Assembly: GCA_943736015.1 (NCBI GenBank)
Contig: OX031065.1
Span: forward strand, 3,603,501 to 3,667,500
DNA: 64,000 nucleotides
Source of the DNA: Tridacna crocea
Lineage: Eukaryota; Mollusca; Bivalvia; Cardiida; Cardiidae
Direction of reading: 5' to 3'
In this document: in pieces, positions 1 through 64,000 of the stretch
How positions within the stretch are numbered: position 1 is the stretch's first letter
How the letters are laid out: each line of letters opens with the position of its first letter
The notes under the pieces: generated by a model
What the model saw: the letters and a program-made list of their open reading frames with translations, nothing else
What the model was told of the DNA's origin: nothing
Databases searched by the model: none
Position numbers and translations under genes: made by a program

Positions 1-325
1 ATAAATATGGAAAAACTTCATAATTTGACAGTTGCATGATAATTTTCTCCATGTGCAGTAATGTTTTTGTGTTATTTATGCTGATTCAAAGATTTTGCAG
101 TCATAGTTTCTATTCTTTTCTACATTATCAAAGGTAGGAAATGTCAGAAGGTTAGCTAACCAGGTTTTCTTCAATCTTGCTATTGAAGTCAAGAAGAATT
201 ATCTTGCAAATAGCACATCCCTTCGTTTGTATATGAGCCATGCTCTCATAAAAGGGGGCATAATGCATCTCCGTGATGCGGGATATATAAAAAAATAAAC
301 AGAAAAACAAAGCATAAAAACTCAC

Positions 326-397
326 CCTATATTGTGATGTTTGTTCTTGTTTGGACTTGGCTAATTCAGTTATTCTGCCCTTTTGTTCTTTTACAAC
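326..397 (-). CDS. Coiled-coil protein, exon 5 of 5 seen (LRRCC1-like)
   Basis: On the minus strand this 72-bp segment has a T-rich acceptor ending in GCAG at 398 and a GTGAGT donor at 320-325. It is read in phase 0 as 24 codons beginning VVKEQKGRITELAKSK. It continues exactly the frame of the exon at 4900-5013. The Val-Lys-Glu-Gln-Lys and downstream heptad pattern resembles my recollection of the LRRCC1 coiled coil, a centriole-associated protein; that name rests on memory, not on a search. The gene continues to the left of the window. Confidence 0.65.
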
Positions 398-468
398 CTG
401 CAAAAAAAATAAGAGTTAGATAGGTTGATTGATTGATTAAATAGTGGATTGATTAAATGGTGGATAGA

Positions 469-921
469 TTAACGCTTTCCCAAACAATCCCTGGTTTTTA
501 CCGGTCTGGAATAGTAGCCTTTTGAAAACATTGTGGGAAAATTAGAAAATGCTGTTAACCAGCATTTTCTCCTTTTCGCACAATGTTTTCTACCCTATCA
601 TAGACAGAAATCATCTTTTTAGCAAGAGTTTAACCCATTACCACACAATCCCTACTTTTGACGCCCCTGGAAAAGAAGCCTTTAGAAAACCTTGTGGGAA
701 AAGGAGAAAATGCTGGTAACCAGAATTTTCTCCTTTTCCCACTATGTTTTCTACCCTTCACAAAACTAATTTCACATTTTCATTCACTTTCATTTTGTTG
801 TCTGCAAATGCTGTCAATTTGGACAAGCATAAATATTGTCATTTAGTAATGAGTTAATTGTAGTCTGCAAATGCTTTCAATTTGGTCTAGTCCAAAAGTT
901 TGTCATTTGGAAAAGGGTTAA
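469..921 (+). mobile_element. piggyBac-like MITE with another copy inserted (630-857)
   Basis: TTAA ends at 469-472 and 918-921. The inner copy has its own TTAA ends and starts TTAACCCATTACCACACAAT. Family features: ends TTAACCCTTTACCAAACAA, a central palindrome GGAGAAAATGCTGGT / ACCAGCATTTTCTCC, and a right half TCTGCAAATGCTTTCAATTT. TTAA targets and CCC-starting ends are typical of piggyBac. Confidence 0.8.
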
Positions 922-985
922 ATGGTGGATTGATTAAATGGTGGATTGACTGATCGACTGATTGACTGATTGATTGATTGATTGA

Positions 986-2141
986 ATGGTGTTTTATGCA
1001 GCTTTCAACATTATTTTAGATATATTACAACTCACTAATTCAACATGAGAGACTTTGCTAGTTTTTTAAACGAACTATATTGACATTAGCACAAATACTT
1101 TCCTGACAGCAGTTCAAAAAACTGTGATGTTTTGGCCTGATTAATTTCTGTAACTTGACTGAAAAACTGATACCCGTTTTTGGAAGGCGAGATCTTCATT
1201 CTCGCCTTCTATTGTCAACGCTCGGCAGCTTGCTGAAAATGCCTCTGAACAGCATTATCAAAACGCCCTCCAAATAGTTCGATACTTCTCGAGTACATTA
1301 GAACAAAATAGTGTCGAGACCATTGTAAATTTAATCAGAACAGCAAGAAGAAACTTCAAGTTTCTAGAAGGAATGAAATCGAATTCGTAAAAAGCATCGT
1401 CTTTGACAAATGCAAAATACTTTGGATCAGTTCATTGATATAATCACGTTGCTACAGCAAAGAATAAACCATAGCTAATGTAAGCCAATCGAAAGCTACT
1501 AACATGACGTCATTCGGACCTACTTCCACTTCACAACACATAAACAATTATAACCAGGGGGATCGTACATGTAAATTTACTATCCCAGAACTAACCAATC
1601 GGATAGCTTCTTTGAATGACGTACCACTGATAGACCCCTTTCCTCTGTTGGCAACCTTATTCTGTCTTTGTTAGGAGTAAAATTTCAATGAAATAAATTC
1701 CTTTGAATCATCAAGTGTTTAAACAAAATTTTCTCTTTCAAAGAAATATTTTTCTTTTATCAAAGTTTTGCTTGACTTTATGATTAATGACTAGGTTATT
1801 GTTACGCATCGGCGTGGCCGAGTTTTGATTCCTGAGACCTGTGAAAAGAAAAAGGTAAATCAGTTGAAATCACAATAGATGTGTCATTTCAAAGTAGTTC
1901 TGGTCAGTATGATGTACCGATGTATATAGCCTTGGTTCCAGGCTGATCACTTCTTTCCTTATAAACGAGTGTGACCGGATTTTACTACATCGAAAATGAC
2001 AATAACATGATCTGTAACCGTCTTAACATGCAAAGAATTTTAACTCCTTCTCTTGGTCGTCACGTTGCTTAACGTTCAGCAATTATTCATAAATATTCAA
2101 CTCTTTACCGCTCAGTTGAAACAACTCTGAAAATCAAGCTT
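986..2141. other. Intron sequence without recognised feature
   Basis: A 9-bp-stem hairpin (AAGGCGAGA...TCTCGCCTT, 1182-1206) is the only structure seen. Confidence 0.4.
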
Positions 2142-2353
2142 TTAACCCTTTGGCTGCTTATCGCGTCTCTAAGACGTTTTGCGGACAGCGTAGATCAAGA
2201 TCAGACTGCACAGAACGTGCAGTCTGATCTTGTATCTACGCTGTCCGACCTGGATTTTTTTTCTCTGAAAGATCCCTTTGAAATAACAATGTTTGGAGGT
2301 TTTACTACCGAATTGAAAATATCATTTTAGTTATTTAGCAGGGTAACGGTTAA
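2142..2353. mobile_element. Palindromic MITE of the GATCAGACTGCAC family
   Basis: TTAACCCTTTGGCTGCT at the left and AGCAGGGTAACGGTTAA at the right. The centre (2186-2250) is a long palindrome built on GATCAAGATCAGACTGCACA. Non-coding. Confidence 0.7.
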
Positions 2354-4899
2354 AAACATCGAGAGGAGAGGAGAAATTACAATCGAAAACCGGCATTTTT
2401 TTCATTTTATCACAATTTTTCTACCCTATCAAGAACAAATTTCGTCGCTAATTCGGGCCACCCTGAATTTAGCATCTGTATGAATCAAGCGCTTTCAATG
2501 TCAACTTAGTCTGAAATTTCTTTGTCAGGTAAAGAATAAACGCTTATCGCAATGAATTGTTATCATAATCACTTACCTCCGTCATTATTAGAACTGAAAT
2601 CTTTACCTTATATATTCCCGTTTATTTTCCTCGAAAGAATTTCCTTCAACTATACACTTTTTTCCAAAACTGAATAACACAATGATAAAATTAACTTGAC
2701 AGGGAGAATCCCCACTGTCCTACAGTGCATCGGACGTGTTCATGATTTTCTAAGAATGCGGACCAAGGGCCTGTATCTGTGTAACTGTGCACGATATATT
2801 TTTGTCGAACAAAGGAATAGGGTGTATCTCAATATTGACGAATTGGCAATCCTTTTGCTTTCATGTTTGCCGACAAGCTGAACGTACATTCCGGTTATGC
2901 GGGACTAATGAAAGACAAGCGTTAATGTTAATGAACTCTTAGATCGTTTATTACGCCTGTCTCTTTTGAAGACAAGGCAGACGATTCTATAGTCTGCACA
3001 GAATATGCAATCTTATGTCGGATTAGCTATATTGTAATAACCCGACCAAAACAGCCCAGGGCGAGGTTGCAATAATTAAGCATTTTGCCCGAGATGTAAA
3101 ATGCCATTTTCATCAATCTAGCACTCTAGTATAAGGGTTAACAGAGTCATAGATTACAAGAATCGTATAAACGAAGAACACTTTCGGATGTTCCTTATAG
3201 GACCTAAGAAGTCAACCGTCAAATGATGTTGGTTGGTTATCCTTGATAGGATGGTAAACATTGCGCAAAACGGAGAAAATGTTTGTTGCCAGTATTTTCT
3301 CATGTTCCTGCACGCTTTCAAAATACCCTTCCCTTTCTAAAAAGCCCCCATTCTTTAAGGTCATTAAAACCCAGCACATGTATTGTAATCTAAATGTTAA
3401 ATCTCCGTTTTGAACATTGAAAGTTGTTTGTTTTGAAAGTCTTTTTCAGTATTGATAAAGTATATTTCAAATAAAATGGTAAACAAATAAAAAAAAAAGA
3501 GCCTTTTAACTGAACGACACTGAAATTTTGACAACCTCAAGGGGAAAAAAAGTTTCAAAATACTTTTGGAAAAGGAAAAAACGCTAGTCACGAGTATTTT
3601 CTCTTTTTACCACTATTTTTTGTACTTTTTCCCAGCCAAACGGCACATTTTCAGCTGCTCTTAACTTATTATCTGCTAATATTGCTTTCATGTAGACGGC
3701 CCTTTTTTTTGTTATTTTCTGAAGGATTTTGTAAAGGGTTACTAAGATGGAAAACAAACAAAAGGTTGATTATCATTATTTTCTACTTTTCCTACAATGC
3801 TTTGAAAAGCCTATTCTTCAACATTGTTGAAAGTCAGTATATGTGATCTGAAAGGCCGAATCTCAGTTTCTATACTCTAAAATGTACCTTTCCAAAAACT
3901 CTTTGCTCTCGCAATAAAATTATCCATGGAGTAAAATGGTAAAGACTTTCAAGAAATTAATCATCTCATTACAGAGTTACAGTTTTAGATCTATCAAAAT
4001 TGATTGCATTTTCAAGCAAAAACTATTCTTTAATCCTTTACCATACCCTTTCAAGGACAGTTTTAACAACCCTGAGAAAGAGGCCATTTAAAAACTTAAT
4101 TTTGAAAAGGAGAAACTTTCTTGGCTCTTTATACGAAGAATAAAAATTCAGACTTTCCAAAATTGAATGCATTTTCAGGTAGCAACTTTTTGATCTGGCA
4201 GCATTGATGGAACCTGTATGAAATAGGATGGAAGACATTTTAGGAAAAGGAAAAATGTCAATTAGCACCGTATTCTCCTTTTCAGACCAAAGTTCTCAAG
4301 CCTTCTTCCTGGACCTTTTAAACTCATTATTGGGCTAATAGAGGGTTAGATCTAAGTTCTATACAACGTAAAAACTTATACGGGTAACAGCAAATTAAAA
4401 CTCTTTGATATCACATAAAACTTTTCCTTCAAATGAAATGGTAAGGAGTTTCAGAAAAGTCCATTCATTTTAATTTTTTTCAACATATTTTCACAAGCCT
4501 TCTTCAAGTTTGCTAAAACTCAGGATGGTAAACTGGTCTTCATTGCACAGGAACATTGCACAACTCTATAGACTTTGCTGTATCAGGAGAGGCGATTTAA
4601 GTACAGGAAAATGTATTGCAATATGTTATGCCTATATTCTAAACTCGCCTTCCAACAGTACTTTCAGTACTTTGATTAATAACCGGTTTTTACGGTTCTT
4701 TGTAAAGTTTCTGTTTTGTCTGGAAAAAAAATAACGTCAGAGTTCAATTTGGAAAGGGTTTTTCTTGTTGGACAAGTGAGAATAAAAGCAGAGCAAGTGT
4801 TTTTTTCAAAGTCACTTGACCTACAGGACGAGTGCCTTTTCTGGAAATTTTTGGACCCTGGCATGTACTGCACAGGTGAGCTAAAAACTAACTACTTAC
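2354..4899. other. Intron sequence with old MITE fragments
   Basis: Fragments of the piggyBac-like family at about 2390-2430, 3240-3330, 3540-3640 and 4200-4320. No exon is recognised. Confidence 0.45.
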
Positions 4900-5013
4900 A
4901 GATGTAAGTTCAGCAATCATGTCCCTAGCCTCTGTGTCCTTTTTCTGGGCCACAAGTAAAGCTGCCTTGTTTTCCGCATTCTCCTCACTCACTTTCTCAA
5001 ATGCATCTTGAAG
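4900..5013 (-). CDS. Coiled-coil protein, exon 4 (LRRCC1-like)
   Basis: A 114-bp, 38-codon exon in phase 0 on the minus strand, with an acceptor ending CATAACAG and a GTAAGT donor at 4894-4899. The peptide starts LQDAFEKVSEENAENK and ends IAELTS. It is strongly charged with heptad spacing typical of a dimeric coiled coil. It joins without frame change to both neighbouring exons (5414-5498 upstream, 326-397 downstream), which is the main reason for calling it real. Confidence 0.72.
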
Positions 5014-5197
5014 CTGTTATGACATACAAATAATTCACATTGTAGATGACAGTGTTCAGTTTTGAAGAACTGGGCCCATTTCACCTACTATCTTTAATTG
5101 CATAGTCATTAGTCACTTCTAGACCTCTGAATTTATTAGAAGGAAATTTTTGTCAAGAAATAAGACCCAAATAACCACAACTTCAAGTTGTCTTGTC

Positions 5198-5398
5198 TTA
5201 ACTCTTTACCAATTCAAGACTGTCCAAATTGAAAGCATTTGCAGACGGAAAAATAAATGACTGAAAATTTTGAAAATTGAATCAAAGAGGAGAGAAAACA
5301 TTGTGGGAAAAGGAGAAAATGCTGGTTACCAGCATTTTTTCCTTTTCCCACAATGTTTTCAAAAAGCTTCTTTTCCAGGGTCATCAGTTAAAGGTTAA
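5198..5398 (-). mobile_element. piggyBac-like MITE next to exon 5414-5498
   Basis: TTAA at both ends, central palindrome at about 5290-5355. It lies 15 bp downstream (minus sense) of the exon donor. Confidence 0.75.
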
Positions 5399-5413
5399 AT
5401 GAAGATGTCATAC

Positions 5414-5498
5414 CTGTTGAAACCTGCTGCTCTCTATCTGTAAAGCCTCTCTAAATTCATCTTCTAAACTTGTATACTGTTTGCTCAACTCCTCTATT
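5414..5498 (-). CDS. Coiled-coil protein, exon 3 (LRRCC1-like)
   Basis: An 85-bp minus-strand exon with an acceptor ending AATTTCAG and a GTATGA donor at 5408-5413. The first base completes a Lys codon split with the previous exon; 28 codons follow, starting IEELSKQYTSLEDEF. It lies about 15 bp from the end of a piggyBac-like MITE (5198-5398), so that transposon sits close to the donor inside the intron. Confidence 0.72.
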
Positions 5499-5891
5499 CT
5501 GAAATTAATCAATAGAGGATACTAACTTTTTTGGTAAAAGATTGAAATTTATTTCATCGAGTGAACATCACTGGTAATATTTTCATGAGTGGTGTAGCTA
5601 AAAAAAAATTAAATATTCTATTTATTTCATGCTTTTAACCTTTTCTTGGGGGAACTTAATCAAAACCAAGTACGGTTATTCCCTGTGGCATCCCCCCGCT
5701 GCATAGCAATGCATTACAATATTACTTCAAGCTCAATATTTTCACTGCACATAACCATGAAATATCGAAATTTACCCACAATATTTTTCACTCTTTCAAA
5801 AACAAGTTCCATCAAATGAGTCAAATTCAAATTGTCATCTGCTAATGCTTTGAATCTGGGTAAGTCTAAGAGTTGTAGATTGGTAAAGGGT

Positions 5892-6252
5892 TAACCCTCT
5901 ACCACACAATCCCTACTTTTGACAAACCTGAGAAAGAAGCCTTTTGAAAACCTTGTGGGAAAAGAATAATGGATTCCAGTAAAAGCTCTGGTTGCTTAGC
6001 AACACTACTGAAAAATATTAAAATCTTTAGCTCTTCACCACACAAACCAGCTTTCTGATGACCCTGAGAAAGACAGCTTTTGAAAACATTGTGGAAAAAG
6101 GAGAAAATGCTGGTTACCAGCATTTTCTCCTTTTACCACAATGTTTTCTACCCCTCACAAAACAAATTTCAAAGTTTTAGTCACTTTTATTTTGTCGTCT
6201 GCAAATGCTTTCGATTTGGACAAGCTTAAAATTTTGTTGTTTGGTAATGAGT
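5892..6252 (+). mobile_element. Two piggyBac-like MITE copies, one degraded
   Basis: The first starts TTAACCCTCTACCACACAAT and breaks off in the hairpin near 5965; a second complete hairpin copy runs from about 6028 to 6252. The hAT-like element follows in its tail. Confidence 0.7.
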
Positions 6253-6262
6253 CAACTGTCTA

Positions 6263-6986
6263 CAGGGTTTTCCATGACGCACAAATCCTGCGTCATTGAC
6301 GCAATTTCAATTCAAATGACCCCCAAAATAAATCACAGTGCGTCATCGGTGACGCAACTTTCCAAAATCTAAATAATGTACTAAATTGAATGAAGCGTCA
6401 TAATTCCAAGTCTATTCTTGCTTCAACGTCAGATGAACACAGTTCTTTTTTTAAGTACAGGGTTTATTTTAGACAAAAGTGGTTTTTGCGGTAATTTATT
6501 TATAGAATAAGACTGGTTTAGGCATTATTGCCGTAAAGTAAATTGGTCACGTGTCGTAAATATTGGCCCAGTCAAAGGTCGTAGTTGGGTTCTCTGTATT
6601 TCATAGCATATTTCTCATGACTTCCGGTATATAAAAGTACACATTACCAATCTGTGCTGTTAGCAGAAAATGTCATGACGAAGAAAACTGTAGCATTCTT
6701 CTATCGTCTGCTTCCTACAACTGTCCATCAAGCCACGTCAAGCAGCGATTCAGACGAAAATTTTTGGTCTGTCACAAAGTGACATCGGCCATTCCGTCAG
6801 AAATTATCGACAGACTTTTCAATCTTGGATGTTGCCGTTTAATAGGTAAAATGCATTATAAATCGTGTTTGAAGTTGATGACGAGGAAATCCATTTTTTG
6901 ACCCCCAAAATTTATGAAATGACCCGCAACTAATGAGGAAGGGGGTCACAATGGCCCCCAATTTTCAAAGCCGAGGGAAAACCCTG
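6263..6986. mobile_element. hAT-like element with 6-bp target duplication
   Basis: Ends CAGGGTTTTCC and GGAAAACCCTG; TGTCTA flanks both sides (6257-6262, 6987-6992). 724 bp, rich in TGACGC/GCGTCA palindromes. One 36-codon frame from about 6674 is not recognisable. Inserted in the tail of a MITE. Confidence 0.72.
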
Positions 6987-7325
6987 TGTCTACCACATTA
7001 AAATATTCTAAAAAAACACCCAAATTGAAACAGTTTGCGGATGACATGGTAAGTTTTGTTCATAAGGCAAAAACTGACTTTGATTGCGTAAAAAAAATTG
7101 TAGGAAAAGGAGTACCTAAGTTCTCTCTCCATATTTCAAAAAGTTTTCTAGAACAATGGATATTGAAACTCAGGGTTGTCTGGTTACAATGGACTGGTTC
7201 TGAGCATGTCGTTGGAAAGGAAACTGCAGATGTAGACAGTCTGCCTGACCCATTACCAACAATCCCAAGTCCAAAACAATCTGGAGAAAGAAGACCTTTG
7301 AAAACAATGTGGCGAAAGGAGTATC

Positions 7326-7392
7326 AGACAGTGTAGATCTAAGATCAGACTGCACATTCTGTGCACTCTGATCTTGATCTACACTGTCAAGA
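7326..7392. repeat. Palindrome of the GATCAGACTGCAC family
   Basis: GACAGTGTAGATC...GATCTACACTGTC around GATCAGACTGCACATTCTGT. Related palindromes: 38650-38725, 40747-40812, 42034-42102 and 56376-56430. Confidence 0.7.
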
Positions 7393-7790
7393 AAAGGTCC
7401 TTGAGTCAGCCTGTGAGTATAATGGTGACTAACACACAGTGATAATTTTTCTCTGTGTCTCAAAGTACATATCTTTCGAGCCTAATTTCATCTTTATTCA
7501 AATTTTATTTGTCTTTATTGGCAAGACTGACATTTATCCCCTAACCACATAAACTCCAGTTTTTTCAACTTGGAAGAAAAAAGCTTTTGAAAACATTGTG
7601 GGAAAAGGAGGAAATGCAGGAAATCAGCATTATCATTTTACCATATCATAGACATTATCCCATTATAGTAGCCATGCTGAATTTGTTATCTGCTAAAATG
7701 GTCAAATCATACAGAGTTTAAAATTTCTTCTCTAGAAAAGAACTAAAAAGGGCTTCCACATATAACTTAACCATCAGCTTCTTTAAACTC

Positions 7791-8008
7791 TTAACCCTGT
7801 ACTAAATAATCCCTGGTTTTTACGACCCTGAGATAGAAGCCTTTTGAAAACATTGTAGGAAAAGGATAAAATGGTGTAACCAGCATTTTCTCCTTTTTTC
7901 CACAATGTTTTCTACCCTGCTGGAAACAAATAAGCTACGTTTATTTCTCGTATGCAATTACTTTTAATTTGGACCAGTCTAAAATTCTATCGTTTGGTAA
8001 AGAGTTAA
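7791..8008 (+). mobile_element. piggyBac-like MITE
   Basis: TTAA ends, a diverged left hairpin arm, and the standard right half. Confidence 0.75.
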
Positions 8009-8162
8009 AACCTGTAATTGACAATTGAGAATCAGAAAAACCTAATAATCAGTGTTGCTTCTAGGATTTTCCAAAATGGGGCCCCGGGGCCCCCTCACTT
8101 CCAAAAAAGGGGCCCCTTACTCATGAAAGGGGGCCTCAAATTTGCATTGTTCTTTTTGTGTC

Positions 8163-8461
8163 TTAACCCTTTCCCAAACAATCCCTGGTTTTTACGGGTC
8201 TGAAATAGTAGCCTTTTGAAAACATTGTGGGAAAAGGAGAAAATGCTTGTAACCAGCATTTTCTCCTTTTCCCACAATGTTTTCTACCCTATCATAGACA
8301 GAAATCATCTTTTCAGCAAGAGTTGAATTGTTTAGTTAGTTTAGTTTAAAGATATTTTATTGCCAAGTATTTTACAAGAATAGAATTTACAGTTGAATTG
8401 TCGTCTGCAAATGCTTTCAATTTCGTCTAGTCCAAAAACTTGTCGTTTGGGAAAGGGTTAA
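8163..8461 (+). mobile_element. piggyBac-like MITE inside the hAT-like element
   Basis: TTAACCCTTTCCCAAACAAT start and GGGAAAGGGTTAA end; carries the 60-bp retroposon tail. Confidence 0.8.
8331..8390 (-). mobile_element. 60-bp tail of a LINE- or SINE-type insertion
   Basis: Flanked by a 10-bp direct repeat AGTTGAATTG (8321-8330, 8391-8400). Complemented, it ends GGCAATAAAATATCTTTAAA with a TTAAACTAAACTAA-like tail, as expected of a 5'-truncated retroposon inserted into the MITE at 8163-8461. Confidence 0.6.
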
Positions 8462-9295
8462 ACACAGACTGCACTGCATACCATTCTCCGTATTTTCAAG
8501 CCACGGCCATTCGGTCAGCCAGGAATCTTGAAACAGTTTCGTCTTTTTCTGTTTGCTTGATCCATCATTATTTTGGCCTTGTGTCGAATTTTCTATTGTC
8601 AGATTCATTAATCACATTAACACTACCATTATTTCCTTCAGAAACCGTCGGTGGTTCCTCGGCACTATGTACAGTCAGTTGCCTTACCGAAGTTAAAATC
8701 AAATAATGTCCGCTTCATTTCATTTTTTGAAAATTCGTACGATAGAACTCAACAGTCTTGAACAAGATCAATGACGCATGAGGTCAAGGTTATCATATCA
8801 TAATACGAAGACGGTGATTGGCTGAAAATGAAGCTAAATCAACTTTCAAACCAACCGCTGTCCTCGATACACAATAATGGCGGATAGCTTCATAGTATGG
8901 TGGCACACCGATCTTTTTTTAGCCTGGCGCACCTGACGGCGAAAATTGCGGGAAGCTATGTAATCGTGCGGCATGAGGGGCGCACACCAATGATTTTTTT
9001 GCGCCAATCCTTTAATTTTCGCGGGATTCCCGCAATCCCGCGTCCTAGAAGCAACACTGATAATAAGCAATAAATGATTCCTGACAGTACTGAATGAATG
9101 TGAAGGACATTTAAAGGTCGGGATAAGAGACCCATTGTAATGGTTTCAAAGCTGTTTTCACAAGAATATCAAACACATCATTAGACACTATAGATAAAAA
9201 TTCAAACTACATGTACTGTGCAGTCAGATCCTTATCCACACTGCATGCAAAAGCATCTCAAGCTCTACTTTGCAGTCTAAGAGATGCATCTTCAA

Positions 9296-9836
9296 TTAGC
9301 TAATCAGCACAAAAAATCCACATCTGTTAGATAATTTGGACAAAGAATCAGCATCTATAAATCAACCAGGACAAAGAATCAGTATCTATTAGCCAATCAG
9401 GACAAAGAGTCAACATCTATTAACCAACCAGGATAAAGAATCAGTATCTATTAGCCAATCAGGACAAAGAATCAGTATCTAAGAATTGGTTTCTATTAGC
9501 CTATCAGGACAAAGAATCAGAATCTATTAGCCAATCCGGACAAAGAATCAATATCTATTAATCAACCAAGACAAAGAATCAGTATCTGTTAGCCAATCAG
9601 GACAAAAAATCAGCATCTATAAATCAACCAGGACAAAGAATCAGTATCTTCTAGTCTATCAGGACAAAGAATCAGCATCTCTTAATAGTCAATCAGGCCA
9701 AAGAATCAACTCCTATTAGCCAACCAGGACAAAAAACCAAAAAAATAGCTAATCATGACAAAGAAGCTGCTTCCATTAGCCAATCAGGACAAAGAACCAC
9801 CATCTATTAGCCAATAAGGGCAAAAAATCAGCTTAC
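9296..9836. repeat. 31-bp minisatellite, about 17 units
   Basis: The unit is close to TTAGCCAATCAGGACAAAGA plus ATCAGTATCTA, with many point differences. The last unit runs into the splice donor of exon 9837-9953. Confidence 0.85.
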
Positions 9837-9953
9837 TTTTCTTGTTGCTGTTTCATCTGTTGTGTATGTTCCTTCTCTGACCTTTTGACCTCTTCCTGTA
9901 TGGCCGTCTGCATCTCTTTACTTCCTAGGCTGTACCTGGACTTTAATTCTTCC
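9837..9953 (-). CDS. Coiled-coil protein, exon 2 (LRRCC1-like)
   Basis: A 117-bp minus-strand exon between acceptor TTCTCTTCAG and donor GTAAGC (9831-9836). The phase is 1/2, so it completes the Arg codon of the exon at 22258-22397 and donates two bases to 5414-5498. The peptide starts EELKSRYSLGSKEMQ and ends in a Gln/Lys-rich run. A 31-bp minisatellite runs right up to its donor, and the last repeat unit overlaps the splice site. A MITE (10006-10235) begins about 50 bp from the acceptor side. Confidence 0.72.
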
Positions 9954-10005
9954 CTGAAGAGAAATTCAGAAAATGAAACTGAGCTGTGCTCCAGCAAAAA
10001 GGTGC

Positions 10006-10235
10006 TTAACACTTTACCAAATGTCAAAATTTTAGACTGGTCCAAATTGAAAGCATTTGCAGACGACAAATTACAGGTGTCTCAAATGGTAGAATTTGTC
10101 AATGATAGAATAGAAAACATTGTGGGAAGAGCAGTAAATGCTGGTAACCAGCATTTTCTCCTGTTTCCACAATGTTTTAAATAGGCCTCTTCCTAGGGTC
10201 GTTAAAACTCAGGATTGTGTTTGGTCAAGGGTTAA
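10006..10235 (-). mobile_element. piggyBac-like MITE near exon 9837-9953
   Basis: TTAA ends; hairpin at about 10115-10175. Confidence 0.75.
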
Positions 10236-10552
10236 TACATCTCCATGATACCATGCAAGCCATTTGTGTGTTACATGTATGTATCCATAAAACCATGTTG
10301 TAAAACAACAGACAGAATTTTATCACATGACCTCCCTTGTTTTCAATGTATTATCAGCCATTACGAGTTTTCTTATCTCATACACCTCATACACGTTTGA
10401 TATCACTTTTTATGTGACGACATTTTTGATGTCATTTTGTATGTGTTTCAATACAAGTGAATGGGTCTTATGGAAAATACCGGGGTGCATTTATGAATGT
10501 TTTTACATCATTTAATCTATATTTTGTGATATCGTTATGTTATAAAAAGAAT

Positions 10553-10692
10553 CTGACATTCGTGGGCGTTTGAAATAAAATTTTATTAAACTTGTCAAGG
10601 AAAAATGTTATTAAGCTCGCCAAAGGCTCGCTTAATAACATTTCCCTAAACTTGTTTCATAAAGTCTTATCTCAAAAGCCCACTCATGTCAG
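10553..10692. repeat. Imperfect palindrome
   Basis: Outer TGACATTCGTGGGCGTTTGA pairs with TCAAAAGCCCACTCATGTCA; the inner stem is AATGTTATTAAGC / GCTTAATAACATT. Non-coding. Confidence 0.6.
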
Positions 10693-10966
10693 ATCCTATA
10701 TATCAGGTACACTGGACCTTTGAGCTGAAGAAAACTGACCAATAGCAAAAGGTATAGGCCCAGGTCAGCCTGAGCCGACGGTTTGATACATGAGCATGGC
10801 TCAACTATTTGTTTGGTTCAGATCCTTTACCTTGAAAAAAGGCTTCTGTAAATATTGTGGGAAGAGCATAAAATGCTAGTAAACATTGTTAGCTGCCAAT
10901 GGCTTTTTTTTTCAAATCTAAAAATTTGCTTCTAGGTAAAGAATTATAAACAAAAATTTCTTGCTT

Positions 10967-11460
10967 TAACCCTTTACCACACAATGACGATTTTCAAAAG
11001 CATTTTCTCCTTTCCCCACAATGTTTTCTATTTCTTCAAAGGCAAATTTTACTATCCAATCAATATTAAAACTAAAATGCTTTCAATTTGAACCAGTTTA
11101 AAGACATGTCTTGGGTAAAGAGGAAAATAATCTTACGATTTCACAGATTGGGTTCACAGTCGAGGTTACAGAGTAGGGGTGAAATTATATAAGTTATAAT
11201 AAACAGTGTCTGATGTTTTTTTGCAATACACAGCTCAAGATGTCAGATTTAACTTAACTTTAGACCAATTTAACTTCTCATTTAAGAGACATTTATCAAA
11301 AATATCTGTTTATATAGATAAAACAGGCAATAATTCCTCTATATATCAAAGTTAACCCTTTGCCACATAATCACAATTTCTAATGTCATTTTTAAGACAT
11401 TGTGGGAAAAGGTGAAAATGCTGGTAACCACATTTTGCTCTTTTTCACATAACTTTTTTT
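10967..11460. repeat. Degraded piggyBac-like MITE pieces
   Basis: Pieces at about 10840-10950, 10971-11130 and 11353-11460 keep TTAACCCTTTACCACACAAT-type starts and partial hairpins. Confidence 0.55.
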
Positions 11461-11723
11461 TATTATAATTATGATCTATAAAAATTGCACGTAAAACTTG
11501 GAAAAATAACTTGATTTCATTTTTTTATTCTCCAGCTAAAAATTGCCCATACGGGCGACCATCACCCACACAGAATGATGGTTGTTAGTTTTATTATTGG
11601 GAAAAGTGCACAACACAGCAAGAAACTCAACCTACAAGTTAGATTGTGTAACATGCTCAGTGTATATAGCACTGTCACAAAGAACCCATGTTTTATGTCT
11701 CATCTGAAAGACTACTTACTGAT

Positions 11724-11952
11724 TTAACCCTTTATCCCATGAGGCATTTCTATGCTATCTCTAATTGACCCTAAATAAAAGCAAGTATGAAGCCATTTCT
11801 TATGTGTATATTACACCTTTTGATAGCACAGAAAACATTGTGGCAAAAGGTGAAATTGCTCGTGACGAGCAATTTCACCTTTTGCCACAATGTTTTCCAA
11901 AGGCTCCTACAAGCATTGCGTAGAAATGAGTATCTATGGAGTAAAGGGTTAA
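11724..11952 (-). mobile_element. piggyBac-like MITE, variant hairpin (CTCGTGACGAG)
   Basis: TTAA ends. The hairpin reads GGTGAAATTGCTCGTGACGAGC and its mirror instead of the common GCTGGTTACCAGC centre; pairing is kept. Confidence 0.75.
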
Positions 11953-12085
11953 GTTTGCAAGACTTGGGGATCGAACTCACATCCTCAATTGGCCTGCAAT
12001 TCGTCCATGACAAGTCTCATTATACCCTACACTTAAGGATTTTTATTGATTGATTGATCGGTGTTTCACCTCACTTTCAACATTT

Positions 12086-12306
12086 TTAACTCTTTACCAG
12101 ATGACAAAATTTTAGCCTTGTCCAAACTGAAAGCATTTGCAATTTCTGTGTGGCTCAAATGGTGTAATTTCTCTTTGATAGAGTACAAAACATTGTTGGA
12201 AAAGGAGAAAATGCTGGTAACTGGCATTTTCTTCTTTTCCCACAATGTTTTTAAAAGGCTTCTTTTCCAGGAGTGTCAAAAATGGCATTGTGTGGTAAAG
12301 GGTTAA
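12086..12306 (-). mobile_element. piggyBac-like MITE
   Basis: TTAACTCTTTACCAGATGAC start, GGTAAAGGGTTAA end, standard hairpin. Confidence 0.78.
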
Positions 12307-12957
12307 GTGTCTGCTCCAGTGGTTGTTTGAACCCAGGACCTGAAGGTCATGAGTCGTACACCTTACAATCTAGCAAAGCTGAATCCCTACCACATGACCT
12401 ACATCCATCTGGGTGCAAAAATGACTTCGATTTCCAGCCACTTTAACCCTTTATCAGACAATCCTGAGTTTTAACAACCCTGAGAAAGAAGCCATTTGAA
12501 AACAAAGTGGGAAAAGAAGAAAATGCTGGAAAATTTGGTAATTCTTGTAATTTTAGACACTCAAAAATATTGGCTTTTACAGTATTCCTAAAAATCTAAA
12601 ATTTTGTATGGTAATGCCATTTATCTTAGACAAGGGACCAGTCCATTGCCAACGGGTGAAGATATATCTCTTCAAAAAAATAATGACAAATTTGGCTCAG
12701 AGAAATTATCACAGAAAGGCCAAAGAATCAAAGTGCTCCTGATACCATTATATCATAGTGGCATTTTAGAACAGGGATGGGCTTCAGAGAAACTCATTTT
12801 TTCAATCCCATAACCCTCAGCTCTTTGCCAAACGAAAAAAGTTTTAGACTGGACAAAACTAAAGGCATTTGCAGACTACATATTCTGTACTTTGTAATCT
12901 TGATTACATGTGAAAATATGGAAAACCTTTTTGGATAAAGGAGTAGTGAAAGGCTCT

Positions 12958-13420
12958 TTAACTCTTTACCACATGATAATATTTTAGGCAGATCCAAATT
13001 GAAAGCATTTGCAGACGACAAAATAAATGTGACTGAAAAATTATAATTTTGTTTGGGAACGGTAGAAAGCATTGTGGAAATAGGAGAAAATGCTGGTTAC
13101 CAGCATTTTCTCCTTTTCCCACAATGTTTTCAGAAGACTTCCATCTCAGGGTCGTAAAAGTGAGGATTGTCTGGTGAAGAGTTAATCCTTTACCAAACAA
13201 TCCCTGAATTTAACAACCCTAAGGAAATAGCTTATTGAAAACCTTGTAGGAAAAGGAGAAAATGCTGGCAACCAGCATTTTCTCCTTTTCCTACAATGTT
13301 TTCTACCCCTATCATTGACAGATTCAGTATTTTGAGCTACATTTAAATTCTTGTCTGCAAAAGCTCTTAATTTTGAACAAGTCTATTTTTTGCTTGTAAG
13401 GTATTAATTTAAAGAGTTAA
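12958..13420. mobile_element. Two head-to-tail piggyBac-like MITEs sharing a TTAA
   Basis: The copies 12958-13185 and 13182-13420 share the TTAA at 13182-13185 and lie in opposite orientation. A partial copy (12443-12530) lies upstream. Confidence 0.75.
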
Positions 13421-13598
13421 ATTCCATTTTTCTCTGAAAAATATGGGTTCAGTACCTTCAATAAGGACAAAAGACCTTGTATCACTCTTTACAACATAAC
13501 GAAATTTTAGCCTTGTCCAAATTAAAAGCATTTGCAGACGACAAAATCATTGCGACAAAATCATTGAGGCTAAAATTGATCAGATTTGTCTCTTAGTC

Positions 13599-14090
13599 AA
13601 TAATCCTTTTCCTAACAATCCCTGGTTTTCACAACTCTGAATAAGAAGCCTTTTGAAAACATTGTGGGAGAAGGAGAAAATGCTGGTAACCAGCATTTTC
13701 TCCTTTTCTCACAATGTTTTCTACTCACATTACTTTTGTTGTCTACAAATGCTTCCAATTTTGACCAGTCTAAAGTTTTGTTGTTTGGAAAACTATTTAA
13801 AACACATTCTGGTTACAGTAACTTTCTCCTTTTCCAACAATTTTTTCAAAAGCTTTCCTCTTAACCCATTACCACTCAATCCCTACTTTTGACGCCCCTG
13901 AGAAAGAAGCCTTTTGAAAACACTGTGCGAAAAGGAGAAAATGCTGGTAACCAGCATTTTCTCCTTTTTCCCACACTGTTTTCTACCCTTTTCAGAACAA
14001 ATTTCTATTTTTCAGTCACCTTTATTTTTTCGTCTGCAAATGCTTTCAATTTGGACCAGTCTAAAATTTTCTTGTGTGGTAAAGAGTTAA
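13599..14090 (+). mobile_element. Two piggyBac-like MITEs (13599-13800 and 13861-14090)
   Basis: Both have full hairpins. The second has clean TTAA ends. Confidence 0.75.
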
Positions 14091-14251
14091 GGTTGTGGAA
14101 CCTCATCATGGTATTGTACAGGTTCAGGTGCACTCAAAGTATGGATTCTCCACGGAAGAATAGAAAATTGAAATTTTTTCCCAAGGCTGCTGTATCAAGA
14201 GAGAGAATTTTTTACTAAATTTTAAGGAGGGTTTTTTTTTCTATTTTCTTC

Positions 14252-14486
14252 TTAACCCTTTCCCAAACGACAAATTTTAGACCCTTCAGAACTGAAAGAG
14301 TTTGCAGACAACAATTTTAAATTTTAAATTTGATGAAAATGGTAGAAAGTTCTTATAAAAGGTTGAAAACACTGTGGGAAAAGGAGAAATTGCTTGTTAC
14401 TAGCAATTTCTCCTTTTTCCACAGTGTTTTCAAATGACTTGTACTTCAGACATGTAAAAACCGGAGCTTCTTTGGGAAAGGGTTAA
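14252..14486 (-). mobile_element. piggyBac-like MITE, variant hairpin
   Basis: TTAA ends; hairpin centre GCTTGTTACTAGC. It abuts the next MITE, which hosts the nest. Confidence 0.75.
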
Positions 14487-14735
14487 CTGTTTGCCTCATA
14501 GTCTGCTATGCATGACCCTGGACCTTTGGCCTGCAGTGCAGATCAAGATCAGCCTGCACAGAATGGTTACCAGCAATTTCTCCTATTCCCACAGTGTTTT
14601 CTGCCCTTCCCAAAACAAACTTTTATTTTTCACTCTCACTCATATCCGTATCTGAAGATGCGGTTGATTTGAACAAGTCTGAAACGCTGTCATCTAGATT
14701 TGTTTCCTATGAAATCATGCTTTCAATTTCGACTA

Positions 14736-17700
14736 CCGTAATTTGCGTATGTTATGGGACACCCAAAAAATTGGGACACCATCAAAAATCGCGAAAATAA
14801 TTATTTTTCATGACCCAAAGATTTGGGACATAGATCTACTAAAAATTGCAAAGCGAGATCGGTAATTTTTTGTTCCAAAGAATTGGGACAGTGAACATCT
14901 ATTTAGAGAAAAAGAAAATCTTTCAATCCGTTTGAAAACTTTTCTTTGCAAATATTTATTTCGGCTTTCGCGTAGTTTTATTTCTCCACACCTAACGTCG
15001 TAAGCATGCTTCCCAACCCTCACGATTTCGATGGGAGTTACCTGGTTCAAGACGAACAAACGATCACTGACAGTCTAATTTAAACCCTAAATCAAAAAGA
15101 AATCTGACGTAAGTATAAAAAGCGTGTGATAAACTTCTATCCAAGATCCGTAACGTATAACGTCCAAAATCAGTTAAGTTGCGCCATTTACACTGTAATT
15201 TCGGCCATAATCTTTGGAACACAGAATTTAATTCAACCTCGTTTTTTGTAGGCTTTCAACCTTTTGACATACAGATTTGATACTTAAAGTGTATGCATTG
15301 GATTTTTTAAGCACAAAAATCAGACCCATTAGAAGTGGGTCAAAAACAGCCGTGAATTACGTTACAAAACCGTGACTTGATAAAATTAATATCTACTATG
15401 AACATGATACGATATATTACTTTCATGTGTAAATCTGAACACTGCATATGTGTCTTTAAAATGAACAAGCGTCAAATTTTGGTCATATATTGCATAATGA
15501 GAAAGCAGTATCTCTTTGATTTGAACATTTGATGAAATCTTTGGTTGCAAATCTTAATACCATCGAGTTCTAAGAAATAAGGGAATTGTCGTGGATCTGT
15601 GTGAAAGAAATTGACGATTATTTATAGCTTATTAGGAAGCTATGTTATCCTGCATTATATGAATGCTTACTTGGTATGGATGAAAGCAACTATTTTACCG
15701 TGGTCGGCTTGTACTATGGAGTGGTAACTTGCAACGTAATTCACATATAGAAGAAAATTAAAATTAACTAATATTTAAAAAATGAACCCCCTTTTATTAA
15801 ACCAAAAAAAAATCAAATCCTGTAAGAATACTGTAGCAAACTGAAAATAAATGGACCTTTAAAACTGTAAGAAATGAATAATAACATTTTTGAGATTCAA
15901 CAGCAGCAATTTGCGTCAGTTTTAGATACAACTTTACAAACGCTACAAAATGTACTATGTGCAGGGAATATAAAGCGAATAAAATGCAAAAGTCTACTAT
16001 TTCCTAATAGGCTATAGAATGTTCCAGTTATAAATCATAACCAAACATGAGTACTGATTGTTCACTATATGATGAAAATGTTGTAATGTAATTAAAGTCA
16101 AAGCTATAACGTAATTCACTTATACTTCAGTGACTTATTTATTTGGAAAATAAATCAAATTACTTTTAACTCTTAACAAATTTTAGACTTCTCCAAACTG
16201 AAAGCGTTTGCAGACGATAATTTCAAATTTGATAAAAATGGCACAATGGTCTATAAAAGGGTAGAAAACACTACGGGACCCGGAGAAGGAGAAATTGCTC
16301 GTTACGAGCAATTTCTCCTTTTCCAACAATTTTTCAAAATACTTGTAACACGTTACTGCAGACACGTAAAAACTAGGGCTTGTTTGGGAAAGGGTTAACT
16401 CTTTACCAAACAACAAAATTTAAGACCAGTCCAATTTGAAAGACTGCAGACAACAAAATGAATCTGACTTATAAAATGAATTTGGTTATGTAGAAAACAG
16501 CGTGGGAAAGGGAGAAAATGCTGGTTACCAGCATTTTCTCCTTTTCCCGGACTGTGTTCTAAAAGCCTCTTTGTCAGGGTCGTTAAAAGTCGGGATTGTG
16601 TGGTAAAGAATTAAAGAAACTCAGTGTAACACAAATTGTCTCTCGTCAATTATTGTTTACTTTTTATAGGCCAAACAACTGCTCAATGGTGTTAATTTAT
16701 TCCTGTCGGAATTTGAATATGTTTTTCCAATGCGAATTGGTTCGGTCACAGCCATTAATACATACATATATACATTAATATAGCGCCGGCTGTTATCCAG
16801 ACTGTGTCTGGCTTACCGGGCCACTTGAAGGATTTTTTTTTTGCGTCAACCATGGACGATACAAAGTATTCTTGGTCATTAGTGAAAGAAAGTGAATTAC
16901 GTTACAGTGTTTTTGTGAATTACGTTATCATATAATTCATACATTACATTCAAATATATCTCTTTCAATTTCTTTAATTCAGACAAGATAGAAGAATACA
17001 AATGTCAATCTTAAAAATCAAACATCACACATGCTATGAGCAGGGATACACACTAATTAAATGATATAAAAAGGTAATCCTTACTGTACAATAAAGTATT
17101 CACATCCACCAAGGTCAAAAAAGATAAACAGCACCAGTAAATGACCTTTACATATGACGTAACTATGAGGTCAGTTTTTACACCGTAATTAACTCGTGTA
17201 TTTGAACAGTTTGGTGTTTTGTTCAGATAATCCTACATTCAGTGTATCGTAATTCACTGTAACGTAATTCACCCACGCGTCTAAAATGCAACTTGAATCC
17301 TGATTACTTAACACAGAGAAATGATATCTTGACATATCAGAAAGGCGGACATGGTCTACCCATATTGGTGTTTAATTTCCTTTCCCACGTTTAGTATCTT
17401 AGAAAACATGTGTAACGTAATTCACTAAAAATGTGAAAAATTGAAAATTCTAGTTTGAATAAAGTGCTGTTTGTTTTTCTTTTACGGTAAACCCGAAACA
17501 TTATTTTAGCTGTGATATATGATGCTTATAGAAAGAGAAAAGATAAGTTTTGTGCTCTACCTTTCGTATTTCATTTTAATGCAGTGGTGTTACTTTGTAT
17601 AACGTAATTCACTATGATTTAAGGGACAGTAAACAGACAAAAATATCAAAAGAACTAACAAATTGCAAGCTTTATTTCGACTTTGTGCCTCACTGTTTGG

Positions 17701-18591
17701 CCTTTACGAATAAAATGAACTGTACCTTATTCATACTATGTGGTTTATGTTTGTGCGATATTTTCCGTTAATATAACCTTTTGTTTGTGACATGGCTTTT
17801 TGTTAGTATATGTCTACAATCCGCTTCAAATTTTCAAATTGAAAGCGTTCAGATCTTGGATTTGTACATTTATATTTTTGGCAATATCATTTGGACTATG
17901 TGTAACATACAAAAGTAGACTGAAGGGCCTAAATTATCTTTTCATTTGACTGTGACTGGAAATTATGTCATTGGCGCAACTTAACTGATTTTGGACGATA
18001 CACGTACATCCGAAGTTGACAGAGTTGACACGCGTGTAATTCATGGTCAATCGAGTTTAATGTCTATAAATAAAACTTAAGGTACACAGTTTTACCCAAG
18101 GTTTATCGATCGAAGAGCGACGAACCAATCAAATTTGAGATCAGTCCAAGTAGGTACTTGTCAGAGGGGAATTAACGTCACCTCACGTACATGTAAGGAG
18201 GTAAGATATGTTATGAATTTATCTACAAACGCACAATAACATCTTCATCGCGATCCAAAGATGCAGACAGTAATGAGTGACAAGTTAATAATCAACAAAA
18301 ATAATGAGAAAAAGCGAAGTTTTAAACTCTTAGTGCTCAAATTGATCTGTGGAATTCCAATCTGTCTAAAAATAGATCACCCTACAAACCTGACATCAGT
18401 GATGTTCCAATATTTCAACGTCGGCAAAATTCGACGGGTTAGCGATGAGTGACTTTCAGTATGACAGATAGTCTTATTTGACCACAAGTTTTGGGACAGC
18501 TGACAAAATAATTATTTTTTGTAGACCAAAGTATTGGGACACGAAAAAAATTAATTATTTTTTACTGTCCCAAAATTTAAGCAAATTATGG
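14736..18591. mobile_element. TA-inserting DNA transposon, non-autonomous (interrupted)
   Basis: Ends CCGTAATTTGCGTA and, complemented, CCATAATTTGCTTA. GGGACA-rich subterminal repeats occur on both sides. TA (14734-14735, 18592-18593) is the duplicated target: removing the element rebuilds the MITE sequence GACTAGTTTAGG. About 1.0 kb remains after subtracting the nested 2.84-kb element. No transposase is seen. A Tc1/mariner/pogo-type mobiliser is inferred from the TA target. Confidence 0.75.
15161..17997 (+). mobile_element. 2.84-kb non-autonomous DNA element, copy 1
   Basis: The terminal repeats are CGTCCAAAATCAGTTAAGTT at the left and its complement at the right (about 26 bp including TGCGCCA). 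It has no long open frame. The motif GTGAATTACGTTA or its complement recurs about ten times (for example 15352, 15733, 16107, 16892, 16915, 17260, 17413, 17599). It contains two adjacent MITEs (16166-16398, 16395-16614). The flanks are ATAA and ATAC, compatible with a mutated 4-bp duplication. It sits inside the TA element 14736-18591. Confidence 0.85.
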
Positions 18592-18622
18592 TAGTTTAGG
18601 ATTTTGTCGTTTGCTGACAGGG

Positions 18623-19337
18623 TTAACCCTTTCCTACACAATCCTGACTTTAAAGGTGGGTATTTAGAATTTTTACATCTCACCAAATTAAAAAATATTT
18701 ATATCACTGAAATTCATATGAAAAAATAATACAAATCATCAATAATTAAGATTCATAAAATTACAAAAAAAAAATGTTTTTGATGGTATTCCCTTAAAAG
18801 GCTATGTAGCCTCTTAAGCAATTTTTAGATTTCGTGCCAAAAATCAATAAAGTATTGTGGAAATGTCAAGTGACTGGCATGTGACTCATAACACTTAAAT
18901 TCCCTATCATAACAAACATGTAATAATTATTTTCCATAATGTCTTCTTCGTAGGTTTTGTTTGAAGCTTCTTCTGTGTATTCCTGTAAGTAAATGAGCGA
19001 AATGATCATCTAAAAATAGAATGTGTCTCTTGTTGGTGTCAACCTGGGCCGTAGTAAATCTCTAATTTCAAGTGTTGTCTGACAGATTTCGATTTCTGGG
19101 GTTTTATGAATGAAAATTAAAAGGCTTAGGGAGTATAAGGATGATTTTTTTGCACTTTTGTAAAATTTTCATACCAAAATCTGAAGGGTCACCTTTAAAC
19201 GACCCTGTTAACAACCCGACAATGTTTTTTTACCATTCCAAAGAAAACTTTCTGTTTTAGTTCATATCTAATTTGTTGTCTGCAACTTCTGTCAATTTGT
19301 GTCGAGTAAATAATTTAGCCGTTTGGTAGAAAGTTAA
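18623..19337 (+). mobile_element. piggyBac-like MITE interrupted by a TTAA element
   Basis: TTAACCCTTTCCTACACAAT start and AGTTAA end; its hairpin is largely lost. The 541-bp element lies at 18654-19194. Confidence 0.65.
18654..19194 (-). mobile_element. TTAA-inserting element (AGGTGGCCCTTCAG ends), copy 1
   Basis: TTAA flanks both sides (18650-18653, 19195-19198). Removing the element restores the MITE sequence GACTTTAAACGACCCTG. Ends AGGTGG and CACCT. It is Kolobok- or piggyBac-like by target only. It carries the same region that in copy 2 reads as an open peptide. Confidence 0.75.
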
Positions 19338-19438
19338 TGAGCCCATCAAGTGCAGTTCTTGAAAACATTTTTCAAGAAACTGAAAGTCTATTACACTTAA
19401 TCCCTGAAATCTTGTGATGTGTTCTGCCAAAACTTACC

Positions 19439-19667
19439 TTAACCCTTTACCAAACGATAAAATTTCAGACTGGTCCAAATTGAAAGCACTTGCGGTCGAC
19501 AAAATAAAAGTAACACAGAATTTAAATTTTGTTTCCAACAGGGTAGAAAACATGGTGGGAAAAGGAGAAAATGCTGGTTAACAGCATTTTCTCCTTTTCC
19601 CACAATGTTTTCAAAAGGCTTCTATCTCAGGGTTGTAAAAACCAGGGATTGTTTGGTAAAGGGTTGA
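19439..19667 (-). mobile_element. piggyBac-like MITE
   Basis: TTAA start, TTGA end (mutated), perfect central hairpin at about 19555-19615. Confidence 0.78.
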
Positions 19668-19684
19668 AACCCTATTACAGGTGA

Positions 19685-20005
19685 GCCCAAATAGTGCAGT
19701 CAGTAGTGTATAAGACTTGAGAACAGGAGTTCCATTGTTCAATCCCTGGCTCTTCCAATCTCTTTATAAGGACTGATGATTGTCATTGTGACAGGATTCA
19801 TTCCTCTCTCACTTCTGATCATTGTTTTGCTGATGGTTATTTGGGAAAGAAGCCAGTGGCTGGGAAAGAGTACTGTGCAGTGCACTGTGCAAAGAATTGG
19901 TAAAAAAGGAACTCCAGGAAAGCACTGATAGGTGCATAGCTGCTGCTTTTAAACTGAAATAATGTTGAAAATGGTATAATATCTTTCAATCAATCAGTCA
20001 AACAA
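19685..20005 (+). mobile_element. tRNA-derived SINE-like element
   Basis: Head with TTGTTCAATCCCTGG (B-box-like); body GGGAAAGAAGCCAGTGGCTG; tail AATGTTGAAAATGGTATAAT. The body and tail are shared with 40460-40640 and 44080-44240. Confidence 0.5.
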
Positions 20006-20577
20006 GGATTCTAAAAACATTATGGAAAAAACAGTTTTGTTATCAGTATTTTATTATTTTCTACCCTCTAACAGTTCATTTCATTCGTTTCACTGTGTAT
20101 GGGATGAATTTTAAATCACTTACTTAGTAACTGTTTACCAGCTAGAGTGATGGCTTTATATAAAACTCTTTACAAAATGCTGATTATCAGCATTTTCTCC
20201 TTTTCCCACAATATTTTCCAAAGCCTTTATGTTCAGGATTGTTAAAACTTGGGTTTTTTTGGTAAAGAGTTAATCCTATTTAAAATAACATCATTTTAGC
20301 CATATTTTAATTGTTATCTGCAAATCAACTGATTCTAAAATCTTGCCAACAAAAAACTAATTTTCATTAACAACGTCTTTTTAAACATACTAGGACAACT
20401 CATTTTGTCCATTTCATAGAATGTAGGTGAAATGAAATTTCCTGGTAAATTATCAAGGTAATTGTTTCAAAGTACTGACAGAGAACTGAATAGAGCAATT
20501 CAGAACATATTTCAAACCAATCATTTTTGGCATGGCCCAATATTCCTTCTCTTGACCTACTTCTAGGTACCAATTTA

Positions 20578-20807
20578 CTAAACTCTTTACCAAACAACAA
20601 AATTTTGGATTTGTCCAAATTGAAAGCACTTGCTGACAACAAAATAAACATAACTCAAAAATTGACATTTGTTTCCAGCAGTATAGAAAACATTGTGGGA
20701 AAAGGAGAAAATGCTGGTTACCAGCATTTTCTCCTTTTCCCACAATTTTTTCAAAAGGCTTCTATCTCGGGGTAGTAAAAACCAGGGATTGTTTGGTAAA
20801 GGGTTGA
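20578..20807 (-). mobile_element. piggyBac-like MITE
   Basis: Same layout as 19439-19667, with mutated TTAA ends. A fragment lies at 20165-20272. Confidence 0.75.
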
Positions 20808-21197
20808 ATGAATATATAGGATTCATAGTTCAGTGATACTTTCAGTTATCTGCCCTATAGTAATGAAGAGGAATTAGAGATTGATAGAAAATATGAACAT
20901 AATTTTTGCAGGACCCCTAAAGGGCTTGTGGGCAGCCTAAAGGCTAGGGTGCAGGACATCAATAGCATTACTGCCATTGATAAATTCCCCAGGCCGCTTA
21001 TTCACAAAATAGCAAATGAATACAATAGCAGTCCATCTCTTTCTGAAACAATTTGTCAACTTTTCCAAGCATTGTCCTATGATCCTATTTCCCATTACTG
21101 TTTTATAGCTATATACTATATATTTCTATACACATCATAACTATAAATAATTGCTGTTCCTGTTTCATCAGTCTACTTAATAATAACGTTTTCACTT

Positions 21198-22023
21198 TTC
21201 AGTCATCTGCCACAAACCTACAACTCGGCGATATTTGAAAAGTCATATGCCACAAATTTGTGACTCAGTGACATGTATGAAGTTTTCTGTCATTCATTCA
21301 TGACTCTGTATCATTTTAACTCTTTACCACACAATCCCGACTTTTAACGACCCCAAGAAAGACAGCTTTTGAAAACATTGTGGGAAAAGGAGAAAATGCT
21401 GGTTACCAGCATTTTCTCTTTTTCCCACAATGTTTTCTACCCTTCCTAAATCAAATTTCAATTTCTGAGTCACATTTAGTTTGTTGTCTGTCCAAAATTT
21501 TGTCGTTTGGTAAAGAGTTAAGTCATCTACACAAAGTCTTGACTCTGTGACATTTTCAAAGTCGTCTGACACAAATTCATGACTCAGTTAAATTTTCAAG
21601 GTCATCTACCAATTAGTAGAGACTCATTGAGATTTTCAGTCATCTGCAACAAATTTATAGTTCAGTGAAACTCTAAGTCATCTGCTAGAAAGTCATGTAC
21701 ATGTATAAGTGACATTTTCAAAGTCCTTTTCCACAAATTCGCACCTCAGTTACATGCCAGAAGTCCTGTGCTAAAAATTCACAATTAAGTGACATGTTCA
21801 AAGTCCTCTGACACTTACTCATGACTCAGTGAAATTTTCAAGGCCTCTGCCACAAATTCATTACACAATGACTTTTTCAAAGTTATCTGCACCAAATTAA
21901 TAACTCGGTGATATTTTCAAATCATCTGCCACGAAGTGATGATGCAGTGGTATTTCCACAGAGGTCTTTAACAAATTCATGACTCACTGACATTTTCAAA
22001 GTCATCAGATACAAAATGACTGT
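21198..22023. repeat. 40-bp tandem satellite, about 15 units, interrupted by a MITE
   Basis: The unit is close to GTCATCTGCCACAAATTCAT plus GACTCAGTGACATTTTCAAA. Units are diverged, so the array is old; MITE 21316-21521 splits it. Confidence 0.8.
21316..21521 (+). mobile_element. piggyBac-like MITE inside the 40-bp satellite
   Basis: Clean TTAA ends; standard hairpin. Confidence 0.8.
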
Positions 22024-22252
22024 TTGACTCTTTACCAAACGACAAAATTTCAGACTGGTACAAGTTGAAAGCACTTGCAGACAACAAAGTAAACGTAACT
22101 CAAAAATTGAAATTTGTCTCCAGCAGGGTAGAAAACATTGTGGGAAAAGGAGAAAATGCTGGCTACCAGTATTTTCTCCTTTTCCCACAATGTTTTCAAA
22201 AGGCTTCTATCTCAGGGTTGTAAAAACCTGGGATTGTTTAGTAAAGGGTTAA
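22024..22252 (-). mobile_element. piggyBac-like MITE abutting the exon 22258-22397 donor
   Basis: Its TTAA end (22249-22252) overlaps the intron start GTAAGTTAA on the minus strand. Confidence 0.8.
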
Positions 22253-22257
22253 CTTAC

Positions 22258-22397
22258 CTATGTTCCTGTTCCCTATTTGCCAGCAGGCTCTGTAAGGACT
22301 GAACTTGTCCCTTCTGATTCTCACATGTACCTCTTAACATGTCTACTTCACGACTCAGTGCTGTGGCTTTCATTTGTGCTTCTTGTAGTTTTTTATG
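22258..22397 (-). CDS. Coiled-coil protein, exon 1 seen (LRRCC1-like)
   Basis: A 140-bp minus-strand exon with an acceptor ending TTTCCAG after a T-rich run and a GTAAGT donor at 22252-22257. It reads 46 codons starting HKKLQEAQMKATALSRE and ending LLANREQEH, plus two bases of a split Arg codon. It is the most 5' exon I can find; the upstream exons (a leucine-rich repeat domain if the LRRCC1 assignment is right) should lie at higher coordinates but are not recognised. The intron starts GTAAGTTAA, and this TTAA is the target site of a MITE, so the transposon abuts the splice donor. Confidence 0.7.
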
Positions 22398-22751
22398 CTG
22401 GAAAAAAAAAAAGGATGGATCTTTTTTAACTCTTTACCACAAAATCTGAAGGAAAAAAGCCTTTTCGAAAACATTGTGGGACAAGAAGAAAATGCTGGTA
22501 ACCAACATTTTCTCCTTAACCCACAATGTTTTCTACCTTTTCTATGACAATTTTCTCCATTTGAGCCACATTCAATTATTATATGGGTATCTCACAGTTA
22601 TATTTATGTTTAACTCTACCAAACGACAACATTTTAGGCTTATTCAAAACCAAAGCATTTGCAGATGTTACGAGAGACCACTCCTTCCTGCATGGCATAT
22701 ACTCCCGATTTAAATACAATACCTGGCTACTGCGTCAGGGAGATATCTCTT

Positions 22752-22805
22752 TGGCTCAGTGGTTAGGGTATTGGCTTTGCGTCCGGGAGTTCGGAGTTCG
22801 AATCC
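22752..22805 (+). promoter_or_regulatory. tRNA-like A and B boxes within the TRIM LTR
   Basis: TGGCTCAGTGG (22752-22762) and GAGTTCGAATCC (22794-22805) match pol III A and B box patterns at tRNA-like spacing. The acceptor and T stems do not pair well, so this is not a functional tRNA gene. The same boxes recur in the second LTR at 23076-23129. Confidence 0.65.
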
Positions 22806-22873
22806 CGCTCCGATCCTTATTTCTGCCATGCATTTATTCATTTGTTTCTTTGTTACGGACTTCGTTCGTAAGA

Positions 22874-22891
22874 TGGGGGCTCGTCCGGGAT
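22874..22891 (+). promoter_or_regulatory. TRIM primer binding site (tRNA-Pro type)
   Basis: TGGGGGCTCGTCCGGGAT directly follows the 5' LTR; all 18 bases equal the classic proline-tRNA primer site. Confidence 0.85.
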
Positions 22892-23372
22892 TGGCCATTG
22901 AGCCATTAATCCCATTTGTTGTCCAAAATCGGACTTCCTGCCTAATAAGGCTTTGAGTCATCAATAAATGATGACTTTATGAGGGGGTGTGTTACGAGAG
23001 ACCACTCCTTCCTGCATGGCATATACTCCCGATTTAAATACAATACCTGGCTACTGCGTCAGGGAGATATCTCTTTGGCTCAGTGGTTAGGGTATTGGCT
23101 TTGCGTCCGGGAGTTCGGAGTTCGAATCCCGCTCCGATCCTTATTTCTGCCATGCATTTATTCATTTGTTTCTTTGTTACGGACTTCGTTCGTAAGACAG
23201 ACGACAAAATAAAAGTGACTGAAAATTTAAAATTTGTTTTGCGAAGAGTAGAAAAAAATGTGGGAAAAGGAGCAAATGCTGTTAACCAGCATTTTCTCCT
23301 TTTCCCACAATGTTTTCTAAAGGCTTCTTTCTCAGGGTCGTCAATAGTAGAGATTGTGTGGTAATGGGTTAA

Positions 23373-25176
23373 TTATATTCTTAGACCAAAATAGATAAGA
23401 ATTGTTCACTAAAGCTTCCACTGTGCTATTCTAATGCCCTAATTTTTGGAAGTCGATTACGTCAGTAATCAGTCTTCCTATGTGAACGCTCAGGCATTTG
23501 GGAAATCACTCAACAACACCAATATTCAACCAGCGAAAAAAAAGTTCTATGAAATTCAAGCATTTAAACATATAAAACGATTGAATTTCAGATAAAAAAT
23601 GAAATAAGTCAAACAATTGCACTAAACAGATATTTTCTTTGAACTGTTATGACATTTCAATGAATAATTATCAAATCTTAATATTTGTTAATACACAGAT
23701 CCTATATTTTTCTATATGAATGCGGATGAATCTAGCCATTCGGCATTACTCAGGTGTTGAGAGGGTGTCGCACCACTGCGAGACTGCTTCCGGTTCGTAG
23801 TAGTCCCAAGTGAAAATTTGCAGTAGCACTTTTATTGCACTGTTGTATGGAGCTAAGAGGGCTTGGTGGTATATAATTTAGATTTGCTTCAGATATAGGC
23901 ATTGGGGGACCACTTAGATGTATTTTTATTGTATATTGAGTGGACTATTTTGTGTCACTAGAGGATAAAAAAATTGGGGTCATGGCGGTGAACAGGTGTT
24001 TTTGAGAGGGAAAATTATAGGGTGCCCCTTGTTTTTGAGATTTAGCGAAAAACGCATCGGTTGACATGTTGTTTTAAATTCATTTTTTCGAAGGACTATG
24101 GACGTACTTTAGACAGCAAGAGACGGGAAAGCAAAATTTTTGCCATTAAGCGATCTGTGAGGCTTCAAAGATGGCCAATTTCACTCTATTTTCAATATGG
24201 CCTAAAACCACAGGTGTGACACCAGAGCCATCAAATCGGCCGAGATGTTACGGGCACTATTTTATGAATGATATGTCACTCGGACCCATGTTCACATAAA
24301 AAATAGCTTTCGTTAAAAACGCATCATTAATACTCTTACCAAAAAAATTATTGGTTTGTTACACGTTTATTATTCAAGGCATTTACATTTTCAACAAAAA
24401 TTTGCTTGAATGTCTGAAGTGTTGAATAGCTAGTAACCTAATTTATTCATACGCGCAACGTGACTTTCATCCACAACACAGAGCTCTTTGAAACGGCGGC
24501 GAGTGAAACGCAAGGCAAGCAAGTCACAATTTGATCTGAACAAACCCAAGGCTGCAAAGGTAAAGTTCAATGTATTTTTTTTTTAAATGTGGTTTTGTTT
24601 TAAACGTGAAGGACATGACGTCCTTCCTTAAGTATTGTTTAGAAACGAAGTAGGTCAGTGGTTGTTTATAAAGATTACAGTCGCCATTTTGATTGATTGT
24701 AAGCTCGTGAAAGCTTTACGCCTGCGTTTCAGAAGGCTACATTAGTATATAAATCTGAATGATTTGTATTCCATTTGCTGCCATAACTAGTTGAATGTAT
24801 TGCTCTTCGTCGAAGAAGAATATTTAACGAATCCCAAATGTCAACAGTTCATACAGTGACTGGAAATTTCGACCGATAACAATTTCGTGCCATTACAATT
24901 TCGGCCCATTCTCCTAACGTGAGTTTACATGGTTTGCATTTGTGTAATAAATCTTACACCTTTGTAATCTTCTAAACTTATCTTTCAGCACTAGGATTTT
25001 GCAGCCCTAAGGTGAAAGTATATTGAAATGTTGGAAAAATATAAAATGGTGATCTATTCTTCCCCTTTCATATAGTTAATTTTGACTTTAATGCTGTCAA
25101 CCTGGATCTAAGGTATATATGCATTTAAATCTTTAAATTGGCTCAGTCAAAAGTATTGCAGCTTTTGTACTTTCAC
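23373..25176. other. Repeat-poor stretch, possible promoter or unrecognised exons
   Basis: It lacks the MITEs that fill neighbouring DNA. Around 24480-24560 a basic frame (LKRRRVKRKASKSQFDLN) ends at AAAG-GTAAAG, exon-like but unassigned. It lies between the two divergent host genes. Confidence 0.3.
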
Positions 25177-25180
25177 TTAA

Positions 25181-25597
25181 AGGTGGCCCTTCAGATTTTT
25201 GGACGAAATTAATACAAAAATATCAAAAATTCATCCTGATAGTCCCAGGACCTTTTAACTTTCATTCATAAAACCCCAGTAGTCGAAAACCATCCGACAA
25301 CAAGAGAAATAAGAGATTTACTATGGCCCAGGTCAACACCAACGGGAACCATGGTCTATTTTTAGATGAGCAACTTGCTCACTCGCTTACCGGAAATACA
25401 CAAATGATGCTTCAAACACAGCGACTGAAGAAGAAGTTTATGGAAAATAACATGTTTGTTACGTTATGGAATTTAAGAGTCATTAGTCACGTGCCAGTCA
25501 CTTTACATTCCCACAATGCTTCTTTTGATTTTTGGCGCGAAATCTAAAAATACCTTAAGAGGCTACGTAGCCTTTTAAGGGAATACCATAAAAAAAT
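25181..25597 (+). mobile_element. TTAA-inserting element, copy 2 (3' truncated)
   Basis: It starts AGGTGGCCCTTCAGATTTTT after TTAA (25177-25180). It follows copy 1 (complement) to about 25597 and then diverges. It contains a 74-codon frame (25323-25547) starting MAQVNTNGNHGLFLDEQLAH. Confidence 0.7.
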
Positions 25598-26023
25598 GTA
25601 TACAAAAAGTGTCATGGTATTGAAGTTTTTGAAGTTAATTGACATAATATTTAGTAGATTCATTCAATTTAGCTGGCAGTATCTTGCAAAATTGATACCT
25701 GCTTCTGTAGAGAAAAGGGTTAAACATTAATATTGAAAAAAAAAAAAAAACTAAATGAATGTGCATGCAAAACCGAACAAAAGAAAGCTTTTGAAAACAT
25801 TGTGGGAAAAGGAGAAAATGCTGGTAACCAATGTTTTCTTCTCCCATAATGTGTTCTTATCCTTTACTGACAAATCTTATTACTTGTGCCACATTTACTA
25901 TGTGTCTTGGAATTTCTTTCAATTTTGATCCGTCTGAATTTTGTTGTGTGGTAAAGAGTCAAATCTGATATAAAAGGTTTTTTGAAAATTGTGTTTGCAT
26001 AGGTAAAAAGGCTGTATGTGTGC

Positions 26024-26481
26024 TTAACCCATTACCACACAGTCCCTACTTTTGATGCCTCTGAGAAAGAAGCCTTTTGAAAACACTGTAGGAAAAGTAG
26101 AAAATGCTGGTAACCAGCGTTTTCTCCCTTTCCCACAGTGTTTTCTACCCTTCCAAGAACAAGTTTCAATTTTTCAGTCACCTTTATTTTGTCGTCTGCA
26201 AATGCTTTAGATTTGAACAAGTCTAAAATTTTGTCATTTGGAAATGAGTTGACTCTTTCCCAAACAACAAAATTTAAGAGTGGTCCAAATTGAAAGCCAT
26301 GCTGGTGACATAATAAATGTGGCTCAAAAATTGAAATTTGTTTTGGGAAGAATATAAAACATTGTGAGAAAAGGAGATAATGATGGTTACTCACGCTTTC
26401 TACTTTATCTACAATATTTTCAAAAGGCTTCTTTCTCAGGATCGTTGAAAGTCGGGATTGTTTGGTAGTCTTAAGAGTTAA
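26024..26481. mobile_element. Two adjacent piggyBac-like MITEs
   Basis: 26024-26252 (plus) and 26249-26481 (minus, more degraded). Partial copies lie at about 25720-25963 and 26660-26848. Confidence 0.7.
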
Positions 26482-27348
26482 AGGTAACCAGTGGCACTGT
26501 TGAGTTGATGCAGAATGCAAACCATTTTAGATATGTCTGTTCAGACTACTTTAGCTTTTAACAATTGCCACAGTCAGGGAGATTTGTCTCAAATGATTAT
26601 GATCCTTGATTGAACATTAAAACCAATATTTTATCATCTACAAAAGATGTGAAGCATTCTTTAACCTTTTACCACTCAGTGATAAGTTTTGACACCCCAA
26701 GGAAAGAAGCCTCCTTTTCCCTCAATATTTTCTACTATGTCATAAGAACAATTGCAGCATTTGATTCAGATAATGAGATTGAAATTGTTGTCTGCAACTG
26801 CTTTCAATTTGGACAAGGCTAGAATGTTGTCAATTGGTAAAGGGGTTAGACCTGGTTGTATGTGTTAGCATGATGCTTTCAAGTGAGATAAAGCAGTTAA
26901 GCTAAAGAAATGCGGGCTGAGCTTAACGGGAAGCCTTAACCCCTATCTTGCCTATTGCAACTTTGGTCATATTTGCTAATAGTGTAGACCAATGATCAAC
27001 CTGCATAGCCATTTAGTCTGATGTTGGTCTGCACTGTTGGCAAATTTTACAGTGACTGAAATTCGGAAGCAAATCTGGAATAGTCTATTCTGGGAAATCA
27101 GCAGCATAAGAGGTAAAATTGACCCTTGAAAAGATTTTTGAAAAACGTTTTTGTTAAAGAAAATATTGCTCAACAGTAAGGTGGGTAATTTTAGACAATC
27201 AAGGCCCTCTTCAATTCTTTGGACAGTAACTTGATGTTGCATCAATCTACAATATGCATCTTTGATAAAAGAAGAATGTTAAGTTAAATACTGTTCAGAT
27301 TTTTGTATGGCTATCATTTGGTTATATTTCTTTGTATCTGTTTTAGGA

Positions 27349-27580
27349 AGAGATTGTGAAGATTGTGCAGGTCAGAGGGACAGACGTCCAGGTCAAGACA
27401 GTTAAGATCTCAAGATGGCACAGATGACTTAAAGGTGTCACTCTGGAGGGAGTGGAGGGAGATGAGTTCAAAGAACCTAATGGGTCAATACATACAGCTA
27501 ACAATATTTCTTGTCAATACATACAGAGACGAAATGTCAGTGTCAACCAAAACAAAGACTGAAATTAAGGTATTAAATCC
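27349..27580 (+). other. Exon-like stretch, unassigned
   Basis: T-rich acceptor TCTGTTTTAG, then an open frame with VQVRGTDVQVKTVK, and later AAATTAAG-GTATTA. GTDV occurs in the MCM4 N-terminus, but the rest does not align and the frame stops soon. I do not call it a gene. Confidence 0.25.
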
Positions 27581-27812
27581 ACTCTAGTCTTCCCAGGTTA
27601 TCCCTAGTGCTCATGGTGAACAGTTGTGATGGGTTGGTATTTTGACTATTGTGTGTCTGTTCACCATTAGCACAAGCACATTTACATGTCGCTCCTGAAG
27701 TTCTATTTGACAAAGCCCAGAAAAGCAATGTCGCAAACTGGCTTTCAGTATCTTTAACAGAATCACTAAGATGTAAAAGGATAATTAAACTTCCGACAGT
27801 ATTGTCCTCAAG

Positions 27813-28041
27813 TTAACTCATTACCACCCAATCCCTACTTTTGACGACCTTTGGAAACAAGCCTTTTGAAAACATTGTGGGAAAAGGAGAAAATGCTGGT
27901 AAGTCGCATTTTCTCCTTTTCCCACAATATTTTCTACCCCTCACAAAACAAAGTTCAAATTTTCATTCACTTTTATTTTTGGTCTGCAAATGCTTTCAAT
28001 TTGGACAAGCCTAAAATATTGTCATTTGGGTAATGAGTTAA
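27813..28041 (+). mobile_element. piggyBac-like MITE
   Basis: TTAA ends; full-length hairpin with small mismatches. A partial copy starts at 28419. Confidence 0.78.
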
Positions 28042-29109
28042 TCTCTTTCAGACCTTGCATGGCCCAACGTAAGATCTGGAAAAAGATTGATCTTATGCCA
28101 TTTGTTTACTAACATGTTGGGACATTCTTATTGGTGTATAAGCATTGATGATAATTCAACATTCTTTTTCAGGAGACTGAAATAGGGCTATCTTGACTCA
28201 CTTGTTTTTTCAGTCATTTGCTATTGAAAATAATAGAACCACTGTGATTCTCTAAAATTCTCAAAGTAACTGTGACTCAAATTATATACATGTACACGTA
28301 TTTCCATTATCACCAGAAATTCTAATTTCTATGGGCATAGATCAAGAAAAGTGCAGAGATACTGCAGAAAATCCTTACATTGCTAATGCATATTGCAGAT
28401 GATTATTAGGAAACATAGTTAACCCATTACCACAGAATCCCTACTTTTGATGACCCTAAGAAAGAAGCTTTTAGAAAACAGTATGGGAAAAGGAGAAAAT
28501 GCTGGTAACCAGCATTCTCACAATGTTGCAGACAACATAATAAATCTTCAAATTAGTAAAACTTGTATCAAAAAGGGTAGAAATTATTGTGTAAAAGTAA
28601 GAAAATGCAGGTTACTTTTATTTTCTTCTTTTCTCACGTTTTCATAGCTTTTTTTCTTTTAAAGTGACCTAAAATGCAGGAATGAATGGTAATTGTTAAA
28701 AACTTCTCTTCACCGTTACAGAAAAATCAGGCCTGTGGAGCGATACAGGCGCTCAAGCGCCTCTAGTTAAAATAGACTTGAGGTAGAATGCTTTTGGAAA
28801 CATTTTGGGTATACGAGAAAGTGCTTGTAATGCATATTTAGTCCATTGGTCACCATGTTTTCTTTCTTCAAAAGGCTACTGCACACTTTGAGCAAAAGTT
28901 CATTTCTTGTTTGCAAATCTTTTCAAGACTAAATTTTTTTATGTAGATAGAGTGATAGATTGATATTTTACATGCACATCGTCTGGCGAGTCAGGTTTTT
29001 GTGTATATATTTTCACTTGATTACTTTTTGGTACATGTTCATTATATTTTTGCCACTACCTTTATGTTTACATGCTGTATCTTACTATATTTGCCTGTTC
29101 TTTAACCAA

Positions 29110-29333
29110 TTAATCCTTTACCAAATCATCCCTGGTTTTCACGACCCTGAGATAGAAGGCTTTTGAAAACATTGTTGGAAAAGGAGAAAATGCTGGTTAC
29201 CAGTAATTTCTCCTTTTTCCACAGTGTTTTCAGCCTTGCCTGAAAGAAAACTTCAATTTTTGAGTTGCCTTTATTTTGTTGTCTGCAAGTGCTTTCAATT
29301 TAGACCAGTCTAAAATTTTGTTGTTTAATAAAA
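29110..29333 (+). mobile_element. piggyBac-like MITE
   Basis: TTAATCCTTTACCAAATCAT start, hairpin present, right end degraded. Confidence 0.7.
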
Positions 29334-29980
29334 GTGGAAAAGGTACTGAAAGGATAAATATCAACATTATTGGAAAGAGACACTATTTGGATTATATGAA
29401 GAAAGCATTGTGTTGCAATGTACCAGTGTTTATCTGTAGATTCCTTTGACATAGTGTGCAAGTTGTTGGCTAAATATATGTACTCATGTTTTCTTTTTAA
29501 AAATCATCATCAAGTATAAGATTTTGAGCTTTTTTTACTTTCATTTATTTGCAACTCAAAGCATCAGCAGAGATGAAAATGCTTGTTGCAAGCATTTTTA
29601 CCTTTGGACACAGTGTTTTCAAAATATACCGAACAACTTTAAAAATCGGGCTAGTTGGCTATGGGTTAAGTTTTGATTCAAGGGCCATTTATTTCTCTTT
29701 ATACAAGTTGTATGGTCCCTAAATTTGTCTTAGAAGTATTCTCTGCATTAAACAAACTTAACAGTATGAGAATATACTCTAGCTGAAGTATTAAAATATA
29801 CTTTCAATGTTCATCATACTACAAGGGCATACAATTAAAAAAAAATATCAGAAAGATTTTACAAGCTATTATTACTTATTTTGATGTTTCGAAAATATAA
29901 GAAAAATATGAGATTTTTGTTTTGGTCCCTTGAAATATTATGCAATAAAAGCCACATTTTCTTTTTTATGCAGTTCAAAG

Positions 29981-30209
29981 TTAACTCTTTACCACACGAC
30001 AACATTTTAGACCGGTTCAAAATGAAAGCATTTGCAGACAACAATATAAAGGTGACTGAAAAATTGAAATTGGTTCTGGGAAGGGTAGAAAACACTGTGG
30101 GAAAAGGAGAAAATGCTGGTTACCAGCATTTTCTCCTTTTCCTACAGTGTTTTCAAAAGGCTTCCTTTTCAGGGGCGTCAAAAGTAGGGATTGTGTGGTA
30201 ATGGGTTAA
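29981..30209 (-). mobile_element. piggyBac-like MITE
   Basis: Clean TTAA ends; near-perfect hairpin. Confidence 0.8.
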
Positions 30210-30949
30210 ACTTCCTAGTCTTTTTGCGAGCCTTTTTGACAGGTCTTAATTGAGACAAAGCACTGGGATAAGAATGTAACACTTAGTATTCAATTGTTTT
30301 CTACTTTTGCCACAATATTTTCAAGCTGCTTCTCTCCAAGAGTAGTCAAAAGTCGTCATTGTGTGCGAAAGGGTATTGACATGTCCTGCTTGAGATGGAG
30401 GTGTTTATTCACAAATATACTGTTTACTTGTTTCAACTACCTTTACATAATATTCATTTTGTTGTGGTACTCGATTCGTGTTACGAGAAGATGATACTTC
30501 TTTCAAATTAAAGTGAAAAAAAAAAGAAGCTTTGTTTCTGTTCTTCTTTTTGTTTAACTGTTTCATCTTAAATAGTATTGAGTTTTGTTGACTATTTCAC
30601 TCTGCACATGATGAGAAACTTTTGGTCACATCCAAATTGAACGCACCTTCAGACCAGGGGGAACGATTTCTTCATTTACTCAATCTAATTCTAAAATCGA
30701 CTTCCATGAGTACTTTCAGTACTTTGATTATATTTATTTGGGGAACATAACCCGTCTCTGACGGCTCTTGTCTAAACTCGTCCTATTCCACCAATTACAC
30801 TTTTCAGATTCGTTCCAATCTGAACAGTATAGGTTTAAATCAGACTGCTCCCGCATTAAGTTATCATGTAAATGTATAATCAGTATATCACTGAACATTA
30901 GGTCTTCAATGCTGAACCGTATAGATGTAGATCATTTCTATTGCAGCAG

Positions 30950-31040
30950 AGCTCTTGTTCTCAGTGACAATGGTATTTGCTGTATTGATGAGTTTGATCA
31001 AATGGATGCCAGCACAAGATCTGTTCTACATGAAGTAATG
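30950..31040 (+). CDS. MCM4: MCM4 replicative helicase subunit, Walker B exon
   Basis: A 91-bp exon (acceptor TTGCAGCAG, donor GTAAGA) that begins with the last base of a split Gly codon. It encodes ALVLSDNGICCIDEF and continues through RSVLHEVM. This is the AAA+ Walker B segment (I-D-E-F), and the spelling is that of MCM4 rather than MCM2 or MCM7. MCM4 is part of the MCM2-7 hexamer that unwinds DNA at replication forks in the nucleus. The Walker A exon and the N-terminal OB/zinc domain that should precede it are not found upstream in the window. Confidence 0.9.
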
Positions 31041-31580
31041 GTAAGAATGTGCACAAGTTCTTGTGTAGAACATTTTATTTATCATCTAGGGTTCAATACC
31101 TCATATCTCATAACTTCTAGGGACCTGAAAAGGTATAAAGTGTCTTCCATTGAATGCTGTTTGATTGGCCAAACTGGCCAACCCAAAAAGCTCTAGTGGT
31201 AGAGAATGAGAATTGTGAATGTTAAATCTGTGGCTGCTTGAGGGTATGGAATCATTCCCACAGCTGGCCACCTAAAATTAACGTAAAACTTGGATGAGAT
31301 GTCAAATGAAGACAATTTTGACGGTACTATACTCTGAGCAAGTTAAAGAACAAGGCTTAACTTGGATTTTTTGTCTTGTATCTTCTACTGTCCCATGTAG
31401 CAGCTTACAGACTTCATAGGGCTTTGCCGATATGAGCAACTAGTGGCAACGAGAATAAAGCAAAATCAACCGAGCGTGGCTAAGTTAAAGATAGGTTCTA
31501 TGAAAGGCAATGATTTGTCTGTGGTAGGAAAAAAAGATTTTCTATGATGCTGAATTTTGCTTTTTATTTTCTCTTCACAG

Positions 31581-31735
31581 GAACAACAGACGTTATCTAT
31601 TGCCAAGGCTGGAATTATCTGTTCATTGAACGCTAGAACTTCAATCCTGGCTGCAGCTAATCCAGTGGAATCTCAGTGGAACAAAAACAGAACCATTACA
31701 GAAAATATTCAGTCACCCCATACCATATTGTCAAG
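31581..31735 (+). CDS. MCM4: MCM4, sensor 1 exon
   Basis: A 155-bp exon (acceptor CTTCACAG, donor GTGAGG) continuing the frame. It begins [14 protein letters not shown] and includes LAAANP, the sensor 1 Asn region, and the SR of the arginine finger, split with the next exon. An Ile-Gln-Ser-Pro-His string replaces the usual Ile-Gln-Leu-Pro-His, which is mildly unusual. Otherwise the match to animal MCM4 is residue for residue over most of its length. Confidence 0.9.
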
Positions 31736-31964
31736 GTGAGGGCAAAGTTTTTCTTGTTTGGGCCAGTAATGGCAATAAAGAAATACAACTAGTTTTAAAA
31801 GACACTGCTATAGCGAACTTTTTAGAATAGTAAGCAATGTAGCTACAGTGCAAATGTTCTCAAAATGGACTTGCCTGAGCTTCTGTTGTCAGGTAGCGAG
31901 TTCCATAGTTTCAATCTTGTTTGTTGGGCAGCATTTGACTTACATGGAATATATCTCTGAACAA

Positions 31965-32050
31965 ATTTTAACTTTCTTGATTCTAGACCCACAAAAAGAC
32001 CTGTATGACATAAGAATGGCATTTCAAGAGCATTCTAATATGTTCTATCT
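31965..32050 (+). pseudogene. Decayed duplicate of the MCM4 RFDLIF exon
   Basis: Translated, this reads LTFLILDPQKDLYDIRMA, clearly related to [18 protein letters not shown] in the true exon at 32279. The similarity extends 5' into the splice acceptor: TCTCTGAACAA here against TCTCTGTACAG at the true exon. The acceptor AG is therefore lost. The frame drifts after about 18 codons. It is best read as a tandem exon duplication that has decayed. Confidence 0.75.
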
Positions 32051-32278
32051 TTTAACCAAGTGTTGTGACGCTGAAATAAGAGACTTTTGAGGACACTGAG
32101 AGGAAGGAGAAAAAACTGCTAACCATCATGTTCTTCTTTTCATACAATGGTTTCTACCTTTTTGAAGACAAAAACTGTCATACCAGCAAATGCATTCAAT
32201 TTAGTCTAGTCCAACATCATGTCATTTGTTAAAAGAGTTAAGCTTTTTTAGTTAAACGCAATCTATCTCTCTGTACAG

Positions 32279-32396
32279 ATTTGACCTGATTTTTCTGATT
32301 CTGGATCCACAAGATGAACTATATGACAGAAGACTAGCACGTCACCTTGTGTCGTTATACTTCCACGGTAAGGAAGAGGAAGAGGACGAGTTTTTG
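32279..32396 (+). CDS. MCM4: MCM4, arginine-finger exon
   Basis: Acceptor TCTGTACAG; the first base completes the Arg of SRFDL, the arginine finger motif. The peptide continues [20 protein letters not shown] and ends in a Glu/Asp-rich stretch followed by FL. The likely donor is GTTAGT at 32397, giving phase 0. An alternative donor GTAAGG at 32368 would shorten the exon and change the phase. Neither donor joins cleanly to the next exon (see 36545). Confidence 0.82.
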
Positions 32397-32609
32397 GTTA
32401 GTTAGTGACGGGGACACAAATTTTATATGGGCTTCGGGTTTAAAAATTTCCTGGGTTACACCATATATGGTCTAGGGCTACCAAAATTGGCGTGTAGCGT
32501 CATCTGGTGAACCTTTACTAACAGTCTTGATGTTACAGCTCAGGGGCCAAAATTGATCTTTCAATGAGAGTCACAAGTTTAACATGGTGCTCTATAGGTA
32601 AAACCTTAA

Positions 32610-33141
32610 AAAGATTCTGGTTTTAAAGAATTTTCACATCCCACCAAATTAAAAAATATATACTCGTATGTTTCTGAAATTTATATGAAAAAACAGTACA
32701 AATCATCAATAGCTAAGAATCATACAATTACAAAAAAAAAGTTCTTGATGGTATTCCCTTTAAAGGCTACGTAGACTCTTAAGCTAGTTTTAGATTTCCC
32801 GCCAAAAAATGAAAAAAAAAGACATTGTGGGAATGTTAAGTGACTGGCACGTGACTATTGACGCTGAAATTCCTTAACATAACAAACATGTAATTATTTT
32901 CCATAATGTCTTCTTCGGACGGTATGTTCGAAGCTTCGTCTGTATAGTTTCGGTATGTAAATGATCGAGCGAGTTGCTCATGTAAAAATAGACTGTGTTT
33001 CCCGTCAGTGTCGACCTTTGCTGTAGTAAATCTGTAATTTCTCTGGGGTTTCATGAATGAAAATCATGAGGCTTTTGAAGTACACGGATGATTTTTTTGT
33101 AATCTTGTAAAGTTTTCGTCTCAAAATCTGAAGGGCCACCT
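32610..33141 (-). mobile_element. TTAA-inserting element, copy 3
   Basis: TTAA flanks at 32606-32609 and 33142-33145. It carries the related frame 32836-33054 (VDTDGKHSLFLHEQLARSF) on the minus strand. It lies in an MCM4 intron. Confidence 0.72.
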
Positions 33142-33411
33142 TTAAACCATATGGCCGATGTAGCTTCACCTAATGGACTTCAAATATCATTCTTCAAATT
33201 AAATCTCTTGGGTCAAAACTAGCTTTGTCCCAGGGGCCACATGTCTAACAAGAAATTTTATGGTGAAAACATAACAAAAATCTACAAAATTTAGCAAACA
33301 GCTTCATCAAGTAGATCTCATTAGATTTAGTTCGAAATTCAGCTGTTGAATCGAAATAATCCCTACCTCCTATCTTTTATTAAAGGATCTAAAAATGTTT
33401 TTGTTTATGGC

Positions 33412-33563
33412 TTAACTCATTACCAAACGACAATATTTTAAGTTTGTCCAAATTGAAAGCATTTGCAGGCGACAAAATAAAATTGACTGAAATTTGAAAT
33501 TTGTTTTGTAAAGGGTTCTTTCTCAGAGTCTTCAAAAGTAGGGATTGTGTGGTAATGGGTGAA
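33412..33563 (-). mobile_element. piggyBac-like MITE lacking its hairpin
   Basis: Both ends are present but the central palindrome is deleted; palindromes are prone to such loss. Confidence 0.65.
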
Positions 33564-33769
33564 TGGTCCTGACCTGTATTATTTCATATGTGGCGCAGTA
33601 TCTTGTTGACCTCTACCGGGATTGAAGTAATTATAGTTCATATTTATTAGCTTGATATTGTAAGTAAACGTGTTGGGTCACAATGTTCACATAGGCTGAG
33701 AAACCTTAATGTTTTTTTGTTCAAAACCTCTTGGCTCAGAATTGTAATGTCTGGTGTGTATAGTTTCTA

Positions 33770-33974
33770 TGTACATGCAGAGCTCAAGAAAGAGGGAGTG
33801 ATTTTGATTTCAAAATAGTAAATATTTTTTATTCTCCACAAAACCCTATGTTGTGGGCACTCATTAGAATCGTCTGATCGAGACGATTCTAATGAGTACC
33901 CACAACGTAGGCTTTTGAAGAGAAATAATGGATTTAGAAAACCATCACTCCTCTTATCTTGAGCTCTGTACATG
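33770..33974. repeat. Small palindromic element next to mariner
   Basis: The ends read TACATGCAGAGCTCAAGA and its near-complement TCTTGAGCTCTGTACATG. The centre (about 33850-33905) is a second near-perfect palindrome around CGTCTGATCGAGACG. No coding content. Confidence 0.6.
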
Positions 33975-34184
33975 TACGAGGGTTGTTCGGGAAGTTCGTA
34001 GAATTTTTTTATAGGACAAGTTATAATCGCAGTTTAATAAAATAGAATATACGGGCACAAATTTCAGATTTTATTCTATCCATTTCCTGTGTATTTTTCT
34101 AGTATCTTAAATAGCAAAATTTTCCTAACAGAAATAAAACAGCATGTAAGTCATACCCGGAGCACGCCGACGTCATAAGTAACG

Positions 34185-34589
34185 TCAAGCGTCATTTAAG
34201 TCCAGCGAACGTCGCACTTTCTCCACATAGTCACCCGTAAGATCCACGCATTTCCGATGCCTGCTTATCCACTTAGTGTACGTTTCTACATACCACTCTT
34301 CAGAAAATGACGACACAACTGCTTGGGCTTGTTTAGTAAGGTCGTCAGCTGAATCAAACCGTATTCCGCGTAACTGTGCCTTGAGCTCCGGGAACACGCG
34401 AAAATCCATAGGGGCGAGGTCAGGACTGTATGGTGGGTGCTTCAAGACCTCAAAACCCAGCAGAGTGATCTCTAGCTGTGTAGATTCCGCTCGGTGTCCC
34501 GGTGCATTATCCTGGTGTAGTATTACTTGGTCATGGTTCAAGTGGGGCCGTTTCTTCCGTATCGCGTTAACGAGATCCCGCCTCAGAAC
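34185..34589 (-). CDS. mariner transposase, 3' exon
   Basis: It continues in phase 0 as VLRRDLVNAIRKKRP and carries the second and third catalytic acids in HQDNAPGH and SPDLAPMD. I count 34 residues between those two Asp residues, the DD34D mariner signature. It ends at a stop codon close to the terminal repeat. All three catalytic acids are present. Confidence 0.88.
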   Translation of the reverse strand, partial: VLRRDLVNAIRKKRPHLNHDQVILHQDNAPGHRAESTQLEITLLGFEVLKHPPYSPDLAPMDFRVFPELKAQLRGIRFDSADDLTKQAQAVVSSFSEEWYVETYTKWISRHRKCVDLTGDYVEKVRRSLDLNDA

Positions 34590-34700
34590 CTAAAGAAAGA
34601 AATGCACGGTTCATTAGGTTTGCGTAAATCAATATCTCATTTTTTGTTATTTATTTGATTTATTTATTTAGATTTATTTATTTATTTATTTATCATTTAC
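34590..34700 (-). other. Putative 111-bp intron inside the mariner transposase
   Basis: On the minus strand it starts GTAAATGATAAAT and ends TTTCTTTCTTTAG; most of the rest is an ATAA-type simple repeat. Removing exactly GT...AG restores a continuous mariner reading frame between YYSK and VLRR, where the family has no extra residues. Confidence 0.75.
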
Positions 34701-35384
34701 CTTAGAATAGTATGCCGCTGTGACTGTTTGGCCTTCTGGAATTCGGTGCTGTAATAGCATCCCGTGCCGGTCCATGAAGTAAATGAACATCTGTTTTCCT
34801 GCGCTTTTTTGGACCCGAGCCTTTTTTGGTGGAGGGGTACGCGGGGTTTTCCACACCGATGACATGCGCTTAGTTTCCGGGTCAAAGTGGTGCAGCCAGG
34901 TCTCATCCGTGGTGATAATCCTGTCTAAAAATGCGTCTCCCTCTGTTTCGTAGGGGGTAAGAAACTCCTGTGAACATCGCACCCGGCATTCTTTTTCACT
35001 TTCCTTGAGCAATCGGGGCACCCAACGCGCACTAACTTTAGACATGCCCAGTTCATCTGTTAATATCCCATGCACCGTGGATACCGAAACATCGAGTTCA
35101 TCTGCAATCGACCTGACAGTAATTCTCCTATCACAATTTACCATGTCTTTCACTCGATCCCTAACTGAACACACTACGACGGCCGGCCGACCAGATCTAG
35201 GATCGTCCTCAATAGAATCACGTCCGCTTCTAAAACGCGCATGCCACTTATATACAGTAGCTGGGCTGCATTTTTTATATTTTCCTGTAGATTTGATCAT
35301 GTTCAGCGTTTCTGTTGGTGATTTTTCCAGCGCGACACAAAATTTCACAACACTTCGCAATTCGACGTCGCCGGTAGACGTCAT
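34701..35384 (-). CDS. mariner transposase, 5' exon
   Basis: 228 codons from ATG (MTSTGDVELRSVVKF) with the paired helix-turn-helix DNA-binding region, ending YYSK at a GTAAAT donor. The first catalytic Asp is in TTDETW. Read on without splicing, the frame stops after four codons. Joined to 34185-34589, it gives a full-length transposase of about 362 residues with no other lesion. The protein would bind the element's terminal repeats and catalyse cut-and-paste insertion at TA in the nucleus. Confidence 0.88.
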
Positions 35385-35836
35385 CTCTTCCGGTCAGCGA
35401 CTTTTTGATATCTCCTTCAAAATCGTGTAGCTCGTTTGAAAGAACCGAAAACGTTATGAAATCTGCAGGAAATGACGTCATGACGTTGTTTTAACGATTG
35501 ACGTTTTTGCGCCATTTTGATGCCAATAGAAAGTATAAAAGATACAATGTAAAATCTGTTATACTATGTTATATATATGGATTTTAGAGCAAAATTCTAC
35601 GAACTTCCCGAACAACCCTCGTATTAGGTGTAGGAGTGATACAGTCATCATGTCCCTCTGGTGTCATGGAAGTATTGTCAGGCATTAGGTCTCAAAGTGG
35701 TCATATATTCGATCAAAACAATGCAAAATAGAACTAAAATTTAGTTTCTCAGAGACATGGTTAGGTTAGCTGTATTGAAGTGTTAAACTCGTTTTTCCAG
35801 ACGACGTAATTAAGGGCTGGACAAAATATTTACCAT

Positions 35837-36070
35837 TTAACCCTTTCCCAAACGACAAACTTAAATTTTGGACTAGACCAAATTGAAAGCATTTGCAGAC
35901 AACAATTCAAGTCTTGCTGAAAAGATAATTTGTGACTATGATAGGGTAGAAAACATTGTGGGAAAAGGAGGCAATGCTGGTTACCAGCATTTTCTCCTTT
36001 TCCCACAATGTTTTCAAAAGGCTACTGTTCCAGACCCGCAAAAACAAGGGATTGTTTGGGAAAGGGTTAA
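35837..36070 (-). mobile_element. piggyBac-like MITE
   Basis: TTAACCCTTTCCCAAACGAC start, GGGAAAGGGTTAA end, full hairpin, in an MCM4 intron. Confidence 0.78.
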
Positions 36071-36247
36071 TTTAAAGGGTTTTTTTTGTTTTCTAATGCT
36101 TTCAATTTGGTCAAATAAAAAATTTGTTTGCTTGGTAAAGAGTTGAAGAACCACATTTCCATGCTTATGCTGATTTCTACCCCAAAATCAGTCAGGATGT
36201 ATTGATTACAACTAAAGACTGGTACATTTTTTGTTAATTTACTGTTT

Positions 36248-36477
36248 TTAACCCATTACCACACAATCCCTACTTTTGGCGCCCCTGAGAAAGAAGCCCT
36301 TTTTCAAACACTGTGGGAAAAGGAGAAAATGCTGGTAACCAGCATTTTCTCCTTTTCCCCCAGTATTTTCTACCCTTCCCAGAACAAATTTCTATTTTTG
36401 AGTCACCTTTATTTTGTTGTCTACAAATGCTTTTAATTTAGACAAGTCTAAAATTTTCTCATGTGGTAAAGAGTTAA
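36248..36477 (+). mobile_element. piggyBac-like MITE upstream of MCM4 exon 36545
   Basis: Clean TTAA ends, about 70 bp before the exon. Confidence 0.8.
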
Positions 36478-36544
36478 GAGGTATATATATGAACATTATC
36501 AACTAAGAGACATGTTTATCCCTTTGTTTTAATGTTTTCAACAG

Positions 36545-36783
36545 GACATGAACATTAAGGGACTATATTGCCTATGCTAAAGCCATCATCCATACTAAAA
36601 TCAATGAAGACGCTGAACAAGCCTTCATTCAGGAGTATGTGAACATGAGAAAAGTTGGCAGTGGGCGGGGGCAAGTATCCGCCTACCCTAGACAACTGGA
36701 ATCTCTGATCAGACTGGCAGAAGCCCACGCCAAGATGAGATTGTCAGAGAGAGTTGATGCGTCAGATGTAGAAGAAGCTGCCA
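36545..36783 (+). CDS. MCM4: MCM4, sensor 2 / winged-helix exon with a frame break at its 5' end
   Basis: From 36561 the exon reads DYIAYAKA and continues through [17 protein letters not shown] (sensor 2) to VEEAAR, with donor GTAAGA. The only good acceptor (TTTTCAACAG) puts the exon start at 36545, but the first 16 bases cannot be read in any phase without a stop. In the frame of the conserved part there is TGA at 36549-36551. A D-M start and an L-R just before DYIA are both visible but sit in different frames, as if two bases were lost between them. This is a pseudogene lesion, an assembly or sequencing error, or a cryptic splice pattern. Confidence 0.8.
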
Positions 36784-37099
36784 GGTAAGAATTGTGTCCG
36801 ATGTATTTAAAAAAAAGCAGTAAGTGACTTGGATATAAAGTTGTTTCAGTGCTAGTGTGAGAAATACTTGGATCTGAACCGTCAGATAATTGATAAATTC
36901 TATGAAAGGATGAAAATGAATTGTGGAAAAAGGAAAGAAATGTGGGAAAATGAACAAATGTTGGTAACAAGCATTTTCTTCTTGTACCACAATATTTTTT
37001 AAAGCCCTCTTCCTTCGTATCATAATTACACAGGATTATTTGATAAAAATGGATTATTTGGTAAACACTTCAGATAACAGTTGTCCATGTTTTATCCAG

Positions 37100-37310
37100 A
37101 TTGTACAAAGAAGCGCTAAAACAAGCCGCTGTTGATCCAACCACAGGTAAGATTGACATCAGTATCCTGACTACAGGTATCAGTGGAGCGGCACGTAAAA
37201 GGAAAGCTGAGGTCACACAGGCCCTCAAAAAACTTATACAGGAAAAGGGCAAGGTCGCCATGCTGAAACAACAGAAATTGTTTGAGGAACTTCGGGAGAG
37301 ATCAGATCTG
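37100..37310 (+). CDS. MCM4: MCM4, penultimate exon
   Basis: A 211-bp exon (acceptor TTTATCCAG, donor GTGAGT). The first base completes the Arg split with the previous exon. It encodes [13 protein letters not shown], then IDISILTTG and RKRKAEV, matching the C-terminal region of animal MCM4. No lesion is seen. Confidence 0.9.
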
Positions 37311-37848
37311 GTGAGTGGGTGTACTTTGAAGATTTGAACCATCAGAAAATCAATTGTTCTAGTAAAGGTTTTTTTTTAGTAAACCAGTTCAAGTTCATGT
37401 AACCCTTTACCAATTAGCCTTAAGTTTTAATAACCTGGAAGAAGAATTTTTCTTTTCTTACCTTTTTTATATGAAAACATTGGGGTAAAAGGGGAAAATA
37501 ATGATAACCAACATTTTCTCCTTTTCCATTCATGTATTCTACCCTGTCAAAGACAAGTCCTATCACTTGAGAAATCTTCAATCTGTCTTTTGTAATTGCT
37601 TTTGCATTCCAAAACCCATCCTTTCAGATATACCTACCATACTTACTACTAACAGTTTTCCAATCAACTTTTGTTGTTTCATTACTTGCTTTATTTGTGC
37701 ACAAAATGACCTTAGATGCTTTATTTGTGCACAAAATGACCTTAGATGTCGTTGCTTCCTAAAAAACCATACATTCCCTCATTCAGTGAGAAAAAGACAT
37801 GTTTTATATGAATGTACATGTAATTTTAATGCTCAATCTTTTTTACAG

Positions 37849-37944
37849 CCTGTTCCCAAAGACATGTTTAAAGAAGCCTTGAAAGAATTACAAGATGAAG
37901 ATTTCCTTATCGTTACAAACAAAGTTATTAGACTCTGTGCTTAA
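37849..37944 (+). CDS. MCM4: MCM4, last exon with stop codon
   Basis: Acceptor TTTTTTACAG, then 31 codons starting PVPKDMFKEALKELQDE and ending VIRLCA and TAA at 37942-37944. This is the conserved MCM4 C-terminal winged-helix end. No clear polyadenylation signal follows; an ATTAAA at about 38069 is possible. Confidence 0.88.
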   Translation, partial: PVPKDMFKEALKELQDEDFLIVTNKVIRLCA

Positions 37945-38823
37945 GACGTTATCAAATGTGTATGGTGTGAAGGAATAGCATCTCACTGGAATCCCATGAT
38001 GCTGTTTAAGCCTGAACCATACTACAAAATTTTAGAAGCTTTCTAATCAAAAATTTTTTTCAGGCGACAATTAAAGCAGGTTTCAATCATAAAATTGTTT
38101 TTGAAAAGGTAAAAACATTAAAGGAAAAAAATAGAAAATGCTGGCAGACAGTATTTTCTCTGTTTTTTCAGTCTTTCCAAAGCCTTTGTCTTCATACTCT
38201 TTACTTTAAAATAAGGGATTGTTTGGTAAAGGGTAACAGGAACTATGATTTTTTCAAGCATTGTGAACTTGCAGGCTTATCTATGGTGTATCTGTATTAA
38301 AGGCATTGCTTGTAAATGTCTCTTGCAATGATGCTGATTACTAGAATTTTTTTTTCTTTTTGGAAAATGTGTCATACCCCTTCAAAGAGAAATCACATCA
38401 TTAGACACTTGTTATCTACAAATGTCTTCCATCTGATATTTTGGAAAAATGATAACACACTGGTAACCAGCAGTTTCTCTTTTTGTCGCATAACTCTTCT
38501 TCTATTCAAACGCAAATCCCTTGATTGGTACATCATTTAGTTTGATTGTTGTCTGCAAAATTCAAAACCAGTAAAATGCAAACAAATGACCAAGCTACCT
38601 TGCAATATTTTACGTACTTTTTAATCCATAGGCTGCTAAACACCACTCGCTGATCTTTTGCGAAAAGTGCAGATCAAGATCAGAATGCTTAGAACGTGCA
38701 CTCTGATCTTGGACCTAGACAGTATAATGAGGACATCATTCTAGTCCACCAAAATGTCAAATTTTGGGTTTTTATAAAGACTCAATAAATTCAGTCCAAT
38801 TATTTAGCAAGATATAGGTAAAA

Positions 38824-38973
38824 ATTCATTTTTCTACCGACAAACAATATCCGGACGCACCGTCCAATAACCGATTCATTTTTCTACCGACAACCAATAT
38901 CCGGGCGGACCGTCCAATAACAGATTCATTTTTCTATTGACAACCAATATCCGGATGGACCGTCCAATAACAG
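38824..38973. repeat. 50-bp tandem repeat, three units
   Basis: Units start ATTCATTTTTCTACCGACAA at 38824, 38874 and 38924, with few differences. Confidence 0.9.
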
Positions 38974-39017
38974 ATTGACATTTTCACAATTACTTCTGTA
39001 TTCTAAATAAGTGTGAT

Positions 39018-39150
39018 TTAACCCTATACCAAACAACCCCTGAGTTTTACGACCCTGAGATAGAAGCCTTTTGAAAACATTGTAGGAAAAGGAGAAAATG
39101 CTGGTAACCGGCATTTTCTCCTTTTCCCACAATGTTTTCTGTCCTGCTGC
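39018..39150 (+). mobile_element. piggyBac-like MITE, right half missing
   Basis: Left end and hairpin are intact, then unrelated sequence. Similar partial copies lie at 40089-40261, 43826-43950 and 44760-44900. Confidence 0.65.
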
Positions 39151-39699
39151 CATGACTATCCGTCCGTATAGACAAATTTGTCCGGCGAAATATTCGGACA
39201 TTTCTTCGGGCACTGAACTCAAATTTACACACAGTGTTCATTTACATGTATATCTTTATATATGAAGTTGTGCATGTGCAATTTCCATAACCCTACTGCG
39301 ATGTGTTGCAGAATTATCTCCACTTGAACTTTCTTTGTTAATGACCAGGAACAAGTCGGCCATATGGAACTTAGGCATGGTGCATTTCAGTGACAAAGCG
39401 TTATTTTTTGACATGGAGCTTGTGGGGGTAGTCATCACCTTCGGTGATAGTTCTAGTTATTTTTTGACATGGAGCTTGTGGGGGTAGTCATCACCTCCGG
39501 TGATAGTTCTAATTATTTTTTGGTCTAGCAGATTAAGGATTAATTGGAACAGAGGTTGTATTTAAAAGTATAATTACAGCAGGGTTACGTCATTCTTTCA
39601 TTTATTCTTTCTCTCAAGTACCATTTTTATTAATTCATTATCACTCCGGTTAACAAGGCTGATCAGTGTGTCAGGTCCTTGGGTTTGAACTCGCAATCC

Positions 39700-40085
39700 A
39701 TGTGTAAGAGGCCCGATATGTCTAGTCCAGCCCGGCTGAATAACTCTGTGGTTAACACATCTAAATCATGTGACTTTGTGGTTCAGGGTTGGAAACTAGA
39801 TGGAAGCAAACTTTCTTTTCATCATTTTTTCGCCTCTGATCGGATATATCCGAGAAAAGTAGTCAGAGACTTAGAAAGTTGTGTTAGTATTGTTGTGAGA
39901 AAGCCAGTAAATACTTCCGTTGGTGCACTGAACACAGTGACATGACCTAGGCAGTATTGTTGTGAGAAAGCCAGTAAATACTTCCGTTGGTGCACTGAAC
40001 ACAGTGATATGACCTAGGCAGTATTGTTGTGAGAAAGCCAGTAAATACTTCGGTTGGTGCACTGAACACAGTGACATGACCTAAG
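39700..40085 (+). mobile_element. tRNA-derived SINE with a 67-bp tail triplication
   Basis: The head has AACTCTGTGGTTAAC (A-box-like) and GGTTCAGGG (B-box-like). The tail unit starting TATTGTTGTGAGAAAGCCAG repeats at 39888, 39955 and 40022. Confidence 0.55.
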
Positions 40086-40289
40086 CTGTTAACCCATTAC
40101 CACACAATCCCTACTTTCGACGACCCTGAGATAGAAGCCTTTAGAAAACATTGTGGGGAAGGGAGGAAAGAAATTTCAAATTTTCTGTCACTTTTATTTT
40201 GTCCTCTGCAAATGCTTTCAATTTGGACAAGCCTAAAATTTTGTTGTTTGGTAAAGAGGTTTACAACATCATTGAACTCCAATACAAAT

Positions 40290-40640
40290 GTCTTGTTAAG
40301 GGATTTGAACTTACAACTTCATTATTGCAGACATTGTATGCCAAGGGTGGTACTTCAGGCAGTAAAGTAGTACAGGGTTTGCAATCCAAGGGTGTAAGTT
40401 TAAGCCTAAGCTCTACCAATCTTGTATTCAAAAATTGATCATGGGAAATTGGATATGACTCGGCAGTCTCCCATGATGTCTTTGTTAGAAAGCATCCAGC
40501 AACTTGGTGAAAGAAATGTGTCAAGCACTGATGTAAGAAGCTCGGGAAAAGCCTGCACAGGTGCACTGACCGCCATGATATAACTGGGTTATGGTTGAAA
40601 ATGGTGCAAAAACCAGACCAAGCAAGACAGTCCTTATAAA
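40290..40640 (+). mobile_element. SINE-like element
   Basis: Body GAAAGAAATGTGTCAAGCAC and tail GTGCACTGACCGCCATGATA then GGTTGAAAATGGTGC, related to 19685-20005. Confidence 0.45.
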
Positions 40641-41421
40641 ACAGCCGAGGTTGAGATTCTTGTTCATAAACTATCACAAATGTACTATGAAGTCGGTTAC
40701 TTCAGCTTTTCTTAACCGCAAATTCCGACTACTGAACTTTGTTTCGGACAGTATAGATCAAAGATCAGACTGCACAGAACGTGTAGTCTGATCTTTGATC
40801 TATACTTGCCGATAAGGAGATATCTCTCTCCGGAAAGTACCTTTGAAACAACATAATTTGGGATTTATTGCAACTTTCATTTCACTCATTTAGCAGGATA
40901 GGAATTAATATAACACAAGAAGCTTTCAGTGTTTCTCACTGTTGTGTAGAAACAATAACAAAACAACAAGTTTACATAAGTACAAATATTCCGTAATTTA
41001 TTCGTGATAAAATATAGAGGATAAAGTACATTCAATCAGAATAGAAAACGAGGAAAATGCTTGATAAATTGCTCATGTAATAAACATATTGCTGTAGTAT
41101 TACAGAATTTTTTTATAATAAAACTGCTGAACATCTTATTCAAATTAACACTGGACTATGTAAGACAGTAAATGGTAAATCAAAAACAGATATGGAAGAG
41201 ACACACAAAACATAAGTTCTTTTTATGTCATTTTCTTAATAAAATACGTGGTCTCTTGGTGGATAAATCACAGATATAAACAATTAGACAACAACAAACT
41301 CTTAACAAAGAATTGACAGAATTGCTCGGTTTTTTTTGTTTTTTTTTTATCAGAAATGCATGAATTTGAGTCTAGAGGTGAAAATGAAATAAAGCAAATA
41401 TGCATAAAACAGGAGCTAATT

Positions 41422-41442
41422 CTCTCTCTCTCTCTCTCTCTC
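41422..41442. repeat. (TC)n microsatellite
   Basis: About ten TC units. The rest of 41000-42246, downstream of the NHL gene, shows no gene. Confidence 0.9.
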
Positions 41443-42246
41443 GTAAAACACGAATTGGACCCGAGATGAACAAATAGAAACCCGTAATATAAAATGAAAA
41501 TTACACATAATTTTATTCACATGTGGATTATGAAGGCTAGAAAAAAAAAAAATAGGGTAGTCTGCGATTTGACAGCAGTTTTGTAGAAAGAAAACATTTC
41601 AGAACGGCGTTAACGGTGCATACAAATATCAACTGCTGTCGCATTGTTTGACGGATAAACAATGTTTGATAGAGTCACCTTTGGTTCTCAAATAATGTTT
41701 ATAGATTATCCAGAATTTTGATTTTTTATCAAACGGGGAGTGGGTGGGGTAGATTCTATTCATAATTAGCTTATTACTGGAAGGGAGTGGGTGGGGAAAG
41801 AGCGATTTAAAGTAGTGTAAATAAATAAATAAATTGAGCAAAAGTAAACAATTATATAATGACAAGATTTTCAACGACAGCTTGATAACTAAACAAAGTA
41901 CAATGAAATGTTGAGAATAAAGTAAATTATCTCATATCCCGCCGAGAGTCTGTCATAAACTATCACAAACATACATTTGTGGAGTTCATAAGAAGAAAAT
42001 AAAGCTCAGTTTGATAAAACTTTAAACATTAAAAGCGGAGAATGTAAACAAAGATCAGACTGCACGTATGTGCAGGCTGATCTCTGTCTGCATTCTCCGC
42101 AAAAGGCATAATCAGTCACATACAAGTTATAAAAGAGACTCACCGTAACCATGGTAACGATGGAATACATTATGGTGCAGATTTAGATAATAATATTTGG
42201 ATGACTGAAGTACAGGATGATCTACAATGTCCAGGTCGAGGTGCCA

Positions 42247-43776
42247 TCACAGCAGTCGGACCACAGTAACAAAGTTATCTAATGGCGACCCGTGATGGCT
42301 GATATATAATTTGTCTCTGTAACAACACAGAGCGTAGGGATCCTTTATATACCCTGCAGTCTGATCTAACACCGACTTGTATCGAGTCAGATCAGAATCC
42401 AGTTTATAAACTTTGTTGTCTGACATTCCACACACATAGACGTTGTTATCTGGGTCTACACTGATTCCTTGAGGCCTCGACCCTTTTATTGTAATTTGTG
42501 AGACCACTTGCCCCTCAACATTTCTACAATGTACTTTGTTAGTTTCCCAATCGGTCAACAAGACTCGTCCAGAAACAACGGCGAGAAAAGGAAGATAGAT
42601 ATCTGGGTCTACACTGATTCCTGCAGGCATCGACCCTTTCATTTCAATATGTGAGACCACTTGACCCTCAACATTTCTATATTGTATTTCGATATCCCGA
42701 TCGGTTAACCAGACTCGTCCAGAAACATCCCGAACGGTGATACGAAGACCAAAGATATCAGTGTCAATTTTGTTTAGCGTCTCTCCGTCTGTAGAGAGTA
42801 TATAAACATACCTGGGAGAGTCACGACGAACTTCTCCACAGACGGTAAAAATCTTGTCATCATAAAACTGTATATCGTAACATTGTTCCTCGGTTTTGAT
42901 GACTTTTTGGGGTTTTGCGGGTTCTTTACTTAAATCTATGAACATTATTTGACGTTTCCCTGGTAACGTTACTGCTATCAAACATTGTTTATTCGGATCA
43001 GCTCGGTCTGTGGCAGAAATATCAGAACTACTGCCGGACACTAAGTTCGGTTCAGTAGAATTCTGTTTTAAATGTATTTCTGTAACATCTTGAGGTCTAG
43101 ACTCTACAAACCGTATATAACGTTGTAACACGTGACTTCCTACTTTAAATATTTTAATACAATAATTAGAATAATCACAGACTATCAACCTTTTGTTCTC
43201 CAGTCCACACAATCCAGATATCCCACAATCCCACCGATCCAATTCGTGTTTTATTTCAACCCGATCACATACAATGGCGCGGCGGCTGAAGAAATTATCT
43301 TTTCTCTGTCTTTCACTCTCATTCATAACATTGGCAATATACTTCCTTCTCATTCTCTCTTTCTTCTCTCTCTCTCTCTCCGCTGTCTGAAACCCTTTCT
43401 TTATTCTCGCCAAAAATCCTTTTTTCTCACTCTCCTCTCTCCTCACTTTCATCCCTTCATGACCTCCATGTTTAGACAGACATTCAACACAAACATACAT
43501 TTTACACACAAAACAGAGAAACACCGCCACTCTCTCATACAACTTTCTCGCACGCTCACGCCACTCAGACCTCGAAACCTCACGCCACGGACACTCATCT
43601 CGCTTACAGCTTTCGCACTTGGCTCCTTTTCTAACATTATCATTTACACTTAATTCTTTCAACTGCATATATAATTCTTCTTCTTCTTCTTCCTCTTTTC
43701 CTCTCTGTTCTTCCCTCAATTCAACAAAGCTGTTTTCACCACCCTCGGCCATGTTATAACTGTATCTTGTCTGCAA
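42247..43776 (-). CDS. Single-exon B-box-like / NHL-repeat protein
   Basis: An intact 509-codon frame. The second Met (MAEGGENSF, start at 43752) is the likelier start because its context AACATGG is strong. After an acidic Glu run come nine zinc-ligand candidates (C54, C57, C62, C88, C91, C96, C99, H103, H106) resembling a B-box, then a Lys/Arg/Glu-rich coiled coil (about 111-160), then NHL-type beta-propeller repeats to the end (motifs such as ISVDPDNNVYVCG). This is the plan of the TRIM2/3/71-like proteins much expanded in bivalves, but no RING is present, so E3 ligase activity is not supported. Two adjacent blocks, about 153 bp apart around 42498 and 42651, are near-copies: an in-frame internal duplication. 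It could be a ligand-binding or RNA-binding propeller protein; the substrate is unknown. Confidence 0.8.
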   Translation of the reverse strand: MQTRYSYNMAEGGENSFVELREEQRGKEEEEEEELYMQLKELSVNDNVRKGAKCESCKRDECPWREVSRSEWRERARKLYERVAVFLCFVCKMYVCVECLSKHGGHEGMKVRREESEKKGFLARIKKGFQTAEREREKKERMRRKYIANVMNESERQRKDNFFSRRAIVCDRVEIKHELDRWDCGISGLCGLENKRLIVCDYSNYCIKIFKVGSHVLQRYIRFVESRPQDVTEIHLKQNSTEPNLVSGSSSDISATDRADPNKQCLIAVTLPGKRQIMFIDLSKEPAKPQKVIKTEEQCYDIQFYDDKIFTVCGEVRRDSPRYVYILSTDGETLNKIDTDIFGLRITVRDVSGRVWLTDRDIEIQYRNVEGQVVSHIEMKGSMPAGISVDPDIYLPFLAVVSGRVLLTDWETNKVHCRNVEGQVVSQITIKGSRPQGISVDPDNNVYVCGMSDNKVYKLDSDLTRYKSVLDQTAGYIKDPYALCCYRDKLYISHHGSPLDNFVTVVRLL

Positions 43777-44079
43777 TAGATTTAGATCTTTCAGTTAATT
43801 AGAATTATTACTTTATAAAACAATACTGCATTTTAACGAACCTAAAGAAAGGGGTTTTGGAAAACATTGAGGAAAAAGGAGAATATGCTGGCAACCAGCA
43901 TTTTCACCTTTTCCCACAATGTTTTCTCGCTTTTCAAAGAAAGATGCCGTTATTTTAAGAACATCTTATTTATCAAGATGCAGATACTTTCAGTTTTCTA
44001 GCTTTTTTGTATTAAGAGTGGATAGATCCATTAAGATCAGGAAATTACAAAGGAATGCTTTTAACATCCGATCACTGTT

Positions 44080-44245
44080 TAGACGATAGTTATGTGGGAA
44101 AGCAGCCAATGAATTTGGTTGCATAATTGACAAAGAGCTGTTAAAAGGAACTCCAGAAAATCATAGATCGGTGCACTGGGTGCTGCGATATAATCTTAAG
44201 AGTGTTGAAAACGGCGGTAGACAAACATTTAAACAAGCAAAAAAA
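44080..44245 (+). mobile_element. SINE-like element, 5' truncated
   Basis: GTGGGAAAGCAGCCAATGAA, AAAGGAACTCCAGAAAATCA and GTGTTGAAAACGGCGGTAGA are shared with the other SINE copies. Confidence 0.45.
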
Positions 44246-44621
44246 AGTTGTAATCTGATTTATCTGTGTTTCAAAATTCCTTTTTGCTCAGACTAGCCTA
44301 ATGATTTGCCCAAATATTTTAGCTCAGCCAATCAACAGACAGGTCTTAAATCTGACCAAACATGTTGCTATACTTGTAGATTAACAGTTACCTGTTTACT
44401 TGAAATACTTAAATATCAAGTTGTGAACAAACTGGACTGTTATAGATCTACACTGGCTGTTCTTTGGATGATTTCTTAAAAAGAAGTAAACAATAATGTT
44501 GGTATAGATCTAGATCTATTTAGCATGAGGTCAAGTTTAATTATTTCTGACGGATAAATCGTTCTTAAGATCTAGCTCTAGATCTAGATCTACTGATTGT
44601 ATGATCTAGATTATAATGTTA

Positions 44622-44744
44622 TTAATCAGGTGATTTCGTATTGGCCCAGTTACAGGTCCGAGGTCAGCCGATTGGCCCGAGGCGGAAGGCCAATACGGCT
44701 GACCTCGGACCTGTAACTGGGCCAATACGAAATCACTTGATTAA
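44622..44744. repeat. 123-bp near-perfect palindrome
   Basis: Arms TTAATCAGGTGATTTCGTAT onward and the complement, with GATTGGCC/GGCCAAT near the centre. A second palindrome (TCCTTGAACGTGATTGGCTA and mirror) lies at about 44934-45005. Confidence 0.75.
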
Positions 44745-45241
44745 TGACAGTTTTATTAATTAACCCTTTACCAAACAATCTCTGGTTTTTACGAACCTGA
44801 AAAAGAAGCCTTCTGAAAACATTACATTGTGAGAAAATGCTTGTAACCAGCATTTTCTCCTTTTTCCTACAATGTTTTCTACCCTGCTGGAAACAAATAT
44901 CAATGTTTGGGTTACGTTTACTTTGCCGCCTCCTTGAACGTGATTGGCTAAAAGTAAGCGCAGACGCTCACGCCACTGAACTTTTGACCAATCACGTTCA
45001 AGGATTTCTGTATTGGTCGCTGGTCATCAATATTGATACGAGGTCAACTGTATTGATCGGAGGTCAAGTCGTATTAAGCCGGGGTCACGACCTGTGTTCT
45101 ACTATACGAAATCAGAAATGTGACTGGTATTGGGTGGACCGGTTTCCATGTATAACTTCTATATATCCAATAGTTAATTAATAATAATCAATAAGTTTGT
45201 TTAAGACAATAATCCAAACTCTACTGTAATGTCGCCTTTAA

Positions 45242-45454
45242 CACACTGATCAACGTGAGCCGCGGACACCATGTGTTCTCGGTACACCAGATCGGTTTTT
45301 CCATGGAAGAACCGGAGATGGTGTAAGTATTTTCATTTTTATGGACCTGGTTAACCTAGATAGAAATGTTGATTTACAGCAATGTCAAGACGAATGATTG
45401 ATCTGTTTACACACATACTAGGGAATAATAATACCATCATATAAGCGAGCTGTG
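45242..45454 (+). repeat. Left arm, outer part, of a large inverted duplication
   Basis: It matches the complement of 55995-56212 almost perfectly. The Gypsy element then interrupts the arm, which resumes at 54213. Total arm length without the insertion is about 775 bp. Confidence 0.9.
45303..45322 (+). CDS. Putative small gene, left copy, exon 1
   Basis: ATGGAAGAACCGGAGATGGT followed by a GTAAGT donor. It joins to 54433 in frame to give MEEPEMV then VCTWTPDQKK. The intron contains the whole Gypsy element. No homology is recognised and there is no expression evidence. Confidence 0.35.
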
Positions 45455-45459
45455 GCTTT

Positions 45460-45680
45460 AAAGTGTGCCGAGTTATTATTTTGGGGCGATACCTGTCCTT
45501 TAGTGGCTGTAAATACTTGTGAAGGTGCTAACTTCTGTATTTCTTTATCTTCTGACTTCGTGAACGTCTACACAGTAGTTAGTCAGGTGAGAGAGTGAAC
45601 AAAGAGAAATACTGGTTCCCTATATCAATTTTACCCGCCACTCTGGTTTCCCAGTGACACTGGTACCCAGCGTCACTACA
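45460..45680 (-). repeat. Gypsy 3' LTR
   Basis: 221 bp, apparently identical to the 5' LTR at 53987-54207. Confidence 0.92.
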
Positions 45681-45690
45681 CTCCCCCCGA
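45681..45690 (-). promoter_or_regulatory. Gypsy polypurine tract
   Basis: In element sense the bases just before the 3' LTR are purine-rich (CGGGGGGAG), the expected plus-strand primer site. Confidence 0.75.
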
Positions 45691-46997
45691 CTTTCTCCAA
45701 GAAGGCTTCGGCGGTAGCTGACGGAATCTTTATTTGGAGGGTTACTCCCAAAGTGGGGTGGAAACCTTTCCCTAGGTCACAACTCAAATACCCGGGGCTA
45801 GAAGCCGCTGAAATTTGCCCCTAAGTGGGCTAGAAGCCGCACGAGAATTTTAAAGCTAGAAGCTTTTGGGTTAGTAGGCTAGAAGCCGCACAAGACCCTT
45901 AAAGCTAGCAGCTTTTGAATAAGTGGGCTAGAAGCCGCACAAATACTGGAAAACAACAAGCTAGACTGAAACTAGTAAAGGAGAAAGGAGCTAGAAGCTC
46001 TATTTCACTGGGCTAGAAGCCGCAAAGAAAATCTGGTCAATCTCCCTAGTTTCCTTGGCGTATCATACGACAACACACTAACTTATCCTGGGTTACAGAC
46101 CAGTACTTTAGTAAGTATAGGAGAGAATTCCTCCACCAGAATGCAATTGGCTAAAAGCCAAACTGAGAAGACAGCATCCGGCCCAGCCACAGGGAGACAA
46201 TAATAGCCTCTTATTGCAGCCGGTCTTCCCGCCACCACTCCAAGGCCTCAACCTGATCTAGACTAAAAGCCCTGATCGTGTTGGTGAAGCCTAAGAAGGA
46301 ATTGGGAAACTCCTTCAGCCATCCATCTACCACACACTGGTTTCCGGTGAAGCAGTGTGGATGGATCCTTTGGCGAGGCCTAACATACCACCGCGTAAAA
46401 CGCAGAAGTTTGAGAAAAGCCTCAATTCCGCAGTCCTCATCCACTTTTGTGCAATGCAACACCTGAACTTGCCACTTTCAGCAAGGGCATAACTCTCTCC
46501 AGCAACACTAGTTAACCGTACGTGAGGACGTCCTAGTCAACCCGTGCTACTGAGTGCGTCGCAGCTACACCAAGTCAGCGGGCTCTTAGGGGAGCTAGAA
46601 GCCCCAGCCATAGAGGCCGACTTACTTGCAAACACCTGAAGTTTGCGGGCTCTTCGGGGAGCTAGAAGCCCCAGCCTTAGAGGCCGACTTATAACTTCTG
46701 TTTTATTAGCTTGTTTTCTTCTTACCTCCCCCCTCTCCCCCTTTATTGGAGCCGCCTCTCCGGGGGCCCTCCCGGGGCTGGAGACAGTGGGACTAAACCC
46801 GACTGGAGTGAAAGGTAAAAAGTTCCGACGGAGCGGGTTAATCTTTTGGCAAGGCCTTGACCTGGCTGAAGGATAGGCTAGAAGCCACATCCTTGGATAC
46901 ACCTACACAGAAAGACAGGCTAGAAGCCGCATCTTCCTATCCTGTAGGTTACCCTGGAGTCGGAGATAATTTGCTGATGTTTTATACTGACAAATAA
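45691..46997 (-). other. Gypsy 3' noncoding region rich in CTAGAAG motifs
   Basis: 1.3 kb between pol and the 3' LTR with no credible gene. Eleven exact CTAGAAG copies lie on the plus strand (45798, 45830, 45856, 45879, 45928, 45991, 46013, 46595, 46662, 46878, 46920), most within palindromes such as AAAGCT-AGA-AGCTTT. Short open frames here are not supported as env. Confidence 0.75.
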
Positions 46998-49900
46998 TCA
47001 GTATGCTACATCCACAGTTCCTCCACTCTTGCAGGCCTTACACTTATATTTGTCAATAGCTAATGCATCTGATACACTGATATTGACGCATGAGCCATGG
47101 AACCACTCATCACAATAGTCACACTGTATCATGAAGCGACCATTCCAGGGCTGGCGACACAAGCAATACTTGGTGCCTTCCTCACTGTCAGGAATGATTG
47201 CTGAATCCTGAGGTAGGGATTTGTGCTTTGTGATCCAATTTGGGAGAGTCCTATCCCTACAGGGCATTAGCCTGTCATGGTTCACTACGAACACAGACTT
47301 ATGGAGCTTCACACGATATACGTATGAAGACAGTTTCTTTATTATTATGGCTGGTCCCTTCCAAGGAGATGACAGTTTTCTGGACTGTCCCTTACTAACT
47401 GCTGTATCTAATAGATACACAACATCTCCTTCAGCATATGGCCGTAAAAGAATTTTCAGATCATAATTCTTTTTCATGCGCTTCAGTGAAGTTTTCAGAT
47501 TCTGGCGAGCGGTGTCATGAGCCGATTGCATGTTTTTAACCAGGTCATTGACATACTCGCCATAATCCACAGACTTACTTTTGGGACAAGGGAACATCAA
47601 ATTTGCTGGTGTATTGATCTCCCGTCCCAACATCAATCTATTCGGGGTAAAACCCGTACTTCTGTTTACTGAAGCCCTTATTGCCATAGCTATTTGCTGG
47701 AGGTACTTGTCCCATTGATCCTGTTTTTTACCTAAAAAGCATCGGACAGCATCCATTAAAGTACGATTAAATCGTTCTACCTGTCCGTTGGCTGCAGGTC
47801 GATAAGGAGTGGTTCTAGCCTTATGGATCTGCAAAGCTTTGCATAAAGCTTCAAAAAGTTTTCCGTCAAAGTTCCTGCCTTGATCGGAGAAAATCTGTAG
47901 TGGTAGACCAAAACGCGAAAAAAAGTTATCAATGGCCGCCTGAGCCGTTTCCTCCGCGCGCTGAGAAGGCAAAGGGACACATTCAACCCATTTCGTAAAC
48001 TGGTCCACCATCATTAGGCAGTGAACATTACCAAGCTTTGTTTTAGGTAAAGGACCAATAAAATCTATATGTACCCGCTCCATAGGTACCCCAGCTTGAA
48101 ATTCTGTTAATGGGACCTTTCCATAAGCCTTGTTCTTTTTGCTCTGGTTACAGACATTGCAAGATAGCACATAGGACTCCACATCCTTTGACATACGAAA
48201 CCAGAAAAACTTTTCTTTGAGTTTTGCCTTTGTCCTAGCGACACCTTGATGCCCCGCTGAGGGTATATCATGGTGCAAGGACAAGACAGACTCTTTTAGA
48301 CTTTCGGGGACGACTAGAAGCCAGTCACCCATGTCTTCATCTGGTTTTTGTCTATATAAGACACCATCTATAAGTTTGAACAACTCTTTATCCAGCCAGT
48401 AACTTTTTGCCCCAACGCTGGCAATAAACAAATCTTTTTCAGCTGGTTCTTCCTTTTTCTCGATCCAAGCTAGAAGCATGGCGAGATTTTTGTCTTTATG
48501 TTGCTCGTCTCGCAGTTCACCGAGTGAATAGCCCCAGCACGTTCTTGTGGTGGTACTGGTAGCCAAATCACTCAGGGAGACGGTGCAACACCCTATTTTG
48601 CTCAAACTTCTTTCCTTACGGAAAGTTATGTCAAAGTGTGCTTCTGTACTACCTAACCCGTCAATGTCTCCAGAACCAATGACGTCTAGAAGACGGTCAT
48701 TGCCTGTAAATCTGACTGCGTCTAGAAGACGGCGGTCTTTACAGGGAGCGTCGTCTGTCGGCTGGTCTAGAAGACCCGAGCCTAGACTGCTCTTTATGCC
48801 TGGATGCTGCCCTGAATGGTCTAGAAGACCCGATTCAGTCTGCAGCTTTTTCGCAGTACAAGATCTTTCTGAAAAAATCTGGCGGACTCCCACTGACCTG
48901 GCCTCGCCCCTTCTTGCACCTACCACTTTTCGGTTAACCTCTGTCAGAGGTGCCTTCCCTTCCTGCACGACCAGACTAACAGCCTCGTCCACCTCGTCAG
49001 TGAACTTAGCCCACTGGGTATGCGCCCTCGTGCAGTAATGGCATCCTCCGCATGGTAGGTCCGCAAGCTTGATGCCAGAAATGTACTTTAAGCATGGACT
49101 TAAAGGATCTGGGATCCTTGAAAGTGCGTCCGCATTTCCATGCTTTGATCCTTCTCGATGTTTGACCACCATGTGGTATTGAGAAAGTTCCTCAATCCAT
49201 CGAGCTAGCTGGCCCTGCGGTTCTTTGAACCTTAATAACCAGGTTAAACTGGAGTGGTCTGTCCTTACTGTAAAGATCTTACCAAGCAGATAGAACCTGA
49301 ACTGTCTAGTAAACCTCACAATGGCCAACAACTCCCTCCGGGTGGTGCAATAATTCTGTTGCTCAGGAGTCAGAGAAAAACTGCTAAAAGCAATCACCTT
49401 CTCGACCCCATTCTGCAACTGAATCAACTCAGCGCCTATGGCAAACTGAGATGCATCCACATCCAAAATGAAGGTATCATTGACGTTCGGTAAAGCTAGA
49501 ACAGGTGGACTTGTAAGTACTGCTTTTAACTTTTCAAAAGCACCCTGATGCTCTTCACCCCATGTAAAGGGTTTTCCCCCTGTCAGTTTGTACAGAGGAC
49601 AAGCGATCTCTGCAAAATCTTTTACGAACATTCTATGGTAATTAGCTAACCCCAGAAACCGTTCGACATCTTTAGAATTTTTGGGCGTTGGCCAATTTCT
49701 AACAGTTTCTGTATCTTTTTCTGTCATGGATAAAGAGTTTCCAATTACAGATCTGCCCAGAAACTCCACTTCATTTTGAAAGAAGAGGCATTTCTTAGGC
49801 TTTAGCTTCATACCATGTGTTCTGAATCTATCCAGGACTTGACATAGATTTTGCAAGTGCTCTTCAAAAGTTTTTCCCATTACAAGAATGTCATCTAAAA

Positions 49901-51140
49901 AGGCAAGTACAATCTTCCAGGTCAGTCCCTTCAGTATGAAGTTGACAACCCGGGAGAATGTGGCAGGTGCATTGGTCAGACCAAAACCCATCTTTAAGTG
50001 TTCAAAGAGTCCGAACTTGGTAAGAAAAGCTGTTTTCTTACGATCTTCCTCTTTGACCTTAACTTGCCAATAAGCAGAATTTGCACCTAGTTTAGAAAAC
50101 CAGATGTTTCCTGCCAGCGTGTCAAGACAATCTTCAACTAGTGGTAATGGGAATGTGTCTTTCACTGTGACGTCATTCAAAGCTCGGTAGTCTATGCACC
50201 ACCGAACTGAGCCATCCCTTTTCCTGATTAAAACAGGAGAAGAAGCCCATTCAGACACAGATTCCTGAATGACGCCTGCATCCAACATTTTCTTCAGGTG
50301 AGCTTCTTCCTCATCAACAAAACACGCAGGTGTTCTACGCATTCTTTGTTTGATAGGCTTAGCGTCACCTGTATCAATTGCATGCTCTATAGCTGTGAAT
50401 TGACCAAGGTCAAACTCACTTTGAGCAAAGACATCGGCATAGCTACGTAGAACGCCAGCTAATTTCGATTCTTGCTCTGCATTTAGGTGCGTTCTGGATG
50501 CCTCAAACACACCTTGCAAATGCAATGGTAATTCCACAGCTATATTGCTCTCACCTTTGTGGCTAGAAGCCACAAGATTCACTGATCCGTGACCCTGGGG
50601 TTTTCCCGTTGAGCTAGAAGCCGCAACAGGCCTAAACCCCTTACTGAATTCAGTTGGGCTAGAAGCCGCAACTGACCTTGACATATGGCGTAAATTAGTT
50701 GGGCTAGAAGCCGCAACAGACCTTTTTCCATGATTACGTATTGTTGGGCTAGAAGCCGCAACACTACTAGACCCTGATATGGAAGATTGGCTAGAAGCCA
50801 TTCTTTCATCTGCACTGTGCATGTCCCCTAAAACAGTGTCAATTTCGTGTGCATTCGCAATAATTTCATTCTTTTTCAATGTTTTGAAATTATCGGTGGG
50901 GTTAACCAGACAGATGATCGGTCTATCACCGACAGATCTGACAATACAAGGCATTAGTACCTTTCTTTGGTGTATCAGATCACCAGGTTCTAGATAATAA
51001 TCACCCAGCTGGTCGTCCAATTTACATGCAACACGAACGACAGAATTGGGAGGGACCACCACCCTTTTTGTCAAAGACTCCCTAGCCACAACAGGTTTTT
51101 TATCTTGCAAATAACATGTCGTCTGAAATAGGGGCGACAT
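46998..51140 (-). CDS. pol: Gypsy Pol: RT, RNase H, integrase, PHD finger
   Basis: 1380 codons. Order: an N-terminal region with five or more VAASSP-type repeats (about residues 113-196); reverse transcriptase (about 255-440; FLDD catalytic box near 414-417); RNase H (DVDASQ, TRRELLAIV, TDHSSL, GNADALSR); a linker with LLD repeats; integrase with the HHCC zinc region (HHDIPSAGHQG, CNVCNQ) and DDE core (HIDFIGPLP, FSDQGRNF, NGQVERFNRTL); then a C-terminal PHD finger (about 1325-1372, starting YCLCRQPWNGRF). In RT motif A the usual Asp is Gly (SKLGANSAYWQ, residue 352, codon GGT at 50085-50087), which should abolish polymerase activity. The N-terminus joins the protease through one in-frame stop. 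Confidence 0.93.
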   Translation of the reverse strand: MSPLFQTTCYLQDKKPVVARESLTKRVVVPPNSVVRVACKLDDQLGDYYLEPGDLIHQRKVLMPCIVRSVGDRPIICLVNPTDNFKTLKKNEIIANAHEIDTVLGDMHSADERMASSQSSISGSSSVAASSPTIRNHGKRSVAASSPTNLRHMSRSVAASSPTEFSKGFRPVAASSSTGKPQGHGSVNLVASSHKGESNIAVELPLHLQGVFEASRTHLNAEQESKLAGVLRSYADVFAQSEFDLGQFTAIEHAIDTGDAKPIKQRMRRTPACFVDEEEAHLKKMLDAGVIQESVSEWASSPVLIRKRDGSVRWCIDYRALNDVTVKDTFPLPLVEDCLDTLAGNIWFSKLGANSAYWQVKVKEEDRKKTAFLTKFGLFEHLKMGFGLTNAPATFSRVVNFILKGLTWKIVLAFLDDILVMGKTFEEHLQNLCQVLDRFRTHGMKLKPKKCLFFQNEVEFLGRSVIGNSLSMTEKDTETVRNWPTPKNSKDVERFLGLANYHRMFVKDFAEIACPLYKLTGGKPFTWGEEHQGAFEKLKAVLTSPPVLALPNVNDTFILDVDASQFAIGAELIQLQNGVEKVIAFSSFSLTPEQQNYCTTRRELLAIVRFTRQFRFYLLGKIFTVRTDHSSLTWLLRFKEPQGQLARWIEELSQYHMVVKHREGSKHGNADALSRIPDPLSPCLKYISGIKLADLPCGGCHYCTRAHTQWAKFTDEVDEAVSLVVQEGKAPLTEVNRKVVGARRGEARSVGVRQIFSERSCTAKKLQTESGLLDHSGQHPGIKSSLGSGLLDQPTDDAPCKDRRLLDAVRFTGNDRLLDVIGSGDIDGLGSTEAHFDITFRKERSLSKIGCCTVSLSDLATSTTTRTCWGYSLGELRDEQHKDKNLAMLLAWIEKKEEPAEKDLFIASVGAKSYWLDKELFKLIDGVLYRQKPDEDMGDWLLVVPESLKESVLSLHHDIPSAGHQGVARTKAKLKEKFFWFRMSKDVESYVLSCNVCNQSKKNKAYGKVPLTEFQAGVPMERVHIDFIGPLPKTKLGNVHCLMMVDQFTKWVECVPLPSQRAEETAQAAIDNFFSRFGLPLQIFSDQGRNFDGKLFEALCKALQIHKARTTPYRPAANGQVERFNRTLMDAVRCFLGKKQDQWDKYLQQIAMAIRASVNRSTGFTPNRLMLGREINTPANLMFPCPKSKSVDYGEYVNDLVKNMQSAHDTARQNLKTSLKRMKKNYDLKILLRPYAEGDVVYLLDTAVSKGQSRKLSSPWKGPAIIIKKLSSYVYRVKLHKSVFVVNHDRLMPCRDRTLPNWITKHKSLPQDSAIIPDSEEGTKYCLCRQPWNGRFMIQCDYCDEWFHGSCVNISVSDALAIDKYKCKACKSGGTVDVAY

Positions 51141-51158
51141 AAAGTCTTTCCCTAATTA

Positions 51159-51589
51159 TTGAGAGCCAAGACATATCTGCACAGGTTTAAATATGAAACC
51201 TGGTAAAATGTTGTCCCTATCCGCCATCTGCATCACGATATCCTTGATCTTTTTAGGTTTTTGTTTCAAGGTATCGTAAACCTGCTTGGAAAGAATAGAA
51301 ATTTCCGCTCCCGAGTCAATCCTAGCCTGAATATCTCTCCCCCCGACTTTCAAATTGATGAAAGAAGAGCCTGCACAAACAATGTGAACCTTAACTGGCT
51401 CGTCCTTAAAGGTAGGAGGATTAGGATTGATAATGGTCGCAGTATTACTACTCCCTTTAGTCTGGTTAGAAACCGAGACCGACTCAGAAGTCAGGTTAGA
51501 AACCGTGACCTTCGACTGAGTTTGACCACTTTTAAATGTTTCTTTGACAGAGGACTGAGGGGCGTGGTCCTTGACCTCAGTCCTTACCC
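51159..51589 (-). CDS. pro: Gypsy protease region of Pol (5' part, ends at an in-frame stop)
   Basis: Frame entered by the -1 slip. It carries a Ser/Thr-rich linker, then INLKVGGRDIQARIDSGAE, whose D-S-G-A is the aspartic protease active-site motif, and ends CLGSQ followed by TAA at 51156-51158. The next codons continue in the same frame into the RT open frame, so the TAA looks like a single nonsense change rather than a designed end. Confidence 0.8.
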
Positions 51590-53155
51590 ATTTAAATTCT
51601 GCTGGTTTTCTTTGTTTTTCTTCTGTAACCAGGCCTTGTACCTCTTACAATCTTTTTTGTAATGGCCAGCCTTTTTACAGAAGAAACAATGATCACCTGG
51701 TTTGGCCTTTCTTTTTTCTTTTTCCGACTTAATTGCTTCAGCAACGACCTTTTTGACTTCATCCAGGGTTATCTGATTGATGGACACTTGATCTGTAGAT
51801 TTTTTACTCTTTTTCTGTCCATCAACAGCCCTGGTAATGTATTGGTGGTGTTTCACCAAATTCAAGGCCTGCTGAATACTTTTAGGGTTTTCAAGGCAAG
51901 CATGTTTAGCTGCTTCCTTGTCCAAACAACCCTGACTAAATCTAGCAACAGCCTCCTGAATTCTGTGACTTTCAGGTAAGTCTTTGTAGGCTGAAGTAGC
52001 AAGGGACATGACCCTATCTGCCCAGTCTTCTAAAGTTTCCTCTGGATGTTGAGAGGCTTGCTGGAAGTTGACTCGAGCAGTTTCAATTAAGTCAATGGAG
52101 CCAAACCTACTTTCAAGTTTTTTGAGCATTTCCTTGAAAGTAAATTCTTCATCCATCCTAAATGTGATGGTGAAGAAGTCTAGAGCCTTTCCTTCTAGAC
52201 TCCAAGTCAAATAATCCTTGCATTCCTGCTCTCCCCAGTTAGAAACCGACCTATAGCTCTCGAACATTTTTCTGAACGAGAACCAGCTCGTCTTGCCATT
52301 AAAATGTAGATTTTTTGGCAGCAGAGCTGGTTTCCCTCTTTTCAGAATGGCGGGTCTAGAAGACGCCTGCCTGTCCAAAGCTATTTTAGGTTTAGGAGAA
52401 CCAGAACTGGAACTTGAGGAAGACTCGTCCGGATAGAATCCAGTCGGTCTTCTGTTAACCCTCAACTTCCTGGACTTTTTGCTTGTGCTGGTGAGTCTCG
52501 GGATAGGCAGCTGAGCTAATTGTTCCTTAATGGTACTTGTTTTAGGAACCTGTTTCTCCAGATTCTCAAACTCCTGTGTGAGGGGCTTGAATCCTGGAGG
52601 GACACGCGGAGTAGCAGTGTGCACGGAAGATTGTCTAGAAGACATATCCACAGCAGCCGCTTGTCTAGAAGACAAGTCAAAAGTTGCCGGCTGCTGTGCC
52701 AGCGACTGCTGCAACTCCAACTGGGTCCTAATCAATCTCTGCAAGTCTTGAATTTGCTTGGCTGTCTGTTCTTGGAGGACTTGCAAAGTTACCATATCCA
52801 TCTGGGTTTTTAATGGGCTTTGCCTGGGTGCAGGCAAAGGTGATTTGGGTGGTTGCAGATGGAAAGTTGGTTTAGGCGGAGAAACCAACTTATGTAATTG
52901 CTCAGTCTGTGCAGAATGTTTAACGGGTTCAATTTTTTGCACAGAAGGTCTAGTTTGATGGGGTGGGGTTTGTAAAGTAGCAGCAGTCCTCGGAACTGTT
53001 GTAAATTCCGAAAACATTTGCTCCAAACCCTGGCTTTTAGTAGGCCGTATATCACTTTGTGATAAAAGCCTACGTAGCTGATCCTCAGTCTCACTTATTT
53101 GAGACTCAAGTTCAGCCCTTTCTGCCTCTAGTGCGGTTAAGGGAGGAAGTGGCAA
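51584..53155 (-). CDS. gag: Gypsy Gag polyprotein
   Basis: 523 residues. The N-terminus (MPLPPLTALEAERAELESQI) is coiled-coil-like. A Pro/Gln-rich linker follows, then a capsid-like helical region with WADRVMSLATSAYKDLP, then one CCHC zinc knuckle (CFFCKKAGHYKKDC) near the C-terminus. Gag forms the intracellular particle that packages the element RNA. Three copies of the CTTCTAG motif fall in this frame and encode Ser-Ser-Arg each time. A slippery heptamer lies a few bases before its stop. Confidence 0.92.
   Translation of the reverse strand: MPLPPLTALEAERAELESQISETEDQLRRLLSQSDIRPTKSQGLEQMFSEFTTVPRTAATLQTPPHQTRPSVQKIEPVKHSAQTEQLHKLVSPPKPTFHLQPPKSPLPAPRQSPLKTQMDMVTLQVLQEQTAKQIQDLQRLIRTQLELQQSLAQQPATFDLSSRQAAAVDMSSRQSSVHTATPRVPPGFKPLTQEFENLEKQVPKTSTIKEQLAQLPIPRLTSTSKKSRKLRVNRRPTGFYPDESSSSSSSGSPKPKIALDRQASSRPAILKRGKPALLPKNLHFNGKTSWFSFRKMFESYRSVSNWGEQECKDYLTWSLEGKALDFFTITFRMDEEFTFKEMLKKLESRFGSIDLIETARVNFQQASQHPEETLEDWADRVMSLATSAYKDLPESHRIQEAVARFSQGCLDKEAAKHACLENPKSIQQALNLVKHHQYITRAVDGQKKSKKSTDQVSINQITLDEVKKVVAEAIKSEKEKRKAKPGDHCFFCKKAGHYKKDCKRYKAWLQKKNKENQQNLNG
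51590..51596 (-). promoter_or_regulatory. Candidate -1 ribosomal frameshift site
   Basis: In element sense this is T TTA AAT in the gag frame, followed by GGG TAA. A -1 slip here reads TTT AAA TGG and enters the protease-pol frame, which is open from this point. It fits the X XXY YYZ pattern. No pseudoknot was worked out. Confidence 0.65.
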
Positions 53156-53970
53156 ACTCTTATCTGCCCTTTCTCTCTTAAGTTGTTTTCAGGAAGGAAC
53201 ACTGAAATCTAATTGATTTCAGGTTTCTTCCTCAACTGCCCCCATCATCATCATGGAGAACGCCATTTTAGTCACTGGACCATACATATCTCTATGGTAG
53301 ACAATGGCCTCTGCTCTTTTCTGGCCAATGCCTTTAATGCTGCAGAGTTGGTCAACAGTTGCAGTGTTGATGTTCATTCTGCTCATTTTTTCCAAAGAGA
53401 AATGAATACAGGCAATTTTTTGTGTTTAATAAAAAATTAAACAAAATGCAAAACCTGCAAGGAAAAAGCATGCAATTTAAACAACAAAGAAAGCAATAAC
53501 TGACAGTTAAATTCAAGTGCTTAGAAAGCGTACCTGAAAATAACAGAAAAACTTTCTAATTGTAAAACAGGTGGGTGGGGTAAGTACTGGCTTTACAGTA
53601 AAATGGGCGCTTCCTGCCTGTAAAGATTAAAATGGCATACCCTAACCTGATTTAAATTAGCCTTTCTTTCTTTTCTGTGTAGACCAAATTTGTAACTGAC
53701 ATGTGAAACCACCTCGGCTAGAAGCCAATTTAGGTAACACAAGAAAACTGGGACCAAACAAGTAGAACTCAATTTAGTCTTGAAGTCAAAAGTTGTATTG
53801 AATGAATAGAACTCAATTCAATACCCTTATCCACAACAGGTGCCTTGTTTTCAAATTGTTTTTCAAGCTAGAAGCCTGAGGGAGTCTTTTTTGGAATTTA
53901 TAGAAGGCTCGCGAAAACACAATACCAACAACCAAAAAGACTGGAAACAATCGAAAACTTTCTTGTTTTT
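53156..53970 (-). other. Gypsy 5' leader
   Basis: Untranslated region between the primer site and gag. It holds two copies of the dispersed CTAGAAG motif (53718, 53868). No other gene is seen. Confidence 0.7.
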
Positions 53971-53984
53971 AATCCTCGTCGCCA
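53971..53984 (-). promoter_or_regulatory. Gypsy primer binding site
   Basis: In element sense TGGCGACGAGGATT starts two bases after the 5' LTR. The TGG start pairs with the CCA end of a tRNA. I cannot name the tRNA with confidence. Confidence 0.7.
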
Positions 53985-53986
53985 AT

Positions 53987-54207
53987 AAAGTGTGCCGAGT
54001 TATTATTTTGGGGCGATACCTGTCCTTTAGTGGCTGTAAATACTTGTGAAGGTGCTAACTTCTGTATTTCTTTATCTTCTGACTTCGTGAACGTCTACAC
54101 AGTAGTTAGTCAGGTGAGAGAGTGAACAAAGAGAAATACTGGTTCCCTATATCAATTTTACCCGCCACTCTGGTTTCCCAGTGACACTGGTACCCAGCGT
54201 CACTACA
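53987..54207 (-). repeat. Gypsy 5' LTR
   Basis: 221 bp. In element sense it starts TGTAGTGACG and ends GGCACACTTT. The boundary is fixed by the duplicated target and the empty site, so the LTR end is TG...TT rather than the usual TG...CA. It appears identical to the 3' LTR. Confidence 0.92.
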
Positions 54208-54212
54208 GCTTT

Positions 54213-54768
54213 ATGAGCAACTGGGGTCTTATTGTTTTGAAGTTTGTTGCCGATTTTCGGACAAAATCCCCTAACCATTGTTCATTTTACAAGATTGTAT
54301 AATAAGATAAATATATTCCCTAAAGGAACACAAAATTTCACTTAAAAATGTCCACCCAAAGCGAAGATATACGTTTTTGAATGGACCTGGGTAGAGGAAA
54401 ATATGCTGACAAGACACCATTTTCATTTTCAGAGTATGTACATGGACACCAGATCAGAAAAAGCTTGTGGTAACTGGACACCAACCTTTAAATCATCAAT
54501 ATTTCTGCCTGAAACTCGATGCATGGGCTGTATACGAAGACTATTTTTGTAAACATTATGTCACTACGGTCCATTACCTGATAAAGAGCATGTTCAACGC
54601 AATTTCATTACTTGTAGCACTTGCTTTTTCGAAATATTTGCAATGTTACGGCAATTTACGAAGTAGACCTACGATGCTTGATCACAATTGACCGGTCATT
54701 GCCTCCAATGTTGGTGCAAGACATGTTCTTTTTTTACAGCGTTTCAATTTTATGAATGGCGTATAAAC
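54213..54768 (+). repeat. Left arm, inner part, of the inverted duplication
   Basis: It matches the complement of 55437-55990. The inner ends of both arms run into piggyBac-like terminal sequence (AACCCATTACCACGCAATCA against its complement at about 55410-55436), so the centre of the palindrome is itself flanked by MITE-type ends. Confidence 0.9.
54433..54691 (+). CDS. Putative small gene, left copy, exon 2
   Basis: Acceptor TTTCATTTTCAG; open frame to TGA at 54691, containing LVVTGHQPLNHQYFCLKLDA and a hydrophobic stretch near SLLVALAF. With exon 1 it gives 92 residues. The function is unknown. The exon may be longer or end earlier (a GTAAAC lies after EDYF). Confidence 0.35.
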
Positions 54769-55436
54769 CCATTACCACGCAATCACGAGCTTTAATATCC
54801 CTGGGAAAGATGGCTTCGAAAAACATTGTCTATAAAGAAAAAAACCCTATTAACTAGATCTAATACAGAGTGTACATTATTTACCACATTTGGTCTGATT
54901 CTTAGTTTAAACAACTTTCAAATCCGCTTGGCCAACTGCCAGCGGGATCTTAGAATGACGTTCTAGCCTTCGTACATTTGCATGCGTGCGTTTGTTCGTC
55001 TACGCGTTTATTTCTAAATTTTTTATTTAATTGACTTCTCCTCAGAAACCACCAAGTGGAAATCAACAAAATTCAACGTGGATGATTCCATAACTTTCTT
55101 TCGAGATACTTCGATCCTTTAATAAAGATGGCTTACATGTATGTGGAAGGAGCTTATTTTCCGTGTACGGCGCGTTGTGAAAATTGTAAAATTTGTCCTC
55201 TCAAAAGAACTCAATCACGAGATTGGCATTGGGTAGCTTTCTATCACATTCCTTCAATAAATTTTGATCTGCTGAAAAACATGGCATTTGTTGGTGGGAC
55301 TTATTTTCTCTTTGTGTCATAAAGCGGAAGTACTTGCAGCTCTTTAAATAAATTCATTGATAATACATGTATGTAGATCTACATGTATTTCATAACACAG
55401 ATTGCGTGAAAGCTCGTGATTGCGTGGTAATGGGTT
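54769..55436. other. Spacer of the inverted duplication
   Basis: About 670 bp. Its ends carry complementary piggyBac-like MITE termini (ATTACCACGCAATCACGAGC and its complement). The middle has one 64-codon frame (55128-55322) with four Cys in CTARCENCKICP and no recognised family; I do not call it a gene. Confidence 0.5.
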
Positions 55437-55510
55437 AATACGCCATTCATAGAACTGAAACGCTGTAAAAAAAGAACATGTCTTGCACCAACATTGGAGA
55501 TAATGACCGG

Positions 55511-55769
55511 TCAATTGTGATCAAGCATCGTAGGTCTACTTCGTAAATTGCCGTAACATTGCAAATATTTCGAAAAAGCAAGTGCTACAAGTAATGAAAT
55601 TGCGTTGAACATGCTCTTTATCAGGTAATGGACCGTAGTGACATAATGTTTACAAAAATAGTCTTCGTATACAGCCCATGCATCGAGTTTCAGGCAGAAA
55701 TATTGATGATTTAAAGGTTGGTGTCCAGTTACCACAAGCTTTTTCTGATCTGGTGTCCATGTACATACT
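55511..55769 (-). CDS. Putative small gene, right copy, exon 2
   Basis: Mirror of 54433-54691 with an identical translation from the Val-Thr-Gly-His segment to the stop. Confidence 0.35.
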
Positions 55770-56129
55770 CTGAAAATGAAAATGGTGTCTTGTCAGCATA
55801 TTTTCCTCTACCCAGGTCCATTCAAAAACGTATATCTTCGCTTTGGATGGACATTTCTACGTGAAATTTTGTGTTCCTTTAGGGAATACATTTATCTTAT
55901 CATACAAACTTGTAAAATGAACAATGGTTTGGGGATTTTGTCCGAAAATCGGCAACAAACTTCAAAACAATAAGACCCCAGTTGCTCATAAAGCCACAGC
56001 TCGCTTATATTATGATGGTATTATTATTCCCTAGCATGTGTGTAAACAGATCAATCATTCGTCTTGACATTGCTGTAAATCAACATTTCTATCTAGGTTA
56101 ATCAGGTCCATAAAAATGAAAATACTTAC

Positions 56130-56149
56130 ACCATCTCCGGTTCTTCCAT
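56130..56149 (-). CDS. Putative small gene, right copy, exon 1
   Basis: Mirror of 45303-45322 with the same start codon and GTAAGT donor. The intron here is only about 360 bp because no retrotransposon is inserted. Confidence 0.35.
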
Positions 56150-56746
56150 GGAAAATTCGATCTGGTGTACCGAGAACACATGGTGTCCACGGCTCACGTT
56201 GATCAGTGTGTGTAAGCTGTCGCTGTGGTAAAACTTAGATCAAGATTTAATCTAATAACTGTTGAAAGTTGCATTAAATTCCATTTAACAAACATTTGTC
56301 CATTATATTCTCTAGTTCTAGACTTAATGTTCGATATTTCTAAAAAAGAAAACCTGAAAAGAAGCAGATAACGTAGATCTAAGATCAGACTGCATTTTCT
56401 GTAGTCTGATCTTAATCCATACTCTTAGAAGCAATTTGAAAGATTCCATGAACAAAACACACGAAAAACTGTGCAAATCTCATTTATAAATAATAAAAAT
56501 ACCCAAATATGATCAAGGTTTCCAAGTTCTCTAGATACCTCCACACCTAAAGTTCTAAAGCAATAACTGCTAGAAATACACGGACATTGTAATGAAACGC
56601 TGGGACTGGAGACAAAAATTACGTCATAAGTATGACGTCAGTCTTGGAGGCGGCATCGACAATATTGCTCGACATAAATGAACCTTTTTCAGAGTGCTTT
56701 ATAACTTTCAATTAACTGATTTGTTTTCCTCATCGAAGTTGGCGAT

Positions 56747-59700
56747 GCACAAAACGTGCCGTGTAATAAGTAAGTTTCACTGCAAATGTCGGCATAGATA
56801 GCTTTTACAGACGGTGTGGATCAAGATCAGACTGCACAAAACGTGCCGTGTAATAAGTAAGTTTCACTGCCCATGCCGTCATAGATAGCTTTTACAGACG
56901 GTGGGGATCAAGATCAGACTGCACAAAACGTGCCGTGTAATAAGTAAGTTTTACTGCCCATGTAGATCTAGTCATAGACCGTCCAAAATCAGTTAAGTTG
57001 CGCCATTTACACTGTAATTTCGGCCATAATATTTGGAACACAAAATTTAATTCAACCTCGTTTTTTGTATGCTTTCAACCTTTTGATATACAGATTCGAT
57101 ACTTAGAGTGTTTGCATTGGATTTTTTTAAGCACAAAAATCAGACCCTATAGAAGTGGGTCAAAAACAGCCGTGAATTACGTTACAAAACCGCGACTTGA
57201 TACAATGAATATCTACTATGAACATGATAAAATATATTGCTTTTATGTGTAAATCTGAACACTGCATATGTGTCTTTAAAATGAACAAGCGTCAAATTTT
57301 GGTCATATATTGCATAATGAGAAAGCAGTATCTCTTTGATTTGAACATGTGATGAAATTTTTGGTTGCAAATCTTAATCGCATCGAATTCTAAGTAATAA
57401 AGTAATTGTCGTGGATCTGTGTGAAAGAAATTGACGATCATTTATAGCTTATTAGGAAGCTATGTTATCCTGCATTATATGAATGCTTACTTTGTATGGA
57501 TGAAAGCAACTATTTTACTGTGGTCGGCTTGTACTATGGAGTGGTAACTTGCAACGTAATTCACATATAGAAGAAAATTAAAATGAACTAATATTTAAGA
57601 AATGTACCTCCTTTCATTAAATTAAAAAAATCAAATTCTGTAAGAATATTGTAGAAAACTGAAAATAAATGGACCTTTAAAACTGTAAGAAATGAATAAT
57701 AACACTTTTGAGATTCAACAGCAGCAATTTGCGTCAGTTATAAATACAACTTCACAAACACTACTAAATGTACTATGTGCAGGGCATAAAAAGCGAATAA
57801 AATGCAAAAGTCTACTATTTCCTAATAGGCTATAGAATGTTCCAGTCATAAATAATAACCAAACATGAGCACAGACTGTTCACTATATGATGAAAATTTT
57901 GTAATGTAATTCAAGTCAAAGCTATAACGTAATTCACTTGTACTTCGGTGACTTTATTTATATGAAAACAAATCGAATTACTTTTAACCCTTTCCAAAAG
58001 AACAAATTTTAGACTCCTCCAAATTGAAAGCGTTTGCAGACGATAATTTCAAATTTGATAAAAATGGCAGAATTGTCTATAAAAGGGTAGAAAACACTAC
58101 GGGAGAAGGAGAAATTGATCGTTACGAGCAATTTCTCCTTTTCCAACAATGTTTTCAAAATACTTGTACTGCAGACACGTAAAAACCAGGGCTTGTTTGG
58201 GAAAGGGTTAACTAGCTCTTTACCAAACAACAAAATTTAAGACCAGTCCAATTTGAAAGACTTTGCAGACGACAAAATGAATCTGACTTATAAAATGAAT
58301 TTGGTTATAGGAAGAGTAGAAAACAGTGTGGGAAAAGGAGAAAATGCTGGTTACCTGCATTTTCTCCTTTTCCCGGACTGTGTTCAAAGAGCCTCTTTGT
58401 CAGGGTCGTTAAAAGTCGGGATTGTAAAGAATTAAAGAAACTCAGTGTAACACAAACTGTCTCTCGTCAATTATTGTTTACTTTTTATAGGCCACACAAC
58501 TGCTCAATGTTGTTAATTTCTTCCTGTCGGAATTTGAATATGTTTTCCAAATGCGAATTGGTTAGTTTACAGCCATTAATATAGCGTCGGCTGTTATCCA
58601 GACTGTGTCTGGCTTACCGGGCCACTTGAAGGACTTTTTTTTTTGCATCAACCACGGACGATACAAAGTATTCTTGGTCACAAGGGTCATAGTGAAAGAA
58701 AGTGAATTACGTTACAGTTTTTGTGAATTACGTTATCATATAATTCATACATCACATTCAAATATATCTCTTTAATTTCTTTAATTCAGACAAGATAGAA
58801 GAATACAAATGTCAATCTTAAAAATCGAACATCACACATGTTGTGAGCAGGGATACACACTAATTTGTTGTGAGCAGGGATACACACTAATTAAATGATA
58901 TAAACCAATAATCCGTACTGTGCAATAAAGTATTCACATCCACCAAGGTCAAAAAAAGATAAACAGCACCAGTAAATGACGTTTACATATGATGTAACTA
59001 TGAGGTCAGTTTTTATACCGAAATTAACTCCTGTATTTGAACAGTTTGGTGTTTCGTTCAGGTAATCCTACATTCAGTGTATCGTAATTCACTGTAACGT
59101 AATTCACCCCAACGTCTAAAATGCAATTTGAATCCTTATTACTTAACACAGATACATTATATCTTGACATATCAGAGAGGCGGATATGGTCTACCCATAT
59201 TGGTATTTAATTTCCTTTCCCATGTTTAGTATCTTAAAAAACATGTGTAACGTAATTCACTAAAAATGTGAAAAATTGAAAATTCTAATTTGAATAAAGT
59301 GTGGTTTATTTCTTTTTACGGTAAACCAGAAACATTATTCTAGCTGTTAAATATGATGCTTATAGAAAGAGAAAAAATATGTTTTGTGCACTACCTTTCG
59401 TATTTCATTTCAATGCAGTGGTCTTACTTTGTGTAACGTAATTCACTATGATTTAAGGGACAGTAAACCGACAAAAATATAAAAAGAACTAACAAATTAC
59501 AAGCTTTATTTCGACTTTTTGCCTCATTGTTTGGCATTTACGAATAAAATGAACTGTACCTTATTCATACTATGTGGTTTATGTTTGTGCAATATTTTTC
59601 CGTTAATATAACCTTTTGTTTGTGACATGGCTTTTTGTTAGTATATGTCTACAATCAGCTTCAAATTTTCAAATTCAAAGTGTTCAGATCTTGGATTTGT

Positions 59701-60376
59701 ACATTTATATTTTTGGCAATATCATTTGGACTATGTGTAACATACAAAAATAAAGTGAAGGGCCTAAATTATCTTTTCATTTGGCTGTGACTGGAAATTA
59801 TGTCATTGGCGCAACTTAACTGATTTTGGACGAGACAGCTTTTACAGACGGTGCGCATCAAGATCAGATTGCACAAAAAGCACTGTGTAATAAGTAAGTT
59901 TTACTGCCAATGTCTGCATAGATCTATAGCTTTTACAGACGGTGTGGATCAAGATCAGACTGCAGAAAACGTACCATGTAATAAGTAAGTTTCAGTGCCG
60001 ATGTCGGCATATATAGCTTCTACAGACAGTGCGCATCAAGATCAGACTGCACAAAATGCACCGTGTAATAAGTAAGTTTCACTGCCCATGTAGATCTAGA
60101 TCTAGTCATAGACAGCTTTTACAGACGGTGTTGATCAAGATCAGACTGCACAAAACTTACTGTGTAATAAGTAAGTTTCACTGCCAATGTCGTCATAGGT
60201 AGCTTCTACAGACGGTGGGCATCAAGATCAGACGGCACAAAATGTAGATCTACCGTGTAATAAGTCAGTTTTACTGCCAATGTCAGCATGGATAGCTTTT
60301 ACAGACGGTGCGCATCAAGATCAGACTGCACAAAACGTACTGTGTAATAAGTAAGTTTTACTGCCAATGTCAGCAT
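56747..60376 (+). repeat. 87-99 bp tandem satellite, split by a transposon
   Basis: Units begin GCACAAAACGTGCCGTGTAA at 56747, 56834, 56921, 59871, 59962, 60049, 60148, 60235 and 60328, with period 87 bp plus small TAGATC insertions. Each unit contains GATCAAGATCAGACTGCACA, the half-site of the palindromic repeat family found elsewhere in the window. The 2.85-kb element interrupts the third unit. Confidence 0.9.
56980..59832 (+). mobile_element. 2.85-kb non-autonomous DNA element, copy 2
   Basis: Same ends, orientation and internal order as the copy at 15161-17997, including both MITEs at the same internal place (57984-58211, 58208-58437). AGAC is duplicated at both ends (56976-56979, 59833-59836). 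The neighbouring satellite unit at about 60107 shows the empty site GTCATAGACAGCTTTTACAG, so the 4-bp duplication is certain. Confidence 0.9.
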
Positions 60377-60766
60377 ATAGAGCGGGTGCACGTAATTCCG
60401 AACGACGTTTAATTCCGAACAAGTTCCCATTTATGACCTTAGTTCTTTTGCACTATACTACAGTACAGATATGACATCATATGTAGATCTATATCAAAAC
60501 TATATTACTCTTTCCTGTTTCGCCGGTTTCGAGTCGATACTGTGATTATCACTGTGTTGTAAGCTGTACGGCACAAAATGTGTAGTCACTTCCAAGATGG
60601 CGGACTGTTTACTTGGAGAAAGGTGGGTGTCACATTTTATCATCAATAACTTTTTTTCTTGAAACCTTCGAGACATGATACTTATAATATATTGTGTGGG
60701 AATGATGTGGTAAGCCTCGGTGCTATATAGCAAAGAGCCAGTGCCATTATTCGATACGTTATATCG
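60377..60766. other. Between the satellite and the inverted-repeat element
   Basis: It contains AATTCCGAAC twice (about 60392 and 60410), possibly the outer end of the same large element. No gene is seen. Confidence 0.4.
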
Positions 60767-61083
60767 GCGTAAACATTGCCATTGGGTAAAATTTGAATTT
60801 GAAGTGAGGAACTTGCATCGTTTTTAGGTATAGAATGGAAAATAAGCTAATGCAGTGGGTGAAGGCTGTTGTTTCTGTAGGTATTCATCACGTGCTTTCC
60901 AATGATTACGGTCATTTTTGTGAAACATGTCTAGAAAGACCCGAAAACATGTGTTTTGTATATCGCTAATGCAGCGGTGTAGTCCACATCAACAATTTTA
61001 CACACAGCGGTGTAGACACGGCGTTTTCTGAACGGTTTAGACACACACATAAGCTTTATATACTGTACGGTTTAGACACAAAA
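60767..61083 (+). repeat. Left long inverted repeat of an element running off the window
   Basis: It matches the complement of 63687-64000 at well over 90 percent by eye, up to the last base of the window. It includes several CGGTTTAGACACA / CGGTGTAGACAC motifs. Confidence 0.85.
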
Positions 61084-63686
61084 TTTGATTCTATCTGTGG
61101 TCTAGACATGAACTGCAAAGACTTTGGTCTTTTGATATTTGTGTTGCATACCATTTACCTGCTTTAAAAAAGTTTTGTCTATCTTATATTCCAGTTGCAC
61201 GCCATTCACGTGCTACCAATGCTCATTTGGAGGAGATTTAGAGACTCTTGTTTGACACTTCATGGAACAAAAGTAACATCAGGGCTTTTGGAAATACATG
61301 TACAATACTATTGCTATCCTGTAATTTCTAAAAGACAAACTTATATCAAATAAGATGCCACGGGAATTATTCATGTTTTGAAAGTGTTTCACTAATCATC
61401 GACTGCCTTTCTTTCAAAATATGGGAAATTAAAATTGCTTTGGTACTTCGCGAACGGGTCTGTATATTCACCTACCAGATGTAGCCTGGCATTCAGGCCT
61501 TGCATTTAAGTCATTCTAATAAACAAGGTACACAACTACAGCAAAGTCACAGAAATATGTGTTGTTACTTGCCCTTCTTCTGAAATACAGACATTCAGAG
61601 CATTGAGAACACAGAGTTTCCATTTTGCAGTTTTACTTGATGATTTTGTTTTAATGAAAAGGTTCTATTTAATGGACTGACACCAGTCTACTACCAGATG
61701 TAGTCCGGGGCCAAAAGAAACATTACACAAACGATAAGAATAAATAAAAAACTTTATGTGATAACTAATCTTGATGGGTAACATTCGATTTTATAAATAT
61801 AAATCCATGACCCGTATATAATGAAATCAAATTGTACAATGGTAAATTAAAATTGTGAATATCGATCACATGGAATTCCATCTTATGATTTTTCCTTTTG
61901 GGGTAAAAAAACAATAATTACGTAATTTTTACCGCATTTTTTTTTTTTTTTTTTTTATCCCCCATTCCCTGTTAACCTACTGGTCATATTTTACTCGAAC
62001 AGTGGCACAGAAACTAAAAGCTTTAGAGAGATCCTTATACTCATTTTAAGCCAGTTTTAACTCATTTTGTTTTTATTTTATCAAAATATAGTCATTCTTA
62101 TATCTTCATGCCAAATATTTCGCCTGACAAGCTTGCTTAGATAACAATCGATAGAAAATGCATTTCGCCGAGTTGCGGCCTTCCATCTAAACAGACTCAT
62201 CGTTTCTGGTTTTTGAATCGAAGATTTTCGATATCCGTTATACATTCTGGTATATTTGTATAATGATCATACATTGTCTCGTGACTATATTTGACCTTCG
62301 CCCTGCGTATACTGAGAAAACAAAAGAAAATGTAGGCTTCTCTGTTGCAGCCTCGATTTTCAGACGGAGGTCGCGGCCTATATGCAAGCAATCTCCGAGC
62401 AGAGTTGTCGTTCGTTACTCTCACATACATCTCTGCGATGGACTAAATGACAAGAATCTTGTCAAACCGAGGAAAAGATGTTTTGTTACTCTTTAACTGT
62501 TTCGTGTGTAAAATTATAAGGTATACAATGGAAATATGATTCTGGATACATTATAGGTGCGTTCAAACTGATGAATTTACCTGTATACAGTATAAAATGG
62601 AACTTTTTTTTTTTTCGAGCCTCTTTACTGATCAGAATCTTACGCCAAGTTTAACAAAAATGGCTGCGCCCAGGAATGATGACAACAGTTTTAATACACC
62701 TATAAATCTTTGGTTATAAGATTAAAAAACAAGTTATGGTCCTTTAAAAGACATTTAAGCTTTTCAGAAAATCCGTCTTTTTCACATTGCCTACCACTTA
62801 GTCAGATTTGCCGTATGCTGTTTCAACAGCACAAAAAGTAATCGATATTGGTCTTTCTTTCACCGGCGTTTGTGTCGCCATTTTGAGTTCTGGTCATGTG
62901 ACGAAGGTATCGCGTACTGACGGACTACTTTCTGAGCCCACTACAGAGGTGAATGTAATGATCCGGAGTGCATGAGAGTGATATGCAAGTTACACCGTAT
63001 CCGACTTTAGGTGGAAAGCAAGGATAAATTTCCGTGATGCACTGTCATTGTTTACAGCTTCGATCGTCAGCCAGTTATCTTCCGACCAATGCTCGGTTTC
63101 TAACATAAACCTCCGCGTTTCTATTTTTTTTCAGTTCCACCATACATGTCAGTAATTTATCCTTGCGTACAATAAGGACCGATTTTCTGTACCATGCTAT
63201 GTTTTTTATTAATTTAACAGCATTTCTGCTCACCGGCTGTAGACGGGCATCTTTAACTAGATATTAAACAAACAGATACCAAGATACGAATCAGCGACAG
63301 TATTTAAAACAACTTCGAAATGAAAATGATTGTCAAGTCCAGGATGGTAATCATCATCCTAAGTGAATGATTGAAATTATGGCTGCCATCATGATGGAAT
63401 TGATTTATAAGCGCACAGAAATTAATTAGTAATTTCATAATTTATTTCTTCGTGATATAATACTCACTATTACATAAATAATATCGTAGATAATGTCTTG
63501 ATGCACTCTTTTGTTCCCAACTATCTCTTTTCGTTCCACGATGATCCTTTTTCGGTTCCAGATGGTTCCTTCCGTGGGTGTCGTTAATAAGGGAGACTGT
63601 CTCGAACTGTTGGTGCCAATTTTCATGATTCTGGATTAACGCCTAGTTACGTTATCTTCAGAAAAGAAGATTCAAGACCAAGCCAG
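61084..63686. other. Interior of the long-inverted-repeat element
   Basis: 2.6 kb with no open frame above about 77 codons and nothing recognisable as transposase. It contains a 20-base T run near 61935-61957 and a direct repeat of ACCAGATGTAG (61480, 61694). Probably non-autonomous. Confidence 0.5.
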
Positions 63687-64000
63687 TTGTGTCTAAACCG
63701 TACATATATTGTGCTTTAAATTGTGTCTAAACCGTTCAGAAAAAGTCGGGTCTACACCGCTGTGTGTGAAATTGTTGATGTGGACTACACCGCTGCATTA
63801 GCGATATACAAAACACATGTTTTCGGGTCTTTCTAGACATATTTCACAAAAATGACCGTAATCATTGGAAAGCACGTGATAAATACCTACAGAAACTACA
63901 ACCTTCACCCACTGCATTAGCTTATTTTCCATTCTATGACTAAAAACGATGCAAGTTCCTCACTTCAAATTCAAATTTTACCCAATGGCAATGTTTACGC
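63687..64000 (-). repeat. Right long inverted repeat, cut by the window end
   Basis: Complement of 60767-61083. The true end of the element lies beyond 64000. Confidence 0.85.

Follow-up and report, generated by a model that had tools for sequence, protein, structure and literature searches.

The gypsy element of Drosophila carries a short motif many times inside the element, forming an insulator array that is read by the host factor Su(Hw). That array binds protein as DNA and lies in one place, whereas the array described here consists of hairpins dispersed along an RNA, with covarying stems. In Roquin constitutive decay elements (CDEs), the middle base of the triloop is a purine. The loop of the Tnf CDE is UGU (PMC5603727). 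The LIN41/TRIM71 response element (LRE) is a triloop hairpin with a U-A closing pair as a key feature, and it occurs in several copies per RNA (PMC5908797). The iron responsive element has a three-base apical loop, an upper helix, a 5' bulged C, and a lower helix (PMC8466369). Dispersed packaging signals are described as GxU loops in parechovirus (PMC5431903), RGAG loops in HBV, and capsid sites in Semliki Forest virus (PMC7499256). In Ty3, cis signals are reported to lie at the RNA ends, and nt 429-4979 to be dispensable in trans (PMC4974528).

The locus studied here lies in a 64-kb stretch of DNA (the window). It contains a minus-strand Ty3/Gypsy-type LTR retrotransposon that carries 28 stem-loops with a common loop motif along its genomic RNA. 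As in RNA viruses, where such sites are read by the capsid, there are multiple sites along the genomic RNA. The parechovirus and HBV signals are likewise stem-loops with a short loop motif. Unlike the viral signals, the 7-nt tip here is nearly exact, is visible by eye, and occurs in an LTR retrotransposon, and capsid binding is putative. The packaging regions of Ty1 and Ty3 are also cis RNA signals thought to be recognized by Gag, but they lie towards the RNA ends, and the accessible text describes no repeated hairpin there (PMC4974528). A literature search found no such hairpin array in an LTR retrotransposon.

The LRE shares the triloop, the U-A closing pair (read here from sequence), and the several copies per RNA. 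It differs in having a purine at position III, where the UCU, UUU, and UAU tips have U, and the C-G under the closing pair is nearly fixed here; the LRE was rejected on the position III base. A Roquin CDE was rejected because 69 of the 73 CTTCTAG, CTTTTAG, and CTTATAG tips, the three commonest of the CU..AG type, have C or U as the middle loop base. The iron responsive element is similar in its apical three-base loop, upper helix, single 5'-side bulged C, and lower helix. It was rejected because its loop is AGU rather than UCU or UUU, its helix has 5 bp and a cross-loop pair where usually 4 bp stand above the bulge here, and there was no Rfam match at gathering scores. The bulge is also present at only part of the sites here.

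Element anatomy and motif placement

The gag, protease (PR), and pol frames are all on the minus strand (Table 1). They follow the Ty3/Gypsy order, with Gag followed by PR-RT-RNase H-integrase; the PR matches are below curated cutoffs. A 4-bp target-site duplication, GCTT, abuts the element at either end. The primer-binding site presumably matches the 3' end of tRNA-Ser(GCU). No tRNA genes or Rfam families were found in the 64-kb window. A B-box/NHL gene lies elsewhere in the window at 42247-43794.

Table 1. Coordinates of the element's features and of its hairpin tips in the window
Feature	Position	Strand	Details
3' LTR	45459..45680	-	222 nt; 100% identical to 53986-54207
5' LTR	53986..54207	-	222 nt; identical to other LTR
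Primer-binding site TGGCGACGAGGAT	53972..53984	-	1 nt beyond 5' LTR
Likely PPT, purine-rich	45681..45692	-	adjoins 3' LTR; by inspection
gag open frame	51584..53188	-	PNMA-type capsid, E 1.2e-9; CCHC zinc knuckle seen by eye
Aspartic protease open frame	51156..51644	-	weak Pfam matches, under curated cutoffs
pol open frame	46998..51155	-	RT, RNase H, integrase
PHD finger, pol C-terminus	47031..47165	-	Pfam PF00628, E 7.1e-9
Tip	53868..53874	-	5' leader; 7 bp
Tip	53718..53724	-	5' leader; 6 bp
Tip	52665..52671	-	gag (SSR); 7 bp + bulge + 3
Tip	52635..52641	-	gag (SSR); 5 bp + bulge + 4; aligned site in L194
Tip	52356..52362	-	gag (SSR); weak, 4 bp + bulged C + 2
Tip	50791..50797	-	pol N-terminus (ASS); 5 bp
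Tip	50749..50755	-	pol array (ASS); 4 bp + bulged C + 5; aligned site in L194
Tip	50704..50710	-	pol array (ASS); 4 bp + bulged C + 4
Tip	50659..50665	-	pol array (ASS); 4 bp + bulged C + 7
Tip	50614..50620	-	pol array (ASS); 4 bp + bulged C + 7
Tip	50563..50569	-	pol array (ASS); 8 bp
Tip	48821..48827	-	RNase H-integrase linker (LLD); 5 bp
Tip	48767..48773	-	RNase H-integrase linker (LLD); 5 bp
Tip	48722..48728	-	RNase H-integrase linker (LLD); 5 bp
Tip	48686..48692	-	RNase H-integrase linker (LLD); 5 bp + bulged C + 6; aligned codons in L193, CTTTTAG
Tip	48470..48476	-	integrase N-terminal part (LLA); weak, 3 bp; aligned codons in L193, CTTTTAG
Tip	48314..48320	-	integrase N-terminal part (LLV); 5 bp incl. 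G-U; aligned codons in L193, CTTTTAG
Tip	46920..46926	-	3' of pol; 4 bp + bulged C + 9
Tip	46878..46884	-	3' of pol; 4 bp + bulged U + 7
Tip	46662..46668	-	3' of pol; 6 bp
Tip	46595..46601	-	3' of pol; 6 bp; duplicate of 46662
Tip	46013..46019	-	3' array; 4 bp + bulged C + 3
Tip	45991..45997	-	3' array; 5 bp
Tip	45928..45934	-	3' array; 4 bp + bulged C + 3
Tip	45879..45885	-	3' array; 4 bp + bulged C + 3
Tip	45856..45862	-	3' array; 6 bp; predicted not to form in 127-nt context (P 0.00)
Tip	45830..45836	-	3' array; 4 bp + bulged C + 3; P 0.14 in 127-nt context
Tip	45798..45804	-	3' array; weak, 4 bp
Variant tip CTTTTAG, loop UUU	46151..46157	-	6 bp
Variant tip CTGCTAG, loop GCU	45905..45911	-	6 bp

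The initial annotation had reported 28 copies of CTAGAAG on the plus strand, essentially none in reverse, and well under one expected by chance. All of this held. Every copy is exact and sits at the position given for it (28/28), and the element (45459-54207) contains 28 forward copies and a single reverse copy, at 52192. The element-wide expectation, scaled from dinucleotide shuffles of the window, is <0.5 per strand. The whole window contains 37 copies on both strands versus 6.71 (SD 2.56, largest 14) in 100 dinucleotide shuffles, and chance was rejected as the source of the repeats on these counts. The loop had been given as AGA. Since the minus strand encodes the element, its RNA carries the motif as CUUCUAG, with the hairpin tip CU[UCU]AG and the loop UCU (or UUU).

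The 28 copies include local duplicates: pol contains a 45-nt array, the 3' region contains one of 49 nt, and 46595 and 46662 form a duplicated pair. By their 6-nt flanks, 24 of the 28 are distinct. The 7-mer is translated as SSR, ASS, or LLD depending on the site, which gives three peptides in two frames. Its 15 coding copies compare with 1.33 (maximum, 5) across 500 synonymous-codon shuffles. Repetition driven by the peptide was rejected on both grounds, as the initial annotation had argued, and the codon-shuffled control that it proposed was exceeded. Its proposal of a nucleic acid signal stands in this respect. The proposal was corrected as to strand and is now qualified by 5' bulges at many sites and by restriction, among the elements read, to one young lineage.

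Tips were tallied with homologous sites of sister copies counted separately. The tally was 47 CTTCTAG, 22 CTTTTAG, 6 TTTCTAA, 5 TTGCAAA, and 4 CTTATAG, with every other tip at 3 or fewer. The commonest CU..AG loops, UCU, UUU, and UAU, are all UNU.

Stem pairing, covariation, and bulges

The flanks of the tips pair. Pairing runs (Watson-Crick plus G-U) totaled 71 in the window element versus 31.8 (SD 5.8) when flanks were cross-paired, and 78 versus 22.4 (SD 6.5) in the sister clade. None of 5,000 controls was as high in either case. Site 94 of L193, which belongs to an outer copy of the window family, and 6-nt-flank duplicates were removed for this test (28 to 24 and 37 to 20 sites), and two L194 sites within a foreign insertion were still included. 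The compensating flanks had been said to look like covariation, and the covariation score bears this out. It was 0.507 for 40 sites versus 0.156 (SD 0.024) when shuffled (0/500), and slid controls reached 0.160 at most. Paired cells were 87.5% versus 67.5%, and double-change cells were 55 versus 18.0. This set was built without four window near-duplicates, 11 of the 13 L194 sites, and all 10 L195 sites. Up to six standard pair types occur at a single stem position.

Stem positions 1 to 4 of 42 unique sites contain 19 G-U and 3 A-C pairs, where cross-pairing gives 23.4 and 15.5 (binomial P of 0.008 for the asymmetry). G-U is tolerated and A-C is not, which points to the sense RNA as the relevant molecule. 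The G-U, tip, and bulge counts omit L193 site 94, L194 sites 5578 and 6151, and then duplicates. The window element has 10 sites with a one-base 5' bulge and at least 3 pairs beneath. Distal pairs across a 5' bulge numbered 58 versus 18.0 in the window element and 32 versus 10.1 in the sister clade (0/3,000 in both). A 3' bulge gave no clear excess of distal pairs (11 versus 11.2 and 7 versus 5.3). The bulge is common in the window element, while the sister-clade result rests on 5 of 18 sites, and 1x1 mismatches are in excess at sister sites too (19 versus 9.6; 42/3,000). A DNA palindrome or cruciform is disfavored by the G-U/A-C asymmetry and by the excess of bulges on one side only.

Viral sequences served as a control. 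Among the matches listed from at least 120 viral contigs, three further pairs occurred at 48 of 925 CTTCTAG sites (5%), compared with 15/28 sites in the window element and 13/15, 10/13, and 9/10 in sister copies. At least 120 viral stretches matched a triple-motif pattern; among the matches listed, 11 had at least two paired sites, the highest being L004 with 3 of 3. Stems are weak at 48470, 52356, and 45798. Folding in context gave values of <0.1 for 4 of the 10 L195 sites, and the antisense strand folds equally well or better at several sites. Many sites are nonindependent because of local duplication.

Relatives and variation among copies

Three sister-lineage copies (L193 to L195) are ~67 to 74% identical in alignable DNA. 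They contain 15, 13, and 10 sense motifs and no antisense motifs (0/0/0), mostly at other positions. Their leader, 3' region, and spacers give no BLAST alignment, and the motif is nonetheless kept. A counterpart in L194 or L193 was found for 5 of the 15 coding sites, with the loop changed to UUU in three. The motif-free L189 has neither tip at the integrase codons aligned to 48470 and 48314. The check for the motif in related elements thus divided them, with the array present in the three sister elements and missing from four more distant ones.

Among the elements read, the array is confined to one young lineage. It is absent from four elements with RT 67 to 80% identical, so it is probably a recent gain. 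The motif clade has support of 100/97. Eight of the 17 inner branches of the tree are open, so the array may instead have been lost in the line of L189. Three other records give protein-level evidence only. P0001 retains two gag SSR motifs, P0238 clusters with the sister clade and carries the ASS peptide, and P0239, which branches as sister of the motif clade but is modestly supported there (81/75), has no such cluster. No relatives were found by protein in viral contigs or genome contigs.

The 3' region was aligned for 14 copies, without the unplaced loci L149 and L153. It had 0 of 77 tip columns variable versus 221 of 1,161 background columns and 24 of 184 near-flank columns, and 3 of 1,479 shifted masks matched this invariance. 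Variable tip columns were 1 of 28 in the 5' region and 5 of 42 in the pol array; constraint is not significant in either and leans the same way as in the 3' region. In six of the 14 copies, one A-U pair of a 3' stem has become A-A and no longer pairs, and a site is missing from one copy.

Possible readers of the hairpins

The compared sequences demonstrate the number, strand, pairing, covariation, and bulges of the sites, together with partial turnover of positions and low variation in the 3' region. We tentatively favor a selected array of protein-binding RNA hairpins, likeliest Gag or assembly sites dispersed along the genomic RNA, with Gag as the putative partner. The genomic RNA of one young Ty3/Gypsy lineage would then carry a functional hairpin array. 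Its tip would be near-fixed as YUUYUAR, with a U-Y-U triloop, a closing U-A pair, and C-G or U-A next. Stem letters would be free so long as pairing is kept, and the 5' side would often have one bulged base, usually 4 bp under the triloop in the window element. A protein specific for sequence and shape would read the tip. The likeliest candidate is the element's own Gag, with its capsid and zinc knuckle, because the sites lie along the internal RNA, outside the LTRs, like the dispersed packaging signals of RNA viruses. Gag on many dispersed sites of full-length RNA would select, compact, and package it. Hairpin copies may have multiplied by local duplication where spacers are unconstrained, arisen through point changes elsewhere, and then been retained. 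Relatives of the same gene order lack the array, so it would be unnecessary for packaging in general. Further points against this reading are the position of the Ty3 cis signals at the RNA ends, the nonsignificant constraint in the 5' region and pol array, the broken stem pair and missing site among the 3' copies, the weak or poorly folding sites, the antisense folding at several sites, the thinner bulge evidence in the sister clade, and the nonindependence of duplicated sites.

The main rival to Gag is a host RNA-binding protein, recruited for export, stability, translation, or escape from silencing, as LIN41/TRIM71 or Roquin reads triloops. We regard it as possible but rather unlikely. A triloop with a U-A closing pair fits host-read ligands, with several weak sites acting together, but LIN41 prefers the purine that these tips lack at position III, and the Tnf loop read by Roquin differs at the middle base. 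The 3' region, the most strongly constrained, has a cluster of sites, and yet 15 lie within gag and pol. The B-box/NHL gene of the window would fit a host reader by neighborhood only. Of 373 motif clusters across the genome, those listed included a few apparently foreign to this family, and these resembled plain tandem repeats, which argues against a host reader.

A spreading mini-repeat, the alternative kept by the initial annotation, accounts for local copy number and is disfavored as the whole story. It would be a functionless palindrome, selfish or spread mechanically by slippage or template switching in reverse transcription. The tandem arrays and duplicated pairs suit it, as do motif clusters mostly in variable spacers, array-free distant relatives, and the lack of significant constraint in two of three regions. 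We consider it improbable since the sites have the tip in common and not the stem, the stems covary through diverse pair types, G-U is kept and A-C is not, the bulge excess is confined to the 5' side, and 3' tips are invariant across copies. Sites 48470 and 48314 also lie in aligned integrase codons at which L193 has a CTTTTAG tip and L189 neither.

A role of the RNA independent of Gag, in control of reverse transcription or strand transfer, in compaction or dimerization, or as a mimic of U34/A37 tRNA anticodon arms, is very unlikely: the tips CU-UCU-AG, CU-UUU-AG, and CU-UAU-AG presumably resemble Arg, Lys, and Ile anticodon loops, and their letters fit what we take to be C32-U33-NNN-A37 with UNU loops commonest, but any CU...AG hairpin looks like an anticodon loop and the match is therefore weak, the presumed primer tRNA-Ser has a different anticodon, and C-G at 32/38 would close the loop.

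A straightforward search for repeated motifs cannot reveal parechovirus packaging signals, according to the study of that virus (PMC5431903). The dispersed signals of RNA viruses are degenerate, whereas the array here is covarying, nearly exact, and visible in plain sequence. It occurs in one lineage, is missing from more distant relatives in the same genome, and has partly turned over in position. If Gag reads it, the acquisition of multisite assembly signals by an RNA genome would be directly testable. If a host protein reads it, that protein would have a YUUYUAR triloop specificity unmatched by the two triloop readers compared, LIN41 and Roquin. The SSR, ASS, and LLD repeats would reflect an RNA-level demand that shapes protein sequence. 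It is conceivable, though somewhat doubtful, that one LTR-retrotransposon lineage has recently invented an RNA address code of its own and amplified it, with dozens of U-Y-U hairpins placed wherever the protein tolerates them and read by Gag as assembly signals. If so, the lineage would be a natural case in which copies within one genome can be compared to follow how such a code is gained, turned over, and maintained.

The element and its surroundings

All 28 copies of CTAGAAG reported in the initial annotation are exact and correctly placed. They are on the plus strand, as described, and all lie in one Ty3/Gypsy-type LTR retrotransposon of 8,749 nt. The element itself is on the minus strand, so its RNA carries CUUCUAG, and the AGA loop first proposed does not stand. 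Its LTRs are identical, with 222 nt each, and a 4-bp duplication (GCTT) flanks the insertion. It encodes a PNMA-type gag, protease, RT, RNase H, integrase, and a C-terminal PHD finger. The precomputed annotation also places a PHD finger in pol of many listed relatives, some from named molluscs or echinoderms. The named Gag relatives are bivalve, with a single exception listed under a bacterial MAG. The element's own genome (1.05 Gb in 31 contigs) contained at least 40 LTR matches of at least 97% identity, scored from 128 candidates.

The element is inserted within one of the two arms of a long inverted repeat that may be a foldback or TIR DNA transposon. The arms are ~800 nt and 96 to 98% complementary, with a 615-nt spacer. 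Both contain the same 93-aa open frame, for which a Pfam search gave no match.

Features of the window and of related elements L189 and L193 from the same genome
Feature	Location	Strand	Description
LTR retrotransposon	window 45459-54207	minus	carries the 28 CTAGAAG copies
PHD finger	window 47031-47165		pol C-terminus of the Gypsy element
Inverted repeat, arm holding the element	window 45241-45458 and 54208-54793
Inverted repeat, other arm	window 55409-56211
515-aa open frame	window 42247-43794	minus	TRIM-like, with NHL repeats and a B-box scoring below cut-off; close to the retrotransposon
Tandem repeat	window 56746-56963		87 bp, ~2.5 copies
Nested sister-clade element	L193 ~234-9144		in 5' leader of a window-family copy; split sequence resumes beyond
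635-aa open frame	L189 7595-9499		TatD DNase domain; directly 3' of pol frame; either a neighbor gene or a captured gene
UUU loops	L193 5670, 5898, 6057; window 46151		second commonest loop; C-to-U change of UCU

Pairing, strand, and tip of the hairpins

The first flanking position is paired in all 24 distinct window sites and the second in 23. Past the fixed CU/AG, the flanks form 71 pairs, compared with 31.8 when the same flanks were dealt out among the sites (cross-paired), and none of 5,000 such controls was as high. The covariation suspected earlier was borne out in an alignment (A3) of 40 sites (24 from the window and, from the sister clade, 14 from L193 and 2 from L194). Four of six stem pairs changed on both sides, and at one pair six standard types were seen. 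Against a covariation score of 0.507, shuffled controls scored 0.156 and slid controls at most 0.160.

Third-position pairing is absent in 12 of the 28 window sites. A one-base 5' bulge, with C as the bulged base in 11, permits additional pairs in these 12; below it, counting up to 6, ten sites gain 3 to 6 pairs and two gain 1 or 2. The 11 unique sites lacking the third pair gained 44 pairs, compared with 24.4 cross-paired (0/5,000). Across all 24 distinct sites, the distal pairs observed and cross-paired were 58 and 18.0 for a 5' bulge, 11 and 11.2 for a 3' bulge, and 11 and 14.1 for a 1x1 mismatch. The corresponding sister-clade values were 32 and 10.1, an excess carried by few sites (5 of 18 with at least 3 pairs), 7 and 5.3, and 19 and 9.6 (42/3,000). 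Bulges included, 25 of 28 window sites have at least 5 bp. When 127-nt contexts were folded, the first stem pair formed with a mean probability (sense/antisense) of 0.85/0.74 in the window, 0.65/0.49 in L193, 0.64/0.41 in L194, and 0.61/0.42 in L195; several sites were near zero.

At stem positions 1 to 4 of 42 unique sites, 118 Watson-Crick, 19 G-U, 3 A-C, and 28 other combinations were found (cross-paired expectation, 63.5, 23.4, 15.5, and 65.7). The 19:3 split departed from the expected share (P = 0.008), and the G-U minus A-C value was reached in 1.8% of shuffles. A G-U pair in the opposite strand would read as A-C in the sense strand. Because G-U is kept and A-C is not, the structure is one maintained in sense RNA.

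Tips with at least 3 further pairs in the window element and L193 to L195 were CTTCTAG (47), CTTTTAG (22), TTTCTAA (6), TTGCAAA (5), and CTTATAG (4), with each sister copy's homologous sites entered separately; every other tip occurred at most 3 times. These tips suggest the consensus YUUYUAR, with a U-Y-U triloop closed by U-A. UCU versus UUU is the sole loop difference between two lineages at three aligned sites, and deamination of the looped C is a possible source. The strongest control stretch was a viral contig (L004, reverse strand), where 3 of 3 CTTCTAG sites have three further pairs; this may be chance.

Probable gain, turnover, and constraint among copies

A 167-aa RT query had at least 152 matches in its own genome, from 150 scored of 2,407 candidates. 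Seven divergent relatives were read. The motif is sense-only in L193, L194, and L195 (RT identity, 88, 90, and 87%; sense/antisense, 15/0, 13/0, and 10/0). One L193 site belongs to the outer element, and two L194 sites are inside an apparent foreign insertion. There is no array in L189 to L192 (80, 70, 67, and 68%; 1/1, 0/0, 2/1, and 0/2), and no enriched hairpin tip was found in these four. In the tree, the window element, L193 to L195, and the protein record P0238 are joined with support of 100/97, and L189 falls outside. The array thus probably arose on the branch leading to this clade, with a loss in the line of L189 as the less likely alternative.

With the outer copy around L193 set aside, Blastn alignments of the window element with L193 to L195 covered parts of gag and pol and nothing else, with ~67 to 74% identity. 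CTTCTAG is at the same column in L194 for two of 15 coding window sites (52635 in gag and 50749 in pol). At three others (48686, 48470, and 48314), the aligned L193 codons have CTTTTAG, and L189 has neither tip. Comparison of gag and the pol N terminus with L194, and of the pol C terminus with L193, gave no counterparts for the other ten. SSR-encoding sites are in 11- and 15-residue gag repeats of the sister copies, which the window gag lacks. Since the gain, sites have probably been partly relocated and stems changed, with the tip retained. Long tandem TSS runs with 13- or 18-residue spacing occur in gag homologues P0006, P0007, P0008, P0078, P0091, and similar records, in P0006 between the zinc knuckle and protease. 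Known from protein sequences, they could conceal another nucleic-acid array.

The 15 coding motifs exceeded 500 synonymous-codon shuffles (mean, 1.33; maximum, 5). CTT-CTA spells 6 of 13 Leu-Leu pairs. Alignments of copies were scored column by column, with 14 copies on each side and 21 for the pol array, a count that takes in the window copy. Changes private to the window copy are uncounted because it defined the sites. In the 3' region, variable columns were 0/77 in tips, 2/58 in stems, 24/184 in near flanks, and 221/1,161 in background. One stem change was A-U to A-A in six copies, and one site is missing from one copy. When the mask was shifted circularly (1,479 shifts), variation was as low for tip columns in 3, for stem columns in 35, and for the two together in 1. 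Variable tip columns were 1/28 in the 5' region (392/1,479 shifts as low) and 5/42 in the pol array (119/360), in the same direction but not significant, so that one of three regions was significant.

A putative reader of the array

Covariation shows the sites to be RNA hairpins; they are on the sense strand, are confined to a single lineage of those read, and vary little in the 3' region. They very probably form a selected sense-RNA hairpin array. Local duplication clearly made part of the 28-site count. RNA ligands of proteins usually have a near-fixed tip on free stems, often with a one-sided bulge. Coat-protein operators are one example, and the IRE and LRE are others. The window hairpins would be protein ligands of this kind.

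Host triloop readers exist and count against Gag. LIN41 favors a U-A closing pair, which these hairpins have, but its preference at loop III is for a purine (PMC5908797). The Roquin-bound Tnf element has a UGU loop (PMC5603727). In Ty3, a well-studied Gypsy relative, the cis signals are located at the RNA ends (PMC4974528), which also counts against Gag. RNA viruses have dispersed packaging signals (PMC5431903; PMC7499256). No report of such a hairpin array in an LTR retrotransposon was found in the accessible part of the open-licence literature.

The sites occur in the leader, gag, pol, and the 3' region but not the LTRs, and more distant elements do without the hairpins. Both points favor a reader for which many weak sites along the full-length RNA would be an advantage, such as Gag. 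We infer a protein reader and tentatively, at somewhat less than even odds, name Gag, which would bind the hairpins during RNA selection and assembly, with packaging as the putative outcome.
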